This document shows positions 1-64,000 of a DNA stretch of 64,000 nt, piece after piece. The notes beneath the pieces are model-generated. The model was not told the origin of the DNA. It made no database searches and was given only the letters and a program-made list of their open reading frames with translations. Within the stretch, counting starts at the first letter, position 1. The number at the start of each line of letters is the position of its first letter. A program made the translations under genes and the position numbers. This stretch comes from Mycolicibacter virginiensis (GTDB lineage Bacteria > Actinomycetota > Actinomycetes > Mycobacteriales > Mycobacteriaceae). Where the stretch lies: positions 4,650,001-4,714,000 of the forward strand of contig NZ_CP092430.2 in assembly GCF_022374935.2 (NCBI RefSeq), in the 5' to 3' direction.

Positions 1-3000
1 CGTTACCGCCGGTGACAACAGTGTTCGCGTCCACAGTGGCACCGTCTCCGGCGGCGTAAATCCGCCCACCCGAGGCATTTCCACCGGTACCACCGTGCCC
101 GAAAGCATCAGCGGTGGCGTTACCACCTGAACCGCCGTAGATGGTGCCGGCCGCCGAACCACCGTCTACGTAGTACGAGCCGGTAGCGATACGGGCCGAA
201 CCGCCCAGACCACCCACACTGCCGCCGCCGGTTCCGTCGCCGCCGACGCCCGCCAGGGCCTTGCCCGTGACGTCACCGCCGGCATGCGAAGTGTGCGCGT
301 TCTCCTGGTAAATGGTCCACAGCTCCGAGTAACCGCCGGCGCCGCCCTTGCCGCCGTCGTACCCGTCACCGCCGTTGCCGCCGATAGCCTGCGCGTCGTG
401 GACGCTGCCGTCCAATTGCGAGGCCACCGACGCGTACCCGCCGGCGCCGCCCTTACCGCCGAGGTCGTCACCGAAGCCGGCGTCACCGCCCGTCACGGTG
501 ACGTTGGTGACGTCGCCACCGAGCCGGTCGACACCGACAGCAGGCGTTGCCAGCGTCGGCAACGTTCCGCCGGCCATGATGTTGGCCGCGCCGCCCGCCG
601 CGGTGTCGGAGCCCGCACCACCGGTTACATGACTGTCGGAGACGTTGCTGCCATCAGTGGCCACCAGCGACGCGTTGCCGCCCAATCCGCTTCCGCCAGT
701 ACCGCCGTCACCACCGGTGACAGAACTGTGCGAAACGGAGCTGCCCGATGAGACGGTCGCCGTGGCCGAACCACCAGCGCCGTTCACACCGCCGTTGCCG
801 CCATCAACCTCGAGACCGTTGACAGTGCCGCCGGTGACCGTGACGGTGGCACCGCCACCCTTGCCGGTGCCGGTACCGGCGTTACCACCGGTGATGTGGG
901 TGTCGGTGACAGTGCCGCCGCCGGTGACGGTCAGGCTGCCCGAACCGCCGAGGGTGGTGTCGGTGCTCTGCCCGGCCGTCACGGAGCTGTCGGCGACGTG
1001 GCCGCCGTTGACGTCGATCCGCGCCCCGGGACTCTGCTGGGTACCGGCGCTATTGCCTCCAGTGACCTGGCTGTTGGTGATGGTGTCACCCTCACCCCTG
1101 GCGATGATCACCGTGTCAGAAGCCACCCGGCCATTCGCCCCAGGAACCCCGGCACCACCGTCACCACCGGTGGCGGTCACACCGGTAACAGAGGAGTCCT
1201 TTCCGAGAGCCTGGACATAGGTGTAACCACCCTGACCACCCACGGCGCCGACACCGGTGCCGTCACCACCATCACCTGCGGTCACCGTGCCATTAGCCGT
1301 GGCGCCCTCATTGAGCGCACCGACCTGGCCGGTAAAGCCCCGACCGCCGGTGCCGCCATCAAGACCGTCACCGCCATTGCCGCCATGAGCGCTACCACTG
1401 CCCTGCGCACCAACGCCACCGGCGACGATGCTGCCGGTGTTGCCGGCGCCGCCCTTACCGGCACCGACCGCGTCACCACCGGCACCACCGGTCGCCACAC
1501 CCTGCGCGGTACCGCCCGCACCGCCTAGGCCGCCGCTGGCGTAAGCCCCTTGGATGTTGGCGCTGCCACCGTTACCGCCCAAACTGCCCGCGCCCGTTCC
1601 CGTGCCACCGGCACCGGCAGTAGACGAGCCGAACGCCGTTCCGTCCTGGCCAGCCGTCACCTGCGCGTAGCTGCCGTTACCACCGGTCCCGCCGTCGACA
1701 CCGGCACCGCCGGCGCCACCCTGGGCCACCGTGGCCACGCCCGCGTTACCGACCGTGCCGCCGTTGCCGACAAAGGCGAAACCGGCACCGCCATTACCGC
1801 CGTGACCACCCGTGGTACCCACACCACCAGCACCGCCGATGGCCTGGACCTGATCCGGATCACCGGCAATACCCACCGTGCCATCGGGAGCACGAACGAT
1901 CGCCACACCACCCGTACCGCCGGTGCTACCAGCGCCGTCCGCTAGGCCACCAACGCCGCCGGTGGCGTTACCCGAGGTGTGCTCATCGCTACCGACAATC
2001 TGGCCAGCATCATTGATACCGGCGTCGACGGAGGCTGCACCGCCCGCGCCCGCCGTACCGCCGTTCTCACCCGTGCCGCCGTCGCCTCCCTGCGCCGTGC
2101 CCTCAGTGGTGGTCTGGCTGCCGTACGCCCCGACGCTCGCCGCACCACCAACACCACCCGTGCCACCGGCGTTACCCACGCCACCGTTACCACCGATGGC
2201 GTGACCGACGGTCACCTCGCCGCCGTCGTCGGCCCTCACGGTGGCTGCACCACCGGCGCCGCCGACACCGCCATCGGTACCGATGCCGCCGTTACCGCCG
2301 ACTGCAGTGGCATCGTTCACCACGCCGCCGTTGGTGGCGCTCACACTTGCCGCACCGCCGACACCATCCGTGCCATCGACAGCGAGGATGCCGAAGCCGC
2401 GAGCGAAGCCACTGCCGCCGCCCTCGCCACCACCGTTGCCGCCCGTCACGTGGCTGTTGGTGATAGTGCTGCCATCGTCCGCAGTGACCGACGCAGCGCC
2501 GCCGCCAGCACCGGCCGAGGCATTGCCGCCCGTCGCCGAGCTCGATTCGATCGTGCTGCCGTTGCTGGCCCTGATGCCGCCGGCTCCGCCAACACTCCCA
2601 GCAGCACCGTTGCCGCCGGTGACGTGACTGTCGGTGATGTGGTCATTACCAGTGCCCGGGTTGGCGCCTTCAGCCCCGAGGAAGTTCGTCGCGCGGCCGC
2701 CGTTGCCGCCGTTGACGCCATCAGCACTGTCGCCACCACTGCCACCGGCCGCCGAACTGTCGGTGCTGGTGCTGTTGTCCGAATTGGCCTGCACGTAGGC
2801 CTGGCCGCCGTTGCCGCCGGTCAGCCCATCGCTGCCCGTACCGCCATTGCCACCGCTCGACTGGGCTCCGGTGACCGTGGAATCGTCGCCCACCGCCCGG
2901 ACCCAGCCCAGCCCACCATCGCCGCCCTTGCTGCCCGCGCCGATGCCGTCGCCGCCGCTGCCACCGTAGGCTTCGCCGTTGGCGTTGGCGCCGTCGGCCA

Positions 3001-4310
3001 GTGCCGACACCTGGCCGCCGATACCGTTGCCGCCGGTACCACCGTCGAGACCATCACCACCCGAGCCGCCGACCGCGATGCCAGAGGCTACTGAGCCTGC
3101 ACCGCCCGCCATGATCGCACCGTTGCGGGCGATGCCACCGGTACCGCCACCGGTCGCATTGCCACCGGCACCGCCGGTCGCAGTGCCGGACGCGGTGCCG
3201 CCGTTTCCGCCGAAACCACCGGGTTGTCCGTCACTCCAGGCCGCCTGGATACCACCGAGGCCCCCGGCACCGCCGACACTGCCGACACCGGTGGCAGTGC
3301 CACCGACCCCACCGGTCGCCGTGCCGGACGCGTCACCGCCGGTCCCGGAGCCTTCCAGGCCGGCATAGACCGCCCCGGCACCGCCGGCACCGCCAACGCC
3401 GCCATCGCTACCGGTACCGCCACTAGCGCCGGTGACCGTCGCGTCGTGGACGAGGCCACCCTGCCCTGAGCTCGCATACCCGCCGCCTCCGGCACCACCC
3501 GTGCCGCCGGTGCTGCCGGCGCCGCCGACACCACCGGTGACGATGGCGTTATCAACGCTGCCACCCGAGTTGGCCTCGACCGTCGCGCCACCACCGACGC
3601 CGCCGGCACCGCCGTTGGCATCTCCGGTCCCGGCGTTGCCGCCGGTGGCCGAGCTGTCCCTGACGGTGCTGCCCGTCCCGTCAGCGGTGATGCTTGCCGC
3701 GCCACCGGCCGCACTGTCGCTGGCGTTGCCGCCGGCGGCCGAGACCGTGTCGATGACAGCGCCGTCAGTCGCGGTCACGCTGGCGCTGCCGCCTGCACCG
3801 CCCGAACCGCCATTGCCACCGGTGACCGTGGCGTTGGTGACCGTGCTGCCAAGACCCTCAGCGACAATGGCCGCCGCGCCACCGTCGAAGCCGTCGCCAG
3901 CGTTGCCACCGGTCACTGTGCTGCCAGCGACACTGCCACCGTTGCTGACCAGTAGCGAGGCGCCGCCGCCAAGTGCGTTATCGCTGTCTTGCCCGCTGGA
4001 CACCGTGGTGTTTTCGATGGAGCCGCCGCCGGCAGCGATCAGCGAGTTGCTGGCACCGTCCTCGCCGACAACCCCGCCCTGACCACCATTGCCGCCGTTG
4101 CCGCCGTCGACAGTGCCGTCTGTGATGGTGCTGCCCGGGCCGTCGGCGTGGATTGTCGCGCCGCCACCAGTACCGCCGTGGCCTCCGGCCGCGGTGGTGC
4201 TACCCGCGCCACCGTCGCCGCCCTTACCTCCGGTTGCGGTTCCGGTCGCGGTCCCGCCATTGGTGCCGCCCACGTAGGCGCCGCCGCCACCACCACCGCC
4301 GGCACCGCCG
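1..4310 (-). repeat. Beta-helix-like supermodules in PGRS-A
   Basis: From about 4310 leftwards the encoded protein leaves classic PGRS and becomes repeating rungs. Each rung has a short beta-prone stretch (VTA, IQA, LTV), a turn with Asn/Asp-Gly, a Ser/Thr-rich strand and a GGNAG/GGDGG closure. An ordered series of about a dozen rung types recurs, with restarts near 2590 and 1070. Examples are IQAAWSDGQPGG near 3220, VRAVGDDSTV near 2890 and YVQALGKDSSV near 1220. The rung order matches that of PGRS-B, so the arrangement predates their duplication. A right-handed beta-helix fold is an inference from this pattern. Confidence 0.65.
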
Positions 4311-7300
4311 AAGCCGGCGTCCGCGCCGGCGCTCAGGGCGCCACTACCGCCGACACCGCCGGTACCGCCGATCGCGCCAACGCCGTTGCCGGCACCGGTA
4401 CCGCCGGCACCGCCGTTACCACCCTTCCCAGCCGCTCCGCCATCGACAGCCGCACCACCGAGACCACCGGTGCCGCCGGTACCACCGGCTTGGCCGAGCA
4501 GCCCATCGCTGCCGACACCACCGCCGTCGCCACCCTTGCCGCCGTTGCCGCCGTCGCTGGTCGCGCCCGACGTCGAGCCGGCCGCACCGTCGGCGCCGGC
4601 CGTGCCCGAACCAGTACCGGAAGCGCCGCCTCCACCGACCGCACCACCGGCGGCGCCGTTACCACCGTTACCGCCTGCGCCCGCGGTGTCTCCGCCACCT
4701 CCGCCGGCGCCATCACCGCCCGTGCCGGCCGTTCCTGCGTTGCCGCCGTCACCACCGGCACCACCATTGCCGTTGACGACGCTGCCGTCACCACCCGTGC
4801 CGCCCTTGCCGCCGGCTCCACCCGTTCCGGCGTTGCCGCCATTACCACCGGAGTCGTCGCCGCCGGTGGCGCTGAAGCCTTCGCCGCCGTTACCGCCAGA
4901 ACCACCGGCACCGCCTTGGCCTCCAGTGCCACCGACGTTGCCGGTTCCGCCCGCACCGCCGGTTCCACCGACGCCACCGGCGCCACCGTGACCGCCGTCG
5001 GGATCCCCGTCGACTCCTGCCAGACCGTTGTAGCCCTGGCCACCGGCACCACCGGCACCACCGTTACCGCCGTTGCCCTGGGCGGCGTGGCTGCCATCGG
5101 TTTCCAGACCACCCAGGCCGCCGTTGCCGCCGTTACCACCGGCTTGGCCGGCGCCTCCGTCGACGTTCGTGCCATCACCGGCGGCCCCGGCCGCACCGTC
5201 TTTGCCGTCGCCGCCGTTGCCACCGACACCGGCCGCGCCGTCAGCGCCACGGCCGCCACCGACTAGGAGGCCACCCTTGCCGGCGTTGCCGCCCAGGCCA
5301 CCGTCGCCACCGGAGGTGCCAGCCGCAGCAGCACCATCGGAGGCCGCGTCATACCCGGCGCCACCAGCGCCGCCGTCGCCGCCCTTACCGGCCGCACCGT
5401 TGCCGCCCGACGCGGCCTGGACCCCGCCACCGGAGAGACCACCGGCGCCACCAGCACCGGCATTACCACCGTCGCCGCCGTTGCCACCAGTACCGCCGGT
5501 GGTGTTGACGGCGTCACCGGCCGTCCCGATCGCGCCGTTGGCGCCGTCGGTGCCCGAGCCGCCCTTGCCGCCGACACCGCCGGCGCCGTGGATGCCGGCC
5601 GTCGAACCTGTACCGGCAACACCACCGTTGCCACCGGCGCCGCCGTTGCCTCCGGACGTGCCCGCCGCCGCACCAGCACTGACCGCGTCATAGCCGGCGC
5701 CACCGGCACCACCGGCACCACCGTTACCGCCCTTGCCCGACGCGGCATGGCTGCCATCGGTCTGCAGCCCACCCTGGCCACCGTTGCCGCCGTTACCGCC
5801 GGAGGTGCCGGCCGTGCCGTCGACGCTGCCTGCGGTGCCCGCCGTGCCGGCAGCACCCGCCTTACCCGAGCCGCCATTGCCGCCGACGCCGGCGGCGCCG
5901 TCCGCGGCACGACCACCACCGACCTGCAAGCCGCCCTGACCGGCGTTACCACCGACACCACCATTGCCGCCGGAAGTGCCCGCGGCCGCACCGGCGTCGC
6001 TGGCGGCGTCATACCCGGCACCACCGACCCCGCCGTTGCCGCCCTTACCGGCCGCACCATTGCCACCCGACGCGGCCTGGACCCCGCCACCGGAGAGACC
6101 ACCGGCGCCACCAGCACCGGCATTACCACCATTGCCACCATTGCCACCGGCACCGCCGGTGGTGTTGACAGCATCCCCGGCCGTCCCGATCGCGCCGTTG
6201 GCGCCGTCGGTGCCCGAGCCGCCCTTGCCGCCGACACCGCCGGCGCCGTGGGTGCCGGCCGTCGAACCCGTACCGGCAACACCACCGTTGCCACCTACCC
6301 CGCCGTTGCCACCGGACGTGCCCGCCGCCGCACCAGCACTGACCGCGTCATAGCCGGCGCCACCGGCACCACCGGCACCACCGTTACCGCCCTTGCCCGA
6401 CGCGGCATGGCTGCCATCGGTCTGCAGCCCACCCTGGCCACCGTTGCCGCCGTTACCGCCGGAGGTGCCGGCCGTGCCGTTGACGTTGACCGCGTCACCC
6501 GCCGTGCCGGCAGCACCCGCCTTACCCGAGCCGCCATTGCCGCCGACGCCGGCGGCGCCGTCCGCGGCACGACCACCACCGACCTGCAAGCCGCCCTGAC
6601 CGGCGTTACCACCGACACCACCATTGCCGCCGGAAGTGCCCGCGGCCGCACCGGCGTCGCTGGCGGCGTCATACCCGGCGCCACCGACCCCGCCGTTGCC
6701 GCCCTTACCGGCCGCACCGTTGCCGCCCGACGCGGCTTGGACCCCGCCACCGGAGAGACCACCGGCGCCACCAGCACCGGCATTACCACCATTGCCACCG
6801 TTGCCACCGGCACCGCCGTCGGGATTCAGCGCACTACCGGCCGTGCCGATGGCCCCGTTGGCGCCGTCGGTGCCCGAACCGCCCTTGCCGCCGATCCCGC
6901 CGGCGCCGTGCGTGCCGGCCGTCGAACCCGTACCGGCAACACCACCGTTGCCACCTACCCCGCCGTTGCCTCCGGACGTGCCCGCCGCCGCACCAGCACT
7001 GACCGCGTCATAGCCGGCGCCACCGGCACCACCGGCACCACCGTTACCGCCCTTGCCCGACGCCGCGTGGTTGGTCCCATCGGCCTGCAGACCACCCTGG
7101 CCGCCGTTACCACCGTTGCCACCGGAGGTGCCGGCCGTGCCGTTGACGTTGACCGCGTCACCCGCCGTGCCGGCGGCACCCGCCTTACCCGAGCCGCCAT
7201 TACCACCGACGCCCGCGGCGCCGTCCGCGGCACGACCACCACCGACCAGCAGGCCACCCTGACCGGCGTTACCACCGGAACCACCATTACCGCCGGAGGT

Positions 7301-9829
7301 CCCAGCCGCAGCCGCAGCATCGGAGGCCGCGTCATACCCGGCGCCACCAGAGCCGCCGTTGCCACCCTTGCCGGCCACACCGTTGGTGCCCGACGCGGCG
7401 TGGTTACCGCCACCGGAATCACCACCGGCGCCACCAGCACCGGCGTTACCACCATTGCCACCGTTGCCACCGGCACCACCGTCGGGGTTCAGTGCGCTAC
7501 CGGCCGTACCGATCGCGCCGTTGGCGCCGGCGGTGCCCGAGCCACCGTTACCCCCGACACCACCAATACCGTGCAGCCCCGTAACCGAGCCGGTTCCTCC
7601 CGCGCCACCGTTACCGCCGGCGCCGCCGGCGCCACCATCGCTGCCCGGGCCCGCCCCCGCGGCTACCGCGTCCCACCCGGCGCCGCCCTTGCCGCCCGCA
7701 CCACCGTCGCCGCCAACACCATCCGCAGCCCGGGAGGTGCCGTCCGCCTCCAGACCGCCCTGCCCGCCGTTGCCACCACGGCCACCGGCTTGACCGGCCG
7801 TTCCGTCGATGTGGTTGGCATTCCCATCGACCCCGTGGGCGCCGTCCTTGCCGTCGCCTCCGTTGCCGCCGATCGCGGCGACGCCGGAGGTCGCGCGCGA
7901 TCCGTCGGCTTCCAGACCCCCGAGGCCCGCGTTACCGCCGGCGCCACCGTTGCCGCCGGCCGTGCCCGCGAGCGCGCCGGGGTCCGTGGCCGCGTCATAG
8001 CCGTTGCCACCGACGCCTCCGTCGCCGCCCTTACCGGCCGAACCGTGGGTGCCCGACGCGGCGTGGTTGCCGTTACCGGAATCGCCACCGGCGCCACCGA
8101 CGCCGGCGTTGCCGCCATTGCCGCCGTTACCGCCCGCGCTGCCGTTCATGGTCGATGCCGTGCCCGTGACGCCCGCCGCACCGTCACCGCCGTCGGTACC
8201 GGAACCACCGTTGCCTCCGACGCCGCCGGCACCATGCGTACCGGTAGTGGCGCCGGTTCCGCCGACACCACCATTGCCGCCCGCACCGCCGTGGCCGCCC
8301 GAGGTGCCCGCCGCCGCACCGTCGGCGAGCGCGTCATAACCGCGACCACCCTGGGCACCGTCACCACCGTTTCCGCCGCCGCCTTCGGCGGCGCGCGTGA
8401 CGCCATCGGCCTCTAGGCCGCCCTTACCGCCGTTGCCACCGGCGCCACCGTTACCGCCGGCCGCGCCATCGTGCGACAGCGCGCTGCCGTCGGCGCCGGC
8501 GTAGCCCGCTCCACCATTGCCACCCCGGCCGCCGGTACCGGCTGTACCGCCGGAGCCGCTGGCTGCCTGACCACTGGCGCCTTGGCCACCGGCACCGCCC
8601 TGACCCGCGTTGCCGCCGGCGCCACCGGTTTGGCCGGCGAACCCGTCGACATGCGAGGCGTTGCCGTTGGCGCCGTCGGCACCGTCGGCGCCATCGCCAC
8701 CGACGCCGCCGTTGCCACCGATCGCCCCGTCACCCTGACCACCCGCGACGCCGGCCGCACCCGAGTCTGCGAACCAGCCACCGGCACCACCCGCGCCGGC
8801 CTTACCGGCGGCACCACCGTTACCGCCGACACCACCATTGCCGCCGCTGATCGCATCAACGTGGCTGACGGTGCCGTCCTGGCCATCAGCGCCGTGGCCG
8901 CCGATACCACCGGCGGCACCCGTACCACCGGAACCACCCTTACCGCCGTCACCGAACCAGTTCGAGCCGCGGCCGCCGGCACCACCATTGCCGCCGGCGC
9001 CACCGTTTTGACCCGCGCCACCATCGGCGCCGGCCAACACACCAGCCAACCCCGCCGCGCCGACCGCACCGTCACCGCCGGTACCGCCGGCACCGGCCGT
9101 GCTCCACAACGCCCACAGCGCGGCGTCGCCACCGACACCACCGGCGCCGCCGTCGCCGCCCGCGGTGACCGCGGTTCCACCGTCACCGCCGTCACCGCCG
9201 TGGCTCAGCCAGGCGAACCAGCCGGCGGCACCGCCGTCGCCACCGGCACCGGTGTCAAACCCGTCGCCGCCGTGACCACCGTTGCCGCCGAACAGGCCGC
9301 CCTGACCGCCCGCACCACCGTCGTAGACGCCGCCCGACCCATCGGCGTCCCATCCCGCGCCGCCGCTGCCGTAGATCCAGCCGCCGGCGCCGCCGTCAGG
9401 GTTCACGGCCGTGCCATCAGCGCCGTTACCGAACGGCATGAACCAGTTGATCTCGCCCCAGTTGAACGACGCGGCCGCAGAACCCGGCCAGCTGAAGTCA
9501 GCCGCCCCGATGTTGAGGTTCAGGTCAGCGAGCACTGCATCCCAGGTGGCTGGATCGCCCCACGAATCGAAGACCCCGTCCCAGCTGGCCGAGTCCAAGA
9601 CGACGCCCCAGGCAGCCTGATCACCCCAGTTGATACTGAGGTCCGCGACGGCCGTGCCCAGGTCCTGACCGAACAGGTCCACCCACATGTCTTCGATATC
9701 CGCCTGCGCGGTAGGCGCCGCGGCGAGCGGCCCCAACCCAAACGCGAGAAACGCGCTCACTGCGGTTCCCGAGCCCAACGCCCGGCTGCTGCGACGACTC
9801 TTGAAACGACTCTGACGGTAGCGAGACAT
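1..9829 (-). CDS. PGRS-A: secreted giant PGRS plus beta-helix-like repeat protein (C-terminus outside window)
   Basis: The frame is open from the ATG at 9829 to the left edge with no stop, giving about 3276 residues. The start is supported by AAGGGG 8 nt upstream. The product is probably exported: an Arg-Arg pair (12-13), a hydrophobic stretch (about 21-34) and AQA before Asp44. Residues 44-140 are Trp-rich (NWGDQAAW, NWGEINW) and lead into GNGADGT and glycine repeats to about residue 1840. The remainder changes character, with rungs such as STVRDSSATGGNAG and VTATDGAVID. Three supermodules start near 4300, 2590 and 1070; the last leaves the window. By comparison with PGRS-B, I infer that only a few hundred residues are missing. 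It is a paralogue of PGRS-B. No PE domain is present. Surface location is inferred; the molecular function is unknown. Confidence 0.85.
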   Translation of the reverse strand, partial: MSRYRQSRFKSRRSSRALGSGTAVSAFLAFGLGPLAAAPTAQADIEDMWVDLFGQDLGTAVADLSINWGDQAAWGVVLDSASWDGVFDSWGDPATWDAVLADLNLNIGAADFSWPGSAAASFNWGEINWFMPFGNGADGTAVNPDGGAGGWIYGSGGAGWDADGSGGVYDGGAGGQGGLFGGNGGHGGDGFDTGAGGDGGAAGWFAWLSHGGDGGDGGTAVTAGGDGGAGGVGGDAALWALWSTAGAGGTGGDGAVGAAGLAGVLAGADGGAGQNGGAGGNGGAGGRGSNWFGDGGKGGSGGTGAAGGIGGHGADGQDGTVSHVDAISGGNGGVGGNGGAAGKAGAGGAGGWFADSGAAGVAGGQGDGAIGGNGGVGGDGADGADGANGNASHVDGFAGQTGGAGGNAGQGGAGGQGASGQAASGSGGTAGTGGRGGNGGAGYAGADGSALSHDGAAGGNGGAGGNGGKGGLEADGVTRAAEGGGGNGGDGAQGGRGYDALADGAAAGTSGGHGGAGGNGGVGGTGATTGTHGAGGVGGNGGSGTDGGDGAAGVTGTASTMNGSAGGNGGNGGNAGVGGAGGDSGNGNHAASGTHGSAGKGGDGGVGGNGYDAATDPGALAGTAGGNGGAGGNAGLGGLEADGSRATSGVAAIGGNGGDGKDGAHGVDGNANHIDGTAGQAGGRGGNGGQGGLEADGTSRAADGVGGDGGAGGKGGAGWDAVAAGAGPGSDGGAGGAGGNGGAGGTGSVTGLHGIGGVGGNGGSGTAGANGAIGTAGSALNPDGGAGGNGGNGGNAGAGGAGGDSGGGNHAASGTNGVAGKGGNGGSGGAGYDAASDAAAAAGTSGGNGGSGGNAGQGGLLVGGGRAADGAAGVGGNGGSGKAGAAGTAGDAVNVNGTAGTSGGNGGNGGQGGLQADGTNHAASGKGGNGGAGGAGGAGYDAVSAGAAAGTSGGNGGVGGNGGVAGTGSTAGTHGAGGIGGKGGSGTDGANGAIGTAGSALNPDGGAGGNGGNGGNAGAGGAGGLSGGGVQAASGGNGAAGKGGNGGVGGAGYDAASDAGAAAGTSGGNGGVGGNAGQGGLQVGGGRAADGAAGVGGNGGSGKAGAAGTAGDAVNVNGTAGTSGGNGGNGGQGGLQTDGSHAASGKGGNGGAGGAGGAGYDAVSAGAAAGTSGGNGGVGGNGGVAGTGSTAGTHGAGGVGGKGGSGTDGANGAIGTAGDAVNTTGGAGGNGGNGGNAGAGGAGGLSGGGVQAASGGNGAAGKGGNGGVGGAGYDAASDAGAAAGTSGGNGGVGGNAGQGGLQVGGGRAADGAAGVGGNGGSGKAGAAGTAGTAGSVDGTAGTSGGNGGNGGQGGLQTDGSHAASGKGGNGGAGGAGGAGYDAVSAGAAAGTSGGNGGAGGNGGVAGTGSTAGIHGAGGVGGKGGSGTDGANGAIGTAGDAVNTTGGTGGNGGDGGNAGAGGAGGLSGGGVQAASGGNGAAGKGGDGGAGGAGYDAASDGAAAAGTSGGDGGLGGNAGKGGLLVGGGRGADGAAGVGGNGGDGKDGAAGAAGDGTNVDGGAGQAGGNGGNGGLGGLETDGSHAAQGNGGNGGAGGAGGQGYNGLAGVDGDPDGGHGGAGGVGGTGGAGGTGNVGGTGGQGGAGGSGGNGGEGFSATGGDDSGGNGGNAGTGGAGGKGGTGGDGSVVNGNGGAGGDGGNAGTAGTGGDGAGGGGGDTAGAGGNGGNGAAGGAVGGGGASGTGSGTAGADGAAGSTSGATSDGGNGGKGGDGGGVGSDGLLGQAGGTGGTGGLGGAAVDGGAAGKGGNGGAGGTGAGNGVGAIGGTGGVGGSGALSAGADAGFGGAGGGGGGGAYVGGTNGGTATGTATGGKGGDGGAGSTTAAGGHGGTGGGATIHADGPGSTITDGTVDGGNGGNGGQGGVVGEDGASNSLIAAGGGSIENTTVSSGQDSDNALGGGASLLVSNGGSVAGSTVTGGNAGDGFDGGAAAIVAEGLGSTVTNATVTGGNGGSGGAGGSASVTATDGAVIDTVSAAGGNASDSAAGGAASITADGTGSTVRDSSATGGNAGTGDANGGAGGVGGGATVEANSGGSVDNAIVTGGVGGAGSTGGTGGAGGGGYASSGQGGLVHDATVTGASGGTGSDGGVGGAGGAGAVYAGLEGSGTGGDASGTATGGVGGTATGVGSVGGAGGLGGIQAAWSDGQPGGFGGNGGTASGTATGGAGGNATGGGTGGIARNGAIMAGGAGSVASGIAVGGSGGDGLDGGTGGNGIGGQVSALADGANANGEAYGGSGGDGIGAGSKGGDGGLGWVRAVGDDSTVTGAQSSGGNGGTGSDGLTGGNGGQAYVQANSDNSTSTDSSAAGGSGGDSADGVNGGNGGRATNFLGAEGANPGTGNDHITDSHVTGGNGAAGSVGGAGGIRASNGSTIESSSATGGNASAGAGGGAASVTADDGSTITNSHVTGGNGGGEGGGSGFARGFGILAVDGTDGVGGAASVSATNGGVVNDATAVGGNGGIGTDGGVGGAGGAATVRADDGGEVTVGHAIGGNGGVGNAGGTGGVGGAASVGAYGSQTTTEGTAQGGDGGTGENGGTAGAGGAASVDAGINDAGQIVGSDEHTSGNATGGVGGLADGAGSTGGTGGVAIVRAPDGTVGIAGDPDQVQAIGGAGGVGTTGGHGGNGGAGFAFVGNGGTVGNAGVATVAQGGAGGAGVDGGTGGNGSYAQVTAGQDGTAFGSSTAGAGGTGTGAGSLGGNGGSANIQGAYASGGLGGAGGTAQGVATGGAGGDAVGAGKGGAGNTGSIVAGGVGAQGSGSAHGGNGGDGLDGGTGGRGFTGQVGALNEGATANGTVTAGDGGDGTGVGAVGGQGGYTYVQALGKDSSVTGVTATGGDGGAGVPGANGRVASDTVIIARGEGDTITNSQVTGGNSAGTQQSPGARIDVNGGHVADSSVTAGQSTDTTLGGSGSLTVTGGGTVTDTHITGGNAGTGTGKGGGATVTVTGGTVNGLEVDGGNGGVNGAGGSATATVSSGSSVSHSSVTGGDGGTGGSGLGGNASLVATDGSNVSDSHVTGGAGSDTAAGGAANIMAGGTLPTLATPAVGVDRLGGDVTNVTVTGGDAGFGDDLGGKGGAGGYASVASQLDGSVHDAQAIGGNGGDGYDGGKGGAGGYSELWTIYQENAHTSHAGGDVTGKALAGVGGDGTGGGSVGGLGGSARIATGSYYVDGGSAAGTIYGGSGGNATADAFGHGGTGGNASGGRIYAAGDGATVDANTVVTGGN
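5263..7600 (-). repeat. 660-bp tandem repeats in PGRS-A
   Basis: About three and a half copies of a 660-bp (220-residue) unit run head to tail. The 60-base stretches at 5701, 6361 and 7021 start identically, and those at 5761/6421, 5881/6541 and 5941/6601 match over their full length. The period keeps the reading frame. Each unit encodes one cycle of GG-X blocks punctuated by GYD(A)-type islands and DGTA-type turns. The near identity implies recent duplication or gene conversion, and copy number may vary between strains. Confidence 0.85.
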
Positions 9830-9885
9830 GGCACGTGCCCCTTAGCTGCAGATATTGACGACGGCGGCAAATCTAATGGGGGGCT

Positions 9886-9913
9886 AGGTTAGCAGGGGCT
9901 AACTCTTAGTCAA
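9886..9913 (-). promoter_or_regulatory. Candidate promoter of PGRS-A
   Basis: On the minus strand, TTGACT (9913-9908) and TAACCT (9891-9886) are separated by 16 bp. The TAACCT is preceded by TGC, giving an extended -10 of the type used by mycobacterial housekeeping sigma factors. The start of PGRS-A lies about 57 nt downstream of the -10. The same GGGGTTGACT, 16-bp, TAAC-x-T layout precedes PGRS-B, which strengthens the call. Confidence 0.55.
9888..9903. promoter_or_regulatory. Dyad overlapping the PGRS-A -10 region, possible operator
   Basis: GTTAGC and GCTAAC form a perfect 6-bp inverted repeat around a 4-bp centre. It overlaps the candidate -10 and most of the promoter spacer. A protein bound here would block polymerase. 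A related string, CAGGGCTAAC, occurs at 9973-9982, so the element may be paired. Regulation is inferred from position only. Confidence 0.35.
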
Positions 9914-10142
9914 CCCCTATTTCCTTGAGGAACCGGCACGGTGCCGACAACGCTTGTTTTCAGCGCCCTGAACAGGGCTAACGGAAAACTGAGAAGAATG
10001 TTGTTAATAGCAACGCGTATATTCACAGCTCTTGTACATCACTTATTTTCTTCTAAGATTAGGTAAAAATGCCTACGTCGCGTTTGCCAGGGCTGGCGTA
10101 GGTGATCTGCCACCCTGTGCCCTCGCCCGCGGGCCGCAACGC

Positions 10143-10176
10143 CATCGCGGCCCGGTCTAAAGACCGGGCCGCGATG
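10143..10176 (-). terminator. Hairpin terminator after PGRS-B
   Basis: Perfect inverted repeat with 16-base arms (CATCGCGGCCCGGTCT at 10143-10158 and its complement at 10161-10176) and a 2-base centre, 34 bp beyond the stop codon. It lacks a T tract on the minus strand, as is common for mycobacterial hairpin terminators. The sequence is palindromic and could act on either strand. Confidence 0.7.
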
Positions 10177-10210
10177 CTTGGAGAGGGCGACCAGTAGCGC
10201 GCCCCTCCCC

Positions 10211-13200
10211 TTACGGGTTATTCGCGCCGTTGGTGCCGGTGGCGGTCTGACCGTCCGCGTTCTGAGTGTTGACCGCGTAGACATTGCCTTCAGAGCCGTT
10301 GCCGCCGGTGGCACCGGTACCGGTGCCACCCTTGCCGCCGGTGGCCGTGGCGTTGTCGGCTGACGGGTGGTCGGCCGGGGTGCCGGTACTGTCGAGCCCC
10401 GCCGCGACATTGCCATCGGCTCCGGCACCGCCGGTGCCGCCATTGGCACCGGTGCCGCCGTTGCCGCCGGTAGCACTGCCGCCGGTAGCACTGCTGTTCT
10501 CGCCCAGCGCGTTGACCCGGCCGTATCCCGCATTGCCGCCCTGGCCATCGTTGCCGACACCGCCGGTGCCGCCGTTCGCAGTGCCGCTGGCGACGGCATC
10601 GTTCCCACCGGCCGCGATGCTGGCCTTACCGCCATTACCGCCGATTCCGCCGTTGTAGGCGGCGCCACCGTCGCCGCCCGTCGACGTGCCGCTGGCCGTC
10701 CCGCCATTGCCACCAGCGTTCGGGTTGCCGAAGAAGAAGGTGGTCTTGGAGCTCTGGATGTCGGAGCTTCCACCGTTACCGCCGACGCTGCCCGTCCCGG
10801 TGGCCTCACCACCCGAACCACCGGTGGAGGTGCCGTAGGAGTTGCCTCCCGGACCGTTGGACTCGAGCTCACCCCAGGAGCCCGTACCGCCGTGACCTCC
10901 GTAGTTTCCGGCGCCGCCATCACCGCCGATCGCGATAGCGGCGTTGCCGCCCCCACCAACCGAGCCTCCGTCGACGTCTACGAGTAGCTCGCCCTTCCCA
11001 CCGTCACCGCCCGTCCCGGCATTGCCGAGCCCGCCGGCGCCGCCGTACGCCTCCCCGGTGATGGTGCTGCCGACCCCGGTCGCTCCGGCCACGGCGACGC
11101 CGCCGCCGCCACCCGTGCCGCCGGCTTGGCCATAACCACCGTCGCCACCCTTGACGGTGGTGTCGGTGATCTGTGCCCCGTCGATCGCCGTGATGCCGGC
11201 CGCGCCGCCATCACCAGCCGTGGCACCGACCGAGCCGTCGGTGTCCCCCGCGTTGCCGCCGGTCGCGTGGCTGCCGGAGATCAGGCTGCCGTTGCCGATG
11301 GCGCTCAGGGTCGCCGCACCACCGGCAGCGGTGTCGCTGGCATTGCCACCGGTGACCGAGCTGCCGCTGATGACGCCGCCGTCGCTGACGGTCGCCGTAG
11401 CGGCACCGCCGGCGAAGTTCGCGGTGTTGTGGCCGTTGGTGATGGTCGTGTCTACGACCTGGCTGCCGGCACCGTCGACGGTCAGCGAGTTGTTCGCACC
11501 GTTGGCACCGTTGGCGCCGTTGGGCCCTCCGTCGACACCTTGGCCACCGTTGACGTGGCCGCCGTCGATGACGCCGTCGTTGAGGGCGGACATCGTCGCG
11601 GATCCGCCACCACCACCGTTGCCACCGGCCGCGGTGGCCGAACCTGCGCCACCGTTGCCACCGTCGCCGCCGATCGCGGAACTGTCGGAGGAGATGGTGC
11701 CGCCGGTGCTGGTGGACAGGCTGGCCGCGCCACCGTCTCCACCCTTGCCACCGACGAATCCGGTGCCACCGTCTCCACCCGTACCGCCGTTGCCACCGGT
11801 GACGGTGCCGCTGGTGGTGCTGCCGCCGCTGATGCTCGCGGTGCCGCCGTTACCGCCGGCACCGCCGTTGGCGCCATTGCCGCCGGTCCCACCGTCGCCG
11901 CCGTTGCCGCCGTTGATGCTGAGCCCGTCGTAGTTAGTGCCTGCACCCACGTTCAGCGTCGTACCGATTCCGGTGCCACCCTTGCCACCGATGCCGCCGT
12001 TGGTTCCGGCCGCGCCGCCGTCGCCGCCGTCACCGCCGGACACCTGGCCGTTGGCGAAGCTGCCGCCACCTGCCACGTTCAGCGTCGCGACACCGCCGGC
12101 GCCGCCGAGGCTGCCGCCGGTACCGGCACCGGCATCGCCGGCTTGAACCGTGGTGTGGCTGACGCTGGTACCGCTCCCGTCGGCCGTGATCGTGGCACTG
12201 CCACCGATCGCGGTGTCGCTGTTCTGACCGCCGATGGCGTGACTTTCGGAAATGACGCCGCCGTCGGTGGCAGTCACCGTGGCGTGACCACCCAAACCTG
12301 CGGTCCCACCGTCGGCGCCGATGGCAGAACTGTCGGTGATGGTCCCGTTGGTCGCCTGGAACTGCCCATGACCGCCGGCGACGGTGCCTGCGGCGTCGCC
12401 GCCGACGGCGGTGGCACCGGAGATGTTGCCGCCGCTGGCGGGGTCCCCGTAGTTCCCGGAGAACACGTAGGCCTGGCCACCCAGGGCACCGGTAGCGCCG
12501 ACAACGTCCCTGTCGCCACCCTTACCGCCCGTGGCCGAACTGTCGATGGCCGTACTGCCAGTCCCGTTCGCCACAATCCGGCCCTGACCGCCGTACCCGG
12601 CGTGGCCGCCGTTGGTCGCCGTACCGCCGTCGCCGCCCGTTGCGGTGCCAGACGCCTCGCTGTTCACACCGAAGGCCTGGATGTTGCCGATCGTGCCGTT
12701 GCCACCGATGCTGCCCGCACCGGTGCCGGTACCGCCATTACCGCTGTTCGCGGTGCCGCTGGCCTGCGCCCCGGCCGCGAAGGCGCCCACCTGACCGCTG
12801 CTGCCATTGCCGCCGGTGCCGCCCGCTAGACCGGCGCCGCCGTCACCGCCGATGCCCTGCCCGGTGGCCACCGCGCCGGTTCCGCCGGCGACCACACTGC
12901 CGATACCGCCGTTGCCACCGGTGCCGCCGCCGGTGGCGTCGGCACCGCTACCGCCCTTCGCGGTTCCGCTGGCCGAACCGTCGTTACCGCCGATGCCGGT
13001 CCGGACGAAGCCAGCCTGAATATTGCCGCTTCCGCCGTTGCCACCGGTGCTGCCGACGCCGGTGCCCTTGCCGCCGAGGCCGCCGGTCGCGTCGCCGGTA
13101 GCGGTGCCACCGGTGCCGCCCTCCACACCGGCGGTCACAGCGGAGTAGCCGCCGAGGCCGCCTTTGCCGCCCGCTTCGCCAATGCCACCGGTGCCCCCCG

Positions 13201-15160
13201 TCGAAGTGGCCGCACTGACGGTGCCGCCCAGTGCCGCGGCGATGTCGGAGTCAGCACCCTGGCCACCGACGCTGCCTGCACCGTCTCCGGTGCCGCCGTT
13301 ACCACCGGTTGAGGTGCCACCGACGGTGCTATCGGTGCCGCCGGCGGTGACCCGGCCAGCGCCACCGACGCCGCCGGCGCCACTGTTGTTTCCGGCGCCG
13401 CCGTCGCCACCGACGGCGTAGCCGTCGGTGATGGCGCCGCCCGCTGTGGCGGTGACGCTGGCGTTACCGGCGTTGCCGCCGGTGCCGCCGGTGGCGTCGC
13501 CCACCCCCGCCTTACCGCCCGTGGCTGAGCTGTCGGTGATGCTGCTGTTGGCGCCATCGGCCGTGAGGCTGGCCGATCCGCCGTTGGCGGTGGCGTTGCT
13601 GTCCTGACCGGTGGCCTGGCTGCCGGAGATGCTGGCGCCGTTGGTGGCCTGCAGCAGTGCGGTTCCGCCATTGTGGCCGGCTGCACCGTCCCCGCCGGTG
13701 GCTCCGCTGTTGGTGATGGTGTCGCCGCCGGAGGTCACCGTGTTCGGGTCACCGGCGAAGACCTGTGCCCGACCGCCTTGACCACCGTCGACCCCGTTGG
13801 CGCTGTCACCGCCCTTGCCGCCGTCCGCGGTGCCGTTGGTGATCGTGTCTCCCGTGGCGTTGGTCTGCACGTACGCCTGACCGCCCGCGCCGCCGGCCTT
13901 GCCGGCGCTGCCCGCACCGCCGTCACCACCGGTGGAGCTGCCGTTGGTGATGGTGCTGTCCTGGGCCAGCGCGCGGACCCATCCCAGGCCACCGTCGCCG
14001 CCCTTGCTGCTCGGCCCGTCACCGTCACCACCGTTGCCGGCCTGGCCGGTCCCGCTGGCGTACGTCCCGTCGCCCAGCGCCGCCACCTGGCCGTTCTGGC
14101 CGTTACCGCCGGTGCCGCCGTTGAGGCCTTGGCCGCCGTTACCGCCGTGGCCGGTGCCGCTGGCCTCCGCACCGGTGCCGCCGGCGTTGATGCTGCCGTA
14201 GCTGCCGTTGCCGCCGGTGCCGCCACCGGTGGCGGCGCCCCCGGCGCCGCCGATCGCGGTGCCGTGCGCGGTGCCGCCGGGCCCGCCCAGGCCGCTGTGC
14301 GCCTCGCCGGCATCGATACCGCCGTTGCCACCCTTGCCGCCTTGGCTGGTGGCATCGGTCCCGGTGCCACCCGTGCCACCGGTGGCCTGACCGTACGAGG
14401 TGCCGTCCTGGTGTGCTTCGACGCCGCCGAGGCCACCCTTGCCGCCGGTACCACCGTTGTCCCCGGTGCCACCGGAACCGCCGGTAGCGGTGGTGGCGGG
14501 TGCACCCACGGCGGGGTCGTCGATGACCTTGCCGCCATCGGTCGCCGAGATGTAACCGGTGTTGCCGTCGCCGCCGATACCACCGGCTTTACCGGCACCG
14601 CCGTCACCGCCGGTCGCGGTACCGGTGGCCGCACTGCCGGCACCGTCGGCCGTGACGGTGCCGATTCCGCCGCCGCCACCGGTTCCGCCATTGCTGCCGT
14701 CACCGCCGGTACCACCGTTGGCGGTGCCGCCGTCGACGCTGCCGCCGTTGGTGGCGCCCACGACTGCCGCACCGCCCGCACCTCCGGCGCCGCCGTTGGC
14801 GTCACCGACGCCGGCGTTGCCACCGGTCGCGGAGCTGTTGGCGACGGTGCTGTTGGTGCCATCGGCGGTGATGCCCGCGGCGCCGCCGGCCGCGCTGTCG
14901 CTGCCATCGCCACCCTTGGCGTGACCGTCGGAGATGCTGCCGCCGTTCGTTGAAGTCAGCGAGGCAGCGCCACCGGCACCGCCGGCGCCGGCGTTACCAC
15001 CGGTCACCGAGCTGTCGGTGATGGTGCTGCTGGCGTCGATGGTGACCGTCGCGCTGCCACCGGCGAACTCGTCCGTCGAATTGCCGGCCTGGATCGTCAG
15101 GTTCGTGACGTTGCCGTCGACGATGACATCGGCCACGCCACCGGTCAGCCCGGCCGCACC
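10211..15160 (-). repeat. Three beta-helix-like supermodules in PGRS-B
   Basis: Supermodules begin near 15155, 13680 and 12385 (about 490, 430 and 725 residues). Each passes through matching rungs in the same order. One aligned triplet reads IDAGEAHSGLGG / IQAGFVRTGIGG / IQSSKTTFFFG. Another reads INAGGTGAEASG / VVAGGTGAVATG / IAAGGNDAVASG. The junctions are alike: a QAYV-type rung, then a VFAGD or VFSGN rung, then a QATNG rung that starts the next module. The third module carries extra rungs near its start. The repeated order shows tandem duplication of a large folded unit, not random low complexity. Confidence 0.7.
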
Positions 15161-18100
15161 CGGTGCGGTCGCGGTGCCGTCGCCACCGTCGCCGCCATTA
15201 CCACCGGTCGCGGTGACGCCGCTGGAGGATCCGCTGCCGCCGACGTGGGCACCGCCACCGCCGCCGCCACCGCCACCGCCGTAGCCGATGCCGCTGCCGA
15301 GCCAACCCGCGCCACCGCTACCGCCGTCGCCACCGACCGCGCCGGTGCCGACCGAGGCACCCGAGCCACCGGCGCCGCCTGCGCCACCCTCGGCGCCCAC
15401 GCCACCGTTACCGCCGTTGCCGCCGGTACCACCGGACTGCGGGGTGGAGCCGCTCATACCGATGCCATCGCCACCCTGGCCGCCGTTACCGCCGGCACTG
15501 CTCGTGCCCGCCGTGCCGGCCGCTCCGTTACTGCCGGTGGTGCCGCCGCTGCCGCCGGCGCCCGCAGCGCCAGCCGCGCCACCGTTGGCGCCGTTGCCGC
15601 CGTTGCCGCCGTTGCCCGCCAGCAGGCCGGTGCCGCCGTCCGCACCGGCGCCGCCACTGCCGGCCGTGCCGGCGCCGCCGCCGGTACCACCGTTGCCGCC
15701 CTGGCCGCCTGCGCTGCCCGATAGTCCGGTGCCGCCCTTGCCGCCGCCGCCACCGGCACCGCCGGCGCCGGCGTTGCCGCCGCTGCTGCCCGCCGCACCC
15801 GCTGTGGTCGCGTCGACGCCGTTGCCAGCGTCACTGCCGTGACCGCCGCGGCCGCCGCTGCCGCCGGCACCACCGCCGTTGCCGTTGCCACCGGCACCGC
15901 CTACACCACCGTTACCGCCGGCCACGCCGTCGGCGCCGTCCGGAGCACCGGTAGTACCCCACGTGGCGTTGCCACCGGCACCGCCGTTACCGCCGCCGCC
16001 GCCGGCAGCTGTGGTGCCGGTACCGCCGACGCCACCGCCGCCGCCGTTACCCGCGATGCCGCCGGTGGCGGTACCGCCGGCACCGCCGTCGCCACCGTTG
16101 CCGGCGGCACTGCTGCTACCGGCCTGGTTGCCGCCGGCGCCACCGGCGCCGCCGTTACCGGATTGACCCGGGTGGTAGTCGTCGGGGGTGGCGCCGAGGT
16201 TGGTGCCGACCCCGCCATCGCCGCCCGCACCGCCCTTGCCGCCATTGCCCGCAGCAGTGGTGACCGAGCCATCGGCGCCCTTACCGCCCGCGCCGCCACT
16301 GCCGGCCCAGCCGCCGGTGCCCTGTCCGCCGTTCTGGCCACCGTCGGTGCCTGCACCGCCCTGACCGCCGGCGCCACCGTCGCCGCCGGCGCCTCCATTG
16401 CCACCGTCAAGACCACTGCCGGCCGCAGCATTGGCGCCGCTACCGCCGCCGAGGGCCTGGCCGCCCTGGCCGCCGCGACCGCCGTTGCCACCGCCGACAC
16501 CATTGATGCCCTGACCACCGACACCACCGTTACCGCCGGCGCCACCGTTGCCGGCATCGCCCCCGTCAAGGTTGGTGGCGGTGCCGCTGGCACCGCTGCC
16601 GCCCTGGCCACCGCGGCCGCCCAGGCCGCCGTCGCCACCGTGGCCGTTGGCACCGTCCGCACCGCCGTCAACTCCGGCCCCACCGGCCCCGGCCTTGCCG
16701 CCAATGCCACCGTCGGTCGCGGCGCCGCCGTCCATGCCGCTGCCGGCAGCGGCTCCACCGCCGGTGCCACCTTCACCGCCTTCACCGCCGCTACCGCCCG
16801 CGCCACCGCTACCACCGCTGGTGCTGTCGGCGCCGTGTCCGCCACCACCACCGGTGCCACCGTTACCGCCGGCACCTGCCGCGCCGGCATCCCCGGGGGT
16901 AGTGCCCTGGCCGTAGCCGCCGTGACCACCGTGACCACCGACGCCACCGTCGCCGGCGGCACCACCGGTGCCCCCGATGACGCCGTCGCCGCCGAGGCCA
17001 CCGTTACCACCGTTTCCGGCAGCAGCGCCGGCTCCGCCGTCAGCACCGAGATCAGTACCCCAGCCGCCGCGGCCACCGTCTCCACCGAGACCGCCCTCGC
17101 CACCGGTGCCACCGGTACCCGCGTTGGACGCACCGCCTGCACCACCCAGACCGCCGTCGCCACCGGTCCCAGCGGTCCCACCGACCAGGTTGTAGTCGTA
17201 CCCGTCATAGGTGTGGCCGATGTTCTGGCCGATACCGCCCCAGCCACCGGTGCCACCCTGGCCGCCCGCACCACCGGCACCACCGTCGCCGGTAGCGCCC
17301 GTCGCGGCACCACCGCCACCGCCAGATCCGCCCTTACCCGCAGCGCCACCGAGCCCGGTGGTGTCACCTCCGTGACCGTTCTGGGCGCCGCCCTGGCCAC
17401 CGTTACCGCCGGCACCGCCGGCACCACCGGTGCCGCCGTCGCCGGTCGCGTTGTCCGCGCCAGCGGAACCCGCACCACCGTTGCCGCCGGCGCCACCGTT
17501 GCCCGAGGACCTCAGGCCGTAGTAGCTGTTCGTGCCGGTGTTGCCGCCGTTACCACCGGCGGCACCGGCCTGACCGGTGCCATCGGCGTAATGGCCGACG
17601 CCGTCACCACCGTTACCGCCGTTACCGCCGTCGCCGCCGAGTCCGACCGCACCGTGCTCGCCGTCGGCGGCATTGGTGCCGTCGCCGTTGTCGCCACCGG
17701 CTCCACCGGCGCCGCCCTTGCCAACCAGACCACCGATGCCACCGTCGCCACCCTTGCCGGCGGCAATGTTCGAGGCGGCATCACCGTCGCCGCCGTCGCC
17801 ACCGTTACCACCCTTACCGGCCGTACCACCAGAACCGCCGGCACCACCGACGCCACCAGCACCGTGCTGGCCGGTACCGCCGCCGCCTGCCGCACCGGCT
17901 GCACCACCGGCACCACCGGCACCACCGTTGCCGCCATCGGTGGAGTTACCGCCCGTGCCACCATTACCGCCGGCCACACCGGTGTTGCCGGAGTTGTCGG
18001 TGCCCGCCGCACCGTCGGCACCGGAGCCACCCTGACCACCAGTGCCGCCTTCGCCGCCCTGACCGCCGCTGCCGCTGACGCCGGAGATCGCGCCACCAGC

Positions 18101-21100
18101 ACCACCGGTGCCGCCGGCGCCACCGTTACCACCGGCACCACCAGCGGAGACCGCCGACGCGCCTGCGGTAGCGCCACCGATTCCCGCCACACCGGTCGCG
18201 CCCTTGCCGCCAGCACCACCGGTACCACCGTTGGCGCGCGAGCCACCGGCGCCACCTTCGCCGCCCTGGCCGCCGTTCTGCGCGGTCGTGGTGGCACCGA
18301 TGAGGCCGGATCCGTCGCCGCCGACGCCACCGTTGGCACCGATGCTGTCGGTCCCCGCGACACCGTCGCTGCCGTCGCTGCCGGCAGTGCCGGCTCCGGT
18401 ACCTGCCGCGCCGCCCTCGCCGGCAAGGCCGCCGTCGGCACCGTCACCGCCTCTACCACCGCTGCCGGCGTTGGTACCGCCACCGCCACCGGCTCCATTG
18501 CCAGCGCTGCCGGCCGTACCGGCGTTACCACCACTGCTCCCGTTGCCGCCGTTGCCGTTGACGGCGCTACCGCTGCCGCCGTCGCCACCGTCGGCACCGT
18601 TGCCACCAGCACCGGCGTTGCCGCCGTCACCGCCATCGCCACCACTCCCGGCCGTGGCGCTGACACCCGATCCTCCGTTACCGCCGACACCGGCGGTGCC
18701 GGCATTGCCGCCCTTGCCACCGATGACACCGTCACCGCCCTTGCCACCGGCGCCAGCGTTGCCGCCGGCACCGCCGGACGTGCCGCTGTCGCCGGGATTG
18801 ACGCCAGAGACACCGGACACACCGGTGGCGCCGTTACCGCCCGCGCCGCCGTTACCGGCCTGACCCGGGTGGTAGTCGTCGATCGTCGCGTAGTCGTTGG
18901 TGCCGGCACCGGCGTTACCGCCGTCGCCGCCCTTACCGCCGCTGCCGCCGGCCAGGCCGCTGCCCGCGGCGGCCGTGCCACCGTTGCCACCCTGACCGCC
19001 GTTGCCGGCCCAACCACCGGTGCCCAAGTGTCCGTTGGCGCCGCCGTCGGTACCAGCTCCGCCCTGGCCTGCGTCGCCGCCGTTGCCGCCGGCGCCACCA
19101 TTGCCGCCGTCGAGGCCGCTGCCGCCAGGGGCGTTAGCACCGCCAGCTCCATTACCGCCCTGGCCGCCCTGGCCACCCCGGCCGCCGTTACCGCCACCGA
19201 CACCGCCGATGCCCTGACCACCGGCACCACCGTTGCCAGCTTGGCCACCGTTGCCGCCGTCCAAGCCGTTGCCGAGCGCGTCGCGGTTGCTGTTCGGCGC
19301 GCCCTGACCACCCCTGCCGCCCAGGCCACCATCGCCACCGGTGCCGTTGGTGCCGGTGGTGCCGCCTCCGTTCCCGGCACCGCCGGCCCCGGCATTACCA
19401 CCGTCACCACCGTCGGTGCCGACACCACCATTACCGCCGCTGTTCCACTTCGCGACGCCACCGGTGCCGCCCTCGCCACCGGTGCCACCGGAGCCACCTG
19501 CACCGCCGCTGGTGGCGTTGGTGCCGACACCGGCGTCACCACCGGTACCACCGTTACCGCCGCTGCCGGCCCGGCCGGCGTCCATACCGTCAAGGCCGCC
19601 CGGGTAGTTGCCGGAGCCGCCGTGACCACCGTGGCCACCGACACCGCCGTTGCCGGCGTTACCGCCGTCGGTGGCAATCAGGCCAGAACCACCGGCACCG
19701 CCATTGCCGCCATTACCGGCGTCGCCGCCGACACCGCCGACACCGTCCGCACCGCCCGCGTCACCACCGGTTCCGGCACGGCCACCGTCGCCGCCGTCGC
19801 CGCCGTTACCGGCCTTGCCGGCATCACCCTGGACCCCGGTGTTTCCGGTGCCGTTGTTCAACGCGCCCGCAGCGCCACCATTACCACCGGCACCGCCGGC
19901 GCCACCGATGCCGCCGGCACCGCCGTTGATGTTCGCCGTCGGATACAGAGCGCCGACCGCGTGGTCAGCGCCCCAACCGCCGTCGCCGCCGTCGCCGCCG
20001 TCGGCACCGGCGCCACCCTTGCCACCGCTACCGGCGTTGCCGGCCACCGCACCGCTGGCACCGCCGGCGCCGCCGTTGCCGCCAGCGCCACCGGCCTGGC
20101 CGGCACCGCCAGCACGACCGGCGTCCGTGGCCGGAAGGTGCTGCGCAGGATCGTTGACGTTGCCGACGCTCTCGCCATTGTCACCGGCCACACCGTTGCC
20201 ACCCGCACCGCCGTTGCCACCGCTGCCGCGGCTACCGCCGTCCCCGCCGGCACCGCCATTACCGCCCCGGTCCCCGGCGTTGACGCCGTTGAAGCCGTCG
20301 CCACCCTGACCACCGCTGCCGGCGATGCCGGTGATCTCGGTGCCATCCGTTCCGGCCCCGCCGTTGGTGGAACCCGTTCCCGCAGTACCGGCCTGACCCG
20401 CCGCGCCGACCTCGCCGCCCTTACCGCCGCTACCGCCATCGACATGGGTCGCGGTACCGTCCGCGCCCTGACCGCCATCACCGGCCGTGCCGGCATTGCC
20501 GCCATCGCCGGCGTCGCCGCCGACACCGGTGGCACCGTTGGAGCCGCCACCGGTCGACGTACCACCCACGCCGCCCTTACCACCATTGCCGCCGGAGCCG
20601 CCATTGCCGCCGGAGCCACCCGCCTGACCACTTCCGCTGCCACCGTTGGCGAAGGTGCCGACGGCACCGGTCACCCCGTCGCCACCGCTACCCCCATTGC
20701 CGGCGTTGCCACCCGCACCACCGGCGCCGCCGACGTTGCCTGTGCCACCAGCTCCGCCATCGCCACCAGCGCCGCCCGAGCCGCCGTTTTGGCCGGATTC
20801 ACCGGCGTTAGCACCACTGGCACCGACATACCCGGCGCCGCCCTCACCACCGGCACCACCATCGCCACCGTCACCCTGCGCGGCGTGGGTAGTGCCATCG
20901 GCTTCGAGACCGCCCGTGCCACCGTTACCACCGGCGCCACCCTTACCGCCAGCCGTGCCGTCCGGGTCGGCCTGAGTGCCCGCGTCACCCGCGGCCCCGA
21001 CCGCACCGTCGCCGCCGTTGCCACCCACACCGGCCGTGCCGTCCGCGGCGTGCCCGCCCCCGACCTCGGCACCGCCATGCCCCGCGTTACCGCCGACACC

Positions 21101-24100
21101 ACCATTGCCACCGGAGGTGCCCGCTGCAGCACTGCCATCGGTGGCCGCGTCGTAGCCAGTGCCACCGACGCCACCGGAGCCGCCCGTGCCCGCCGAACCA
21201 TTCGTGCCCGACGTGGCGTGGTTGCCGCCACCGGAGTCGCCACCGGCGCCACCGGCACCGGCGTTACCGCCATCGCCACCATTGCCACCGGCACCACCGG
21301 TGCGATCCTCGGCAGTACCTGTGGTTCCGACTGCGCCATCGGCGCCGTTGGTACCCGAACCACCATTGCCGCCGACGCCACCGACACCGTGCGCACCCGG
21401 GTTGGCACCCGTACCGCCGACGCCACCATCACCACCTGCGCCACCGTTGCTGCCGGAGACACCCGCACCCGCGCCCGCAGCCACCGCGTCGTAGCCGGCA
21501 CCACCCTTGCCGCCGGCCCCACCATCGCCACCATCACCCTGCGCGGCATGGGTGGTGCCATCAGCTTCCAGACCACCCTGGCCACCGTTACCGCCCGCGC
21601 CACCTGCGCCACCGGCGGTGCCGTCAATGTTGGGTGCGGTACCGGCCGCACCGTCGGCGCCGTCCTTGCCGTCTCCGCCGTTGCCACCCACGCCGGCGGT
21701 GCCGTCGGCGGCATGGCTGCCCCCGACCTCTGCGCCGCCGTGCCCGGCGTTGCCGCCGACACCACCGTTGCCACCGGAGGTGCCCGCAGCAGCACTGGCA
21801 TCCAAAGCAGCGTCATAGCCCGTACCACCGGCGCCACCGGAGCCGCCCTTACCGGCCGAACCATTGGTGCCCGACGTGGCGTGGTTGCCGCCACCGGAGT
21901 CGCCACCGGCGCCACCGGCACCGGCGTTACCGCCATCGCCACCATTGCCACCGGCACCACCGGTGCGATCCTCGGCAGTGCCCGCGGAACCCGTGGTGCC
22001 GTTGGCGCCATCGGTACCCGAACCACCAGCGCCACCCACACCGCCGGCACCGTGGGCGCCCGCGGTGGCACCACTACCACCAGCGCCGCCGTCGCCACCA
22101 ACACCGCCGTTGGTGCCCGAGGTGCCCGGTGCGGCAACCTCGGTGACCGCGTCGTAGCCGGCACCACCCTTGCCGCCGGCACCGCCGGCGCCGCCGGCAC
22201 CGTCAGCGACGCGAGTGCTGCCATCTGCCTTCAGGCCGCCCTGGCCTCCGTTACCACCGGAACCGCCGGCACCACCATTGCCACCGGCCACGCCCGCGGT
22301 GTGACTGTCCGCACCGGCGTAGCCCGCACCGCCCTGACCACCGACACCACCAACACCGGCCGTGCCGTCCGTTCCGTTGCCGGCCTGGACACCGGCACCA
22401 CTGAGACCACCGCTGCCGGCCTTGCCCGCGTTACCACCAGCGCCACCGTTACCACCGGCGGTGCCATCCACATGACTGGCCGTGCCGTTGGTGCCGGCCG
22501 CACCTGCGGCACCCGCACCACCGTTGCCGCCGTTGCCCCCGACCCCGCCGAGACCGGCCGCACCGTTGTTGGTGCCATGCCCACCGACGCCCCCGGTACC
22601 ACCGTCGCCGCCGATACCACCGTTGGTACCAGTGGCGCCCGCCGTGGCCCCGGCCACGCCATTGCCACCATTGCCACCCTTGCCGCCGGCACCACCGACA
22701 CCACCATCGCCCTGGGCAGCACGGGTCCCGTCGGTCTGCAGACCGCCCTGACCACCGTCACCACCGGCTCCACCGGCGCCACCGTTGGTGCCATCGATAC
22801 GTCCGACGCCGGTGTTGGAGCCATCGCTACCGTCAAAGCCCTTGCCGCCGGCACCGCCCTTACCGCCGACACCGGCCGAACCGTCACTGCCGCCGGCAGC
22901 CTGAGTTCCATCGCCGTTGTCGCCGCCGGCCCCACCCTTGCCGGCATTGCCACCCGCACCACCGGCCTGCCCGGCCGCGCCGTCCACATGCGTGGCCGTG
23001 CCATCGGCGCCGTTGCCACCCGTGGCGCCATCACCACCAGAGCCGCCGTCACCGCCCGCACCGCCGAGGCCGTGAAGTCCCGCATTGGTACCGGTTCCGC
23101 CGACACCGCCGGCCCCACCGGCACCGCCGTTGCCGCCGTTCTCACCCGCGGCCCCCGCGGTCGCCCCATCCAGGCCTTCGTAGCCGGCCCCGCCCTTACC
23201 GCCGCCACCACCGTCGCCACCATCACCGCTGGCGGCACGGGTGTTGTCGACGTTCAGGCCGCCTTGGCCACCATTGCCGCCGGCGCCACCGGCCTGACCA
23301 GCTCCACCGTCCGGGGCAGCCTGTGTACCCACGGCACCGTCGGCACCGTCCTTGCCATCGCCGCCGTTGCCGCCAATACCAGCGGCACCGGAGGCCGCCC
23401 GAGAACCGTTGGCCTCGAGACCGCCCACGCCGGCGTTACCGCCGATACCACCGTTGCCGCCAGCGGTACCCGCGGCCGCGGCCAGGTCGGAGGCGGCGTC
23501 ATAACCACCCCCGCCAACGCCACCGTTACCGCCCTTACCGGCCGAACCGCTGACTCCGGTCGCAGCATGGTTGCCATTGCCGGAGCTACCACCCGCGCCG
23601 CCGACACCGGCGTTACCGCCGTTGGCGCCGTTGCCGCCCGCGCCGCCATCGGGGTGGGTGGCATCGCCTGCGTTGCCGGCGCCACCATTGGCGCCGTCGG
23701 TGCCTGATCCGCCCTTTCCGCCGACGCCACCGGTGCCGTGAGCGCCCGCCGTCGATCCGGTACCCCCGACACCACCGTCGCCGCCGGCACCACCATTGCC
23801 GCCCGAAACACCCGGCCCTGCACCAGCACCCAGCGCGTCATACCCGGCGCCGCCCTTGCCGCCGGCGCCACCGTCACCACCGACACCGTCCACAGCACGC
23901 GTGGTGCCATCGGCCTCAAGGCCGCCCTGTCCACCGTTGCCGCCGGCACCACCGGCGCCACCGGCCTTGCCGTCCGGACTCAGTGCGGTGCCCGCGGCAC
24001 CGGCCGCGCCGTCCTTGCCGTCGCCACCGTTGCCACCGGCGCCGGCCGTGCCCGCAGCTCCGCGCGTGGTGCCGTCGGCTTGCAGACCACCCAAGCCCGC

Positions 24101-25504
24101 GTCACCGCCGGCGCCGCCATTGCCGCCAGCCGTACCGGCCGCCGCAGTCGAGTCCGTCGCCGCGTCATAACCCGCACCACCGGCACCACCGCTGCCGCCC
24201 TTGCCGGCCGCGCCCGCCGTGCCGCTACCGGCCTGACCACCGGCGCCCTGACCACCGGCACCGGCATGCCCGGCGTTGCCACCGGCGCCGCCGGCCTCAC
24301 CCGCGCCCCCGTCCACATGGGTCGCGGTCCCGGCTGCACCATCAGCGCCGTCGAGGCCGTCCCCACCACCACCACCGTTGCCCCCGAGGCCGCCGACGCC
24401 CTCAGTGCCGGTCGCGCCCGCAGGACCGCTGCCCATGAACCAGCCACCGGCCCCACCGGCCCCGGCAGTACCGGCCGCACCGCCGTTGCCGCCTAACCCA
24501 CCGTTGCCGCCACCGGTGCCGTCAAGGTCGAGACTGGTGCCGTCCGCACCGTCCGCACCCGCGCCGCCGGCGCCGCCGTTCCCACCGTCACCGGCCGCGC
24601 CACCCTTGCCGCCGGCACCGAACCAGTACGAACCCCGACCGCCAGCGCCACCGTTACCGCCGGCACCACCCTTGCCGCCGTTGCCACCATTGCCATCGCC
24701 ACCGTTGGCGAAGCTGCCGGCCAGCCCGGCCGCGCCGGCAACCCCGTCACCGCCCTGGCCCCCGACACCCGCCGTGCTGAACAGGCCCCACAGCGCAGCA
24801 TCGCCACCGATGCCACCGGTACCACCGATGCCACCCACCGTGGTCGCGTCAGCGCCGGCACCACCGTCACCGCCGTGGCTGAACCAGGCGAACAGACCCG
24901 CGGCACCACCATCGCCACCGTCACCACCGTCGACGCCATCACCGCCGGCGCCACCGTCACCGCCGAACAGACCACCCTGACCACCGTTGCCACCGTCGTC
25001 GCTGGCGCCGGTGCCATCGGCATCCCAACCCGCGCCACCGTTGCCATAGATCCACCCACCGGCGCCACCGTCCGGATTAGTGGCCGTGCCGTCCGCGCCG
25101 TCACCGAATGGCATCAGCCAATTGATCTCGCCCCAATTGAACGACGCGTCCGAGGCACCCGGAAGATCAAGCGAAGCGGCCCCGATACCGGCCAGATTCA
25201 GATCCGCCAGGATCGCATCCCACATGGCCGGCTCGCCGAGACCTTCGAAGAAGGGCGTCCAACTCCCCGGGTCGAAAACCACCGCCCAGGCGGCCTGGTC
25301 GCCCCAATTGGCACCCAGATCGACGACGGCGTTACCTAGATCGGCACCGAACAGGTCCACCCACACGTCGTCAAAATCGGCGTGCGCGGTCGGCGCCCCC
25401 GCCCACGGCCCCAGCCCAAAGGCCAGAAACGCACCGACCGCGGTCCCGGCACCAAAGACACGGTTGCGACGAACCTTAAATCCACCCTGACGATGACGAG
25501 CCAT
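10211..25504 (-). CDS. PGRS-B: secreted 5097-residue PGRS plus beta-helix-like repeat protein
   Basis: The start chosen is the ATG at 25504, with AAGGGGAG 8 nt upstream. The frame opens 33 nt earlier, but that extension lacks a ribosome binding site. Residues 1-42 form an export signal (Arg12-Arg13, a hydrophobic core, AHA before Asp43). Residues 43-140 are Trp-rich and closely match PGRS-A (NWGDQAAW, NWGEINWLMPFG). PGRS repeats run from about 141 to 3440 and include a 220-residue unit and an internally duplicated block of about 900 residues. Residues from about 3450 to the end are beta-helix-like rungs in three supermodules. The stop is TAA at 10213-10211. The gene has its own promoter candidate and a strong downstream hairpin, so it is probably monocistronic. 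A cell-surface or secreted role is inferred; no catalytic motif is visible. It is one of the largest ORFs expected in a mycobacterium. Confidence 0.88.
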   Translation of the reverse strand: MARHRQGGFKVRRNRVFGAGTAVGAFLAFGLGPWAGAPTAHADFDDVWVDLFGADLGNAVVDLGANWGDQAAWAVVFDPGSWTPFFEGLGEPAMWDAILADLNLAGIGAASLDLPGASDASFNWGEINWLMPFGDGADGTATNPDGGAGGWIYGNGGAGWDADGTGASDDGGNGGQGGLFGGDGGAGGDGVDGGDGGDGGAAGLFAWFSHGGDGGAGADATTVGGIGGTGGIGGDAALWGLFSTAGVGGQGGDGVAGAAGLAGSFANGGDGNGGNGGKGGAGGNGGAGGRGSYWFGAGGKGGAAGDGGNGGAGGAGADGADGTSLDLDGTGGGNGGLGGNGGAAGTAGAGGAGGWFMGSGPAGATGTEGVGGLGGNGGGGGDGLDGADGAAGTATHVDGGAGEAGGAGGNAGHAGAGGQGAGGQAGSGTAGAAGKGGSGGAGGAGYDAATDSTAAAGTAGGNGGAGGDAGLGGLQADGTTRGAAGTAGAGGNGGDGKDGAAGAAGTALSPDGKAGGAGGAGGNGGQGGLEADGTTRAVDGVGGDGGAGGKGGAGYDALGAGAGPGVSGGNGGAGGDGGVGGTGSTAGAHGTGGVGGKGGSGTDGANGGAGNAGDATHPDGGAGGNGANGGNAGVGGAGGSSGNGNHAATGVSGSAGKGGNGGVGGGGYDAASDLAAAAGTAGGNGGIGGNAGVGGLEANGSRAASGAAGIGGNGGDGKDGADGAVGTQAAPDGGAGQAGGAGGNGGQGGLNVDNTRAASGDGGDGGGGGKGGAGYEGLDGATAGAAGENGGNGGAGGAGGVGGTGTNAGLHGLGGAGGDGGSGGDGATGGNGADGTATHVDGAAGQAGGAGGNAGKGGAGGDNGDGTQAAGGSDGSAGVGGKGGAGGKGFDGSDGSNTGVGRIDGTNGGAGGAGGDGGQGGLQTDGTRAAQGDGGVGGAGGKGGNGGNGVAGATAGATGTNGGIGGDGGTGGVGGHGTNNGAAGLGGVGGNGGNGGAGAAGAAGTNGTASHVDGTAGGNGGAGGNAGKAGSGGLSGAGVQAGNGTDGTAGVGGVGGQGGAGYAGADSHTAGVAGGNGGAGGSGGNGGQGGLKADGSTRVADGAGGAGGAGGKGGAGYDAVTEVAAPGTSGTNGGVGGDGGAGGSGATAGAHGAGGVGGAGGSGTDGANGTTGSAGTAEDRTGGAGGNGGDGGNAGAGGAGGDSGGGNHATSGTNGSAGKGGSGGAGGTGYDAALDASAAAGTSGGNGGVGGNAGHGGAEVGGSHAADGTAGVGGNGGDGKDGADGAAGTAPNIDGTAGGAGGAGGNGGQGGLEADGTTHAAQGDGGDGGAGGKGGAGYDAVAAGAGAGVSGSNGGAGGDGGVGGTGANPGAHGVGGVGGNGGSGTNGADGAVGTTGTAEDRTGGAGGNGGDGGNAGAGGAGGDSGGGNHATSGTNGSAGTGGSGGVGGTGYDAATDGSAAAGTSGGNGGVGGNAGHGGAEVGGGHAADGTAGVGGNGGDGAVGAAGDAGTQADPDGTAGGKGGAGGNGGTGGLEADGTTHAAQGDGGDGGAGGEGGAGYVGASGANAGESGQNGGSGGAGGDGGAGGTGNVGGAGGAGGNAGNGGSGGDGVTGAVGTFANGGSGSGQAGGSGGNGGSGGNGGKGGVGGTSTGGGSNGATGVGGDAGDGGNAGTAGDGGQGADGTATHVDGGSGGKGGEVGAAGQAGTAGTGSTNGGAGTDGTEITGIAGSGGQGGDGFNGVNAGDRGGNGGAGGDGGSRGSGGNGGAGGNGVAGDNGESVGNVNDPAQHLPATDAGRAGGAGQAGGAGGNGGAGGASGAVAGNAGSGGKGGAGADGGDGGDGGWGADHAVGALYPTANINGGAGGIGGAGGAGGNGGAAGALNNGTGNTGVQGDAGKAGNGGDGGDGGRAGTGGDAGGADGVGGVGGDAGNGGNGGAGGSGLIATDGGNAGNGGVGGHGGHGGSGNYPGGLDGMDAGRAGSGGNGGTGGDAGVGTNATSGGAGGSGGTGGEGGTGGVAKWNSGGNGGVGTDGGDGGNAGAGGAGNGGGTTGTNGTGGDGGLGGRGGQGAPNSNRDALGNGLDGGNGGQAGNGGAGGQGIGGVGGGNGGRGGQGGQGGNGAGGANAPGGSGLDGGNGGAGGNGGDAGQGGAGTDGGANGHLGTGGWAGNGGQGGNGGTAAAGSGLAGGSGGKGGDGGNAGAGTNDYATIDDYHPGQAGNGGAGGNGATGVSGVSGVNPGDSGTSGGAGGNAGAGGKGGDGVIGGKGGNAGTAGVGGNGGSGVSATAGSGGDGGDGGNAGAGGNGADGGDGGSGSAVNGNGGNGSSGGNAGTAGSAGNGAGGGGGTNAGSGGRGGDGADGGLAGEGGAAGTGAGTAGSDGSDGVAGTDSIGANGGVGGDGSGLIGATTTAQNGGQGGEGGAGGSRANGGTGGAGGKGATGVAGIGGATAGASAVSAGGAGGNGGAGGTGGAGGAISGVSGSGGQGGEGGTGGQGGSGADGAAGTDNSGNTGVAGGNGGTGGNSTDGGNGGAGGAGGAAGAAGGGGTGQHGAGGVGGAGGSGGTAGKGGNGGDGGDGDAASNIAAGKGGDGGIGGLVGKGGAGGAGGDNGDGTNAADGEHGAVGLGGDGGNGGNGGDGVGHYADGTGQAGAAGGNGGNTGTNSYYGLRSSGNGGAGGNGGAGSAGADNATGDGGTGGAGGAGGNGGQGGAQNGHGGDTTGLGGAAGKGGSGGGGGAATGATGDGGAGGAGGQGGTGGWGGIGQNIGHTYDGYDYNLVGGTAGTGGDGGLGGAGGASNAGTGGTGGEGGLGGDGGRGGWGTDLGADGGAGAAAGNGGNGGLGGDGVIGGTGGAAGDGGVGGHGGHGGYGQGTTPGDAGAAGAGGNGGTGGGGGHGADSTSGGSGGAGGSGGEGGEGGTGGGAAAGSGMDGGAATDGGIGGKAGAGGAGVDGGADGANGHGGDGGLGGRGGQGGSGASGTATNLDGGDAGNGGAGGNGGVGGQGINGVGGGNGGRGGQGGQALGGGSGANAAAGSGLDGGNGGAGGDGGAGGQGGAGTDGGQNGGQGTGGWAGSGGAGGKGADGSVTTAAGNGGKGGAGGDGGVGTNLGATPDDYHPGQSGNGGAGGAGGNQAGSSSAAGNGGDGGAGGTATGGIAGNGGGGGVGGTGTTAAGGGGGNGGAGGNATWGTTGAPDGADGVAGGNGGVGGAGGNGNGGGAGGSGGRGGHGSDAGNGVDATTAGAAGSSGGNAGAGGAGGGGGKGGTGLSGSAGGQGGNGGTGGGAGTAGSGGAGADGGTGLLAGNGGNGGNGANGGAAGAAGAGGSGGTTGSNGAAGTAGTSSAGGNGGQGGDGIGMSGSTPQSGGTGGNGGNGGVGAEGGAGGAGGSGASVGTGAVGGDGGSGGAGWLGSGIGYGGGGGGGGGGAHVGGSGSSSGVTATGGNGGDGGDGTATAPGAAGLTGGVADVIVDGNVTNLTIQAGNSTDEFAGGSATVTIDASSTITDSSVTGGNAGAGGAGGAASLTSTNGGSISDGHAKGGDGSDSAAGGAAGITADGTNSTVANSSATGGNAGVGDANGGAGGAGGAAVVGATNGGSVDGGTANGGTGGDGSNGGTGGGGGIGTVTADGAGSAATGTATGGDGGAGKAGGIGGDGNTGYISATDGGKVIDDPAVGAPATTATGGSGGTGDNGGTGGKGGLGGVEAHQDGTSYGQATGGTGGTGTDATSQGGKGGNGGIDAGEAHSGLGGPGGTAHGTAIGGAGGAATGGGTGGNGSYGSINAGGTGAEASGTGHGGNGGQGLNGGTGGNGQNGQVAALGDGTYASGTGQAGNGGDGDGPSSKGGDGGLGWVRALAQDSTITNGSSTGGDGGAGSAGKAGGAGGQAYVQTNATGDTITNGTADGGKGGDSANGVDGGQGGRAQVFAGDPNTVTSGGDTITNSGATGGDGAAGHNGGTALLQATNGASISGSQATGQDSNATANGGSASLTADGANSSITDSSATGGKAGVGDATGGTGGNAGNASVTATAGGAITDGYAVGGDGGAGNNSGAGGVGGAGRVTAGGTDSTVGGTSTGGNGGTGDGAGSVGGQGADSDIAAALGGTVSAATSTGGTGGIGEAGGKGGLGGYSAVTAGVEGGTGGTATGDATGGLGGKGTGVGSTGGNGGSGNIQAGFVRTGIGGNDGSASGTAKGGSGADATGGGTGGNGGIGSVVAGGTGAVATGQGIGGDGGAGLAGGTGGNGSSGQVGAFAAGAQASGTANSGNGGTGTGAGSIGGNGTIGNIQAFGVNSEASGTATGGDGGTATNGGHAGYGGQGRIVANGTGSTAIDSSATGGKGGDRDVVGATGALGGQAYVFSGNYGDPASGGNISGATAVGGDAAGTVAGGHGQFQATNGTITDSSAIGADGGTAGLGGHATVTATDGGVISESHAIGGQNSDTAIGGSATITADGSGTSVSHTTVQAGDAGAGTGGSLGGAGGVATLNVAGGGSFANGQVSGGDGGDGGAAGTNGGIGGKGGTGIGTTLNVGAGTNYDGLSINGGNGGDGGTGGNGANGGAGGNGGTASISGGSTTSGTVTGGNGGTGGDGGTGFVGGKGGDGGAASLSTSTGGTISSDSSAIGGDGGNGGAGSATAAGGNGGGGGSATMSALNDGVIDGGHVNGGQGVDGGPNGANGANGANNSLTVDGAGSQVVDTTITNGHNTANFAGGAATATVSDGGVISGSSVTGGNASDTAAGGAATLSAIGNGSLISGSHATGGNAGDTDGSVGATAGDGGAAGITAIDGAQITDTTVKGGDGGYGQAGGTGGGGGVAVAGATGVGSTITGEAYGGAGGLGNAGTGGDGGKGELLVDVDGGSVGGGGNAAIAIGGDGGAGNYGGHGGTGSWGELESNGPGGNSYGTSTGGSGGEATGTGSVGGNGGSSDIQSSKTTFFFGNPNAGGNGGTASGTSTGGDGGAAYNGGIGGNGGKASIAAGGNDAVASGTANGGTGGVGNDGQGGNAGYGRVNALGENSSATGGSATGGNGGTGANGGTGGAGADGNVAAGLDSTGTPADHPSADNATATGGKGGTGTGATGGNGSEGNVYAVNTQNADGQTATGTNGANNP
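16150..19960 (-). repeat. 2697-bp (899-residue) internal duplication in PGRS-B
   Basis: A string coding for DDYHPGQ occurs at about 18868 and again at about 16171, exactly 2697 bp apart and in frame. The flanking protein matches in order: [65 protein letters not shown]. The block is absent from PGRS-A, which explains most of B's greater PGRS length. Confidence 0.65.
20600..24200 (-). repeat. About 660-bp repeats in PGRS-B
   Basis: A 220-residue unit recurs, marked by GGLEADGTT, GAGYDA, GAHGxGGVGG and GNHATSG in that order. Matching points lie at 20881 and 21541 (660 bp apart) and at about 23234 and 23897 (663 bp). The unit is the same one that is tandemly repeated in PGRS-A, so it predates the split of the two genes. 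Copies here are more diverged than in PGRS-A. Confidence 0.65.
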
Positions 25505-25562
25505 GACGTCTCTCCCCTTAACTGACGCACAACGCAAGCACAGCTATCTCGCGTGGGAAGTT

Positions 25563-25590
25563 ACGTTAACAGCGATTCTCGCGCAGTCAA
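25563..25590 (-). promoter_or_regulatory. Candidate promoter of PGRS-B
   Basis: On the minus strand, TTGACT (25590-25585) and TAACGT (25568-25563) are separated by 16 bp. TGT precedes the -10 (extended -10). The layout and the GGGG before TTGACT match the PGRS-A promoter, as expected for duplicated genes. The start codon is about 59 nt downstream of the -10. Confidence 0.55.
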
Positions 25591-25662
25591 CCCCGGTGCA
25601 CTCCGACAGACGGTCGTACGATATTCACGCTTGTTACCCCTGATTACGGTTAGTCGGCCTCC

Positions 25663-25688
25663 GTAAGTAGACTTACAACAGGTGTTGT
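25663..25688. promoter_or_regulatory. Two overlapping dyads upstream of the PGRS-B promoter
   Basis: GTAAG-TAGA-CTTAC (25663-25676) and ACAAC-AGGT-GTTGT (25675-25688) are perfect dyads with the same geometry of 5-bp arms and a 4-bp centre, their centres 12 bp apart. They lie about 75 bp upstream of the -35. The second contains GTTGTC, the half-site seen in the operator array before P1. A regulator site is inferred. Confidence 0.35.
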
Positions 25689-26135
25689 CACTTCCCGAGT
25701 TCACAGGTACCTAACAGCTAAACAACGGACTGCAGGCTCTCAGCAAAGAGATCGAGCGCTCACCACGTTTGCTGGCAGTTGCAGGCTCGGGATCACTGGC
25801 CACCGATCAGGTCGCCTAGGACCATCAGGGGCAGGTCACCGGCCGCCACGCCGCCTCGGCGGCCTGGCGCCCACGATGTGGGGAACGGCTCCGATGGCGC
25901 GACGATGCCTGTGCCGTCGTCCGCGGCGCCGGTGCGACCCCGACCCGAACGGCAATATGAGGCCGACGGCCTCGGCTGCGGCAATCCATTGCCTGGTTTC
26001 GACGGCGAGGTCGGGACTTCGCGGCCGCCCCCGATTCGTGTGTCCCTATTACTGTCCAGTAACGCTTCGTCACCTGTGGCGATAAGCACAACGGTTCGCA
26101 ACAAGGGCCAGCTTTATCTCCTGTTTTCCCGCCCA

Positions 26136-26176
26136 GAAAAGCGACGCGGCCACCCCATTGCTGAGGTGGCCGCGTC
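26136..26176 (-). terminator. Intrinsic terminator of PGRS-C
   Basis: A perfect 12-bp stem (GGTGGCCGCGTC at 26165-26176 and its complement at 26143-26154) has a 10-base loop. On the minus strand it is followed by GCTTTT. It begins 17 bp after the PGRS-C stop codon. This is the most classical terminator in the window. Confidence 0.85.
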
Positions 26177-26193
26177 AATCTGTCCTACCAGGA

Positions 26194-29100
26194 TCAGCCG
26201 TTGGGGCCCGATCCGTTCGGGCCGTTGCCGCCGTGGCCGCCGTCGCCGCCAAGGCCCAGGTTTCCACCGTCGCCGCCGGCGCCGCCGGCACCGCCGGTCC
26301 CGGATGTGCCGGTGTTGTTCCAGCCGTCACCGCCGTTGCCGCCATTGCCGACCGGGCCGCCGGGCACGCTGCCCGCACTGCCCGCCGTAGCGTTGCCAGA
26401 ACCGGTCCCGGCGGTGCCACCCGCGGCGCTCGGGTAAGCGACGTCGCCGCCATCCCCGCCGTCGCCGCCCTTGTGGTTGGTGGCGTCGCCGTTGGCTCCG
26501 GCACCGCCGTTACCCGCGGTGCCACCGGCGCCGCCGTTGCCGCCGTTGCCGCCCGCTCCCAGGCTGCCCGTGGTGCCGTGCGCCGCGGTCCCACCGAGGC
26601 CACCGTTGCCGCCGTTACCGCCCTGACCGCCGATGGCGCCGTCGCCACCGTCTTGGCCGTTGTTGGCCTGACCGGCAATTCCAGAGGCCACCGCGCCGGC
26701 AGCACCGTTCATGCCGCTGCCGCCCTGGCCGCCGTCGGCACCCGAACCACCGGCACCCCCGGCGCCGCCGTTGCCGGACAAGGCACCGCCGAGTCCGCCC
26801 GCGCCGCCGTTGCCGCCCGCGCCGCCGTCCTGGCCGTTGAGGCCGGAGCCGCCCGCGACGGTGGCGCTGAGGCCGGCCATGCCCGCCGTGCCGCTACCGC
26901 CGGCACCACCGTCGCCACCGTTGCCGATCGCGCCGCCGTTGCCGCCCTTGCCGCCGGCACCACCGGACGCCCCTGTCACGGCGTTCGGGTCGTGCGACGG
27001 GTCATATCCGGCACCGCCGTTGCCACCGTTGCCCGACGGGCCGATGGCCTGGGTGCCGTTCGCGCCGTCGGTCCCGTCGGTGCCCCCGGCACCGGCCGTG
27101 GTTCCGGCCGCGCCGCCGTTGCCGCCGGTGCCGGCGATGCTGCCCGGGTCACCGCCGTTACCGCCGTTACCGCCGTTGGGGGTGCTGGCGTCACCGGCGG
27201 CGCCGTTGCCGCCTTGGCCGCCCTCGCCCGCGGTTCCGGCGCTGCCGCCGTTGCCGCCGTTGCCGTTGGTGCCGACGGTGCCGTGGCTGGTGGTGCCGGC
27301 ACTTCCGCCGGCTCCACCGGTGCCGCCGGATCCGGCTTCACCGCCGTTGCCGCCGTTGCCGCCGCTCGCGCCGGCCACCGATCCGGTGCTGGCGTCATAG
27401 CCGGCGCCACCGGTCCCGCCGGCGCCGCCGGCCCCACCGTTGCCGCCGTTGCCGCCGTTTCCGGCCACGTTGGCCGCCAGCGAACCGCCGTTGCCGCCCG
27501 CACCGCCCTTGCCGCCATTGCCACCGGCCAGGCCTTGACCACCGGCACCACCGTTCGGATCTGCGAGCGTGCCCGCGGTGCCGGCCGCGCCGGTCCCGCC
27601 GACGCCGGTCTTACCGTCTCCGCCGACGCCACCGTTGCCACCATTGCCGATGTTGCCGCCGTTGCCGCCGGCTCCACCGTTCCCGCCGCTGGTGCCGCCG
27701 GCGGCCCCGGCGTCGGTGGCGGCGTTGTAGCCGTTGCCGCCCGTGCCGCCGTTACCGGCCGGGCCGGTGACTCCGGTGCCGTCGGCCCCGTCGCCGCCGT
27801 TGATGCCGCCGGTACCGCCGGTGCCGTGTGCACCGCCGGCGCCGCCGCTGCCCGCGGTGCCGGCGTTGCCACCCGCACCGCCGTTGCCGCCGTTGACGGT
27901 GACCGCATCGCCGTCGCCGCCGTTGCCGCCGTCGCCCGGTGTGCCGGCGTCACCGCCCGCACCGCCCGCACCGCCGTTTCCGTTGGCACCCGCGGTCCCC
28001 TGCGCCGACGCGCCACCGTTGCCGCCGGCACCGCCGTAGCCACCGGCCTGGCCGTTGCCGCCGGAACCACCGTCGGTTCCGGCACCACCGGCCGTGGTGG
28101 CGCTGGTGCCGGCCAGACCGTCGCCACCGGAACCGCCCTTGCCGCCGGCCCCGCCAACACCCCCGGTGCCGCCGTTGCCCGACGTCGACCCGCCGACACC
28201 ACCGTCGCCGCCCTTACCGCCGTGGAAGCCCGCGGTGCCGTCGGTGCCGCTGATGTGGGCCAGCGTGCCCTGGTCGCCGTCGACGCCGTCGCCACCGGAG
28301 CCGCCGGAGCCGCCCGCTCCACCGTTGCCGATGTTGCCGCCGTCGCCGCCCTTACCGCCGTCGCCACCGACGCCGGTCGCGTTGGTGAATCCGGCGCCAC
28401 CTGCGCCACCGTTGCCGGCCGGGCCGGTGGGGCTGCTGCCCGCGGTGCCGCCGGTCGCAGCGCCTGCGCCGGTACCGACCGCGCCGCCGTTGCCACCGGT
28501 GCTCGAGTTCCCCCCGGCTCCGCCGTTGCCCCCGTTGAGGTTTGCCGCGTCGCCGGCCGCACCGTCGCCGCCGTTGCCACCCGCTGCGCCGTCGCCACCA
28601 GCGCCGCCGGACCCGGCTGCGCCCACCGCGCCGTCGGCTCCAGTACCGCCCGCGGCCACACCACCGGCCGCACCGCCGTTGCCGCCCCGGCCGCCATTGC
28701 CGGCGACACCGGCGTCGCCACCCTTCTCGCCAGAACCGTCACCGCCGTTGAGGTAGCTGCCGTTCACCCCGGCCGCGCCAGCGCCGGCGTTTCCGCCCTG
28801 GGCGCCTGCACCGCCGGCACCGCCGTTGCCGCCATGCCCGGAGATGGAGCCGCCGAGACCACCCGCGCCACCGTTGCCGCCGAATCCGCCGTCGCTTCCG
28901 CTGGTGCCGCTGCCGCCTGCGACCGTGGCGGTGATGCCGTTGGTGCCCGCGACGCCGTTGCCGCCAGCGCCACCGTCGCCACCGTTGCCGAGGTTGCCGC
29001 CATCGCCGCCCTTGCCGCCGTTGCCGCCGTACGCACCGAACAGGCTGGAGGTGAAGCCATCACCGCCCTTGCCGCCGTTGCCAGCCGGGCCGCTGACACC

Positions 29101-32100
29101 ATCACCAGCAGAACCGGTAGTTCCATTCGTGGAGCCGGTGCCGGCCGTGCCCGCGGCACCGCCCTGGCTGGAGTCACCACCGCGACCACCGTTGCCACCG
29201 TTGATGCTGTACATCGCATTGCCGTTGGCGCCGGCGCCGCCATTGCCGCCCGCGGCGCCGTCGCCGCCACTGCCGGCGTTGCCACCGGTGCCGGTCGAAG
29301 CCAGGCTGCCGTCGCCGTTGCTGCCGCCCGCACCGCCGTTACCGCCGTTACCGCCGTTTCCGGCCGTCCCGGCGTTGCCGCCGGCACCACCGTTGCCATT
29401 ACCGGTGGTGTAATCACCGGCCGCGCCGGCAGCGCCGGCAAATGCGTCACCACCGTCGGCACCCGAACCACCATTGCCACCGACACCACCGGTCAGTGAG
29501 GTCAAGCCGGTACCGGCGTTGCCGCCCTTACCGCCCGTGCCACCCGAGCCGCCGGCGGTCCCGGAGTTGCCATTGCCGTTGCCGTCCGTGCCGACGGCGT
29601 TGATGCCGGCCACACCGTCGCCACCAGCGCCACCGTTGCCACCGTTGCCCAGGTTGCCGCCGTCACCACCGGCACCACCGTTACCACCGGACGCACCGGC
29701 CACGCCGGAGGTGAAGCCGTCGCCACCCTGACCGCCATTGCCGGCCGGGCCGCTCACACCCGCGCCCTGGGAACCGGCGCTGCCCGTCGAGGAACCAGTG
29801 CCGGCCATGCCCGCGGCACCGCCCTGGCTGGAGTCACCACCGCGACCGCCGTTGCCACCATTGAGGTGCGACGCGTCGCCGTGGGCGCCCGCACCACCGT
29901 CACCGCCCACGGCACCCGAGCCGCCACTACCGGCGTTGCCGCCGGCGCCGGTCGCCGCCGCGCTGCCGTCACCGTTGGTGCCACCGACACCACCATTGCC
30001 GCCGTTGCCGCCGGCTCCGGCCGTACCGGCGTTACCGCCCGCACCACCATTGCCGTCACCGGAAGCGAACGAACCGGCCGCACCGGTCGCACCGGCCACG
30101 GCGTCGCCGCCGTCGGCGCCCGAACCACCGGCACCGCCGATGCCACCGGTCAGGGTGCTCAGGCCGGTGCCGGCGTTGCCACCCTTGCCGCCGAAGCCAC
30201 CCGAGCCACCGCTGGTGCCGGAGTTGCCGTTGCCGCTTGCGTCGGTCCCGACACCGTTAGTACCGGCCACGCCGTTGCCGCCGGCACCGCCGTTGCCACC
30301 GTTGCCGAGGTTGCCACCGTCACCGCCGGCGCCACCGTTACCACCGGAGGCCCCGGCCACCGTGGAGGTGAAGCCGTTACCGCCGTCGCCGCCGTTGCCG
30401 CCGCTGGTCACCTGGCTGCCGGCGCCTCCGTGCAGACCGGACGTGCCACCGTTGCCGCCAGTGCCGGCGCTACCGCCGGCACCACCGGCACCTTCGATGC
30501 CGGCGTTGCCACCGTTGCCGCCCTGACCTCCGTCGACATGGGTGGCATCGCCGTCCGCGCCCCGGCCGCCGTTACCACCGGCGCCGGCGTCGCCGCCCTT
30601 GCCGCCCGCACCGCCATTGCCGTTTCCACCGTTGCTGGTGGCACCGTTGCCCGCGTTGCCACCGGCGCCACCCTCGCCACCGGTACCACCGGCACCACCG
30701 TTGCCGCCGTTCTCCCCCGCGCCGTCGTTGACGCCTTGCACGCCCGCCGCTCCGGTGTATCCGGCGCCGCCGGCACCACCGAGACCACCCCGACCGCCGA
30801 CACCACCGTCACCACCCGTTCCGGAGTTGGGGTTCAGGGCGTCTCCGCCGACGCCGCCGGCGCCACCCTTGCCGCCGGTACCACCGGCACCGCCCTGGCC
30901 GGCCTCCCAGCCGCCGGCGCCGCCCGCGCCACCATTGCCTCCGTTGCCACCGGCACCACCCTTGCCGCCGTGGCCGTTCTCCAGCAGCACACCACTGTTG
31001 CCGCCCCGACCGCCGTCACCGCCGTTTCCGCCGTTGCCACCGGTCCCGCCGTCGCCGACCGCGCCGGCGTTGCCACCAAGGCCGCCGTTGCCGCCGGCGA
31101 TGCTCAGCGCCTTGAAGCCCAATTCGCCTGCGTGAGCGGCGTTGTAGGCCGCCACGTCGAAGCCGTCGCCACCGTTTCCGCCATTGCCGCCGTGCCCGGC
31201 CGCCTGCCCGTCGGCGCCACTGGCCGCATGCTCGGTGGTGGAGCCACCGGTCAGGCCGCCCTGACCGCCGTGACCGATCGCGCCGGGGTTTCCGCCGTCG
31301 GCGCCGCGGCCACCGGCGGTGTTACCCGCCGTTCCTTCGGCCCCGTCGCCGCCGTTGCCGGCGATCCCGGCGTTGCCGCCGGCACCACCCTGGCCACCAA
31401 GACCATTGACGCCCGCAGACCCCCAGCTCGTCCCAGCACCAGCGAGACCACCCTGACCACCCTGACCACCGTTGGCGCCGTCACCACCGCCGGCACCATC
31501 ACCACCATTTCCGTTGCTGGCGGCCACATCCCAGTCACCAGCAGCACCGTCACCACCGCGGCCACCATTACCGCCGGCACCACCGACACCGCCGACACCA
31601 CCATTGCCACCGTTACCGAACAAGCCCGACGCCTTACCACCGGCACCACCATTGCCACCGTTACCGCCCAGGACACCGTTGCCACCGACCGCGCCGCTGC
31701 CTCCATTGGCCCAAACACCGGTAGCACCGGACAGACCCGCCGCACCTGCCGCGCCGATTCCCCCGGCGCCACCGGCACCGCCGGAACCGAACAGCCAACC
31801 CGTGCCATCGCCACCATTGCCGCCGGCGCCACCACCGTCGCCGCCCACACCGCCGGTACCACCAACGCCCATCCACGAACCGCCGGCACCACCATCACCA
31901 CCGGCCAGGCCGGCCAGACCTGCCCCGCCGGCGCCGCCGTTGCCGAACAGGCCTGCCGCGCCGCCATCACCGCCGGCGACGCCGTCGCCACCATCACCGA
32001 ACAGCCAACCGCCCGCACCACCATTGCCGCCATCGACGCCCTCGATGCCGGCAGCGCCATTGCCGATGATGATCGAACCGAACCCGAACGTGTCATTGAT

Positions 32101-32484
32101 GAACGAGTTGACCTCGATGCCCAACGGGCTCTCAATCCAGTCGACCATGCTCGCGTGCAACGGCAGGTAGACGAACTCATCGATGTAGGCACTCAGATCG
32201 AACGGGTCGCCACTGGCTTGCCCCGCCGACGAGTCGAACAACGACCCCCAATCGAACGCCGCCGCGGTGTCCGCATCGGCACTCGGCCAGGCAGCCGGGT
32301 TGAACAGATCCAGCAGCCAATCGAACTCACCATCGGCCTGCGCCGCCGGCGCCGACACCAACGGTGTCATACCCAACGCCAAGAAGGCCGCCGCCGCGGA
32401 ACCCGCACCCAGCACTCGACGACGCGAGCCTCCCATGTGCTGGCCGGCTCCGGCCTGCCGTGCGCTCTGACGCTTTCCAGTCAT
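26194..32484 (-). CDS. PGRS-C: secreted PGRS protein (2096 aa)
   Basis: ATG at 32484 is preceded by GGGGC 6 nt upstream; an internal Met17 is a possible alternative start. The signal has Arg21-Arg23 in SRRRVLG, a fair twin-arginine match, then a hydrophobic core and AQA before Asp51. Residues 51-150 are a globular segment: [22 protein letters not shown] and [17 protein letters not shown]. The rest is Gly-Gly-X with aromatic islands. The first 450 residues are nearly identical to PGRS-F, including the unusual island [17 protein letters not shown]. Later parts resemble PGRS-D (the [15 protein letters not shown] and STPNGG series). It ends in PNGSGPNG. A terminator follows at once. Export and surface exposure are inferred; no PE domain, lipase domain or other enzyme domain is visible. 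Confidence 0.87.
31080..32240 (-). repeat. 1.1-kb block duplicated in PGRS-F (copy 1)
   Basis: The N-terminal coding stretch of PGRS-C recurs almost base for base at about 48835-49990 in PGRS-F, in the same orientation, about 17.75 kb away. Identity is very high around the [17 protein letters not shown] island (31100-31290 versus 48853-49045) and over 31390-32060. Differences are concentrated at the variable site near 31290-31370. Confidence 0.85.
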
Positions 32485-32794
32485 TTACTGCCCCAAGTTC
32501 TCAAACGGTGGCCCAGTGCATGGGCCCATGGATGGTTGTGATGTTTTGCTCCGCTGACGCCACGCCTGCTGCGCGGCCACAGTCAGATCGGGAATCGATC
32601 CGCCACGGAAAATCCGCCGGGCGTCGAGCTATCCACCCATGTCAATGCGGTACTTACCTGAACCATCCGAACCCGGATGGACGCAGCTCGGGATACGGAG
32701 CGCTTCCTGTGCTGACAGGTGCTCGGCCCAGCTGCCCTGGCGTACCAGGGCAGCGATCTCATCGCGGACATCCGTTCACTCGACGGCCTGACGC
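32485..32794. other. 310-bp intergenic region between PGRS-D and PGRS-C
   Basis: No gene is supported. A hairpin follows the PGRS-D stop, and a smaller 7-bp dyad (CCATCCG/CGGATGG, 32663-32680) lies beyond it. A TTGACA occurs on the minus strand at 32645-32640, but no acceptable -10 follows 16-18 bp later. I therefore do not assign a promoter, although PGRS-C needs one if transcription stops at the hairpin. Confidence 0.6.
32731..32754 (-). terminator. Hairpin after PGRS-D
   Basis: GCTGCCCTGG and CCAGGGCAGC form a perfect 10-bp stem with a 4-base loop (TACG on the transcript strand), 40 bp beyond the PGRS-D stop. It lacks a T tract. It may be a partial terminator within a longer unit. Confidence 0.6.
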
Positions 32795-35700
32795 CTATCC
32801 GCCAGCCGTCGTGCCGACGCTGCCGTCGCCGCCACGCCCGCCGTCGCCGCCGTTGCCCATGTTGCCGCCGTCGCCGCCGGCACCGCCTTGGCCGCCGGTG
32901 CCGGTGCCGGGCTGGCTGTAGCCGTCGCCGCCGTTACCGCCGTTACCGGACGGGCCGGCCGCCGGGGTGCCACTGGCGCCCGCGGTACCGGCCGTGCCGC
33001 CGCCGCCGATCGTGGTACCGGCCGCGCCGCCCTCACCGCCGGTGCCCGAGACATTGCCGGCGTCACCGCCGTCGCCGCCATCACCACCGTCGTGCGTGGT
33101 GGCATTGCCGTCGGCGCCCCGGCCGCCGTCGCCGCCCTGGCCGGCGCTGCCGGCGTTACCGCCCTTGCCGCCGTTGCCATTGGTGCCGACGACGTTGCCG
33201 TTCTGCGCGGTTCCGGCGTTGCCGCCAGCACCTCCGGTGCCACCCGAGCCGGCCTCGCCGCCGTTGCCGCCGTCGCCGCCGTTGGCCCCAGCAACCGTCG
33301 CGCTGTAGCCCGCACCGCCGGTACCGCCGGCGCCACCGTCACCGCCCGCCCCGCCGTTACCGCCATTGCCGGCGGTGTTGACGCTCAGCAGACCGCCATT
33401 GCCGCCATGGCCGCCCTTGCCACCATTGCCGCCGGCATCACCCTGAAGCCCGTTGCCGCCGTTGGGGTCGAGCGCAGTTCCGGCCGTACCGACCGCGCCG
33501 GAGCCGCCGACACCCGTAGCCGCGCTGCCACCGGCACCGCCGTTGCCGCCGTTGCCGGCCGAGCCACCGTTGCCGCCCGCGCCGCCCGCACCACCGTCGG
33601 TGCCCGCAGTGGCGGCGGGGTCAGTGGCCGCGTTGTAGCCGTTGCCACCGTTGCCGCCGTTGCCGGACGCCGTGGTGACCGGGGTTCCGCTGGCGCCATG
33701 CGCGCCGTCGACGCCGCCGGTTCCGCCGGTGCCGTGCGCGCCACCGGCACCGCCCGTGCCGGCCACGTTGCCCGGCTCACCGCCGTTGCCACCGTTGCCG
33801 CCGTTGGGGGTGGAGGCGTTGCCGTCGGCACCGTTGCCGCCGTTACCGCCCTGCCCTGCCACGCCGGCGTTACCTCCGTTGCCGCCGTTGCCGTTGGCGC
33901 CCGCACTGGCCGCGCCGTTGATCGCACCGGCGTTACCTCCGGCGCCACCGGTGCCACCGGATCCGGCCTCACCGCCGTTGCCGCCGTTGCCGCCGTTGGT
34001 GCCGGCTGGCGCGTCGAGGTCGGCGGTGGCGTCATAGCCGGCGCCACCGGTCCCACCGTTGCCGCCCGCGCCGCCGGCGCCGCCGGCGCCACCGTTACCG
34101 GCGTGGTTGGCGGCGAGGCTGCCGCTGGCACCGCCGTTGCCGCCCTTTCCGCCGTTGCCGCCGGACAGACCTGAACCGCCCGCGCCGCCATCGGGGTGTG
34201 CTGCCGTGCCTGCGGTGCCGGCCGCGCCGGTCCCGCCGATGCCAGTGGCACCGGCACCACCGCTACCGCCGTCGCCGCCGTTGCCCTGCGAGCCACCGGC
34301 GCCACCTGCGCCGCCGTTGCCGCCATTTCCGCCGTTCTCAGCGGAGCTGGTGGGGCTGAAGCCATTTCCGCCCTGACCGCCGTTTCCGGCCGGGCCCGTG
34401 ATGGCGGTGCCGCCAGCCCCAGTGGTGCCATCCGTGCCGCCGGCACCACCGGTGCCGTGCGCGCCGGCCGATCCGCCCGTGCCGGCGGTGCCGACCTCGC
34501 CGCCGACGCCGCCGTTGCCGCCGTCGGGGTTGGTGGCGTTGCCGTCGGCGCCGCGGCCGCCGTCGCCGGCCAAGCCGGCGTTACCGCCACGCCCGCCGCT
34601 GCCGCCGTTCCCGTTGGCGGCCGCGTTGCCCGAGGTGGAGGTACCGGCGTTGCCGCCTTGACCGCCGGCGCCACCCTGACCACCGTTGCCGCCGCTGCCA
34701 CCGTTGAGGCCGTCCGCACCGGCGGACGTCGCGTTGGCGCCGTTGACGCCGTTGCCACCGTTGCCGCCGACACCGCCATTGCCGGCGTTACCGCCGACGC
34801 CACCGACGGCGCCGGTCCCGCCGGCGCCACCGTTGCCGCCCTGGCCGCCGTTGGTGCCGGATTGGCCGCTGCCGGCGTTGACGCCGGTCAAGCCGTCGTA
34901 GCCGTTGCCACCCTGACCGCCCGCGCCGCCATTGCCACCGTTGCCGGAGGCCGCGTGCTGGGTGGTGCTGCCGGCGAGCAGACCGCCCTGGCCACCGTTG
35001 CCACCCAAACCACCAGCGCCACCGGCAGTTCCGTCCACACCCGCCTGCGTGCTGCTGGTGCCGTCAAGACCCTTACCGCCCTGGCCGCCATTGCCGCCGA
35101 CGCCCGCGGTGCCGTTGGTACCACTGGCCGCAGGCCCACTGGCTCCTTGGCCGCCGGCGCCGCCGGCACCGGCGTTGCCGCCGTTGCCCCCCTGGCCGCC
35201 TGCCGTACCGTCGTGATTGGCCGCAGTGCCGTCAATGCCTGCGCTGCCGGCCGCTCCCTTGCCGCCGCTACCACCATTGCCGCCGACACCACCGGCACCA
35301 TGCTGGCCGGCCGTCGAACCGGTACCACCGGCGCCACCATTGCCGCCGGCACCGCCATTGGTTCCGCTGACACCATCAGCACCCGGCGTCGCACCGTCGG
35401 CACCGGTAAAGCCGTTGCCGCCCTTGCCGCCCGCACCACCATTGCCACCGTTGCCCGAGGCCGCGTGCTGGGTGGTGCTGCCGGCGAGCAGACCGCCCTG
35501 GCCACCGTTGCCACCCAAACCACCAGCGCCACCGGCAGTTCCGTCCACACCCGCCTGCGTGCTGCTGGTGCCGTCAAGACCCTTACCGCCGGACCCACCG
35601 TTACCGCCGACGCCCGCGGTGCCGTTGGTACCACTGGCCGCAGCACCGCTGGCGCCCTGACCACCGATCCCACCGGCACCGGCGTTACCACCATTGCCAC

Positions 35701-38700
35701 CATTGCCACCGGCCGTGCCGTCGTGGTTGCTCGACGTGCCATCGACACCCGCGCTGCCGGCCGCGCCCTTGCCGCCGCTGCCGCCATTGCCGCCGACACC
35801 ACCGGCACCATGCTGGCCGGCCGTCGAACCGGTACCACCGGCGCCACCATTGCCGCCGGCACCACCATTGGTGCCACTCACGCCATCCGCACCCGGCGTC
35901 GCACCGTCGGCACCAGTAAATCCGTTGCCGCCCTTACCACCCGCACCACCATTACCGCCGACGCCCGAGGCAGCCCGGTCCGTGGAGCTGCCCGCCAGCA
36001 GACCACCCAGACCACCGTTGCCACCGCTACCGCCGCTGCCACCGGCGGTGCCGTTCACGCCCGCCTGCGTGCTGTCGGTTCCGGCCAAGCCGCTACCGCC
36101 CTGGCCACCATTGCCGCCGAGGCCTGCGGTGCCGTTGGTGCCGTTGGCTGCGTGGATGCCGTTGGGACCCTCGCCGCCGGCGCCGCCAAGCGCCGCGTTG
36201 CCGCCCCTGCCGCCGTTGCCGCCGACCGTGCCGTCGTGGTTGGCCGAGGTGCCATCGACACCCGCGCTACCGGCTGCCCCATTGCCGCCGCTGCCGCCAT
36301 TGCCGCCGGCACCACCGGCACCGTGCGCACCGGCGGTCGAGCCGGTACCGCCGACACCACCATTACCGCCGGCACCACCATTGGTGCCGCTACCACCGTC
36401 AGCACCCGGGGTGAGGCCGTTGGTACCGGTAAATCCGTTGCCGCCCTTGGCTCCGGCGCCACCATCGCCGCCGGCACCCGAGGCGGCGCGGTCGGTGGTG
36501 CTGCCGGCCAGCAGACCGCCCTGACCGCCGTTGCCGCCGGCACCACCGTTGCCGCCGGCGGTACCGTTCACAGCCGGCCCGGCGCCGTCCAGGCCCGCAA
36601 GGCCGTTGCCGCCCTTGCCGCCGTTGCCGCCAAGGCCCGCGGTGCCATCGTTACCCCTGGCCGCGGGGCCATCGGCGCCCTGACCACCGGCGCCACCAGC
36701 GCCGGCGTTCCCGCCGTTGCCGCCGTTACCGCCGGCCGTGCCGTCGTGACTGTTCGTAACGCCGTCGGTGCCGGCCTTGCCGGCTGCACCGTTGCCGCCG
36801 CTACCACCATTGCCGCCGACACCACCGGCGCCCTGCTGGCCGGCCGTCGCGCCGGAACCACCGGCACCACCGTTACCGCCGGCACCACCATTGGTGCCGC
36901 TGACGCCATCCGCGCCCGGCGTCGCGCCATCGGCACCGGTAAAGCCGTTGCCGCCCTTGGCTCCGGCGCCACCATCGCCACCGTTACCCGAGCCGGCGCG
37001 GTCGGTGGTGCTACCCGCGAGCAGGCCACCCTGTCCACCGTTTCCGCCGGCACCACCGCTGCCACCGGCGGTGCCGTTCACGCCCGCCTGCGTGCTGTCG
37101 GTTCCGGCGAGGCCGTCACCGCCGTTGCCGCCGTTGCCGCCAAGGCCCGCGGTGCCGTCGTTGCCGCTGGCCGCGGGGCCGCCGGCGCCCTGGCCGCCGA
37201 CACCGCCGGTGCCCGCGTTGCCGCCGTTGCCGCCGTTACCACCGGCCGTGCCGTCGTGGTTGCTTGACGTGCCGTCGACGCCCGCATCACCGGCCGCCCC
37301 GTCACCGCCGCTACCGCCGTTGCCGCCGACACCTCCGGCACCCTGCTGGCCCGCGATGGAGCCGGTACCCCCGGTACCACCGTTGCCCCCGGCACCACCA
37401 TTGCTGCCGCTCTCACCGTCCGCGCCGACGCTGGCACCAGACAAGCCGGTGTAGCCGTGGCCGCCCTGGCCGCCGGCACCACCGTCGCCACCGAAACCGG
37501 TAGCGGCGTAGGTCATTCCGTCGGCGTTCAAACCACCGGCGCCACCATTGCCGCCGGCGCCACCGTCGGTGCCGGCGGTGCCGTCCACACCGGCTGTCGT
37601 GCTGCTGGTTCCGGCCGCTCCGGCGGCACCGTTGCCGCCGTTACCGCCGACGCCCGCGCTGCCGTTGTCGCCGGCGTTGCCGCCCTTGCCGCCGTTGCCA
37701 CCGGCGGTTCCCGCCGCCGCATTCGGGTCGGCAGCGGCGTCGTAACCGTCGCCGCCTCGACCACCGGATGCGGCACCGGTCGATGCCTCGCCGCCGTTAC
37801 CCGTCTGGCCGTCCACGCCACCGGTACCGGCCTGGCCGCCCGCACCGCCGATGCCGGCGGTGCCCGTCGCCCCGCCGTTGCCGCCGTCGCCGCCGTGAAG
37901 GTTGACGGCAGTCCCGGCCGCACCCGCACCACCGTTACCACCCACGCCGGAGTCGCCACCGTCGCCGCCGGCACCACCGTCGCCACCGTGGCCGGATGCA
38001 CCGGTGCTGCCGTCCAGGCCGAACAGCGCATGGGTGACTCCCGCGGCCCCGGCCGCTCCGGCCGCGCCGCCGTTGCCACCGGCACCACCGTTGCCACCGT
38101 TGGAGCCCGCGGTGCCATCACCGCCGTTGCCGGAGCCACCATCGGCGAACGTCCCGGCCACGCCATCGGTGCCGTCTTCGCCACCCAGACCCTGGCCGCC
38201 GGCACCACCAGCGCCACCGTTTCCGGCCGCGCCGCCCTGCCCGCCGGAGCCGTACAGCAGCGCCTTGGACGCCCCGCCGGCGCCCCCGTTGCCGCCGTTT
38301 CCACCGTTGCCGCCCGCACCGCCGTTGCCGCCGTCCACACCGGCAACACCGACTGCCCCGGCGATTCCCGCCAGTCCGTCGCCGCCGGCTCCGCCGTTGC
38401 CGCCGATGCCGAAGATCCAGCCCAGACCGGCGCCCCCGTCACCGCCATTGCCGCCGGCGCCACCAACACCACCGACGCCGCCGACCCCGGTCCAGGTGCC
38501 ACCGTTGCCGCCGTCACCGCCGTCGAAGCCGAGGCCCCCGGCACCGCCGGCACCACCGTTGCCGAACATCCCGGCCGCGCCGCCGTCACCACCGGCAACC
38601 CCGGTCAGCGAACCGTCGTAGCCCGCACCGCCGTCTCCGAACAGCCAACCCCCGTTGCCACCATCGGGATTGAGCTCGGTGCCCGCGGCACCATTGCCGA

Positions 38701-39139
38701 TTATGATCGAACCGAACCCGAACCAGGTGTTGATGAAGTCATCCACCGGCTTGCCGATGAAGGGGTCGTTGATCCACGCCACCATCCCGGCGTGCATCGG
38801 CTCAAACAGATACTGGCCCAGCAAGCCGGTGATACCGAACGGGTCACCCAGCATCGCCGCCGCCGAACCCGGCTCGGCGTAGGCCGCACTCAGCGCGTTG
38901 CTCAGCTCGTCTCCGGCGAACAGCTGATCCCAGTTGAAGCCCAGATCCCCTGTGCTGCCGTCGAACAACGTACTCCAGGAACTCGGGTCGAACAGGTCTT
39001 CCAGATCGAAGTCGGCCTGCGCCTGCGGCGCAATCCCCAGGGCCAGAAAGGTACTCACCGCACCGGCGGCACCGACCGCCCGACGCCCTGCGCTGCCGCG
39101 GGTTCCGTGCAGTGCTGCACTGCGACGCTTACGAGCCAT
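32795..39139 (-). CDS. PGRS-D: secreted PGRS protein (2114 aa)
   Basis: ATG at 39139 follows GAGGT, 8 nt upstream. The signal has Arg19-Arg20, a hydrophobic core and AQA before Asp43. The globular part (43-150) holds [27 protein letters not shown] and [17 protein letters not shown]; its GIGNG entry and [15 protein letters not shown] follow-on match PGRS-E. The PGRS part contains five near-identical 170-residue units, each with [33 protein letters not shown] and [11 protein letters not shown]. The last third resembles PGRS-C and E ([20 protein letters not shown]). It ends SVGTTAGG. The 142-bp gap from PGRS-E and the shared leader sequence suggest D and E are duplicates. A surface role is inferred. 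Confidence 0.87.
34940..37560 (-). repeat. 510-bp tandem repeats in PGRS-D
   Basis: Five consecutive 510-bp (170-residue) units are visible. The marker encoding LLAGSTT falls at about 34951, 35461, 35981, 36491 and 37001, exactly 510 bp apart. Adjacent copies at 34951 and 35461 are identical for over 100 bases. A more diverged sixth copy ([12 protein letters not shown]) flanks them near 37510. This is the most regular array in the window. Confidence 0.88.
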
Positions 39140-39177
39140 GGGGATGACCTCTATCTGGTGTCTGGGTGAGTGGAGTT
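39140..39177 (-). promoter_or_regulatory. PGRS-D leader, duplicate of the PGRS-E leader
   Basis: Reading upstream of the start codon on the plus strand, GGGATGACCTCTATCTGG and GGGTGAGTGGAGTT correspond to GGGACGACCCCTATCTGG and GTGAGTGGAGTT before PGRS-E (45708-45737). D has a short insertion between the two blocks. The match shows that the duplication that produced D and E included the ribosome binding region. Confidence 0.65.
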
Positions 39178-39230
39178 AGTTGGGCATCGGGATGCGGGAC
39201 GCCGACGACACGGCATGCGGGCCAGGGTCT

Positions 39231-39258
39231 CCGGCCCCGGCACTGGGTGCCGGGCCGG
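39231..39258 (-). terminator. Hairpin between PGRS-E and PGRS-D
   Basis: Arms CCGGCCCCGGCAC (39231-39243) and GTGCCGGGCCGG (39247-39258) pair with a single bulged base and a 3-base loop. The hairpin lies 24 bp past the PGRS-E stop. It is very GC-rich, with no T tract. It may terminate or attenuate transcription into PGRS-D. Confidence 0.55.
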
Positions 39259-39281
39259 AAACCCGCTTGCCTGCAGGGGTT

Positions 39282-42200
39282 TTAGCCGTGGACACCGTCG
39301 GCGCCCTTCGTTCCTGAGGTGCCCGCGGTGCCGGTCTGCCCCGCCGTGCCAGGGTCCGCGCTGACCGCGCCGCCCGCGGACGCCGATCCGGCCGCCCCGG
39401 CGGTACCGCCTGCGCCACCGGAACCGGCCGCACCACCGGTGCCGCCGGCGCCACCGACACCGGTATTGCCGTTGGCGCCGATGCCTTGCGCAGTCCCCGC
39501 CGCGCCACCGACTCCGCCGTTACCGCCCGCGCCGCCGTTACCGCCCGTACCGCCGGTGCCACCGTCGCCACCGTCGCCGCCCTTGGCGTAACCGGTGCCC
39601 TGGTGGTTCTCACCGGTACCGCCGCCGCCGCCGGCGCCGCCGTTGCCACCGTTCTCGCCCGCACCGCCGTTGCCGCCCAGGCCGCCGAGACCGCCGTCGC
39701 CACCGTTGCCGGCGATCGAACCGCCCTTGCCGCCGGCGCCACCGGCGCCACCGCTGGCCCCGGCCGTGCCGTTGGTGCCGTTACCACCATTGCCGCCATT
39801 GCCACCGTCGCCGCCGTAGGCGAAGCCCCGGGTTCCGCCGGTCTGCGCATTGGCGCCGCCGCCGGCGCCGCCGTTACCGCCGGCCGCGCCCTGCCCGCCG
39901 TAGCCACCGTTGCCGCCATCACCGGCGTTGATGTCGCCGCAGCCGAAGAACAGCGCGCACGACGCGGACGCCCCGGTGCCACCGGCACCACCGATCTGAC
40001 CGGCCTGGTTGGTGTTAGCGCCGTTGGCTCCGGTTCCGCCACCAGCTGCCTGGCCAGTCGGCGGGGTGTAGCCGGCGGTTCCGGCCGCACCAGTGCCGCC
40101 GGCACCACCGTTACCACCATTGCCGATGGTGCCGGCGTCGCCGCCCTTGCCGCCGATGCCACCGATCTGGGCAGCACCGTTGACGGTGCCTTGACCATTA
40201 CCGCCGACTCCGCCGTTACCGCCGTTGCCGCCGCTGGCTCCGGTCGCGCCCCCGGCTCCACTCGCGGCCAGCTGGCCGTTACCGCTGTCACCACCGAGAC
40301 CGCCGGCCCCACCGGTGCCGCGGTTTCCGCCGTTGCCGCCCTGGCCGCCGTTGCCGGCGGCCGCGTTGGTGCCGCCACCAGCACCTGCACCACCGGTACC
40401 GCCGTTTCCGGCGCTGCCGCCCTGGCCACCGGCGCCGCCTTGGCCACCGACGCCGTGGCTACCGGTGCTGCCGTCGGTGGCGGTGCCGCCGACGCCGCCG
40501 CTACCACCGACTCCACCGGTGCCGCCGATGGCCCCGCTGCCGCCGTTGCCGCCCTTGCCGCCGGTGAGTCCGCTGCCGTCGGGGGCGGTGATGCCGGTCG
40601 AGCCGTTCGCGCCGCTACCGCCGGCACCACCGACGCCACCCTTGCCGCCGGCACCGCCGTTGCCCGCAGCGCCGGACACGGCACCGCCGTCGCCGCCCGC
40701 ACCACCGTTGCCGCCGGCACCACCGGTGAGCCCGGCCGTCCCGGATCCTCCGGCGTTGGCGGCGTTTCCGCCGGCCTGACCCGCCGCACCGGTGCCTCCG
40801 GCACCGCCGTTGCCTCCGTTACCGATCGAGCCGCCGCTGCCGCCCTTACCGCCGTCGCCACCTCGGGCGCCGGCTGCGGCGTTAGCGTCGGCGGCCGCGT
40901 TGTAGCCGTTGCCGCCGTTGCCGCCATTGCCGGATGGGCCGACGGCGGGTGTGCCGTTGGCGCCGGTCGCTCCATTGACACCGCCGGTTCCGCCGGTACC
41001 GCGGGCACCACCGCCCCCGCCGGTACCGGAGATGCTGCCTGCATCGCCACCACGACCGCCGTTGCCCCCGTTGGGGTTAGCCGCATCTCCGGCGCCACCG
41101 TTGCCGCCATTGCCGCCTTGGCCGGCCGTCCCGGCATTACCGCCGGCGCCTCCGCTGCCGTTTACACCCGCGGTGGCCGCACCGTTGATCGCACCCGCGT
41201 TACCGCCGGCACCACCGGTGCCACCGGAACCGGCCTGACCACCCTTGCCACCGTCACCACCGTTGGCACCGGCCGCCGTCGCGTTGAAGCCGGCACCACC
41301 GGTACCACCGGCACCACCGTCGCCACCCTTGCCGCCGACACCGCCATTGCCGGCGTGGTTGACACCGAGCAAGCCACTGGCGCCGCCAACACCGCCCTTG
41401 CCACCGTTGCCACCGGCCGCGCCGGATCCGCCGGCACCGCCGTTGGGGTTGCCGGCCGTGCCCGCGGTGCCGACCGCGCCGGTACCGCCGACGCCGGTCG
41501 CGCCCGCGCCGCCGGCACCACCGTTGCCGCCGTTACCGGCCGAACCCGCCGCACCGCCGTTACCGCCGGCACCGCCATTGCCGCCGTTGTCGGCGATGCT
41601 CGTCGGGCTGAACCCGGCCCCACCGTTGCCGCCGTTGCCGGAGGCCACGCTCACGGCCGTGCCGTTGGCGCCGGTCACTCCGTCGACACCACCGATGCCG
41701 CCGGTCCCGTGCACGCCGCCCACACCGCCGGTGCCGGCAACGTTGCCTGCATCGCCCCCACGACCGCCGTTGCCGCCATTGGGGTTAGCCGCATCTCCGG
41801 CGCCACCGTTGCCGCCATTGCCGCCTTGGCCGGCCGTCCCGGCATTACCGCCGGCGCCTCCGCTGCCGTTGACACCCGCGGTGGCCGCACCGTTGATCGC
41901 ACCCGCGTTACCGCCGGCACCACCGGTGCCACCGGAACCGGCCTGACCACCCTTGCCACCGTCACCACCGTTGGCACCGGCCGCCGTCGCGTTGAAGCCG
42001 GCACCACCGGTACCTCCAGCACCGCCGTCGCCGCCCTTGCCGCCGACACCGCCATTGCCGGCGTGGTTGGTCACCAGCGCGCCGCTGGCCCCGCCATTGC
42101 CACCCCTGCCGCCGTTACCGCCGGACGCACCGGAACCACCGGCGCCCCCGTTGGGGTTACCGGCCGTGCCCGCGGTGCCGACCGCGCCATTACCGCCGAC

Positions 42201-45200
42201 GCCGGTCGCGCCCGCGCCGCCGGCGCCACCGTTGCCGCCGTTACCGGCCGAACCCGCCGCACCGCCGTTGCCGCCGGCGCCACCGTTGCCGCCGTTGTCG
42301 GCGATGCTGGTCGGGCTGAACCCGGCCCCACCGTTGCCGCCGTTACCCGACACCGTGGTCGCCGAGACGCCGTCGGCGCCGTGGCCGCCGTGGATGCCGC
42401 CGCCGCCGGAGGTGGCGCCGGCCGTGCCGCCGGCGCCACCGGTCCCAGCGACATTGCCAGGGTCGCCGCCCTGGCCCCCGTTGCCGCCATTGGGGTTGGC
42501 CGCATTTCCGGCGGCGCCATCGCCACCGTTGCCGCCCGCTCCGGCATCGCCGGCATTACCGCCAGCCCCACCGTTGCCGTTGTTGCCGACGGTTCCGTTG
42601 GCCGCGGTGCCCGCGTTACCGCCGGCACCGCCGACGCCGCCGGAACCGGCCTGACCACCCTTGCCACCGTTGCCACCGTCGGCGCCCGGCGCAGTAGCGG
42701 TGAAGCCCTTCCCACCGACACCACCGTTACCGCCGGCGCCGCCCGCACCACCGATGCCGCCGTTACCGGCGGTGTTGACGCTCAGCGAGCCACCAGCGCC
42801 GCCGGCCCCGCCGTTGCCACCATTGCCGCCGGAACCGCCTTGTCCGCCGTTGGTGCCATTGACGCTGCCCTGGGTGCCGTTGTTGCCGACCGGGCCGCTG
42901 GTTCCGGCCGCACCTGCCGCCCCGGCACCGCCGTTGCCGCCGTTGCCGTGGGCACCGCCGTTACCGCCTGCGCCGCCGTCGCCGCCGGATTGTCCTGCCG
43001 CGGTGGGGGTGAAGCCCGCGCCGCCCTGGCCGCCGTTACCGGAGGCCCCGATGATCTCGGCGCCGTGCGCACCGGTGGCACCGACCGTCGCCCCAGCGCC
43101 GCCGGCCGCTCCGCCGACACCGCCCGCTGCGCCGATGCCGACATCACCACCGTCACCGCCGTTGCCGCCATTGATGTGTGCGGCGTTGCCGTTGCCGCCG
43201 GCCCCGCCGTTGCCGGCGGCACCCGCGTCACCGCCACGACCGCCGGCGCCGCCGGAGGCATTCGCACCGGCATGACCGTTCCCGGCCGCTCCGCCGACAC
43301 CGCCGGCACCGCCGTTGCCGCCCACGGCGCCGTTGCCACCGTCGCCGCCATTCGACCCGTGTCCGCCGGCCGTGCTGGCGTTGGCCCCGGTCACGCCGTT
43401 ACCACCGTTGCCGCCCGCACCCCCGGCACCACCCACGCCGCCGGCACCACCATTGCCAGCCTCGGAGCCACCCTTACCGCCGGCGCCGCCGGTACCGCCG
43501 CTACCGCCGACGGTGCCGTTGCCGCCGTCACGGTTCACCGCGTTGCCGGCCGCCCCGTTCGTGCCGTCCGCACCTGCGCCACCGGTGCCACCGTTGCCGC
43601 CATTGCCGTGATCACCACCGTCACCGCCGACGCCGCCGTTTCCGCCGGACTCACCTGCGGTAACGGCGCTGAATCCGTCGCCGCCCGCACCGCCGTTGCC
43701 CTGACCGATCGTGACCGTGCTGCCGGCCGAACCCGCTGCGCCGGTGTGGGATCCGCTGCCTGCGTTGCCGGCCTTGCCGCCGTTACCGGTGTCGCCGCCG
43801 TTACCGCCGTTACCACCGTCGCGATGCGCAGCCGTGCCGGCCGCCCCGGCGCCGCCGTCTCCGGCCGTGCCGGCGTTGCCGCCGTTGCCGGCGTTTCCGC
43901 CGGCGCCGGTCGAGCCCGCCAGACCGTGGGCCGCAGTACCGCCCGCACCACCATTGCCGCCGCTGCCACCGTTGCCGCCGCTGCCCGCGTCGCCACCGTT
44001 GCCGCCGGTCCCGTCACCGCCGTTGTCGAACGAACCCGTCGCTCCGGTGACGCCATCTCCGCCCGCGCCACCGTCCGCGCCGTGGCCGCCTCGACCACCG
44101 GCGCCACCGTTGCCGGCCATCGAACCGCCCTTGCCGCCGACGCCGCCGGCGCCGCCGTTTCCGCCGGTGAAACCGTCGGTCCCGTTGGGGTTGGAGGTGC
44201 TGCCGTCGCCGCCGGCGGTGCCGGTCGCACCGTCGCCACCGTTACCGCCCGCGCCGCCGTTGCCGTAGGCGCCGCCGTCACCACCGGCGCCACCGTTGCC
44301 GCCCGACTCCCCTGCGGCCGTGGGGCTGTAGCCGTTACCGCCCGCACCACCGTTGCCGCCGACACCAGTCACGTCGGCACCGTTGATGCCCTGCTGACCG
44401 ACCATGGCTCCGGCGCCACCGGCTTGTCCGCCGGCACCGCCGGCGCCGGCCGTGCCGGTGTCGCCGCCGTCACCGCCCGCGCCACCGTCGACGTTCGCCG
44501 CCGTGCCGGCCGCGCCCGCACCGCCGTTGCCACCGAGTCCGGCAACGCCGCCGGCCCCGCCGTTGCCGCCGTTACCGGCCTGACCACCGGCCCCCGCAGA
44601 GCCGTTGCTGCCGAACAAGGAGCTGGCCGTCCCACCGGCACCGGCCGTACCGGCCGTGCCGCCATTGCCACCCGTGCCGCCGTTACCGCCGTCGGTGCCG
44701 TCGGTGCCGTCGCCGCCGTCGCCGGTACCACCACCGGCGAACGTGCCTGTCTCACCGTCGATTCCGTTGGTGCCGGCCACGCCCGCACCACCGACGCCAC
44801 CGGTGCCACCGTCACCGGCCGCACCACCCTTGCCGCCGGCACCGAACAGGAATGCCCTGGACGCGCCGCCGGTCCCACCGTTACCGCCGACACCGCCATT
44901 GCCGCCAACGCCGCCGTTGCCGCCGTTGATGCCCGCGACACCGGCCGCACCCGCGGCGCCTAGCAGTCCGTCGCCGCCGGCACCGCCGGCACCACCGACG
45001 GCGAACAGCCAGCCGGCCCCGGCGCCGCCGTTACCGCCGTCGCCGCCAGAGCCACCGATGCCGCCAGCGCCACCGACACCGCTCCAGCTGCCACCGGCAC
45101 CACCGTTGCCGCCGTCGAAGCCCGCGCCGCCGGCGCCACCGGCACCACCGTTGCCGAACATCCCGGCCGCGCCACCATTGCCACCGGCAACCCCGGTCAG

Positions 45201-45707
45201 CGAACCGTCGTAGCCCGCGCCGCCATCGCCGTACAACCAGCCGCCGTTGCCGCCGTCGGGGTTGAGCTCGGTGCCCGCGGCACCGTTGCCGATGATGATC
45301 GAGCCGAAGCCGAAGGTGTTGTTGATAAAGCCGTTGACCTGGCTACCGAACGGGCTGTTGATCCAGTCGACCATGCCGTCGTGCAGCGGAGTGTAGATGA
45401 GCTGATCGAGCAACGCGGTCAGGTCGAACGGATTACCGGCGGCCAGGCCGGCCGATTCGGCACCGGCGTCCAGGCCGGCAAAGTAGTCAGCCCACGCCGC
45501 CGGGTTCAGCCACGACTCCAGGTCCCACCCGGCGCCGTCTACGCCCGGCCATACGGCGGGTTCGAACAGGTCGACCAGCCAGCCGAAGTCGGCGTCGGCC
45601 TGCGCTGCCGGTGCCAGTGTAAGCGGGGCGATCCCGAAGGTTAGGAAGGCGCTTAGTGCCCCCGCGGCTCCGACGGCACGACGGTTGCTGTGGTGCTTAC
45701 GAGCCAT
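39282..45707 (-). CDS. PGRS-E: secreted PGRS protein (2141 aa)
   Basis: ATG at 45707 is preceded by AGGGG about 9 nt upstream. The signal is short: Arg9-Arg10, a hydrophobic core and AQA before Asp38. The globular segment (38-145) holds [29 protein letters not shown] and [17 protein letters not shown]. The PGRS part contains a 236-residue unit in about three near-identical copies ([37 protein letters not shown]). The C-terminal 200 residues are distinctive: a Cys pair (SCALFFGCG, coded near 39950) and the cassette [12 protein letters not shown] ... AGGAVSAD ... GTKGADG shared with PGRS-F. Cysteine is otherwise rare in these proteins, so a disulfide is plausible after export. Function is unknown. 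Confidence 0.87.
40870..43000 (-). repeat. 708-bp tandem repeats in PGRS-E
   Basis: A 708-bp (236-residue) unit is repeated about three times. The DNA from 41161 matches that from 41869 with almost no differences for well over 100 bases. The third copy, leading into about 42600, is more diverged. Each unit begins after a [14 protein letters not shown] island and keeps the frame. Confidence 0.85.
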
Positions 45708-45763
45708 TGGGACGACCCCTATCTGGGTGAGTGGAGTTGATCGAAGAGAAGTGAGAGGTGTTC

Positions 45764-45788
45764 AGGCGCTGGCAATGCGGCAGCGCCT
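45764..45788 (-). terminator. Weak hairpin between PGRS-F and PGRS-E
   Basis: AGGCGCTG and CAGCGCCT form an 8-bp stem around a 9-base loop in the 131-bp gap. No T tract follows. It could attenuate transcription between F and E; termination is uncertain. Confidence 0.35.
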
Positions 45789-45838
45789 CGGTGCAACGGA
45801 CGATGCCCGAGGTCGCCGCGGATCGGCGTTGGCGGCGA

Positions 45839-48800
45839 TCATCCCGGGGTGCCATCAGCGCCCTTCGTGCCCTGGCCACCGGTGATACCGGCCTGTCCCG
45901 GAGAGCCCGCATCCGCGCTGACCGCACCACCGGCTTCGGCTCCGCCGCCCGCACCTCGGGCGCCACCGGCTCCGCCAGAACCGGCCGCCCCGCCAGCGCC
46001 TGCACTACCACCGGTACCTGCTGTGCCGTTGACACCGCCACCCTGCGCAACACCCGCAGCACCGCCGGCCGCGCCATTGCCGCCAGCGCCGCCATCACCG
46101 CCCGCGCCGCCGTTACCACCCGTACCGCCATTGCCGCCCTTGGCATAACCGGTGCCCTGGTGGTTCTCGCCATAGCCGCCGGTACCGCCGTTGCCGCCGT
46201 CGCCACCTTGTTCACCCGCGCCGCCCGTGCCGCCCGAACCGCCGACGCCGCCATTCCCGCCGTTGCCAGAGACCACGCCGCCCTTGCCGCCAGCACCCCC
46301 GGCGCCGCCATTCCCACCGACGGTGCCGTCCGCGCCGTCGCCACCGTTACCGCCGTTACCGCCGGCGCCGCCATAGGCCTTGGCGCCGATACCCCCGGTC
46401 TTCCCGTTGGCGCCGCCGCCGTTACCGCCATTACCGCCGTCGGCGGCCGCCCCCCCGTCGCCACCCTTTCCGCCATTACCGCCAGTGATGGTTGGGGCGC
46501 CCCAACTCGTGCTGCTCACGCTGTTGCCAGTTCCGCCATCACCACCTGCCTGTCCAGGTTGGGTGCCGCTGGACCCGGCACCGCCGGTACCACCATTGGC
46601 GGCCTTGCCATTTGACGGCGTATGGCCGTCGGCACCGACCTTGCCGCTACCGCCGGCACCACCGTTCCCGCCGTTGCCGATCGCACCGCCGTCGCCGCCG
46701 GCGCCGCCCTTGCCGCCGTTGGCACCTGCCGCAGCGTTGGTGTCTCCGGCAGCGTTATAGCCGTTACCGCCGGCGCCGCCATTGCCGGATGCGCCCGCTG
46801 CCGCAGTTCCGCTCGCGCCGTCGGAACCCGTGGTTCCACCGCCGCCGACCGTGCTGCCCGCCGCGCCACCGGAGCCGCCGGCTCCGGCAACACTGCCCGG
46901 GTCGCCTCCGTTACCACCGCGGCCACCGTTCGGGGTGCTCGCGTTGCCGTCGCCGCCGCGCCCGCCGTTGCCGCCCTGGCCGGCGCTGCCGGCGTTGCCA
47001 CCTTGGCCGCCATTGCCGTTGGTGCCGACCGTCCCGTGTTCGGTGGTGCCGGCAGCGCCGCCGGCGCCGCCGTGGCCACCGGAGCCGGCTGCACCGCCGC
47101 TGCCGCCGTTGCCGCCGTTAGCACCGGCCGTCGTCGCCGTGAAGCCATTGCCGCCGTTACCGCCGTTACCACCGGCGCCGCCGTCACCACCGACACCACC
47201 GTTGCCCGCGGTGTTGATCGCCAGCGCACCACCGGCGCCGCCCGCACCGCCATTACCGCCGTTACCGCCGTCGCTGCCGGTACCGCCGGCGCCGCCGTTG
47301 GGGGTGCCGGCGGTGCCCGCCGTGCCGGCGGTGCCGACACCAGACTTACCGCTGCCGCCGACCCCACCGTTGCCGCCATTGCCGACGTTGCCGCCGTCAC
47401 CGCCGGCGCCACCGTTGCCGCCGGAGGTGCCAGCGGCAGCGCTAGCGTCGCCGGCCGCGTTGTAGCCCGCGCCGCCGTTGCCGCCGTTGCCGGCCGGGCC
47501 GGTGATCGCCGCGCCGGCATCACCGTCGGTCCCAGCGTTGCCGCCGGCTCCGCCGGTTCCGGCCGCGCCGCCCTGACCGGCAGCGCCCGCCGTTCCGGCG
47601 TCACCGCCGTTACCGCCCTTGCCGCCGTTGACGTTTGAGCCGTCCCCAGCTGCACCGTCCGAGCCATTGCCGGCCGTGCCCGCGTTGCCGCCGGAGCCAC
47701 CGGCGCCGCCGCTGCCGTTGGTGCCCGCGTTTCCGGAACCGCCGGCCGTGCCGCCGGCGTTACCGCCGGCGCCGCCGGAGCCGGCGTTGCCACCGTTGCC
47801 GCCGGATCCGCCGTTGTTGCCGTTCGCCCCGGCCACCGTGACCTGTGCGCCGGCCAGGCCGTCGCCGCCGTTACCGCCGGAACCGCCGGCGCCGCCCAGA
47901 CCGCCGTTGCCGCCGTTGCCGGTGATCGAGCCGCCCAGGCCGCCGGCGCCGCCCGCGCCACCGTCGGTACCGTTGCCTCCGCTGGTGCCCGAACCTCCCG
48001 CGGTGGTGGCGTCCACGCCGGCCACACCGGTGAAGCCGTTCCCGCCGTTGCCGCCGTTGCCGCCGTTGCCGTGTTCGCCACCGTTGCCGCCGGCACCGCC
48101 CGCGCCGCCGTTGAGGCCCGCGGTCGAGGAGGCGAAGCCGTGCCCGCCGTCGCCGCCGTTGCCACCGCCGGTCGGAGCGCTGCCTTCGGCGCCGTGCGTG
48201 CCGGCGTCACCGCCCAGGCCGCCGGAGCCGGCCGCTCCGCCGTTGCCCCCGGCGCCCGCGATTCCAACGTTGCCGCCGTTACCACCGTTGCCGCCGTTGA
48301 TGTTTGAAGCGTCACCGTCAGCGCCCCGGCCGCCGTCACCGGCCGCGCCGCCGATGCCGCCCTGACCGCCTGCGCCGCCGTTGCCGTTGGCACCCAGAAT
48401 GCCGGTTCCGGTGGCGGTGCCGGCGTCGCCACCCTTGCCGCCGCCGCCGCCGGTCCCGCCGGCGCCGCCGTTGGTGCCGTTGCCGCCGTTGCCGTCACCG
48501 GTGAGGTAGCTGCCGGCCGCACCGGTCTGTCCGGCCCCGCCTTGCCCGCCGATGCCGCCCTTCCCGCCATCGCCGCCGCTGCCGGCATTGCTGTTGGCGC
48601 CGGTGCCGTTGCCGCCGTGCCCGCCGTCGCCACCCAAGCCGCCGTTGCCGCCCTGGCCGCCGCTACCGCTCAGGGCGCCGGCCGCGCCGCCGTTGCCGCC
48701 GTTGCCGCCGTCGCCGCCGGTACCGCCCTTGCCGCCCGACCAGCCACCGTTACCGCCGGGGCCGCCGGCCCCGCCGTTGCCGCCGTTGCCACCGGCACCG

Positions 48801-50212
48801 CCATCGCCGACCAGCCCGGCGTCACCGGCGTTGCCGCCGTTGCCGCCGGCGATGCTCAGCGCCTTGAAGCCCAATTCGCCTGCGTGAGCGGCGTTGTAGG
48901 CCGCCACGTCGAAGCCATCGCCACCGTTACCGCCGTTACCGCCGTGCCCGGCCGCCTGCCCGTCGGCGCCACTGGCCGCATGCTCGGTGGTGGAGCCACC
49001 GGTCAGGCCGCCCTGACCGCCGTGACCGATCGCGCCCGGATCGCCGCCGTTGCCACCGTCACCGCCATCGGGATGCTCGCTGGTGGCGTCCAAGCCGGCG
49101 CCACCATCGCCGGCGATTCCAGCGTTGCCGCCGGCACCGCCCTGGCCACCAAGCCCATTGACCCCCGCAGACCCCCAGCTCGTCCCGGCACCAGCGAGAC
49201 CACCCTGGCCGCCCTGGCCACCGTTGGCGCCGTCACCACCACCGGCACCGTCACCACCATTTCCGTTGCTGGCGGCCACATCCCACTCACCAGCAGCACC
49301 ATCACCACCGCGGCCACCATTGCCGCCGGCACCACCGACACCGCCGACACCACCATTGCCCCCGTTACCGAACAATCCCGACGCCTTACCACCGGCACCA
49401 CCATTGCCGCCGTTACCGCCCAGGACACCATTGCCACCAACGACGCCGTCTCCGGTACCGCCGTTGGCCCAAACACCGGCAGCCCCGTCGATGCCCGCCG
49501 CACCGGTGGCTCCGATTCCCCCGGCGCCACCGGCACCACCGGAACCAAACAACCAACCCGTGCCATCGCCACCATTACCGCCGGCGCCACCACCGTCACC
49601 GCCCACACCGCCGGTACCGCCAACGCCCATCCACGAACCGCCGGCGCCGCCGTCGCCACCGGCCAGGCCTGCCAGACCCGCACCGCCGTCACCGCCGTTG
49701 CCGAACAGCCCGGCCGCGCCACCATCACCGCCGGCGACACCGTCGCCACCATCACCGAACAGCCAACCGCCCGCACCACCATTGCCACCATCGACACCCT
49801 CAACGCCGGCAGCACCATTGCCGATGATGATCGAACCGAACCCGAACGTCTCATTGACAAACGAGCCGACCTGGATGCCCAACGGGCTCTCAATCCAATC
49901 GACCATGCTCGCGTGCAGCGGTGTGTAGATGTAGGCCTCGACCAACGCCGTCAGATCAAACGCGTCGCCACTGGCTTGCCCCGCAGACGAATCGAACAAC
50001 GACCCCCAATCAAACCCAGCCGAGGCATCCGCCAGTGACCACGCCGCCGGGTCGAACAGATCCAGCAGCCAATCGAACTCACCATCAGCCTGCGCTACCG
50101 GCACCGACACCAACGGCGTCACACCCAATGCCAAGGAGGCTGCCGCCGCCGAACCCGCACCCAACAACCGACGACCGAAAGCCCGAGTTGCCTTGTGGCG
50201 CTTACCAATCAC
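45839..50212 (-). CDS. PGRS-F: secreted PGRS protein (1457 aa), mosaic of C and E
   Basis: The start codon is GTG at 50212, with GAGG 8 nt upstream. The signal has Arg14-Arg15 (FGRRLLGAG), a hydrophobic core and AQA before Asp43. The globular part (43-140) holds [29 protein letters not shown] and [17 protein letters not shown]. The first 450 residues are almost the same as PGRS-C, including the [17 protein letters not shown] island. The last 200 match the PGRS-E end ([29 protein letters not shown]) but lack its Cys pair. The gene is the shortest of the seven and looks like a recombinant of two neighbours. It starts 54 bp after PGRS-G, so cotranscription is likely. Surface role is inferred. 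Confidence 0.87.
45850..46150 (-). repeat. C-terminal cassette shared by PGRS-F and PGRS-E (39300-39600)
   Basis: Both genes end with the same approximately 100-residue cassette: [12 protein letters not shown], then GG-X blocks, then AGGAVSAD, GQxG and GTKGADG. None of the other five PGRS genes has it. The conserved end suggests gene conversion or a functional C-terminal tail. Confidence 0.7.
48835..49990 (-). repeat. 1.1-kb block duplicated in PGRS-C (copy 2)
   Basis: Second copy of the N-terminal block described at 31080-32240, in the same orientation. It covers the globular segment and the first PGRS modules of PGRS-F. The segment around 49070-49110 differs, coding for [11 protein letters not shown] instead of [14 protein letters not shown]. 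Confidence 0.85.
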
Positions 50213-50266
50213 AGGGGGAACCTCGTTACTTAAGCAGGGATGGTTGATTCGTTGAGGACGTGGCGG

Positions 50267-53200
50267 CTAGCCGGTTGTGCCGGTCGATCCGCCACTGCCG
50301 GCGGCGCCGTTGGCGCCGTTGGTCCCGCCGGTGCCCCCCGCACCGCTGGATGCGCTCGAACCGTCGGCGTTGTGGCCGCCCGCGCCGCCCCCACCGGCCA
50401 CGCCGCCGGTTCCGCCAATGTCGGCGGTCCCACCGGTCCCGCCCTGGCCGGCCGTTTGGCTTCCGAATGATGTGCCGCGGCTGGTGCTTCCGCCGTCACC
50501 GCCGTCACCGCCGCTGCCGCCGTTGCCACCGGCACCGCCGTTGCCGCCGGCGCCGCCCACGCCGGCCTGCCCGGCGCCGTCCGCACCGGCCGCGCCCGCG
50601 TCACCGCCCTGGCCGCCGATGCCACCGGCACCACCGTTACCGCCGTAGCCGCCGTTGCCGCCGTTGCCGCCCTGGCCACCGACCGCGGAGGTGCCACCGA
50701 CCGGCGCTGACATGTAGGCCTGCCCGCCGTTGCCGCCGTTGCCGCCGTCACCGCCGACGGTGCCGTCGCCGCCGTTGCCGGCCGCGCCGCCGACACCACC
50801 GTTGCCGCCCACACCCGACACCGATCCGCCGGCACCGCCGGCACCACCGGCGCCACCGTTGCCGCCGGTCACACCGCTGACACCGTTGCCTCCGTTGCCG
50901 CCGTTGCCGCCGGTACCGCCATGAGCGCTGCTGGAGCTGCCGCCGACGTAGCCGTAGCCGCCGGTGCCGCCGTCTCCACCGTCACCGGAAGCCCCGCCGG
51001 CACCGCCGTTGCCGCCCTTGCCGCCGGTGGCCGTCTGGCCCAGCCATGCGCCGGTGTTGGCTCGGCCGCCGGTGCCACCGTTGCCGCCGTCCTGGATGTG
51101 TCCGCCGTTGTTGGCGCTGTTGCCCGCGGTGCCGTTACCGCCGATGCCGCCGGTGCACGAGCTGGTGCCGGCGGTGCTGCCGCATTCGGAACCGGTGGCA
51201 CCGTTGCCGGCCAACGGGTTCGATCCGCCTTGGGTAGGTGCAGCCGGATTGGTACCCAGCGCGCCCTTACCGCCGGCGCCGCCGTCTCCACCGTTGCCGT
51301 TGGAACCGGCCGCACCGCCGAGGCCGCCGTTGCCGCCGGCTTGACCGACGTTGTTGATCACGCCGACGCCGTTGCCGCCCGCGCCGCCATTGCCGCCGTT
51401 ACCGCCGCCGCCGGCCGCGCCGACGCCGCCGTTCGCGCCATCGCCCGCGCTACCGACCCCGCCGGCACCGCCTTGCCCGGCCGTGCCGCGTTCCCCGCCG
51501 GTACCGCCGTTGCCGCCGTTGCTGGCGTTTGCCGCGGCGCCACCGCCAACACCCTGACCACCCTGACCACCGGTGCCCGCGTCGCCCGCGGCACCGCCGC
51601 GCCCGCCGGCACCGCCGATTCCATTGGTGGCGGTGCCGCCCTGGCCGCCCACGCCGCCCTGACCGCCGTTGCCGGCGTCACCGGCGTTGCCGCCGTTCTG
51701 GCCGGCCACGGTGGCGTTGAGTCCGGCACCGCCGAGGCCACCCGTGCCGCCCGCGCCACCCTGACCACCGACGCCGCCGTTGCCGGACACGGTGCCGCCG
51801 GCACCACCGGTACCGCCGTTGCCGCCGAGTCCGCCGTCGCCGCCGTGCGTACCAGTGCCCGAAGCATCGGTGATCCCAGCCTTGCCGGTCGCGCCGGCAC
51901 CACCGTTGCCGCCCGCGCCGCCGGTGCCGACCGTGCCGGCGTTGCCACCGTTGCCGCCCTGACCACCGACCTGGAGAGTGCCGTCATACAGGACTTGGCC
52001 AGCGCCACCGTTGCCGCCCGCGCCACCGTTGGAGTGGCCCGCGGCGCCGTCCGCGCCATTCGCGGCCTGGCTGCCGTCGGCGCCTATGCCGCCTGCCGCA
52101 CCGTGGCCGGCCTGCCCGATCTCGCCGCCGTCGCCGCCATTGCCACCGGCACCGGCCTCGAAGTCAAGGCCGCCGCCGGCCCCGTCGCCGCCTCGACCAC
52201 CGGTACCACCGTTTCCGGCCGCTCCACCGGTGCCACCGACTCCACCGGCCCCGGCCGCGCCCGCGTTGCCGTTGATCGCAGTGCCGCCGGCACCACCGTT
52301 ACCGCCCTTGCCGGCGTCGCCACCGTCGCCACCGTCGCGACCGTCGCCGCCGTCGGTGCCTTGCCCAGCCGCGTCGGTGGCCCCTGCGGTGCCGGTCAGG
52401 CCGTTGCCGCCGGCACCACCGTTGCCGCCTGCCCCACCGCGGCCGCCGGCACCACCGTTGCCGGAGATGTAGCCGCCCTGACCGCCTACGCCGCCGTTGC
52501 CGCCGGCCGCGCCGTCTCCGCCGTGGCTTCCGTCGCCGCCGGCGTCCGTGACACCCGCGTCCCCGGTTGCGCCCGCGCCGCCATTCCCGCCTGCGCCGCC
52601 GGTGCCGACCGCACCCGCGTCGCCGCCGGCACCGCCATTGCCACCGGCCTGGGAAGCGCCGTTGGACAGCACTTCGCCCGCACCGCCGGTACCGCCGGCA
52701 CCACCGTTGCCGCCGCCGACCGCGGCCGCGCCCGCCGTACCTCCAGCGCGCTGGCTGGCACCGTCACCGCTCAGACCGCCCTGGCCTGCGCCACCGGCAT
52801 GGCCCGCGGTGCCCGCACTGCCGCCGGCGCCACCGTTTCCGGCGACCAGGTTCAAGCCGCCGCCCGCGCCTCGGCCACCGGCACCGCCGTCGCCGCCCTT
52901 ACCTGCGTCGCCGCCGTTGCCGCCGATCCCGCCGATCCCGGCCTTCCCTGTTGTCCCGTTGACTGCGCTGCCACCGACACCGCCCTGACCGCCGGCACCA
53001 CCGCTACCGCCGTTTCCGCCGTCGGCACCCGTACCGCCGTTGCCGCCATTGCCACCGCTACCGGCCGCGGCATCGGTGCCCGCGACACCGGTCAGACCGG
53101 TCGCGCCGTTGCCGCCGTTGCCGCCGTGGCCGCCGACGCCGCCCGCGCCGCCGTTACCGGCGATCGAGCCACCGCTACCGCCCGCACCGCCAACACCACC

Positions 53201-56200
53201 GGTGGCGCCGTTGGCGCCGTTCGAGCTGTTGACCGAGCCGGTTCCTCCGCTGGCGCCCGCGCCGCCATCACCACCACGGCCGCCGTTGCCGATCGATCCG
53301 GCGCTGCCGCCCTGGCCACCGGCGCCGCCGACCTGCATGGTGCCGTCGGCCAGTTCGCGGCCGTCGCCGCCGCGACCGCCTTCGCCACCGTTACCGCCGC
53401 CGCCGCTCCCGCCGCTCGCGCCCGTCGCGCCGTCCTGCCCGGAGCCCGCGCCGTCACCACCGACGCCGCCGACGCCTGAGATGCCACGCTCGCCGCCGGA
53501 GCCACCCTTGCCGCCGCTGCCGGCGGTCGCGCCGGTGCCGCCGCCGGTTCCTACGCCACCGTTGCCGCCGTTACCGGCGCTGCCCGCGGCACCGCCCTGG
53601 CCACCGGCCCCACCGTTGCCGTCGGTCGCGGCACCCCCGAGGCCCCCGGCGCCGCCGGTGCCACCGGTGCCACCGTTGCCGCCGGTTGCGCCGGACGCGC
53701 CGCTGCCGGGGGTGACGAAGCCGGCGTTACCACCCTTTCCACCAGCGCCGCCGGAACCGCCCTGGCCACCGGCACCGCCGTCGCCGGAGAGGGTGCCGCC
53801 GGCACCGCCCTTACCTCCGACGCCGCCCGCCGCGCCGTTACCGCCGGTCAGTCCATTGCCGGCCGCATCGCGGCCACCCGTCACACCGGCCGCGCCGTTA
53901 CCGCCGTTGCCGCCGGCGCCACCGGTGCCGATCGCACCCGCGTTGCCGCCGTTGCCGCCGGCGCCGCCGGCCTGGACCGTACCGTCGGCCAGCACCTGGC
54001 CGTTGCCGCCGTTGCCGCCCACGCCACCGATGGCGCTGCCCGCCACACCCGCAGCACCGCTGGCGGCCTGCCCGCCGGCACCGTTACCGCCGGCGCCACC
54101 GCTGCCGGCCACACCGGCCGTGCCGCCGCTACCGCCATTGCCGCCGTGGCCCGCCACCGCGTTGGCACCGCCACCGGCGCCGTCGCCTCCGGCACCGCCG
54201 GTACCGCCATTGCCGGCCGCACCACCGGCACCACCGACGCCACCGACGCCCTGGCCACCCGCGGAGCCATGCGCCGCCGTGCCGCCCGCACCACCGGCGC
54301 CACCGACGCCACCGGCACCGCCGTTGCCACCGACGCTGGTGGTGCTGCCGCCGTCGCCACCGTTGCCGCCGCTGCCCGCGACCGCGTCCGCGCCATCGAT
54401 TCCATTGGCGCCGGCACCACCGGCGCCGCCGGCACCACCCACGCCACCGGCACCACCGACGCCACCGTTACCCGAGATCGAACCGCCGGCGCCACCCACG
54501 CCGCCGGCACCGCCGTTAGCGCCGGTCGCGCCGTTGGTGCCGTTGCCCGATCCGCTGGTGATTCCGGCCGCGCCGGTCGCCCCGGCACCACCGGTGCCGC
54601 CGGCCCCGCCGTCGCCGGTCGCGCCCGCGTTACCGCCGTGGCCGCCCACGCCGCCGGCCTGTGCCATCCCGTTGGCCAGCAGCTGCCCGGCACCACCGGT
54701 GCCGCCCACGCCGCCGTCGCCGCCGGTTCCCGTCGCGCCCGCTTTGCCGCCTGCCGCATGAGCACCGCCGGCACCCACGCCGCCGGCACCACCGGCGCCG
54801 CCGGTGCCTACCGAACCGCCGTTACCACCGAGTCCACCGGCACCGGCCGCGGCGGCGAGGCCGCCACCGGCACCCGTGCCGCCCTGTCCACCGTCGCCCG
54901 CGTCACCGCCCGCGCCACCGGCACCACCGACGCCGCCCGCGCCGATCGCGCCCGCGGTGCCGTGCGCCGCGGCGCCACCGGCACCACCGTTGCCGCCGAG
55001 ACCACCGACGCCACCCTTGCCGCCGTTGCCGCCGTTCTCGCCGGTCCCGCCGGCCCCACCACTTCCGGCCGCGGCGTTCTGGCCGGCGGCTCCGGTCTCT
55101 CCAGTCCCGCCGGCACCACCGGTGCCACCGACACCGCCCGAGCCGCCGGCACCACCGTTGCCCGAGACCGACCCGCCAGCACCACCGGCGCCACCATTAC
55201 CCGCGACGCCACCTGCACCACCCTGCAAGCCGTTGCCGTTGACGTCGTTGCCGCCGAGGGCGCCCGTCGCGCCGTTGCCACCGACGCCGCCGTTGCCGCC
55301 GTTGCCGGTCGACCCGCCGTCACCGCCCCGACCACCATTACCGGCCGCCTGGCCGGGGTTGACCGCGCTGAATCCGGCGCCGCCGTTGCCGCCGTTACCG
55401 CTGACAGTGGCCGCATCGCCGGCACTGCCCGTCGCGCCGGCAACACCGCCGGCACCGCTGCCTGCCGCGCCGCCCCGGCCCGCGGCGCCGGCTAGCCCGG
55501 CCTCGCCGCCGCGACCGCCGTTGCCGCCGTTGAGGTGCGCAGCGGTTCCGGCCGCACCGTTACCACCGTTGCCGCCGGCACCGCTGTCGCCGCCGTTGCC
55601 GCCCGCACCACCTGATCCGCTGTGGCCCGCGGAGCCGAACAGGCCACCCGCCCCGGCATCGCCGCCGATACCGCCGTTGCCGCCCACACCACCGACGCCG
55701 CCGTTGGTCCCGGCACCACCGTTGCCGTTGCCCGCGCCTACGAAGGTGCCCTGCGCGCCATCGTTACCCGCCGCGCCGCTGCCGCCGTCACCGCCGACGC
55801 CGCCCGCGCCGCCGGAACCGCCGTTGCCGAACATGGTGCCGCCGCCACCACCGGCGCCCCCGGCGCCACCGACACCCCCGTTGCCGCCGTCCCGGCCACC
55901 GGTGAAGCCGTCACCACCGGCGCCGCCGGCACCGCCGACCCCGCCGTTGCTGAAGGACATCCCGCCCCGGCCACCGGCGCCACCGGCGCCACCGGCCCCG
56001 CCGTCGATGTGCGCAGCCGTACCGTCGCCGCCGGCGCCACCGTTGCCGCCGTTGCCGCCGTTACCGAAGAAGAACCCGCCGTCGCCGCCCGCGCCACCGG
56101 CGCCGCCGACGCCGCCGAACTGCCCGGCCGTGCCGTCGGTTCCGTTGCCGCCGTGGCCGAACAGGCCACCGCCGTTGCCGCCCACTCCGGGGGCGCCGTT

Positions 56201-56890
56201 GATCGGAGCCGGGTCGCTCGCCAGGGCAGCGAACGTGACCATCCCGGGACCGCCGGCCCCGGAATCGCCGGCCCCGGTGTCACCGGCGCTGCCGGCATTG
56301 CCACCGTTGCCGAATAACCAGCCGGCATTGCCGCCGTTGCCGCTGTAGCCGAAGCCGTCGCCGCCGTCGCCCAACAGCAGGCCCGCGTTGCCGCCGTCCG
56401 GGTTGTCCGCCGTGCCGTCGGCGCCGTTGCCGATCAGGTAGACCCCGAAGAAGCTGTTGATCGCACCGTTGACCTGCAGGCCAAGTGGGCTGTCGATCCA
56501 GTTCTCGATGCTGGTGTGCATCGGCTCGTAGAACAAGGTGTTGAACAGATCAGAGAACGGGTCGTTGGCCGCTGCGGACATCGGGGCCAGCGCGGCGTCC
56601 CAGTCGCCGTCGAGTTGCGCGAACAGCGGTGCCCAGGAGTCGGCGTCGAAGATCGTCTGCCACGACGCCGCGTCACCCAGGTTGGTGAAGGCATCGCCCA
56701 GGCTCTGACCGAACAGGTCGGAGACCCAGCCCAGCTCGTCGGCGTGGGCCGGCGGCGCAGCGGACATCGGGCTGATCCCGAAGGCCAGGAACGCGCCCAC
56801 CGCCGTGCCGGCCCCGGCGACGCGTTTGCGCCGACGCGCCCCGGTGGGGTTCGCCGTCCGCCGTTCTACACCGTCGCGCCTGCCGCCCAT
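50267..56890 (-). CDS. PGRS-G: secreted PGRS protein (2207 aa)
   Basis: ATG at 56890; the upstream AAGGGCGG is somewhat far away (about 12 nt). The signal has basic clusters (Arg19-Arg21, Lys22, Arg23), a hydrophobic core and AHA before Asp51. Residues 51-155 mix two neighbour types. DLFGQSLGDAFTNLGDAASW resembles PGRS-A and B; YEPMHTSIENWIDSPLG and INSFFGVYLIGNGADGT resemble C-E. PGRS modules follow, with FGNGG-type early blocks (GGFFFGNGG, GGTMFGNGG) as in classical PE_PGRS proteins. Two cysteines (ECGSTAGTSSC) lie near 51160-51195. It ends in GGSTGTTG. It starts 52 bp after P2, which places it in the same operon. No PE domain. A role at the cell surface is inferred. Confidence 0.87.
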   Translation of the reverse strand: MGGRRDGVERRTANPTGARRRKRVAGAGTAVGAFLAFGISPMSAAPPAHADELGWVSDLFGQSLGDAFTNLGDAASWQTIFDADSWAPLFAQLDGDWDAALAPMSAAANDPFSDLFNTLFYEPMHTSIENWIDSPLGLQVNGAINSFFGVYLIGNGADGTADNPDGGNAGLLLGDGGDGFGYSGNGGNAGWLFGNGGNAGSAGDTGAGDSGAGGPGMVTFAALASDPAPINGAPGVGGNGGGLFGHGGNGTDGTAGQFGGVGGAGGAGGDGGFFFGNGGNGGNGGAGGDGTAAHIDGGAGGAGGAGGRGGMSFSNGGVGGAGGAGGDGFTGGRDGGNGGVGGAGGAGGGGGTMFGNGGSGGAGGVGGDGGSGAAGNDGAQGTFVGAGNGNGGAGTNGGVGGVGGNGGIGGDAGAGGLFGSAGHSGSGGAGGNGGDSGAGGNGGNGAAGTAAHLNGGNGGRGGEAGLAGAAGRGGAAGSGAGGVAGATGSAGDAATVSGNGGNGGAGFSAVNPGQAAGNGGRGGDGGSTGNGGNGGVGGNGATGALGGNDVNGNGLQGGAGGVAGNGGAGGAGGSVSGNGGAGGSGGVGGTGGAGGTGETGAAGQNAAAGSGGAGGTGENGGNGGKGGVGGLGGNGGAGGAAAHGTAGAIGAGGVGGAGGAGGDAGDGGQGGTGAGGGLAAAAGAGGLGGNGGSVGTGGAGGAGGVGAGGAHAAGGKAGATGTGGDGGVGGTGGAGQLLANGMAQAGGVGGHGGNAGATGDGGAGGTGGAGATGAAGITSGSGNGTNGATGANGGAGGVGGAGGSISGNGGVGGAGGVGGAGGAGGAGANGIDGADAVAGSGGNGGDGGSTTSVGGNGGAGGVGGAGGAGGTAAHGSAGGQGVGGVGGAGGAAGNGGTGGAGGDGAGGGANAVAGHGGNGGSGGTAGVAGSGGAGGNGAGGQAASGAAGVAGSAIGGVGGNGGNGQVLADGTVQAGGAGGNGGNAGAIGTGGAGGNGGNGAAGVTGGRDAAGNGLTGGNGAAGGVGGKGGAGGTLSGDGGAGGQGGSGGAGGKGGNAGFVTPGSGASGATGGNGGTGGTGGAGGLGGAATDGNGGAGGQGGAAGSAGNGGNGGVGTGGGTGATAGSGGKGGSGGERGISGVGGVGGDGAGSGQDGATGASGGSGGGGNGGEGGRGGDGRELADGTMQVGGAGGQGGSAGSIGNGGRGGDGGAGASGGTGSVNSSNGANGATGGVGGAGGSGGSIAGNGGAGGVGGHGGNGGNGATGLTGVAGTDAAAGSGGNGGNGGTGADGGNGGSGGAGGQGGVGGSAVNGTTGKAGIGGIGGNGGDAGKGGDGGAGGRGAGGGLNLVAGNGGAGGSAGTAGHAGGAGQGGLSGDGASQRAGGTAGAAAVGGGNGGAGGTGGAGEVLSNGASQAGGNGGAGGDAGAVGTGGAGGNGGAGATGDAGVTDAGGDGSHGGDGAAGGNGGVGGQGGYISGNGGAGGRGGAGGNGGAGGNGLTGTAGATDAAGQGTDGGDGRDGGDGGDAGKGGNGGAGGTAINGNAGAAGAGGVGGTGGAAGNGGTGGRGGDGAGGGLDFEAGAGGNGGDGGEIGQAGHGAAGGIGADGSQAANGADGAAGHSNGGAGGNGGAGQVLYDGTLQVGGQGGNGGNAGTVGTGGAGGNGGAGATGKAGITDASGTGTHGGDGGLGGNGGTGGAGGTVSGNGGVGGQGGAGGTGGLGGAGLNATVAGQNGGNAGDAGNGGQGGVGGQGGTATNGIGGAGGRGGAAGDAGTGGQGGQGVGGGAAANASNGGNGGTGGERGTAGQGGAGGVGSAGDGANGGVGAAGGGGNGGNGGAGGNGVGVINNVGQAGGNGGLGGAAGSNGNGGDGGAGGKGALGTNPAAPTQGGSNPLAGNGATGSECGSTAGTSSCTGGIGGNGTAGNSANNGGHIQDGGNGGTGGRANTGAWLGQTATGGKGGNGGAGGASGDGGDGGTGGYGYVGGSSSSAHGGTGGNGGNGGNGVSGVTGGNGGAGGAGGAGGSVSGVGGNGGVGGAAGNGGDGTVGGDGGNGGNGGQAYMSAPVGGTSAVGGQGGNGGNGGYGGNGGAGGIGGQGGDAGAAGADGAGQAGVGGAGGNGGAGGNGGSGGDGGDGGSTSRGTSFGSQTAGQGGTGGTADIGGTGGVAGGGGAGGHNADGSSASSGAGGTGGTNGANGAAGSGGSTGTTG

Positions 56891-56942
56891 TGCTGTTTTC
56901 CGCCCTTGTTTCGTGAAGTGTTGGTAAGCCGAAGGATTGAAC

Positions 56943-59207
56943 TCAGAAGCCGAAGAGGCCGCCGAGCTGCCCGATGCTGACCGAGATCAGATCGGTGCCG
57001 GAGATGCCCATGTTGGAAAGCAGGTCGTCGAGATCCAGGCCGCCGAGACCGAGGTTGTCGATCACGTCGTTGACCGTCAGGCCGGTCAGGCCGAGGCTGG
57101 CGACCAGCGAGTCGACGGTGACGCTGCCCAGGCCCAGCGAGTTGGCGATGTCATTGACCGTGACGCCGCCGAGTAGGCGCTGCAGAATCTCGTCCAGGTG
57201 GACGCTGTTGAGGTTCAGGTCGTCGAGCAGGTCGCCGACCTTGGCGCCGCCCAGCAGGCTTTCCAAGAAGCCGTCCAGGTGAATGTTGTTCAGCCCCAGG
57301 TCGTTTGCGATCGAGCCGAAGGTCATACCGCCCAAGACGTGGTCGATGACGCTGCCGATGTCGATGTTGTTCAGGCCGAGGTTGCCCAGCAGCCCGTTGA
57401 TCGTGACGTCCAAGCCGAGCCGGTCGATCACCGTGTCGATGTTCAGGTTGTTCAGGCCCCAGGAGCTCAGCATCGATACCACCGAGGTGTTCATCAGCCA
57501 CGAGAAGCCGTTGTTGAGCAGGCCACTGAGGGTGACACTGTCCAGCCCCAAGTTGTGCATGACGGTGTCGAAAGGGGTGCTCAGATTCAAACCGGTGAGC
57601 AGCTCGCTGAGCTTCTCGTCGCCCACGCCGGTCGCCCCCAGCAGCTGGCCGATGGTGATGTCGGACAGTGGAGTACCGGGCGCCACGCCCAGGTTGGGGG
57701 CGCCGGCACTGTAGAGCCGCTGCAGGGTTTCCAGCAGACTGTTGGGCCCCATCAAACTGTTGAGGGTTTGGTAGCAGGACACGTTGTACAAGCCCGGCAG
57801 CAGGGGGCAGGTGATGTCCGGGACGGGGATCGCGCCGTCGGCGAGTTCGAGCAACGTCTTTTCGCCCATCCCGGCCTGGGTCAGCAGGTCGGTGAACTTC
57901 TGGTCGCCGATCTCGGTGCCTTCGAGCAAGTCACCCAGCGTCATGTTCGACATCTCCGCGCTCTGCAGCAACTCGGAGAGCGACATGTCGTAGCCGGCGC
58001 CCTGCAGGATTTCGATCACCAGGTCGCCGACGGTCATGCTGCCGGCGCCGCCGCCACCGAACATGCCGCCCAGCAGGGTGTCGATCAGCTCGGCGAGGCT
58101 CTGGTCACCGAAACCGGAGGCGTCCAGCAGCGGGTTGATCACGCTGCCGAGCGTCATGTCCGCACCACCGAACTGGCTGAGCAGATCGGTGATGGTCGCG
58201 TCGCCGCCCACGGTGGTGTGGACCAGATCTTTGATCGCCTCACCCAGGGTGAGTTCGCCGACACCGAGCTGGCCAAGCAGGCCGGTGATGGAGGTGTCGG
58301 TCATCCCGGCGGCGTGCAGCAGTCCGGTCGCCAGCTCGCCCACCGACTGGTCGCCGAGGCCGAATTGGTCGAGCAGGCCGGCCAGGGTCGGATTGCCGAT
58401 GCCGGCCTGGCCGAGCAGACCGGTCAGCACCTCGGCGATCGACTTGTCGCCCAGCCCCACCTGATCTGCCAGGCCGGAGATCGTCGGGTTCCCGATACCC
58501 ATCACCTCGAGCAGGTTGGCCGCCAGGTCCGCGATCGGCTGGTCGCCGATCCCGAACTCGGACAGCAGCGCGGTGACGCTCAGGTGCCCGAAGCCCAGGC
58601 TGTCGAGCAGGCCGGTCAGCAGACCCTCCACCGACTCGTCGCCGATGCCGAACTGGCTGAGCACGTCGCCGAGCGTCGTGTTTCCGACGCCGGCCAGGTC
58701 CACCAACTGGCCCAGTTGCAGGTCGATGGTGGCGGTGTGTGGTGCGACGAACAGCCCGTTGAACAGCGGGATGTTCATCCCCGCCACGTCGATCCCGGAC
58801 GTGCCGAAGAGGAAGGCGTTGATCAGCGTGCCCGGAGCGTTGAGCAGGATCATGAACGCGTTGGCCGGGTCGGCGGAGAGTTGGTCCATGATGTCGTTCC
58901 ACGCGTTGTTCAGCGTGATGAACGGGCCGATCATCGCCAGCAGGGTGTGCAGCGTCGAGCCCAGCTCGATGTTGATCTGCGCCGGCAGCGGTACCGCGTT
59001 GACGGTGATCGTCGGCAGCAGGCCCCAGCTGGTCAGCAGCCCGGTGACGTCGTTCGCCGGGTCGGCGGTCAGAACCACCGAATGCTGCTGCTGCGCAAAG
59101 TGCGTCGGGGCGGCGGGCATCGGTGCCACCGACGGGACGACGGCGATCAGACCGGCGCCGACGACGGCGATCCCGGGCGTGAGGTAGGGGCGAAGGCTCT
59201 GCAGCAT
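56943..59207 (-). CDS. gjpA: P2: GjpA-type outer membrane porin-like helical-repeat protein (754 aa)
   Basis: ATG at 59207 has GGAG 8 nt upstream. It starts 32 bp after the P1 stop. The N-terminus (LRPYLTPGIAVVGAGLIAVVP) is an uncleaved-anchor or signal-like segment. Residues about 60-170 are a domain shared with P1 (NAWN, DPANAFMILLNAPGTLINAFL, IPLFNGLFV). From 187 the chain alternates 18- and 14-residue repeats, such as GIGDESVEGLLTGLLDSL and GIGNPTLAGLLDQF, four exact 32-residue units to 314; less regular repeats follow. A Cys pair (about 467 and 478, CPLLPGLYNVSC) interrupts them. The chain ends in IGQLGGLFGF. Annotation pipelines usually name this family outer membrane porin GjpA (recalled, not searched). 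The visible repeats look helical, so pore formation is uncertain. Confidence 0.65.
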   Translation of the reverse strand: MLQSLRPYLTPGIAVVGAGLIAVVPSVAPMPAAPTHFAQQQHSVVLTADPANDVTGLLTSWGLLPTITVNAVPLPAQINIELGSTLHTLLAMIGPFITLNNAWNDIMDQLSADPANAFMILLNAPGTLINAFLFGTSGIDVAGMNIPLFNGLFVAPHTATIDLQLGQLVDLAGVGNTTLGDVLSQFGIGDESVEGLLTGLLDSLGFGHLSVTALLSEFGIGDQPIADLAANLLEVMGIGNPTISGLADQVGLGDKSIAEVLTGLLGQAGIGNPTLAGLLDQFGLGDQSVGELATGLLHAAGMTDTSITGLLGQLGVGELTLGEAIKDLVHTTVGGDATITDLLSQFGGADMTLGSVINPLLDASGFGDQSLAELIDTLLGGMFGGGGAGSMTVGDLVIEILQGAGYDMSLSELLQSAEMSNMTLGDLLEGTEIGDQKFTDLLTQAGMGEKTLLELADGAIPVPDITCPLLPGLYNVSCYQTLNSLMGPNSLLETLQRLYSAGAPNLGVAPGTPLSDITIGQLLGATGVGDEKLSELLTGLNLSTPFDTVMHNLGLDSVTLSGLLNNGFSWLMNTSVVSMLSSWGLNNLNIDTVIDRLGLDVTINGLLGNLGLNNIDIGSVIDHVLGGMTFGSIANDLGLNNIHLDGFLESLLGGAKVGDLLDDLNLNSVHLDEILQRLLGGVTVNDIANSLGLGSVTVDSLVASLGLTGLTVNDVIDNLGLGGLDLDDLLSNMGISGTDLISVSIGQLGGLFGF
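58266..58649 (-). repeat. 96-bp repeats encoding 32-residue units in P2
   Basis: Four consecutive units of 18 plus 14 residues (187-314). Each half opens with Gly-hydrophobic-Gly-Asp/Asn and continues with Leu-rich heptad-like spacing. The protein pattern is exact in length; the DNA has diverged. Confidence 0.75.
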
Positions 59208-59239
59208 CAGGTTTCTCCGAGTCGATTCGATGGGGGCGG

Positions 59240-61426
59240 TTACACGCCGCCGAACAGCGAGGCGAAGAATCCGCCGAAATCGCCGAGATGGGTGTTGATC
59301 AGCACCATGTCCGACAGGCCGAACTGGTCCAGCAGGTCGTTGAGGGTGTCACTGCCCAGGCCCATGTTGGTGAGCATCGAGTTCAACGTTCCGTCGCCGA
59401 AGATGTCCGCCAGCAGCTCGTTCAGCTCGGTGGTGGCGAGTTCGAAGCTGCTCAACAGATCGGCGATGGTCTGTCCGCCCAGGAAGCCGCCGACCAGCGT
59501 GTCGAGGTCGGTGGTGGCGAATCCCAGGCCACCCAGCACGGAGCCCAGTGACATGTCGCCCAGCAGGCTGTGCAGGAGCGCGTCGAGGTGGGTGTTGCCC
59601 AGGTCGGTGCTGCCGAGCAACGAGCCCAGGGTCTGGCCACTGAAGATGCCGTCGAGCAGGTCACCCAGATGCTGGTTGCCGATGCCCGCGTCGTTGAGCA
59701 GCTCGCCCAACGTGCCGGTGCCCAGCAGGTTGCCCAGCATCTCGTTGAGGGTGGTGTTGTTCAGCCCCATGTCGGTGAGCAGCTGACCCAGGCTGGTGTT
59801 GTCCATGCCGAAGCTGGCGACCAGTTCGTCCAGCGTCTGGGTGTTCATGCCCATACCGGTGAGCACCGAGCTCAGGGTCATGGAGAGGTTGGCTTCGATC
59901 AGATCGCTGAGCTTCTGGTCGGCCATCGGCCCGAGCAGCTGGGCGATGGTCTGATCGGCCATGCCCTGGTCGGCCAGGATGCTGTTGATGGTGTTGGCGT
60001 TGAGGCCGTCGATCATGCCCTGGCCACCGATCTTGTCGGCGACGGTGTCGCCGCCGGTGGCCCAGATCAGGTTGTTCAGGGTCAGGCCGCCGAAGCCGAG
60101 GTTGCTGAAGACGGTGCCCAGCGAGACGTTGCCCAGGTGGGCAGCGTCGACGATGTTCTGCATGGTCAGCCCGCCCAGGCCGGCGGCGTTCACCAGGTCG
60201 CCGACGGTGGCGTCGCCCAGCCCTGCGCCGCCGAGGAAGTCGACGGCCAGCGAACCCACGCTGATGTCGCCGAGACCCATCGCGTCGATCAGGTCCAGCG
60301 GGGTCCGCTGCCCCAGGTCGAGCGCGTCGAGCACCTTGGGCAGGATGTCGCCGACGGTCAGGTCGGACAGGCCCAGCGAGTTGAGCAGGTCGACCGGGGT
60401 CCGCTGGCCCAAGCCGAGACCGTCGAGCAGGCCGGCGGCCAGGTCGGAGACGGGCTGGTCGGCCAAGCCGAGCTGGTCGAGCAGGCCGGTGACGGTCGGG
60501 TCGCCGATGCCGGCCGCGTCGAGCACCGCGAGCAGCGCACCCGAGACCGACTGGTCCGCCAGGCCGACGTTGCCCAGCAGGTCCCCCAGCGTCGGGTTGC
60601 CGATGCCAATCGCGTCGAGCAGCTTGGTGCCCAGATCGGCCACCGACTCGTCGCTCAGGCCGATGTTGCCCAGGATGTCGATCAGGTTCTTCTGCCCCAG
60701 GCCCATCGCGTCGAGCAGTCCGGTGGCGAGCTGCGCGGCGGACTGCGGCCCGATGCCGATCGCGTTGATCAGATCCAGCGGTGTCTGGTCACCCAGGCCG
60801 ACCCCGTCGAGCAGGCTGGTCACCATCGACCCGAGCGGCAGGTCGCCGATCCCGATTCCGGACAGGATCGTGGTCAGGCTCTTGTCCCCGAGGTTCACCG
60901 TGTCCAGCACCTGGCTGAGGGTGATCTCGAGGTCGAAGGACTGCGGCCCCACCAGCAGGCCATTGAAGGCCGGGACGGTGATCCCGAAGAACTCGATGGT
61001 GTTGGTGCCGTTGAGCCAGGCGTTGAGCAGGGTGGCCGGCGCGTTGAACAGGATGCTCAGCGTGTTGGCCGGGTCGATTGCGATCGCGGCCCAAATCTCG
61101 TTCCACGCGTTGGTGACCGTGACGAACGGCGCGACCGACGACAACAGCAGCCCCACCTCGGACGGCAGCATCCCGGAGTCGAAGTGCTGGCCCAGGTTGG
61201 CCAGGTTGGCGGCGGTGTTGCTGAACAGCTGATCCCAGGTGACCAGTACATCGGACGTGTTGGCCACCAACCGCAGGTTCGGTTGCTGGACCGGCGCGAG
61301 ATCCGGCTGTGGGGCCGGCGAAGCATGCAGGTTTGCCTGCGGCATCGGCACAGCAGTGACGCTGACGAGACCGGCACCTACTAGGGCGACACCCGTCGTG
61401 GCGTAGGGACGAAGTAACTGCTGCAT
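59240..61426 (-). CDS. gjpA: P1: GjpA-type outer membrane porin-like helical-repeat protein (728 aa)
   Basis: The frame is open to 61579, but the real start is ATG at 61426, with GGAAGA 8 nt upstream. From there MQQLLRPYATTGVALVGAG matches the P2 start, whereas the longer form would run through the promoter region. The N-terminal hydrophobic segment is signal-like. Residues 54-178 are the shared domain (NAWNEIW, DPANTLSILFNAP, VPAFNGLLVGP). Residues 192-415 are seven exact 32-residue units, each 18 plus 14 residues (GLSDESVADLGTKLLDAI, GIGNPTLGDLLGNV). Looser Leu-rich repeats follow, and the end is GDFGGFFASLFGGV. It has no cysteine. P1 heads the presumed operon with P2 and PGRS-G. The porin name comes from family annotation habits; what is seen is an exported helical-solenoid-like protein. 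Confidence 0.68.
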   Translation of the reverse strand: MQQLLRPYATTGVALVGAGLVSVTAVPMPQANLHASPAPQPDLAPVQQPNLRLVANTSDVLVTWDQLFSNTAANLANLGQHFDSGMLPSEVGLLLSSVAPFVTVTNAWNEIWAAIAIDPANTLSILFNAPATLLNAWLNGTNTIEFFGITVPAFNGLLVGPQSFDLEITLSQVLDTVNLGDKSLTTILSGIGIGDLPLGSMVTSLLDGVGLGDQTPLDLINAIGIGPQSAAQLATGLLDAMGLGQKNLIDILGNIGLSDESVADLGTKLLDAIGIGNPTLGDLLGNVGLADQSVSGALLAVLDAAGIGDPTVTGLLDQLGLADQPVSDLAAGLLDGLGLGQRTPVDLLNSLGLSDLTVGDILPKVLDALDLGQRTPLDLIDAMGLGDISVGSLAVDFLGGAGLGDATVGDLVNAAGLGGLTMQNIVDAAHLGNVSLGTVFSNLGFGGLTLNNLIWATGGDTVADKIGGQGMIDGLNANTINSILADQGMADQTIAQLLGPMADQKLSDLIEANLSMTLSSVLTGMGMNTQTLDELVASFGMDNTSLGQLLTDMGLNNTTLNEMLGNLLGTGTLGELLNDAGIGNQHLGDLLDGIFSGQTLGSLLGSTDLGNTHLDALLHSLLGDMSLGSVLGGLGFATTDLDTLVGGFLGGQTIADLLSSFELATTELNELLADIFGDGTLNSMLTNMGLGSDTLNDLLDQFGLSDMVLINTHLGDFGGFFASLFGGV
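60182..60853 (-). repeat. 96-bp repeats encoding seven 32-residue units in P1
   Basis: Seven consecutive 32-residue units (192-415), each made of an 18-residue half ending LLDxx and a 14-residue half ending in LLxxx. No unit in this stretch breaks the 18/14 alternation. Comparison with P2 shows the same alternation with fewer units, so copy number has changed since duplication. Confidence 0.8.
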
Positions 61427-61464
61427 CGGAAATTTCTTCCATCTCGAGGTATCAAACGTTCGCG

Positions 61465-61493
61465 ACAGTACATGAGCAGCGTCACATTTCCAA
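61465..61493 (-). promoter_or_regulatory. Candidate promoter of P1
   Basis: On the minus strand, TTGGAA (61493-61488) and TACTGT (61470-61465) are 17 bp apart. The -10 fits the mycobacterial TAnnnT pattern and has TG upstream. The start codon is 39 nt beyond the -10. An alternative -10, TATATT, lies at 61497-61492 without a good -35. Confidence 0.4.
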
Positions 61494-61537
61494 TATAGAT
61501 TTCTCAGGCTCACAGGCGGATTTTTCAGGCACCAAAA

Positions 61538-61601
61538 GACAACGTTCGTAGTCAAATTTTCGACAACACGCGTAGTCACTAATCTGACAACATGCGTGGT
61601 C
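61538..61601. promoter_or_regulatory. Three tandem operator-like sites, 24-bp period
   Basis: Three 16-bp copies: GACAACGTTCGTAGTC (61538-61553), GACAACACGCGTAGTC (61562-61577) and GACAACATGCGTGGTC (61586-61601). Each is separated from the next by exactly 8 bp. Each copy is itself an imperfect palindrome (GACnAC, 4 bp, GTnGTC). They lie 112-175 bp upstream of P1 and 45 bp or more upstream of the candidate -35, a position suited to cooperative activation or to a repression complex. The binding protein is unknown to me and is not encoded nearby. Confidence 0.7.
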
Positions 61602-61972
61602 AGGGCAGGTGGAGACCCGCGGTATCGCTTAACCTTCCGGCAAAGTCCACCATTGTCGCCCGCATTAACATCATTTAAGCGACGCGATTAACAACTTTTT
61701 AATCCAGTAAAAACTGAGAAATTGCTTAGCGATCGTAAATCGCGCCTGGCTGCCTCGACGGACAACCGTCCACGAACGGATTACCGGCCCTTCCGCCGCG
61801 ACGGGGAACTTTCCACGGCTGAAGATGGCGCAGCGAGGGATTGGCCGGCGTCCCGATCCCGTGCTGCGGGCACCGCGTCATCGTGGCTGGCGGCGGCAGA
61901 GACCGGGTTTGCTGGGCGCGATCACCCTACAGCCGAGCCGGAACGGATCGGAGATACCCCGGCGTGTCGGTG

Positions 61973-63871
61973 TTAGTCCGATTCGCGTCGTTGGCGTGCC
62001 AGCCGGCCGACGAACCGGGCCAGGCCGAGCGCCATCTGCTGCTTGGCGGCCATTCCCGGTTCGGCGGCCGGGGGCGGCGGTGCGTTCCACTGGGCAACGG
62101 CCACCAGCTCGCCCGCACTGAACTTCTCCCGACACGCGGCCCGCTGGATCTTGCCGCTCGACGTGGTGGGAATGCTCATCGGTTTGACCAGGAGTACGTC
62201 GTGCACCTCGGTCCGGTGGTGGCGCCGGACCGCGTCGCGGATCGCGGCCAGCACACCGTCGGTATCGGTGTCGGGAGCCCGGTGTCGCTGCAGCTCTTGA
62301 ACCACCACGAGTCGTTCGCAGGCGAACGGATCCCCGCGCTCGCCGGTTATCGCGAACACCGCGCCGCGCCCGGCCACCAACATCGCGTTGCTGTTCTGCA
62401 CGGTGCGCTCGATGTCGTTGGGGTAGTGAACGACGTCGCCCAGAACGATCAGGTCTTTGCAGCGCCCGGTGACGAACAGTTCACCGTCGCGCAGAAATCC
62501 GCGGTCCCCGGTGCGCAGGAAAGGGCCTTGGAATGCTTGGCCGGTGTCGGCCAGGTACGCCGCGAAGGTCTGCTCGGTCTCCGCGCCGCGCCGCCAATAT
62601 CCTTGCCCCACGCTGGGGCCGGAGACCCAGATCTCTCCGACACCGTCAGCGTCGCACTCGATTCGGGTCTCCGGGTCGACGATGATGACTCGCTGGCCGC
62701 CCCGCGGCCGACCGCATCCGACCACCGCGGCGGCGATCGGATCATCGGCCGCGGCCTCGACGACCCGGTCTTCACCGAGTGCCCCGCGATCGACGTGCAC
62801 GACCACCGGCAGCCCCAGCGCTCCAGCATCCGATCCACCGGACACGCCCAGGGTCGCCTCCGCCAGGCCGTACACCGGCAAAAACGTCTCGGGGGCGAAC
62901 CTGGCCGGTGCGAACGCCTCGGAGAATGCCTGCAGCGACGCGGGATTCACCGGTTCACCACCGTTGAGGGCGACCTGCCAGTTGGACAGATCAAGCGCTG
63001 CGCGCTCCTGCGGTGTGCTGCGTTTGACGCACCAGTCGTAGGCGAAATTGGGCGCTCCGGAGATGACCGCACCGTGCCGCGACATCGCTTCCAGCCAGCG
63101 CATGGGGCGCATCAGGAAAGCACCCGGCGACATCACCACCGTGGTCGTCCCGACATACAGCGTCATCAGGACCCCGCCGATGAGGCCCAGGTCGTGATAC
63201 TGCGGCAGCCAGGTCACCGAACCCACCGGTGCATGGAACACCGGGTTGTCCGGCGCGGGGTTCCAGGTCTGGCGAACGGTCTGAAGGTTGTGCATGAAGT
63301 TGCCGTGGGTCAGCACCACGCCCTTGGGTGCCTTGGTGGTTCCGGAGGTGTACTGGATTGCGGCGATGGTTGCCGCGACCACCGGCGGCAGCGCCCAGCG
63401 ATCGGCGGCGGATTCATCGCCGCTCAATTCGTCGGTGGCGAACCACTGCAGCGGCGGCAATCCCGCCGCCTCGGCTGCACGGTCCGCCGCGGCCCGGATC
63501 CCGTCTTGGGTTTTCGTGGTGGCCAGAGCGATCTCGGCGCGCGCGTCGGGCACGATTGCCTCGATCCGCGCCGAGGTCCATTGCGCGTCCACCGGAATCG
63601 CGACGGCGCGGGCATACAGGCAACCGAAGAAGGCCACGATGCTGTCCAGGCCCGGGCGGCAGAAGATCAACACCCGCTGGCCCGCCGCGCCGTGCTGCTG
63701 CAGACCGGCGGCGACTGCCCGGGCCCGACGATCCAGCTCGCGATAGGTCAGCCGGTCGTGTTCGTCCTCGCCCTCCGGGCAGAAGAGGAAGGCGAGTTTG
63801 TCGCCGAGGCGGTCGGCCTGCTGCGTGAGCAGGTCCACCAACGTAAATGCGCTGGGCTCTGTCGTTGACAT
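61973..63871 (-). CDS. Fatty-acyl-AMP ligase (FadD/FAAL family)
   Basis: ATG at 63871 with AGGTG 9 nt upstream is preferred over an in-frame GTG at 63883; this gives 632 residues. The enzyme activates a fatty acid with ATP to acyl-adenylate, normally for loading onto a polyketide synthase or acyl carrier protein. Visible motifs (numbered from the ATG): ATP-binding YTSGTTKAPKG (174-184), WLPQYHDLGLIGG (221-233), NGGEPV (303-308), YGLAEATLGVSGG (334-346), FLRTGD (451-456) and the C-terminal lysine motif SSGKIQR (571-577). The long spacing before YGLAEATL, the NGGEPV block and the GELFVTGRCKDLI stretch favour FAAL over acyl-CoA ligase. The last 30 residues are a basic tail. No polyketide synthase or carrier protein lies in the window. 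The preceding gene ends 43 bp upstream, suggesting cotranscription. Confidence 0.88.
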   Translation of the reverse strand: MSTTEPSAFTLVDLLTQQADRLGDKLAFLFCPEGEDEHDRLTYRELDRRARAVAAGLQQHGAAGQRVLIFCRPGLDSIVAFFGCLYARAVAIPVDAQWTSARIEAIVPDARAEIALATTKTQDGIRAAADRAAEAAGLPPLQWFATDELSGDESAADRWALPPVVAATIAAIQYTSGTTKAPKGVVLTHGNFMHNLQTVRQTWNPAPDNPVFHAPVGSVTWLPQYHDLGLIGGVLMTLYVGTTTVVMSPGAFLMRPMRWLEAMSRHGAVISGAPNFAYDWCVKRSTPQERAALDLSNWQVALNGGEPVNPASLQAFSEAFAPARFAPETFLPVYGLAEATLGVSGGSDAGALGLPVVVHVDRGALGEDRVVEAAADDPIAAAVVGCGRPRGGQRVIIVDPETRIECDADGVGEIWVSGPSVGQGYWRRGAETEQTFAAYLADTGQAFQGPFLRTGDRGFLRDGELFVTGRCKDLIVLGDVVHYPNDIERTVQNSNAMLVAGRGAVFAITGERGDPFACERLVVVQELQRHRAPDTDTDGVLAAIRDAVRRHHRTEVHDVLLVKPMSIPTTSSGKIQRAACREKFSAGELVAVAQWNAPPPPAAEPGMAAKQQMALGLARFVGRLARQRRESD

Positions 63872-63914
63872 AGCCCAGCGCACCTACAGATCGAACGGAG
63901 TTGCTGCTGCTGAA

Positions 63915-64000
63915 TTACTGCTGCTGGCAGAGGTTGTCCAGGACGTCGATCTGACCACGCAGCTGGTCGCGCAGCGGCTGCTGGACGGCGTCCTCGGGCG
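63915..64000 (-). CDS. C-terminal end of an unrecognised protein (partial)
   Basis: The last 27 codons of a minus-strand frame enter from the right edge and stop at TAA (63917-63915). The residues end in DQLRGQIDVLDNLCQQQ. Nearly every third codon position is G or C, as in the neighbouring real genes, which supports coding. I do not recognise the family. The 43-bp gap to the FAAL start suggests an operon. Confidence 0.5.
   Translation of the reverse strand, partial: PEDAVQQPLRDQLRGQIDVLDNLCQQQ

Follow-up and report, generated by a model that had tools for sequence, protein, structure and literature searches.

Among mycobacterial surface proteins, the PGRS proteins form a large class that is poorly understood, and their repetitive parts resist sequence comparison. 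In PE_PGRS proteins, some members have, after the glycine-triplet PGRS part, a C-terminal domain that varies from protein to protein (accessible portions of PMC9436101 and PMC10216338). The PGRS parts have been modelled as polyglycine-II sandwiches, flat sails on the mycomembrane that carry the C-terminal modules (PMC9436101, same portions), and a PE-PGRS model has been called a new fold (PMC10584680, in extract). An older idea treats the PGRS repeats themselves as a parallel beta-roll or beta-helix (PMC11939664, in extract), and a possible beta-helix was suggested for the pentapeptide repeats of another family, PPE_MPTR (PMC4858275, in extract). PGRS proteins also occur in non-pathogens: those of Mycobacterium smegmatis and Mycolicibacterium have a doubtful PE domain (PMC11939664). 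Two Mycolicibacter species are listed with zero in the last two columns of PMC12209268 (in extract).

The window analyzed here is a 64,000-nucleotide stretch of Mycolicibacter virginiensis (contig NZ_CP092430.2, positions 4,650,001 to 4,714,000). It holds a single uninterrupted frame, PGRS-B (10211-25537, minus strand), of 5108 amino acids counted from a TTG codon; the ATG at 25504 is the likelier start. Reading of the sequence suggests a giant mycobacterial protein that is probably secreted. Its features, and the neighbor that shares its build, are as follows.

25358..25504, minus strand: signal-peptide-like N-terminus (basic start, hydrophobic stretch, AHA-D), as read from the sequence
15281..25090, minus strand: PGRS part of glycine triplets (47% glycine over residues 151-3400)
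15251..15280, minus strand: ten-glycine run at the boundary between PGRS part and rung domain (residues 3420-3429)
15137..15250, minus strand: first rung of the domain (AHVGG...TATGG), outside the 46 numbered rungs; a strand begins here (residues 201-206 of a 520-residue model)
13664..15136, minus strand: block M1, rungs 1-14 (rungs 3-14 at 13664-14965), from alignment and its own clade in the tree
12371..13663, minus strand: block M2, rungs 15-26, from alignment, tree and structure model
11492..12370, minus strand: rungs 27-34, a possible partial fourth copy, in order with M1 rungs 2-10
10214..11491, minus strand: block M3, rungs 35-46, reaching the C-terminus (stop codon 10211-10213), from alignment and tree
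10214..10240, minus strand: C-terminal tail TGTNGANNP, with similar tails in many relatives
2..9829, minus strand: PGRS-A, of the same build (PGRS part, boundary run GGAGGGGGGG at 4280-4309, rungs), which runs off the window

PGRS-B resembles the PE_PGRS proteins in its glycine-triplet part, where the translation follows a GGX pattern. It differs at both ends. No PE domain was found by Pfam, applied to the part covering the N-terminus, or by NCBIfam; an uncertain N-terminus is a trait it shares with the PGRS proteins of M. smegmatis and Mycolicibacterium. At E ≤ 1, Pfam reported no family in PGRS-B, including no secretion domain or beta-barrel. The C-terminal domain is predicted to be an ordered, beta-helix-like rod, of which we found no description in the accessible portions of PMC9436101 and PMC10216338. 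A 2622-amino-acid open frame lies antisense to the PGRS part (15839-23707, plus strand) and is most likely a by-product of the GC-rich triplet repeats.

From residue 3451 onward glycine falls to 35%, and threonine, serine, valine and isoleucine increase. The rung domain itself starts directly after the ten-glycine run; an earlier reading of the letters alone (the sequence-only reading) had placed it at residues 3460-5108, a span that lies within the domain but misses about 30 residues at its beginning. By hand we divided residues 3468-5108 into 46 rungs, guided in part by the motif [ST]A[TVIKN]GG, which occurs 17 times, compared with a mean of 1.4 in 300 shuffles. The rungs so defined have a mean length of 35.7 residues (range 25-47). 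In a typical rung a short strand-like beginning (x-x-V/I/L-x-A) leads through a turn to a second strand-like stretch, which closes with A-x-G-G; a glycine linker follows, 17-19 residues long in 25 of 45 cases. The serine/threonine ladder beside the second strand could be a glycosylation face or a water-ordering face. No two rungs are identical: mean pairwise identity is 43%, or 24% without the Gly-Gly columns, and none of the 1035 pairs reaches 70%.

The rungs recur in a fixed order. Smith-Waterman scores for M1/M2, M1/M3 and M2/M3 were 1062, 823 and 730, against means of 693 (sd 50, maximum 843), 605 (sd 37, maximum 736) and 581 (sd 33, maximum 704) when rung order was permuted, and in each pair none of 400 permutations reached the observed score. 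Shuffling residues within rungs (100 per pair) gave scores below those of the rung-order permutations. The proposal that distinct rungs recur in order in three blocks is thus confirmed, and the self-alignment that had been named beforehand as its check is significant for all three. Across the whole region a rung-level alignment scored 575, compared with 415 for permuted order (sd 47, maximum 570; 0/500 reached it). Offset 12 taken alone gives a weaker mean, equalled by the best offset in 26 of 2000 permutations; this single-offset test is only modestly significant because the M1-M2 and M1-M3 offsets differ (12 versus 33). The three-copy layout stands for M1, M2 and M3, but the blocks are not contiguous, since rungs 27-34 intervene between M2 and M3. 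The order of these rungs follows that of rungs 2-10 of M1 (1/400 permutations as good), and they may therefore be a partial fourth copy; against M2 and M3 their order is unclear (95/400 and 27/400). The junction in which a VFAGD/VFSGN rung precedes a QATNG rung, taken by the sequence-only reading to accompany all three copies, is present at the ends of M1 and M2 (residues 3926/3963 and 4358/4394) and occurs twice, not three times, because M3 ends the protein.

Related domains are sparse. Searched against the genome of the window, the C-terminal part finds, besides itself, PGRS-A and a third protein of about 1546 amino acids. Within the GTDB genus, and counting the own genome each time, matches were found in 5 of 21 genomes (E ≤ 1e-10), 7 of 60 (1e-20) and 14 of 148 (1e-20, with a 525-residue query around M2); the three samples overlap. 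In the family, two of 81 genomes matched at 1e-10. One is the own genome; the other, a weak match (4e-12), belongs to another genus and also has a PGRS part, ten glycines and rungs. Only part of the candidates in each genome was scored (e.g., 10 of about 40), and weak relatives may therefore have escaped detection. The relatives that carry a name are Mycobacterium sp. UM_WGJ, Mycolicibacter sp. MYC340, Mycolicibacterium setense and M. senegalense. The native order of M2 beat 200/200 permutations against 12 of 15 segments, which had been picked by native-order match, a choice favoring that order somewhat; it did not do so for a second M. senegalense segment and two PGRS-only controls found in the same way.

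We built a tree from an alignment of 30 hand-picked segments (most scoring above about 770, with three L037 segments in that range omitted); one row overlapping the same DNA was dropped and three of the remaining 29 were flagged for composition. M1, M2 and M3 fall in separate clades, each supported at 100/99. M2 groups with M. senegalense, M. setense, two further genomes and two copies in PE-type proteins (L034 and L033). These data bear on whether the repeat arose by recent slippage or gene conversion, leaving an order with neither history nor function. The DNA is GC-rich and highly repetitive, and blocks do move: in UM_WGJ the segment following M1 falls with M1 in the tree. Yet the copies within PGRS-B are just 48-54% identical, and each one joins relatives of its own from other species, which makes this origin extremely improbable. 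Recent slippage was rejected on the divergence and separate clades of the copies, bearing out what had been proposed from the order of the rungs. The duplications are old.

The UM_WGJ segment (L007, 5834-7441) is the block following M1; its grouping with M1 instead of M2 points to block replacement or duplication, and blocks seem to have moved since. The domain is also attached to different beginnings. L034 encodes a PE domain (Pfam PF00934, 6.1e-29) and the rung domain in one frame, a further likeness to the PE_PGRS proteins. In L033 (4817-8777) a PE-like start lies near the rung domain in a different, overlapping frame, which may reflect a gene break or a fault of assembly. In L009, L010 and L035, PGRS and rungs are preceded by a third kind of N-terminus (VGKHS... 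LGPDSPTMRSVTADV). With the PE and signal-peptide-like starts, the rung block therefore stands behind at least three kinds of N-terminus.

The length of the boundary run varies little among relatives. Among the gathered sequences, 34 distinct contexts in glycine-rich frames have at least seven glycines; these include orthologues and are not independent, and their placement at the boundary was judged from flanking letters. Exactly ten glycines occur in 26 of the 34. Two have eleven, with the usual following alanine replaced by glycine, three read GGAGGGGGGG, and one each reads GGGGGGGAGS, has nine followed by Ala-Gly, or is cut by a locus end. No listed frame has more than one run. With its mixed codons (GGC, GGT, GGG and GGA over 32 contexts), the run does not keep its length by being a simple DNA repeat, and its constancy more likely reflects selection on the protein. 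The junction alignment covers 20 of 21 listed junctions, and one row (L033:6590-7675) begins with apparently out-of-frame residues.

A run of at least seven glycines is absent from all five complete PGRS-only frames of the window. Outside it, 12 frames lack such a run. One, L036, has rungs; another, a 1744-amino-acid frame of L042, is the end of PGRS-A, whose run falls inside the window; the other ten were counted irrespective of rungs, and several are cut by locus ends. The ten-glycine mark might separate PGRS proteins with a rod from those without. A C-terminal tail resembling G-A-N/D-x-P was present in 20 of 25 closed frame pieces that contain the glycine run and in 5 of 14 that lack it, as counted with a loose pattern composed after the ends had been seen.

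Searches of Pfam, NCBIfam and PDB sequences gave no match to the rung domain, nor did a PDB profile search, a check of the kind that the sequence-only reading had named. Searches of a large protein database also returned nothing, possibly through a failure of word selection and bias correction on sequence so rich in glycine. AlphaFold2 predicts the rung block as a strand-rich repeating fold, and not as disorder or polyglycine-II only, the two results that the sequence-only reading had set against its proposal. The parallel beta-helix it had suggested draws support from this strand content and from superposition of the model on solved beta-helices, including EtpA, alginate epimerases and tailspike depolymerases; the Foldseek result against solved structures is weak (best 2.6e-3, TM 0.14; none at E ≤ 0.001).

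The predicted helix could be an artefact, the region in truth sharing the polyglycine-II or disordered state of the remaining PGRS. AlphaFold2 has a known bias toward beta-solenoids, shown for perfect repeats (PMC11795689), and the weak Foldseek match would fit. Here, however, the rungs are far from perfect repeats, as their pairwise identities attest, and the adjoining PGRS is nearly strand-free in the same run, though its alignment is poorer. We regard an artefact as improbable.

The last 190 residues of the PGRS part, modelled at low pLDDT (block means 36-58), contain only three isolated bridges, one 3-residue strand and one 2-residue strand. They superpose on a polyproline-II bundle, the antifreeze protein of the springtail Granisotoma rainieri (PDB 7jjv); this is an animal protein, and the resemblance is to the low-pLDDT half of the model and not to the rod. 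Given this tentative polyproline-II-like bundle and the flat sails described in the accessible portion of PMC9436101, the earlier notion of the PGRS part as a stalk is not borne out, and the binding tip proposed along with it for the rung domain is conjectural.

Superposition also raises an enzymatic reading, in which the domain would be a beta-helix of the polysaccharide lyase or epimerase type acting on envelope glycans. The superposed structures do include alginate epimerases and tailspike depolymerases, but EtpA, an adhesin, stands above the enzymes in both superposition lists, neither Pfam nor NCBIfam finds a match, and charged residues are scarce (27 D, 4 E, 5 K and 5 R in 525). An enzyme is highly improbable. 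By shape likeness to beta-helix adhesins, the likeliest role would be aggregation or attachment. We found no sequence similarity between PGRS-B and EtpA, TibA or antigen 43, from which it also differs in having rungs of about 36 residues with a glycine linker. Those adhesins are secreted by other routes.

Conservation along the rod is uneven. Across seven relatives, rungs 20-28 keep the same order with 41-64% identity at non-glycine positions, peaking in rungs 21-25 and 28 (0.58-0.64), and rung 21 has a long conserved turn that would be the most likely contact site. The rod might instead be a mere spacer or antigenic cover, in which length and repetitiveness matter and the rung surfaces bind nothing particular. 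Its low-complexity surface rich in glycine, serine and threonine and the widely varying lengths of rung-bearing frames would suit this, as would the immune-decoy role proposed for PGRS proteins in the accessible portion of PMC9436101. Such identity in rungs 20-28 nevertheless exceeds what would be expected of a pure spacer, and we consider this explanation rather unlikely.

The reading we prefer, at about even confidence, is an exported surface protein of three parts: a signal-peptide-like start, a polyglycine-II PGRS part and, past a ten-glycine joint, a beta-helix rod for contact. Packed polyglycine-II helices of the PGRS part would hold PGRS-B at the outer membrane. After the fixed joint would come a rigid stack of about 47 rungs with a length near 22 nm, given the beta-helix spacing of 0.48 nm a rung. 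Each rung would contribute two beta strands stacked on those of the next, its glycine linker closing the turn as a polyglycine-like wall. The rod would have grown through ancient copying of a block of some twelve distinct rungs, and not through slippage, and would most likely project its conserved long-turn rungs to contact surfaces or other cells. By analogy with the described sails, the rung domain may be their cargo.

A bolder proposal, plausible to us though short of even confidence, is that the rungs form a new domain family: a hybrid rod with two beta strands and a polyglycine-II wall per coil, grown seamlessly from the polyglycine-II PGRS through the ten-glycine helix, its blocks of about 12 rungs having been copied in an ancestor and exchanged between PE proteins and those with a signal peptide. 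The suggestion that this architecture lacks a prior description holds within the open-licence literature on PGRS, beta-helix and polyglycine II, as far as its accessible portions go, in which we found no paper describing the rung domain; that of PMC11939664 describes neither the domain nor the ten-glycine run. An ordered domain is thus conserved outside the families searched, and one twelve-rung block of about 430 residues would be an expressible, solvable piece.

PGRS-B is one of seven giant PGRS-type frames that stand in tandem (2-56890, minus strand) and begin with signal-peptide-like sequence. Upstream on the same strand are two proteins of repeated GLGxxxLxxLL-like units (56943-59207 and 59240-61579), which had no Pfam or NCBIfam match at E ≤ 0.01. 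Beyond these is a fatty-acyl-AMP ligase-like protein (61973-63883, minus strand), whose NCBIfam matches, among the matches listed, were below their cut-offs and which matches Pfam AMP-binding at 3.6e-70.
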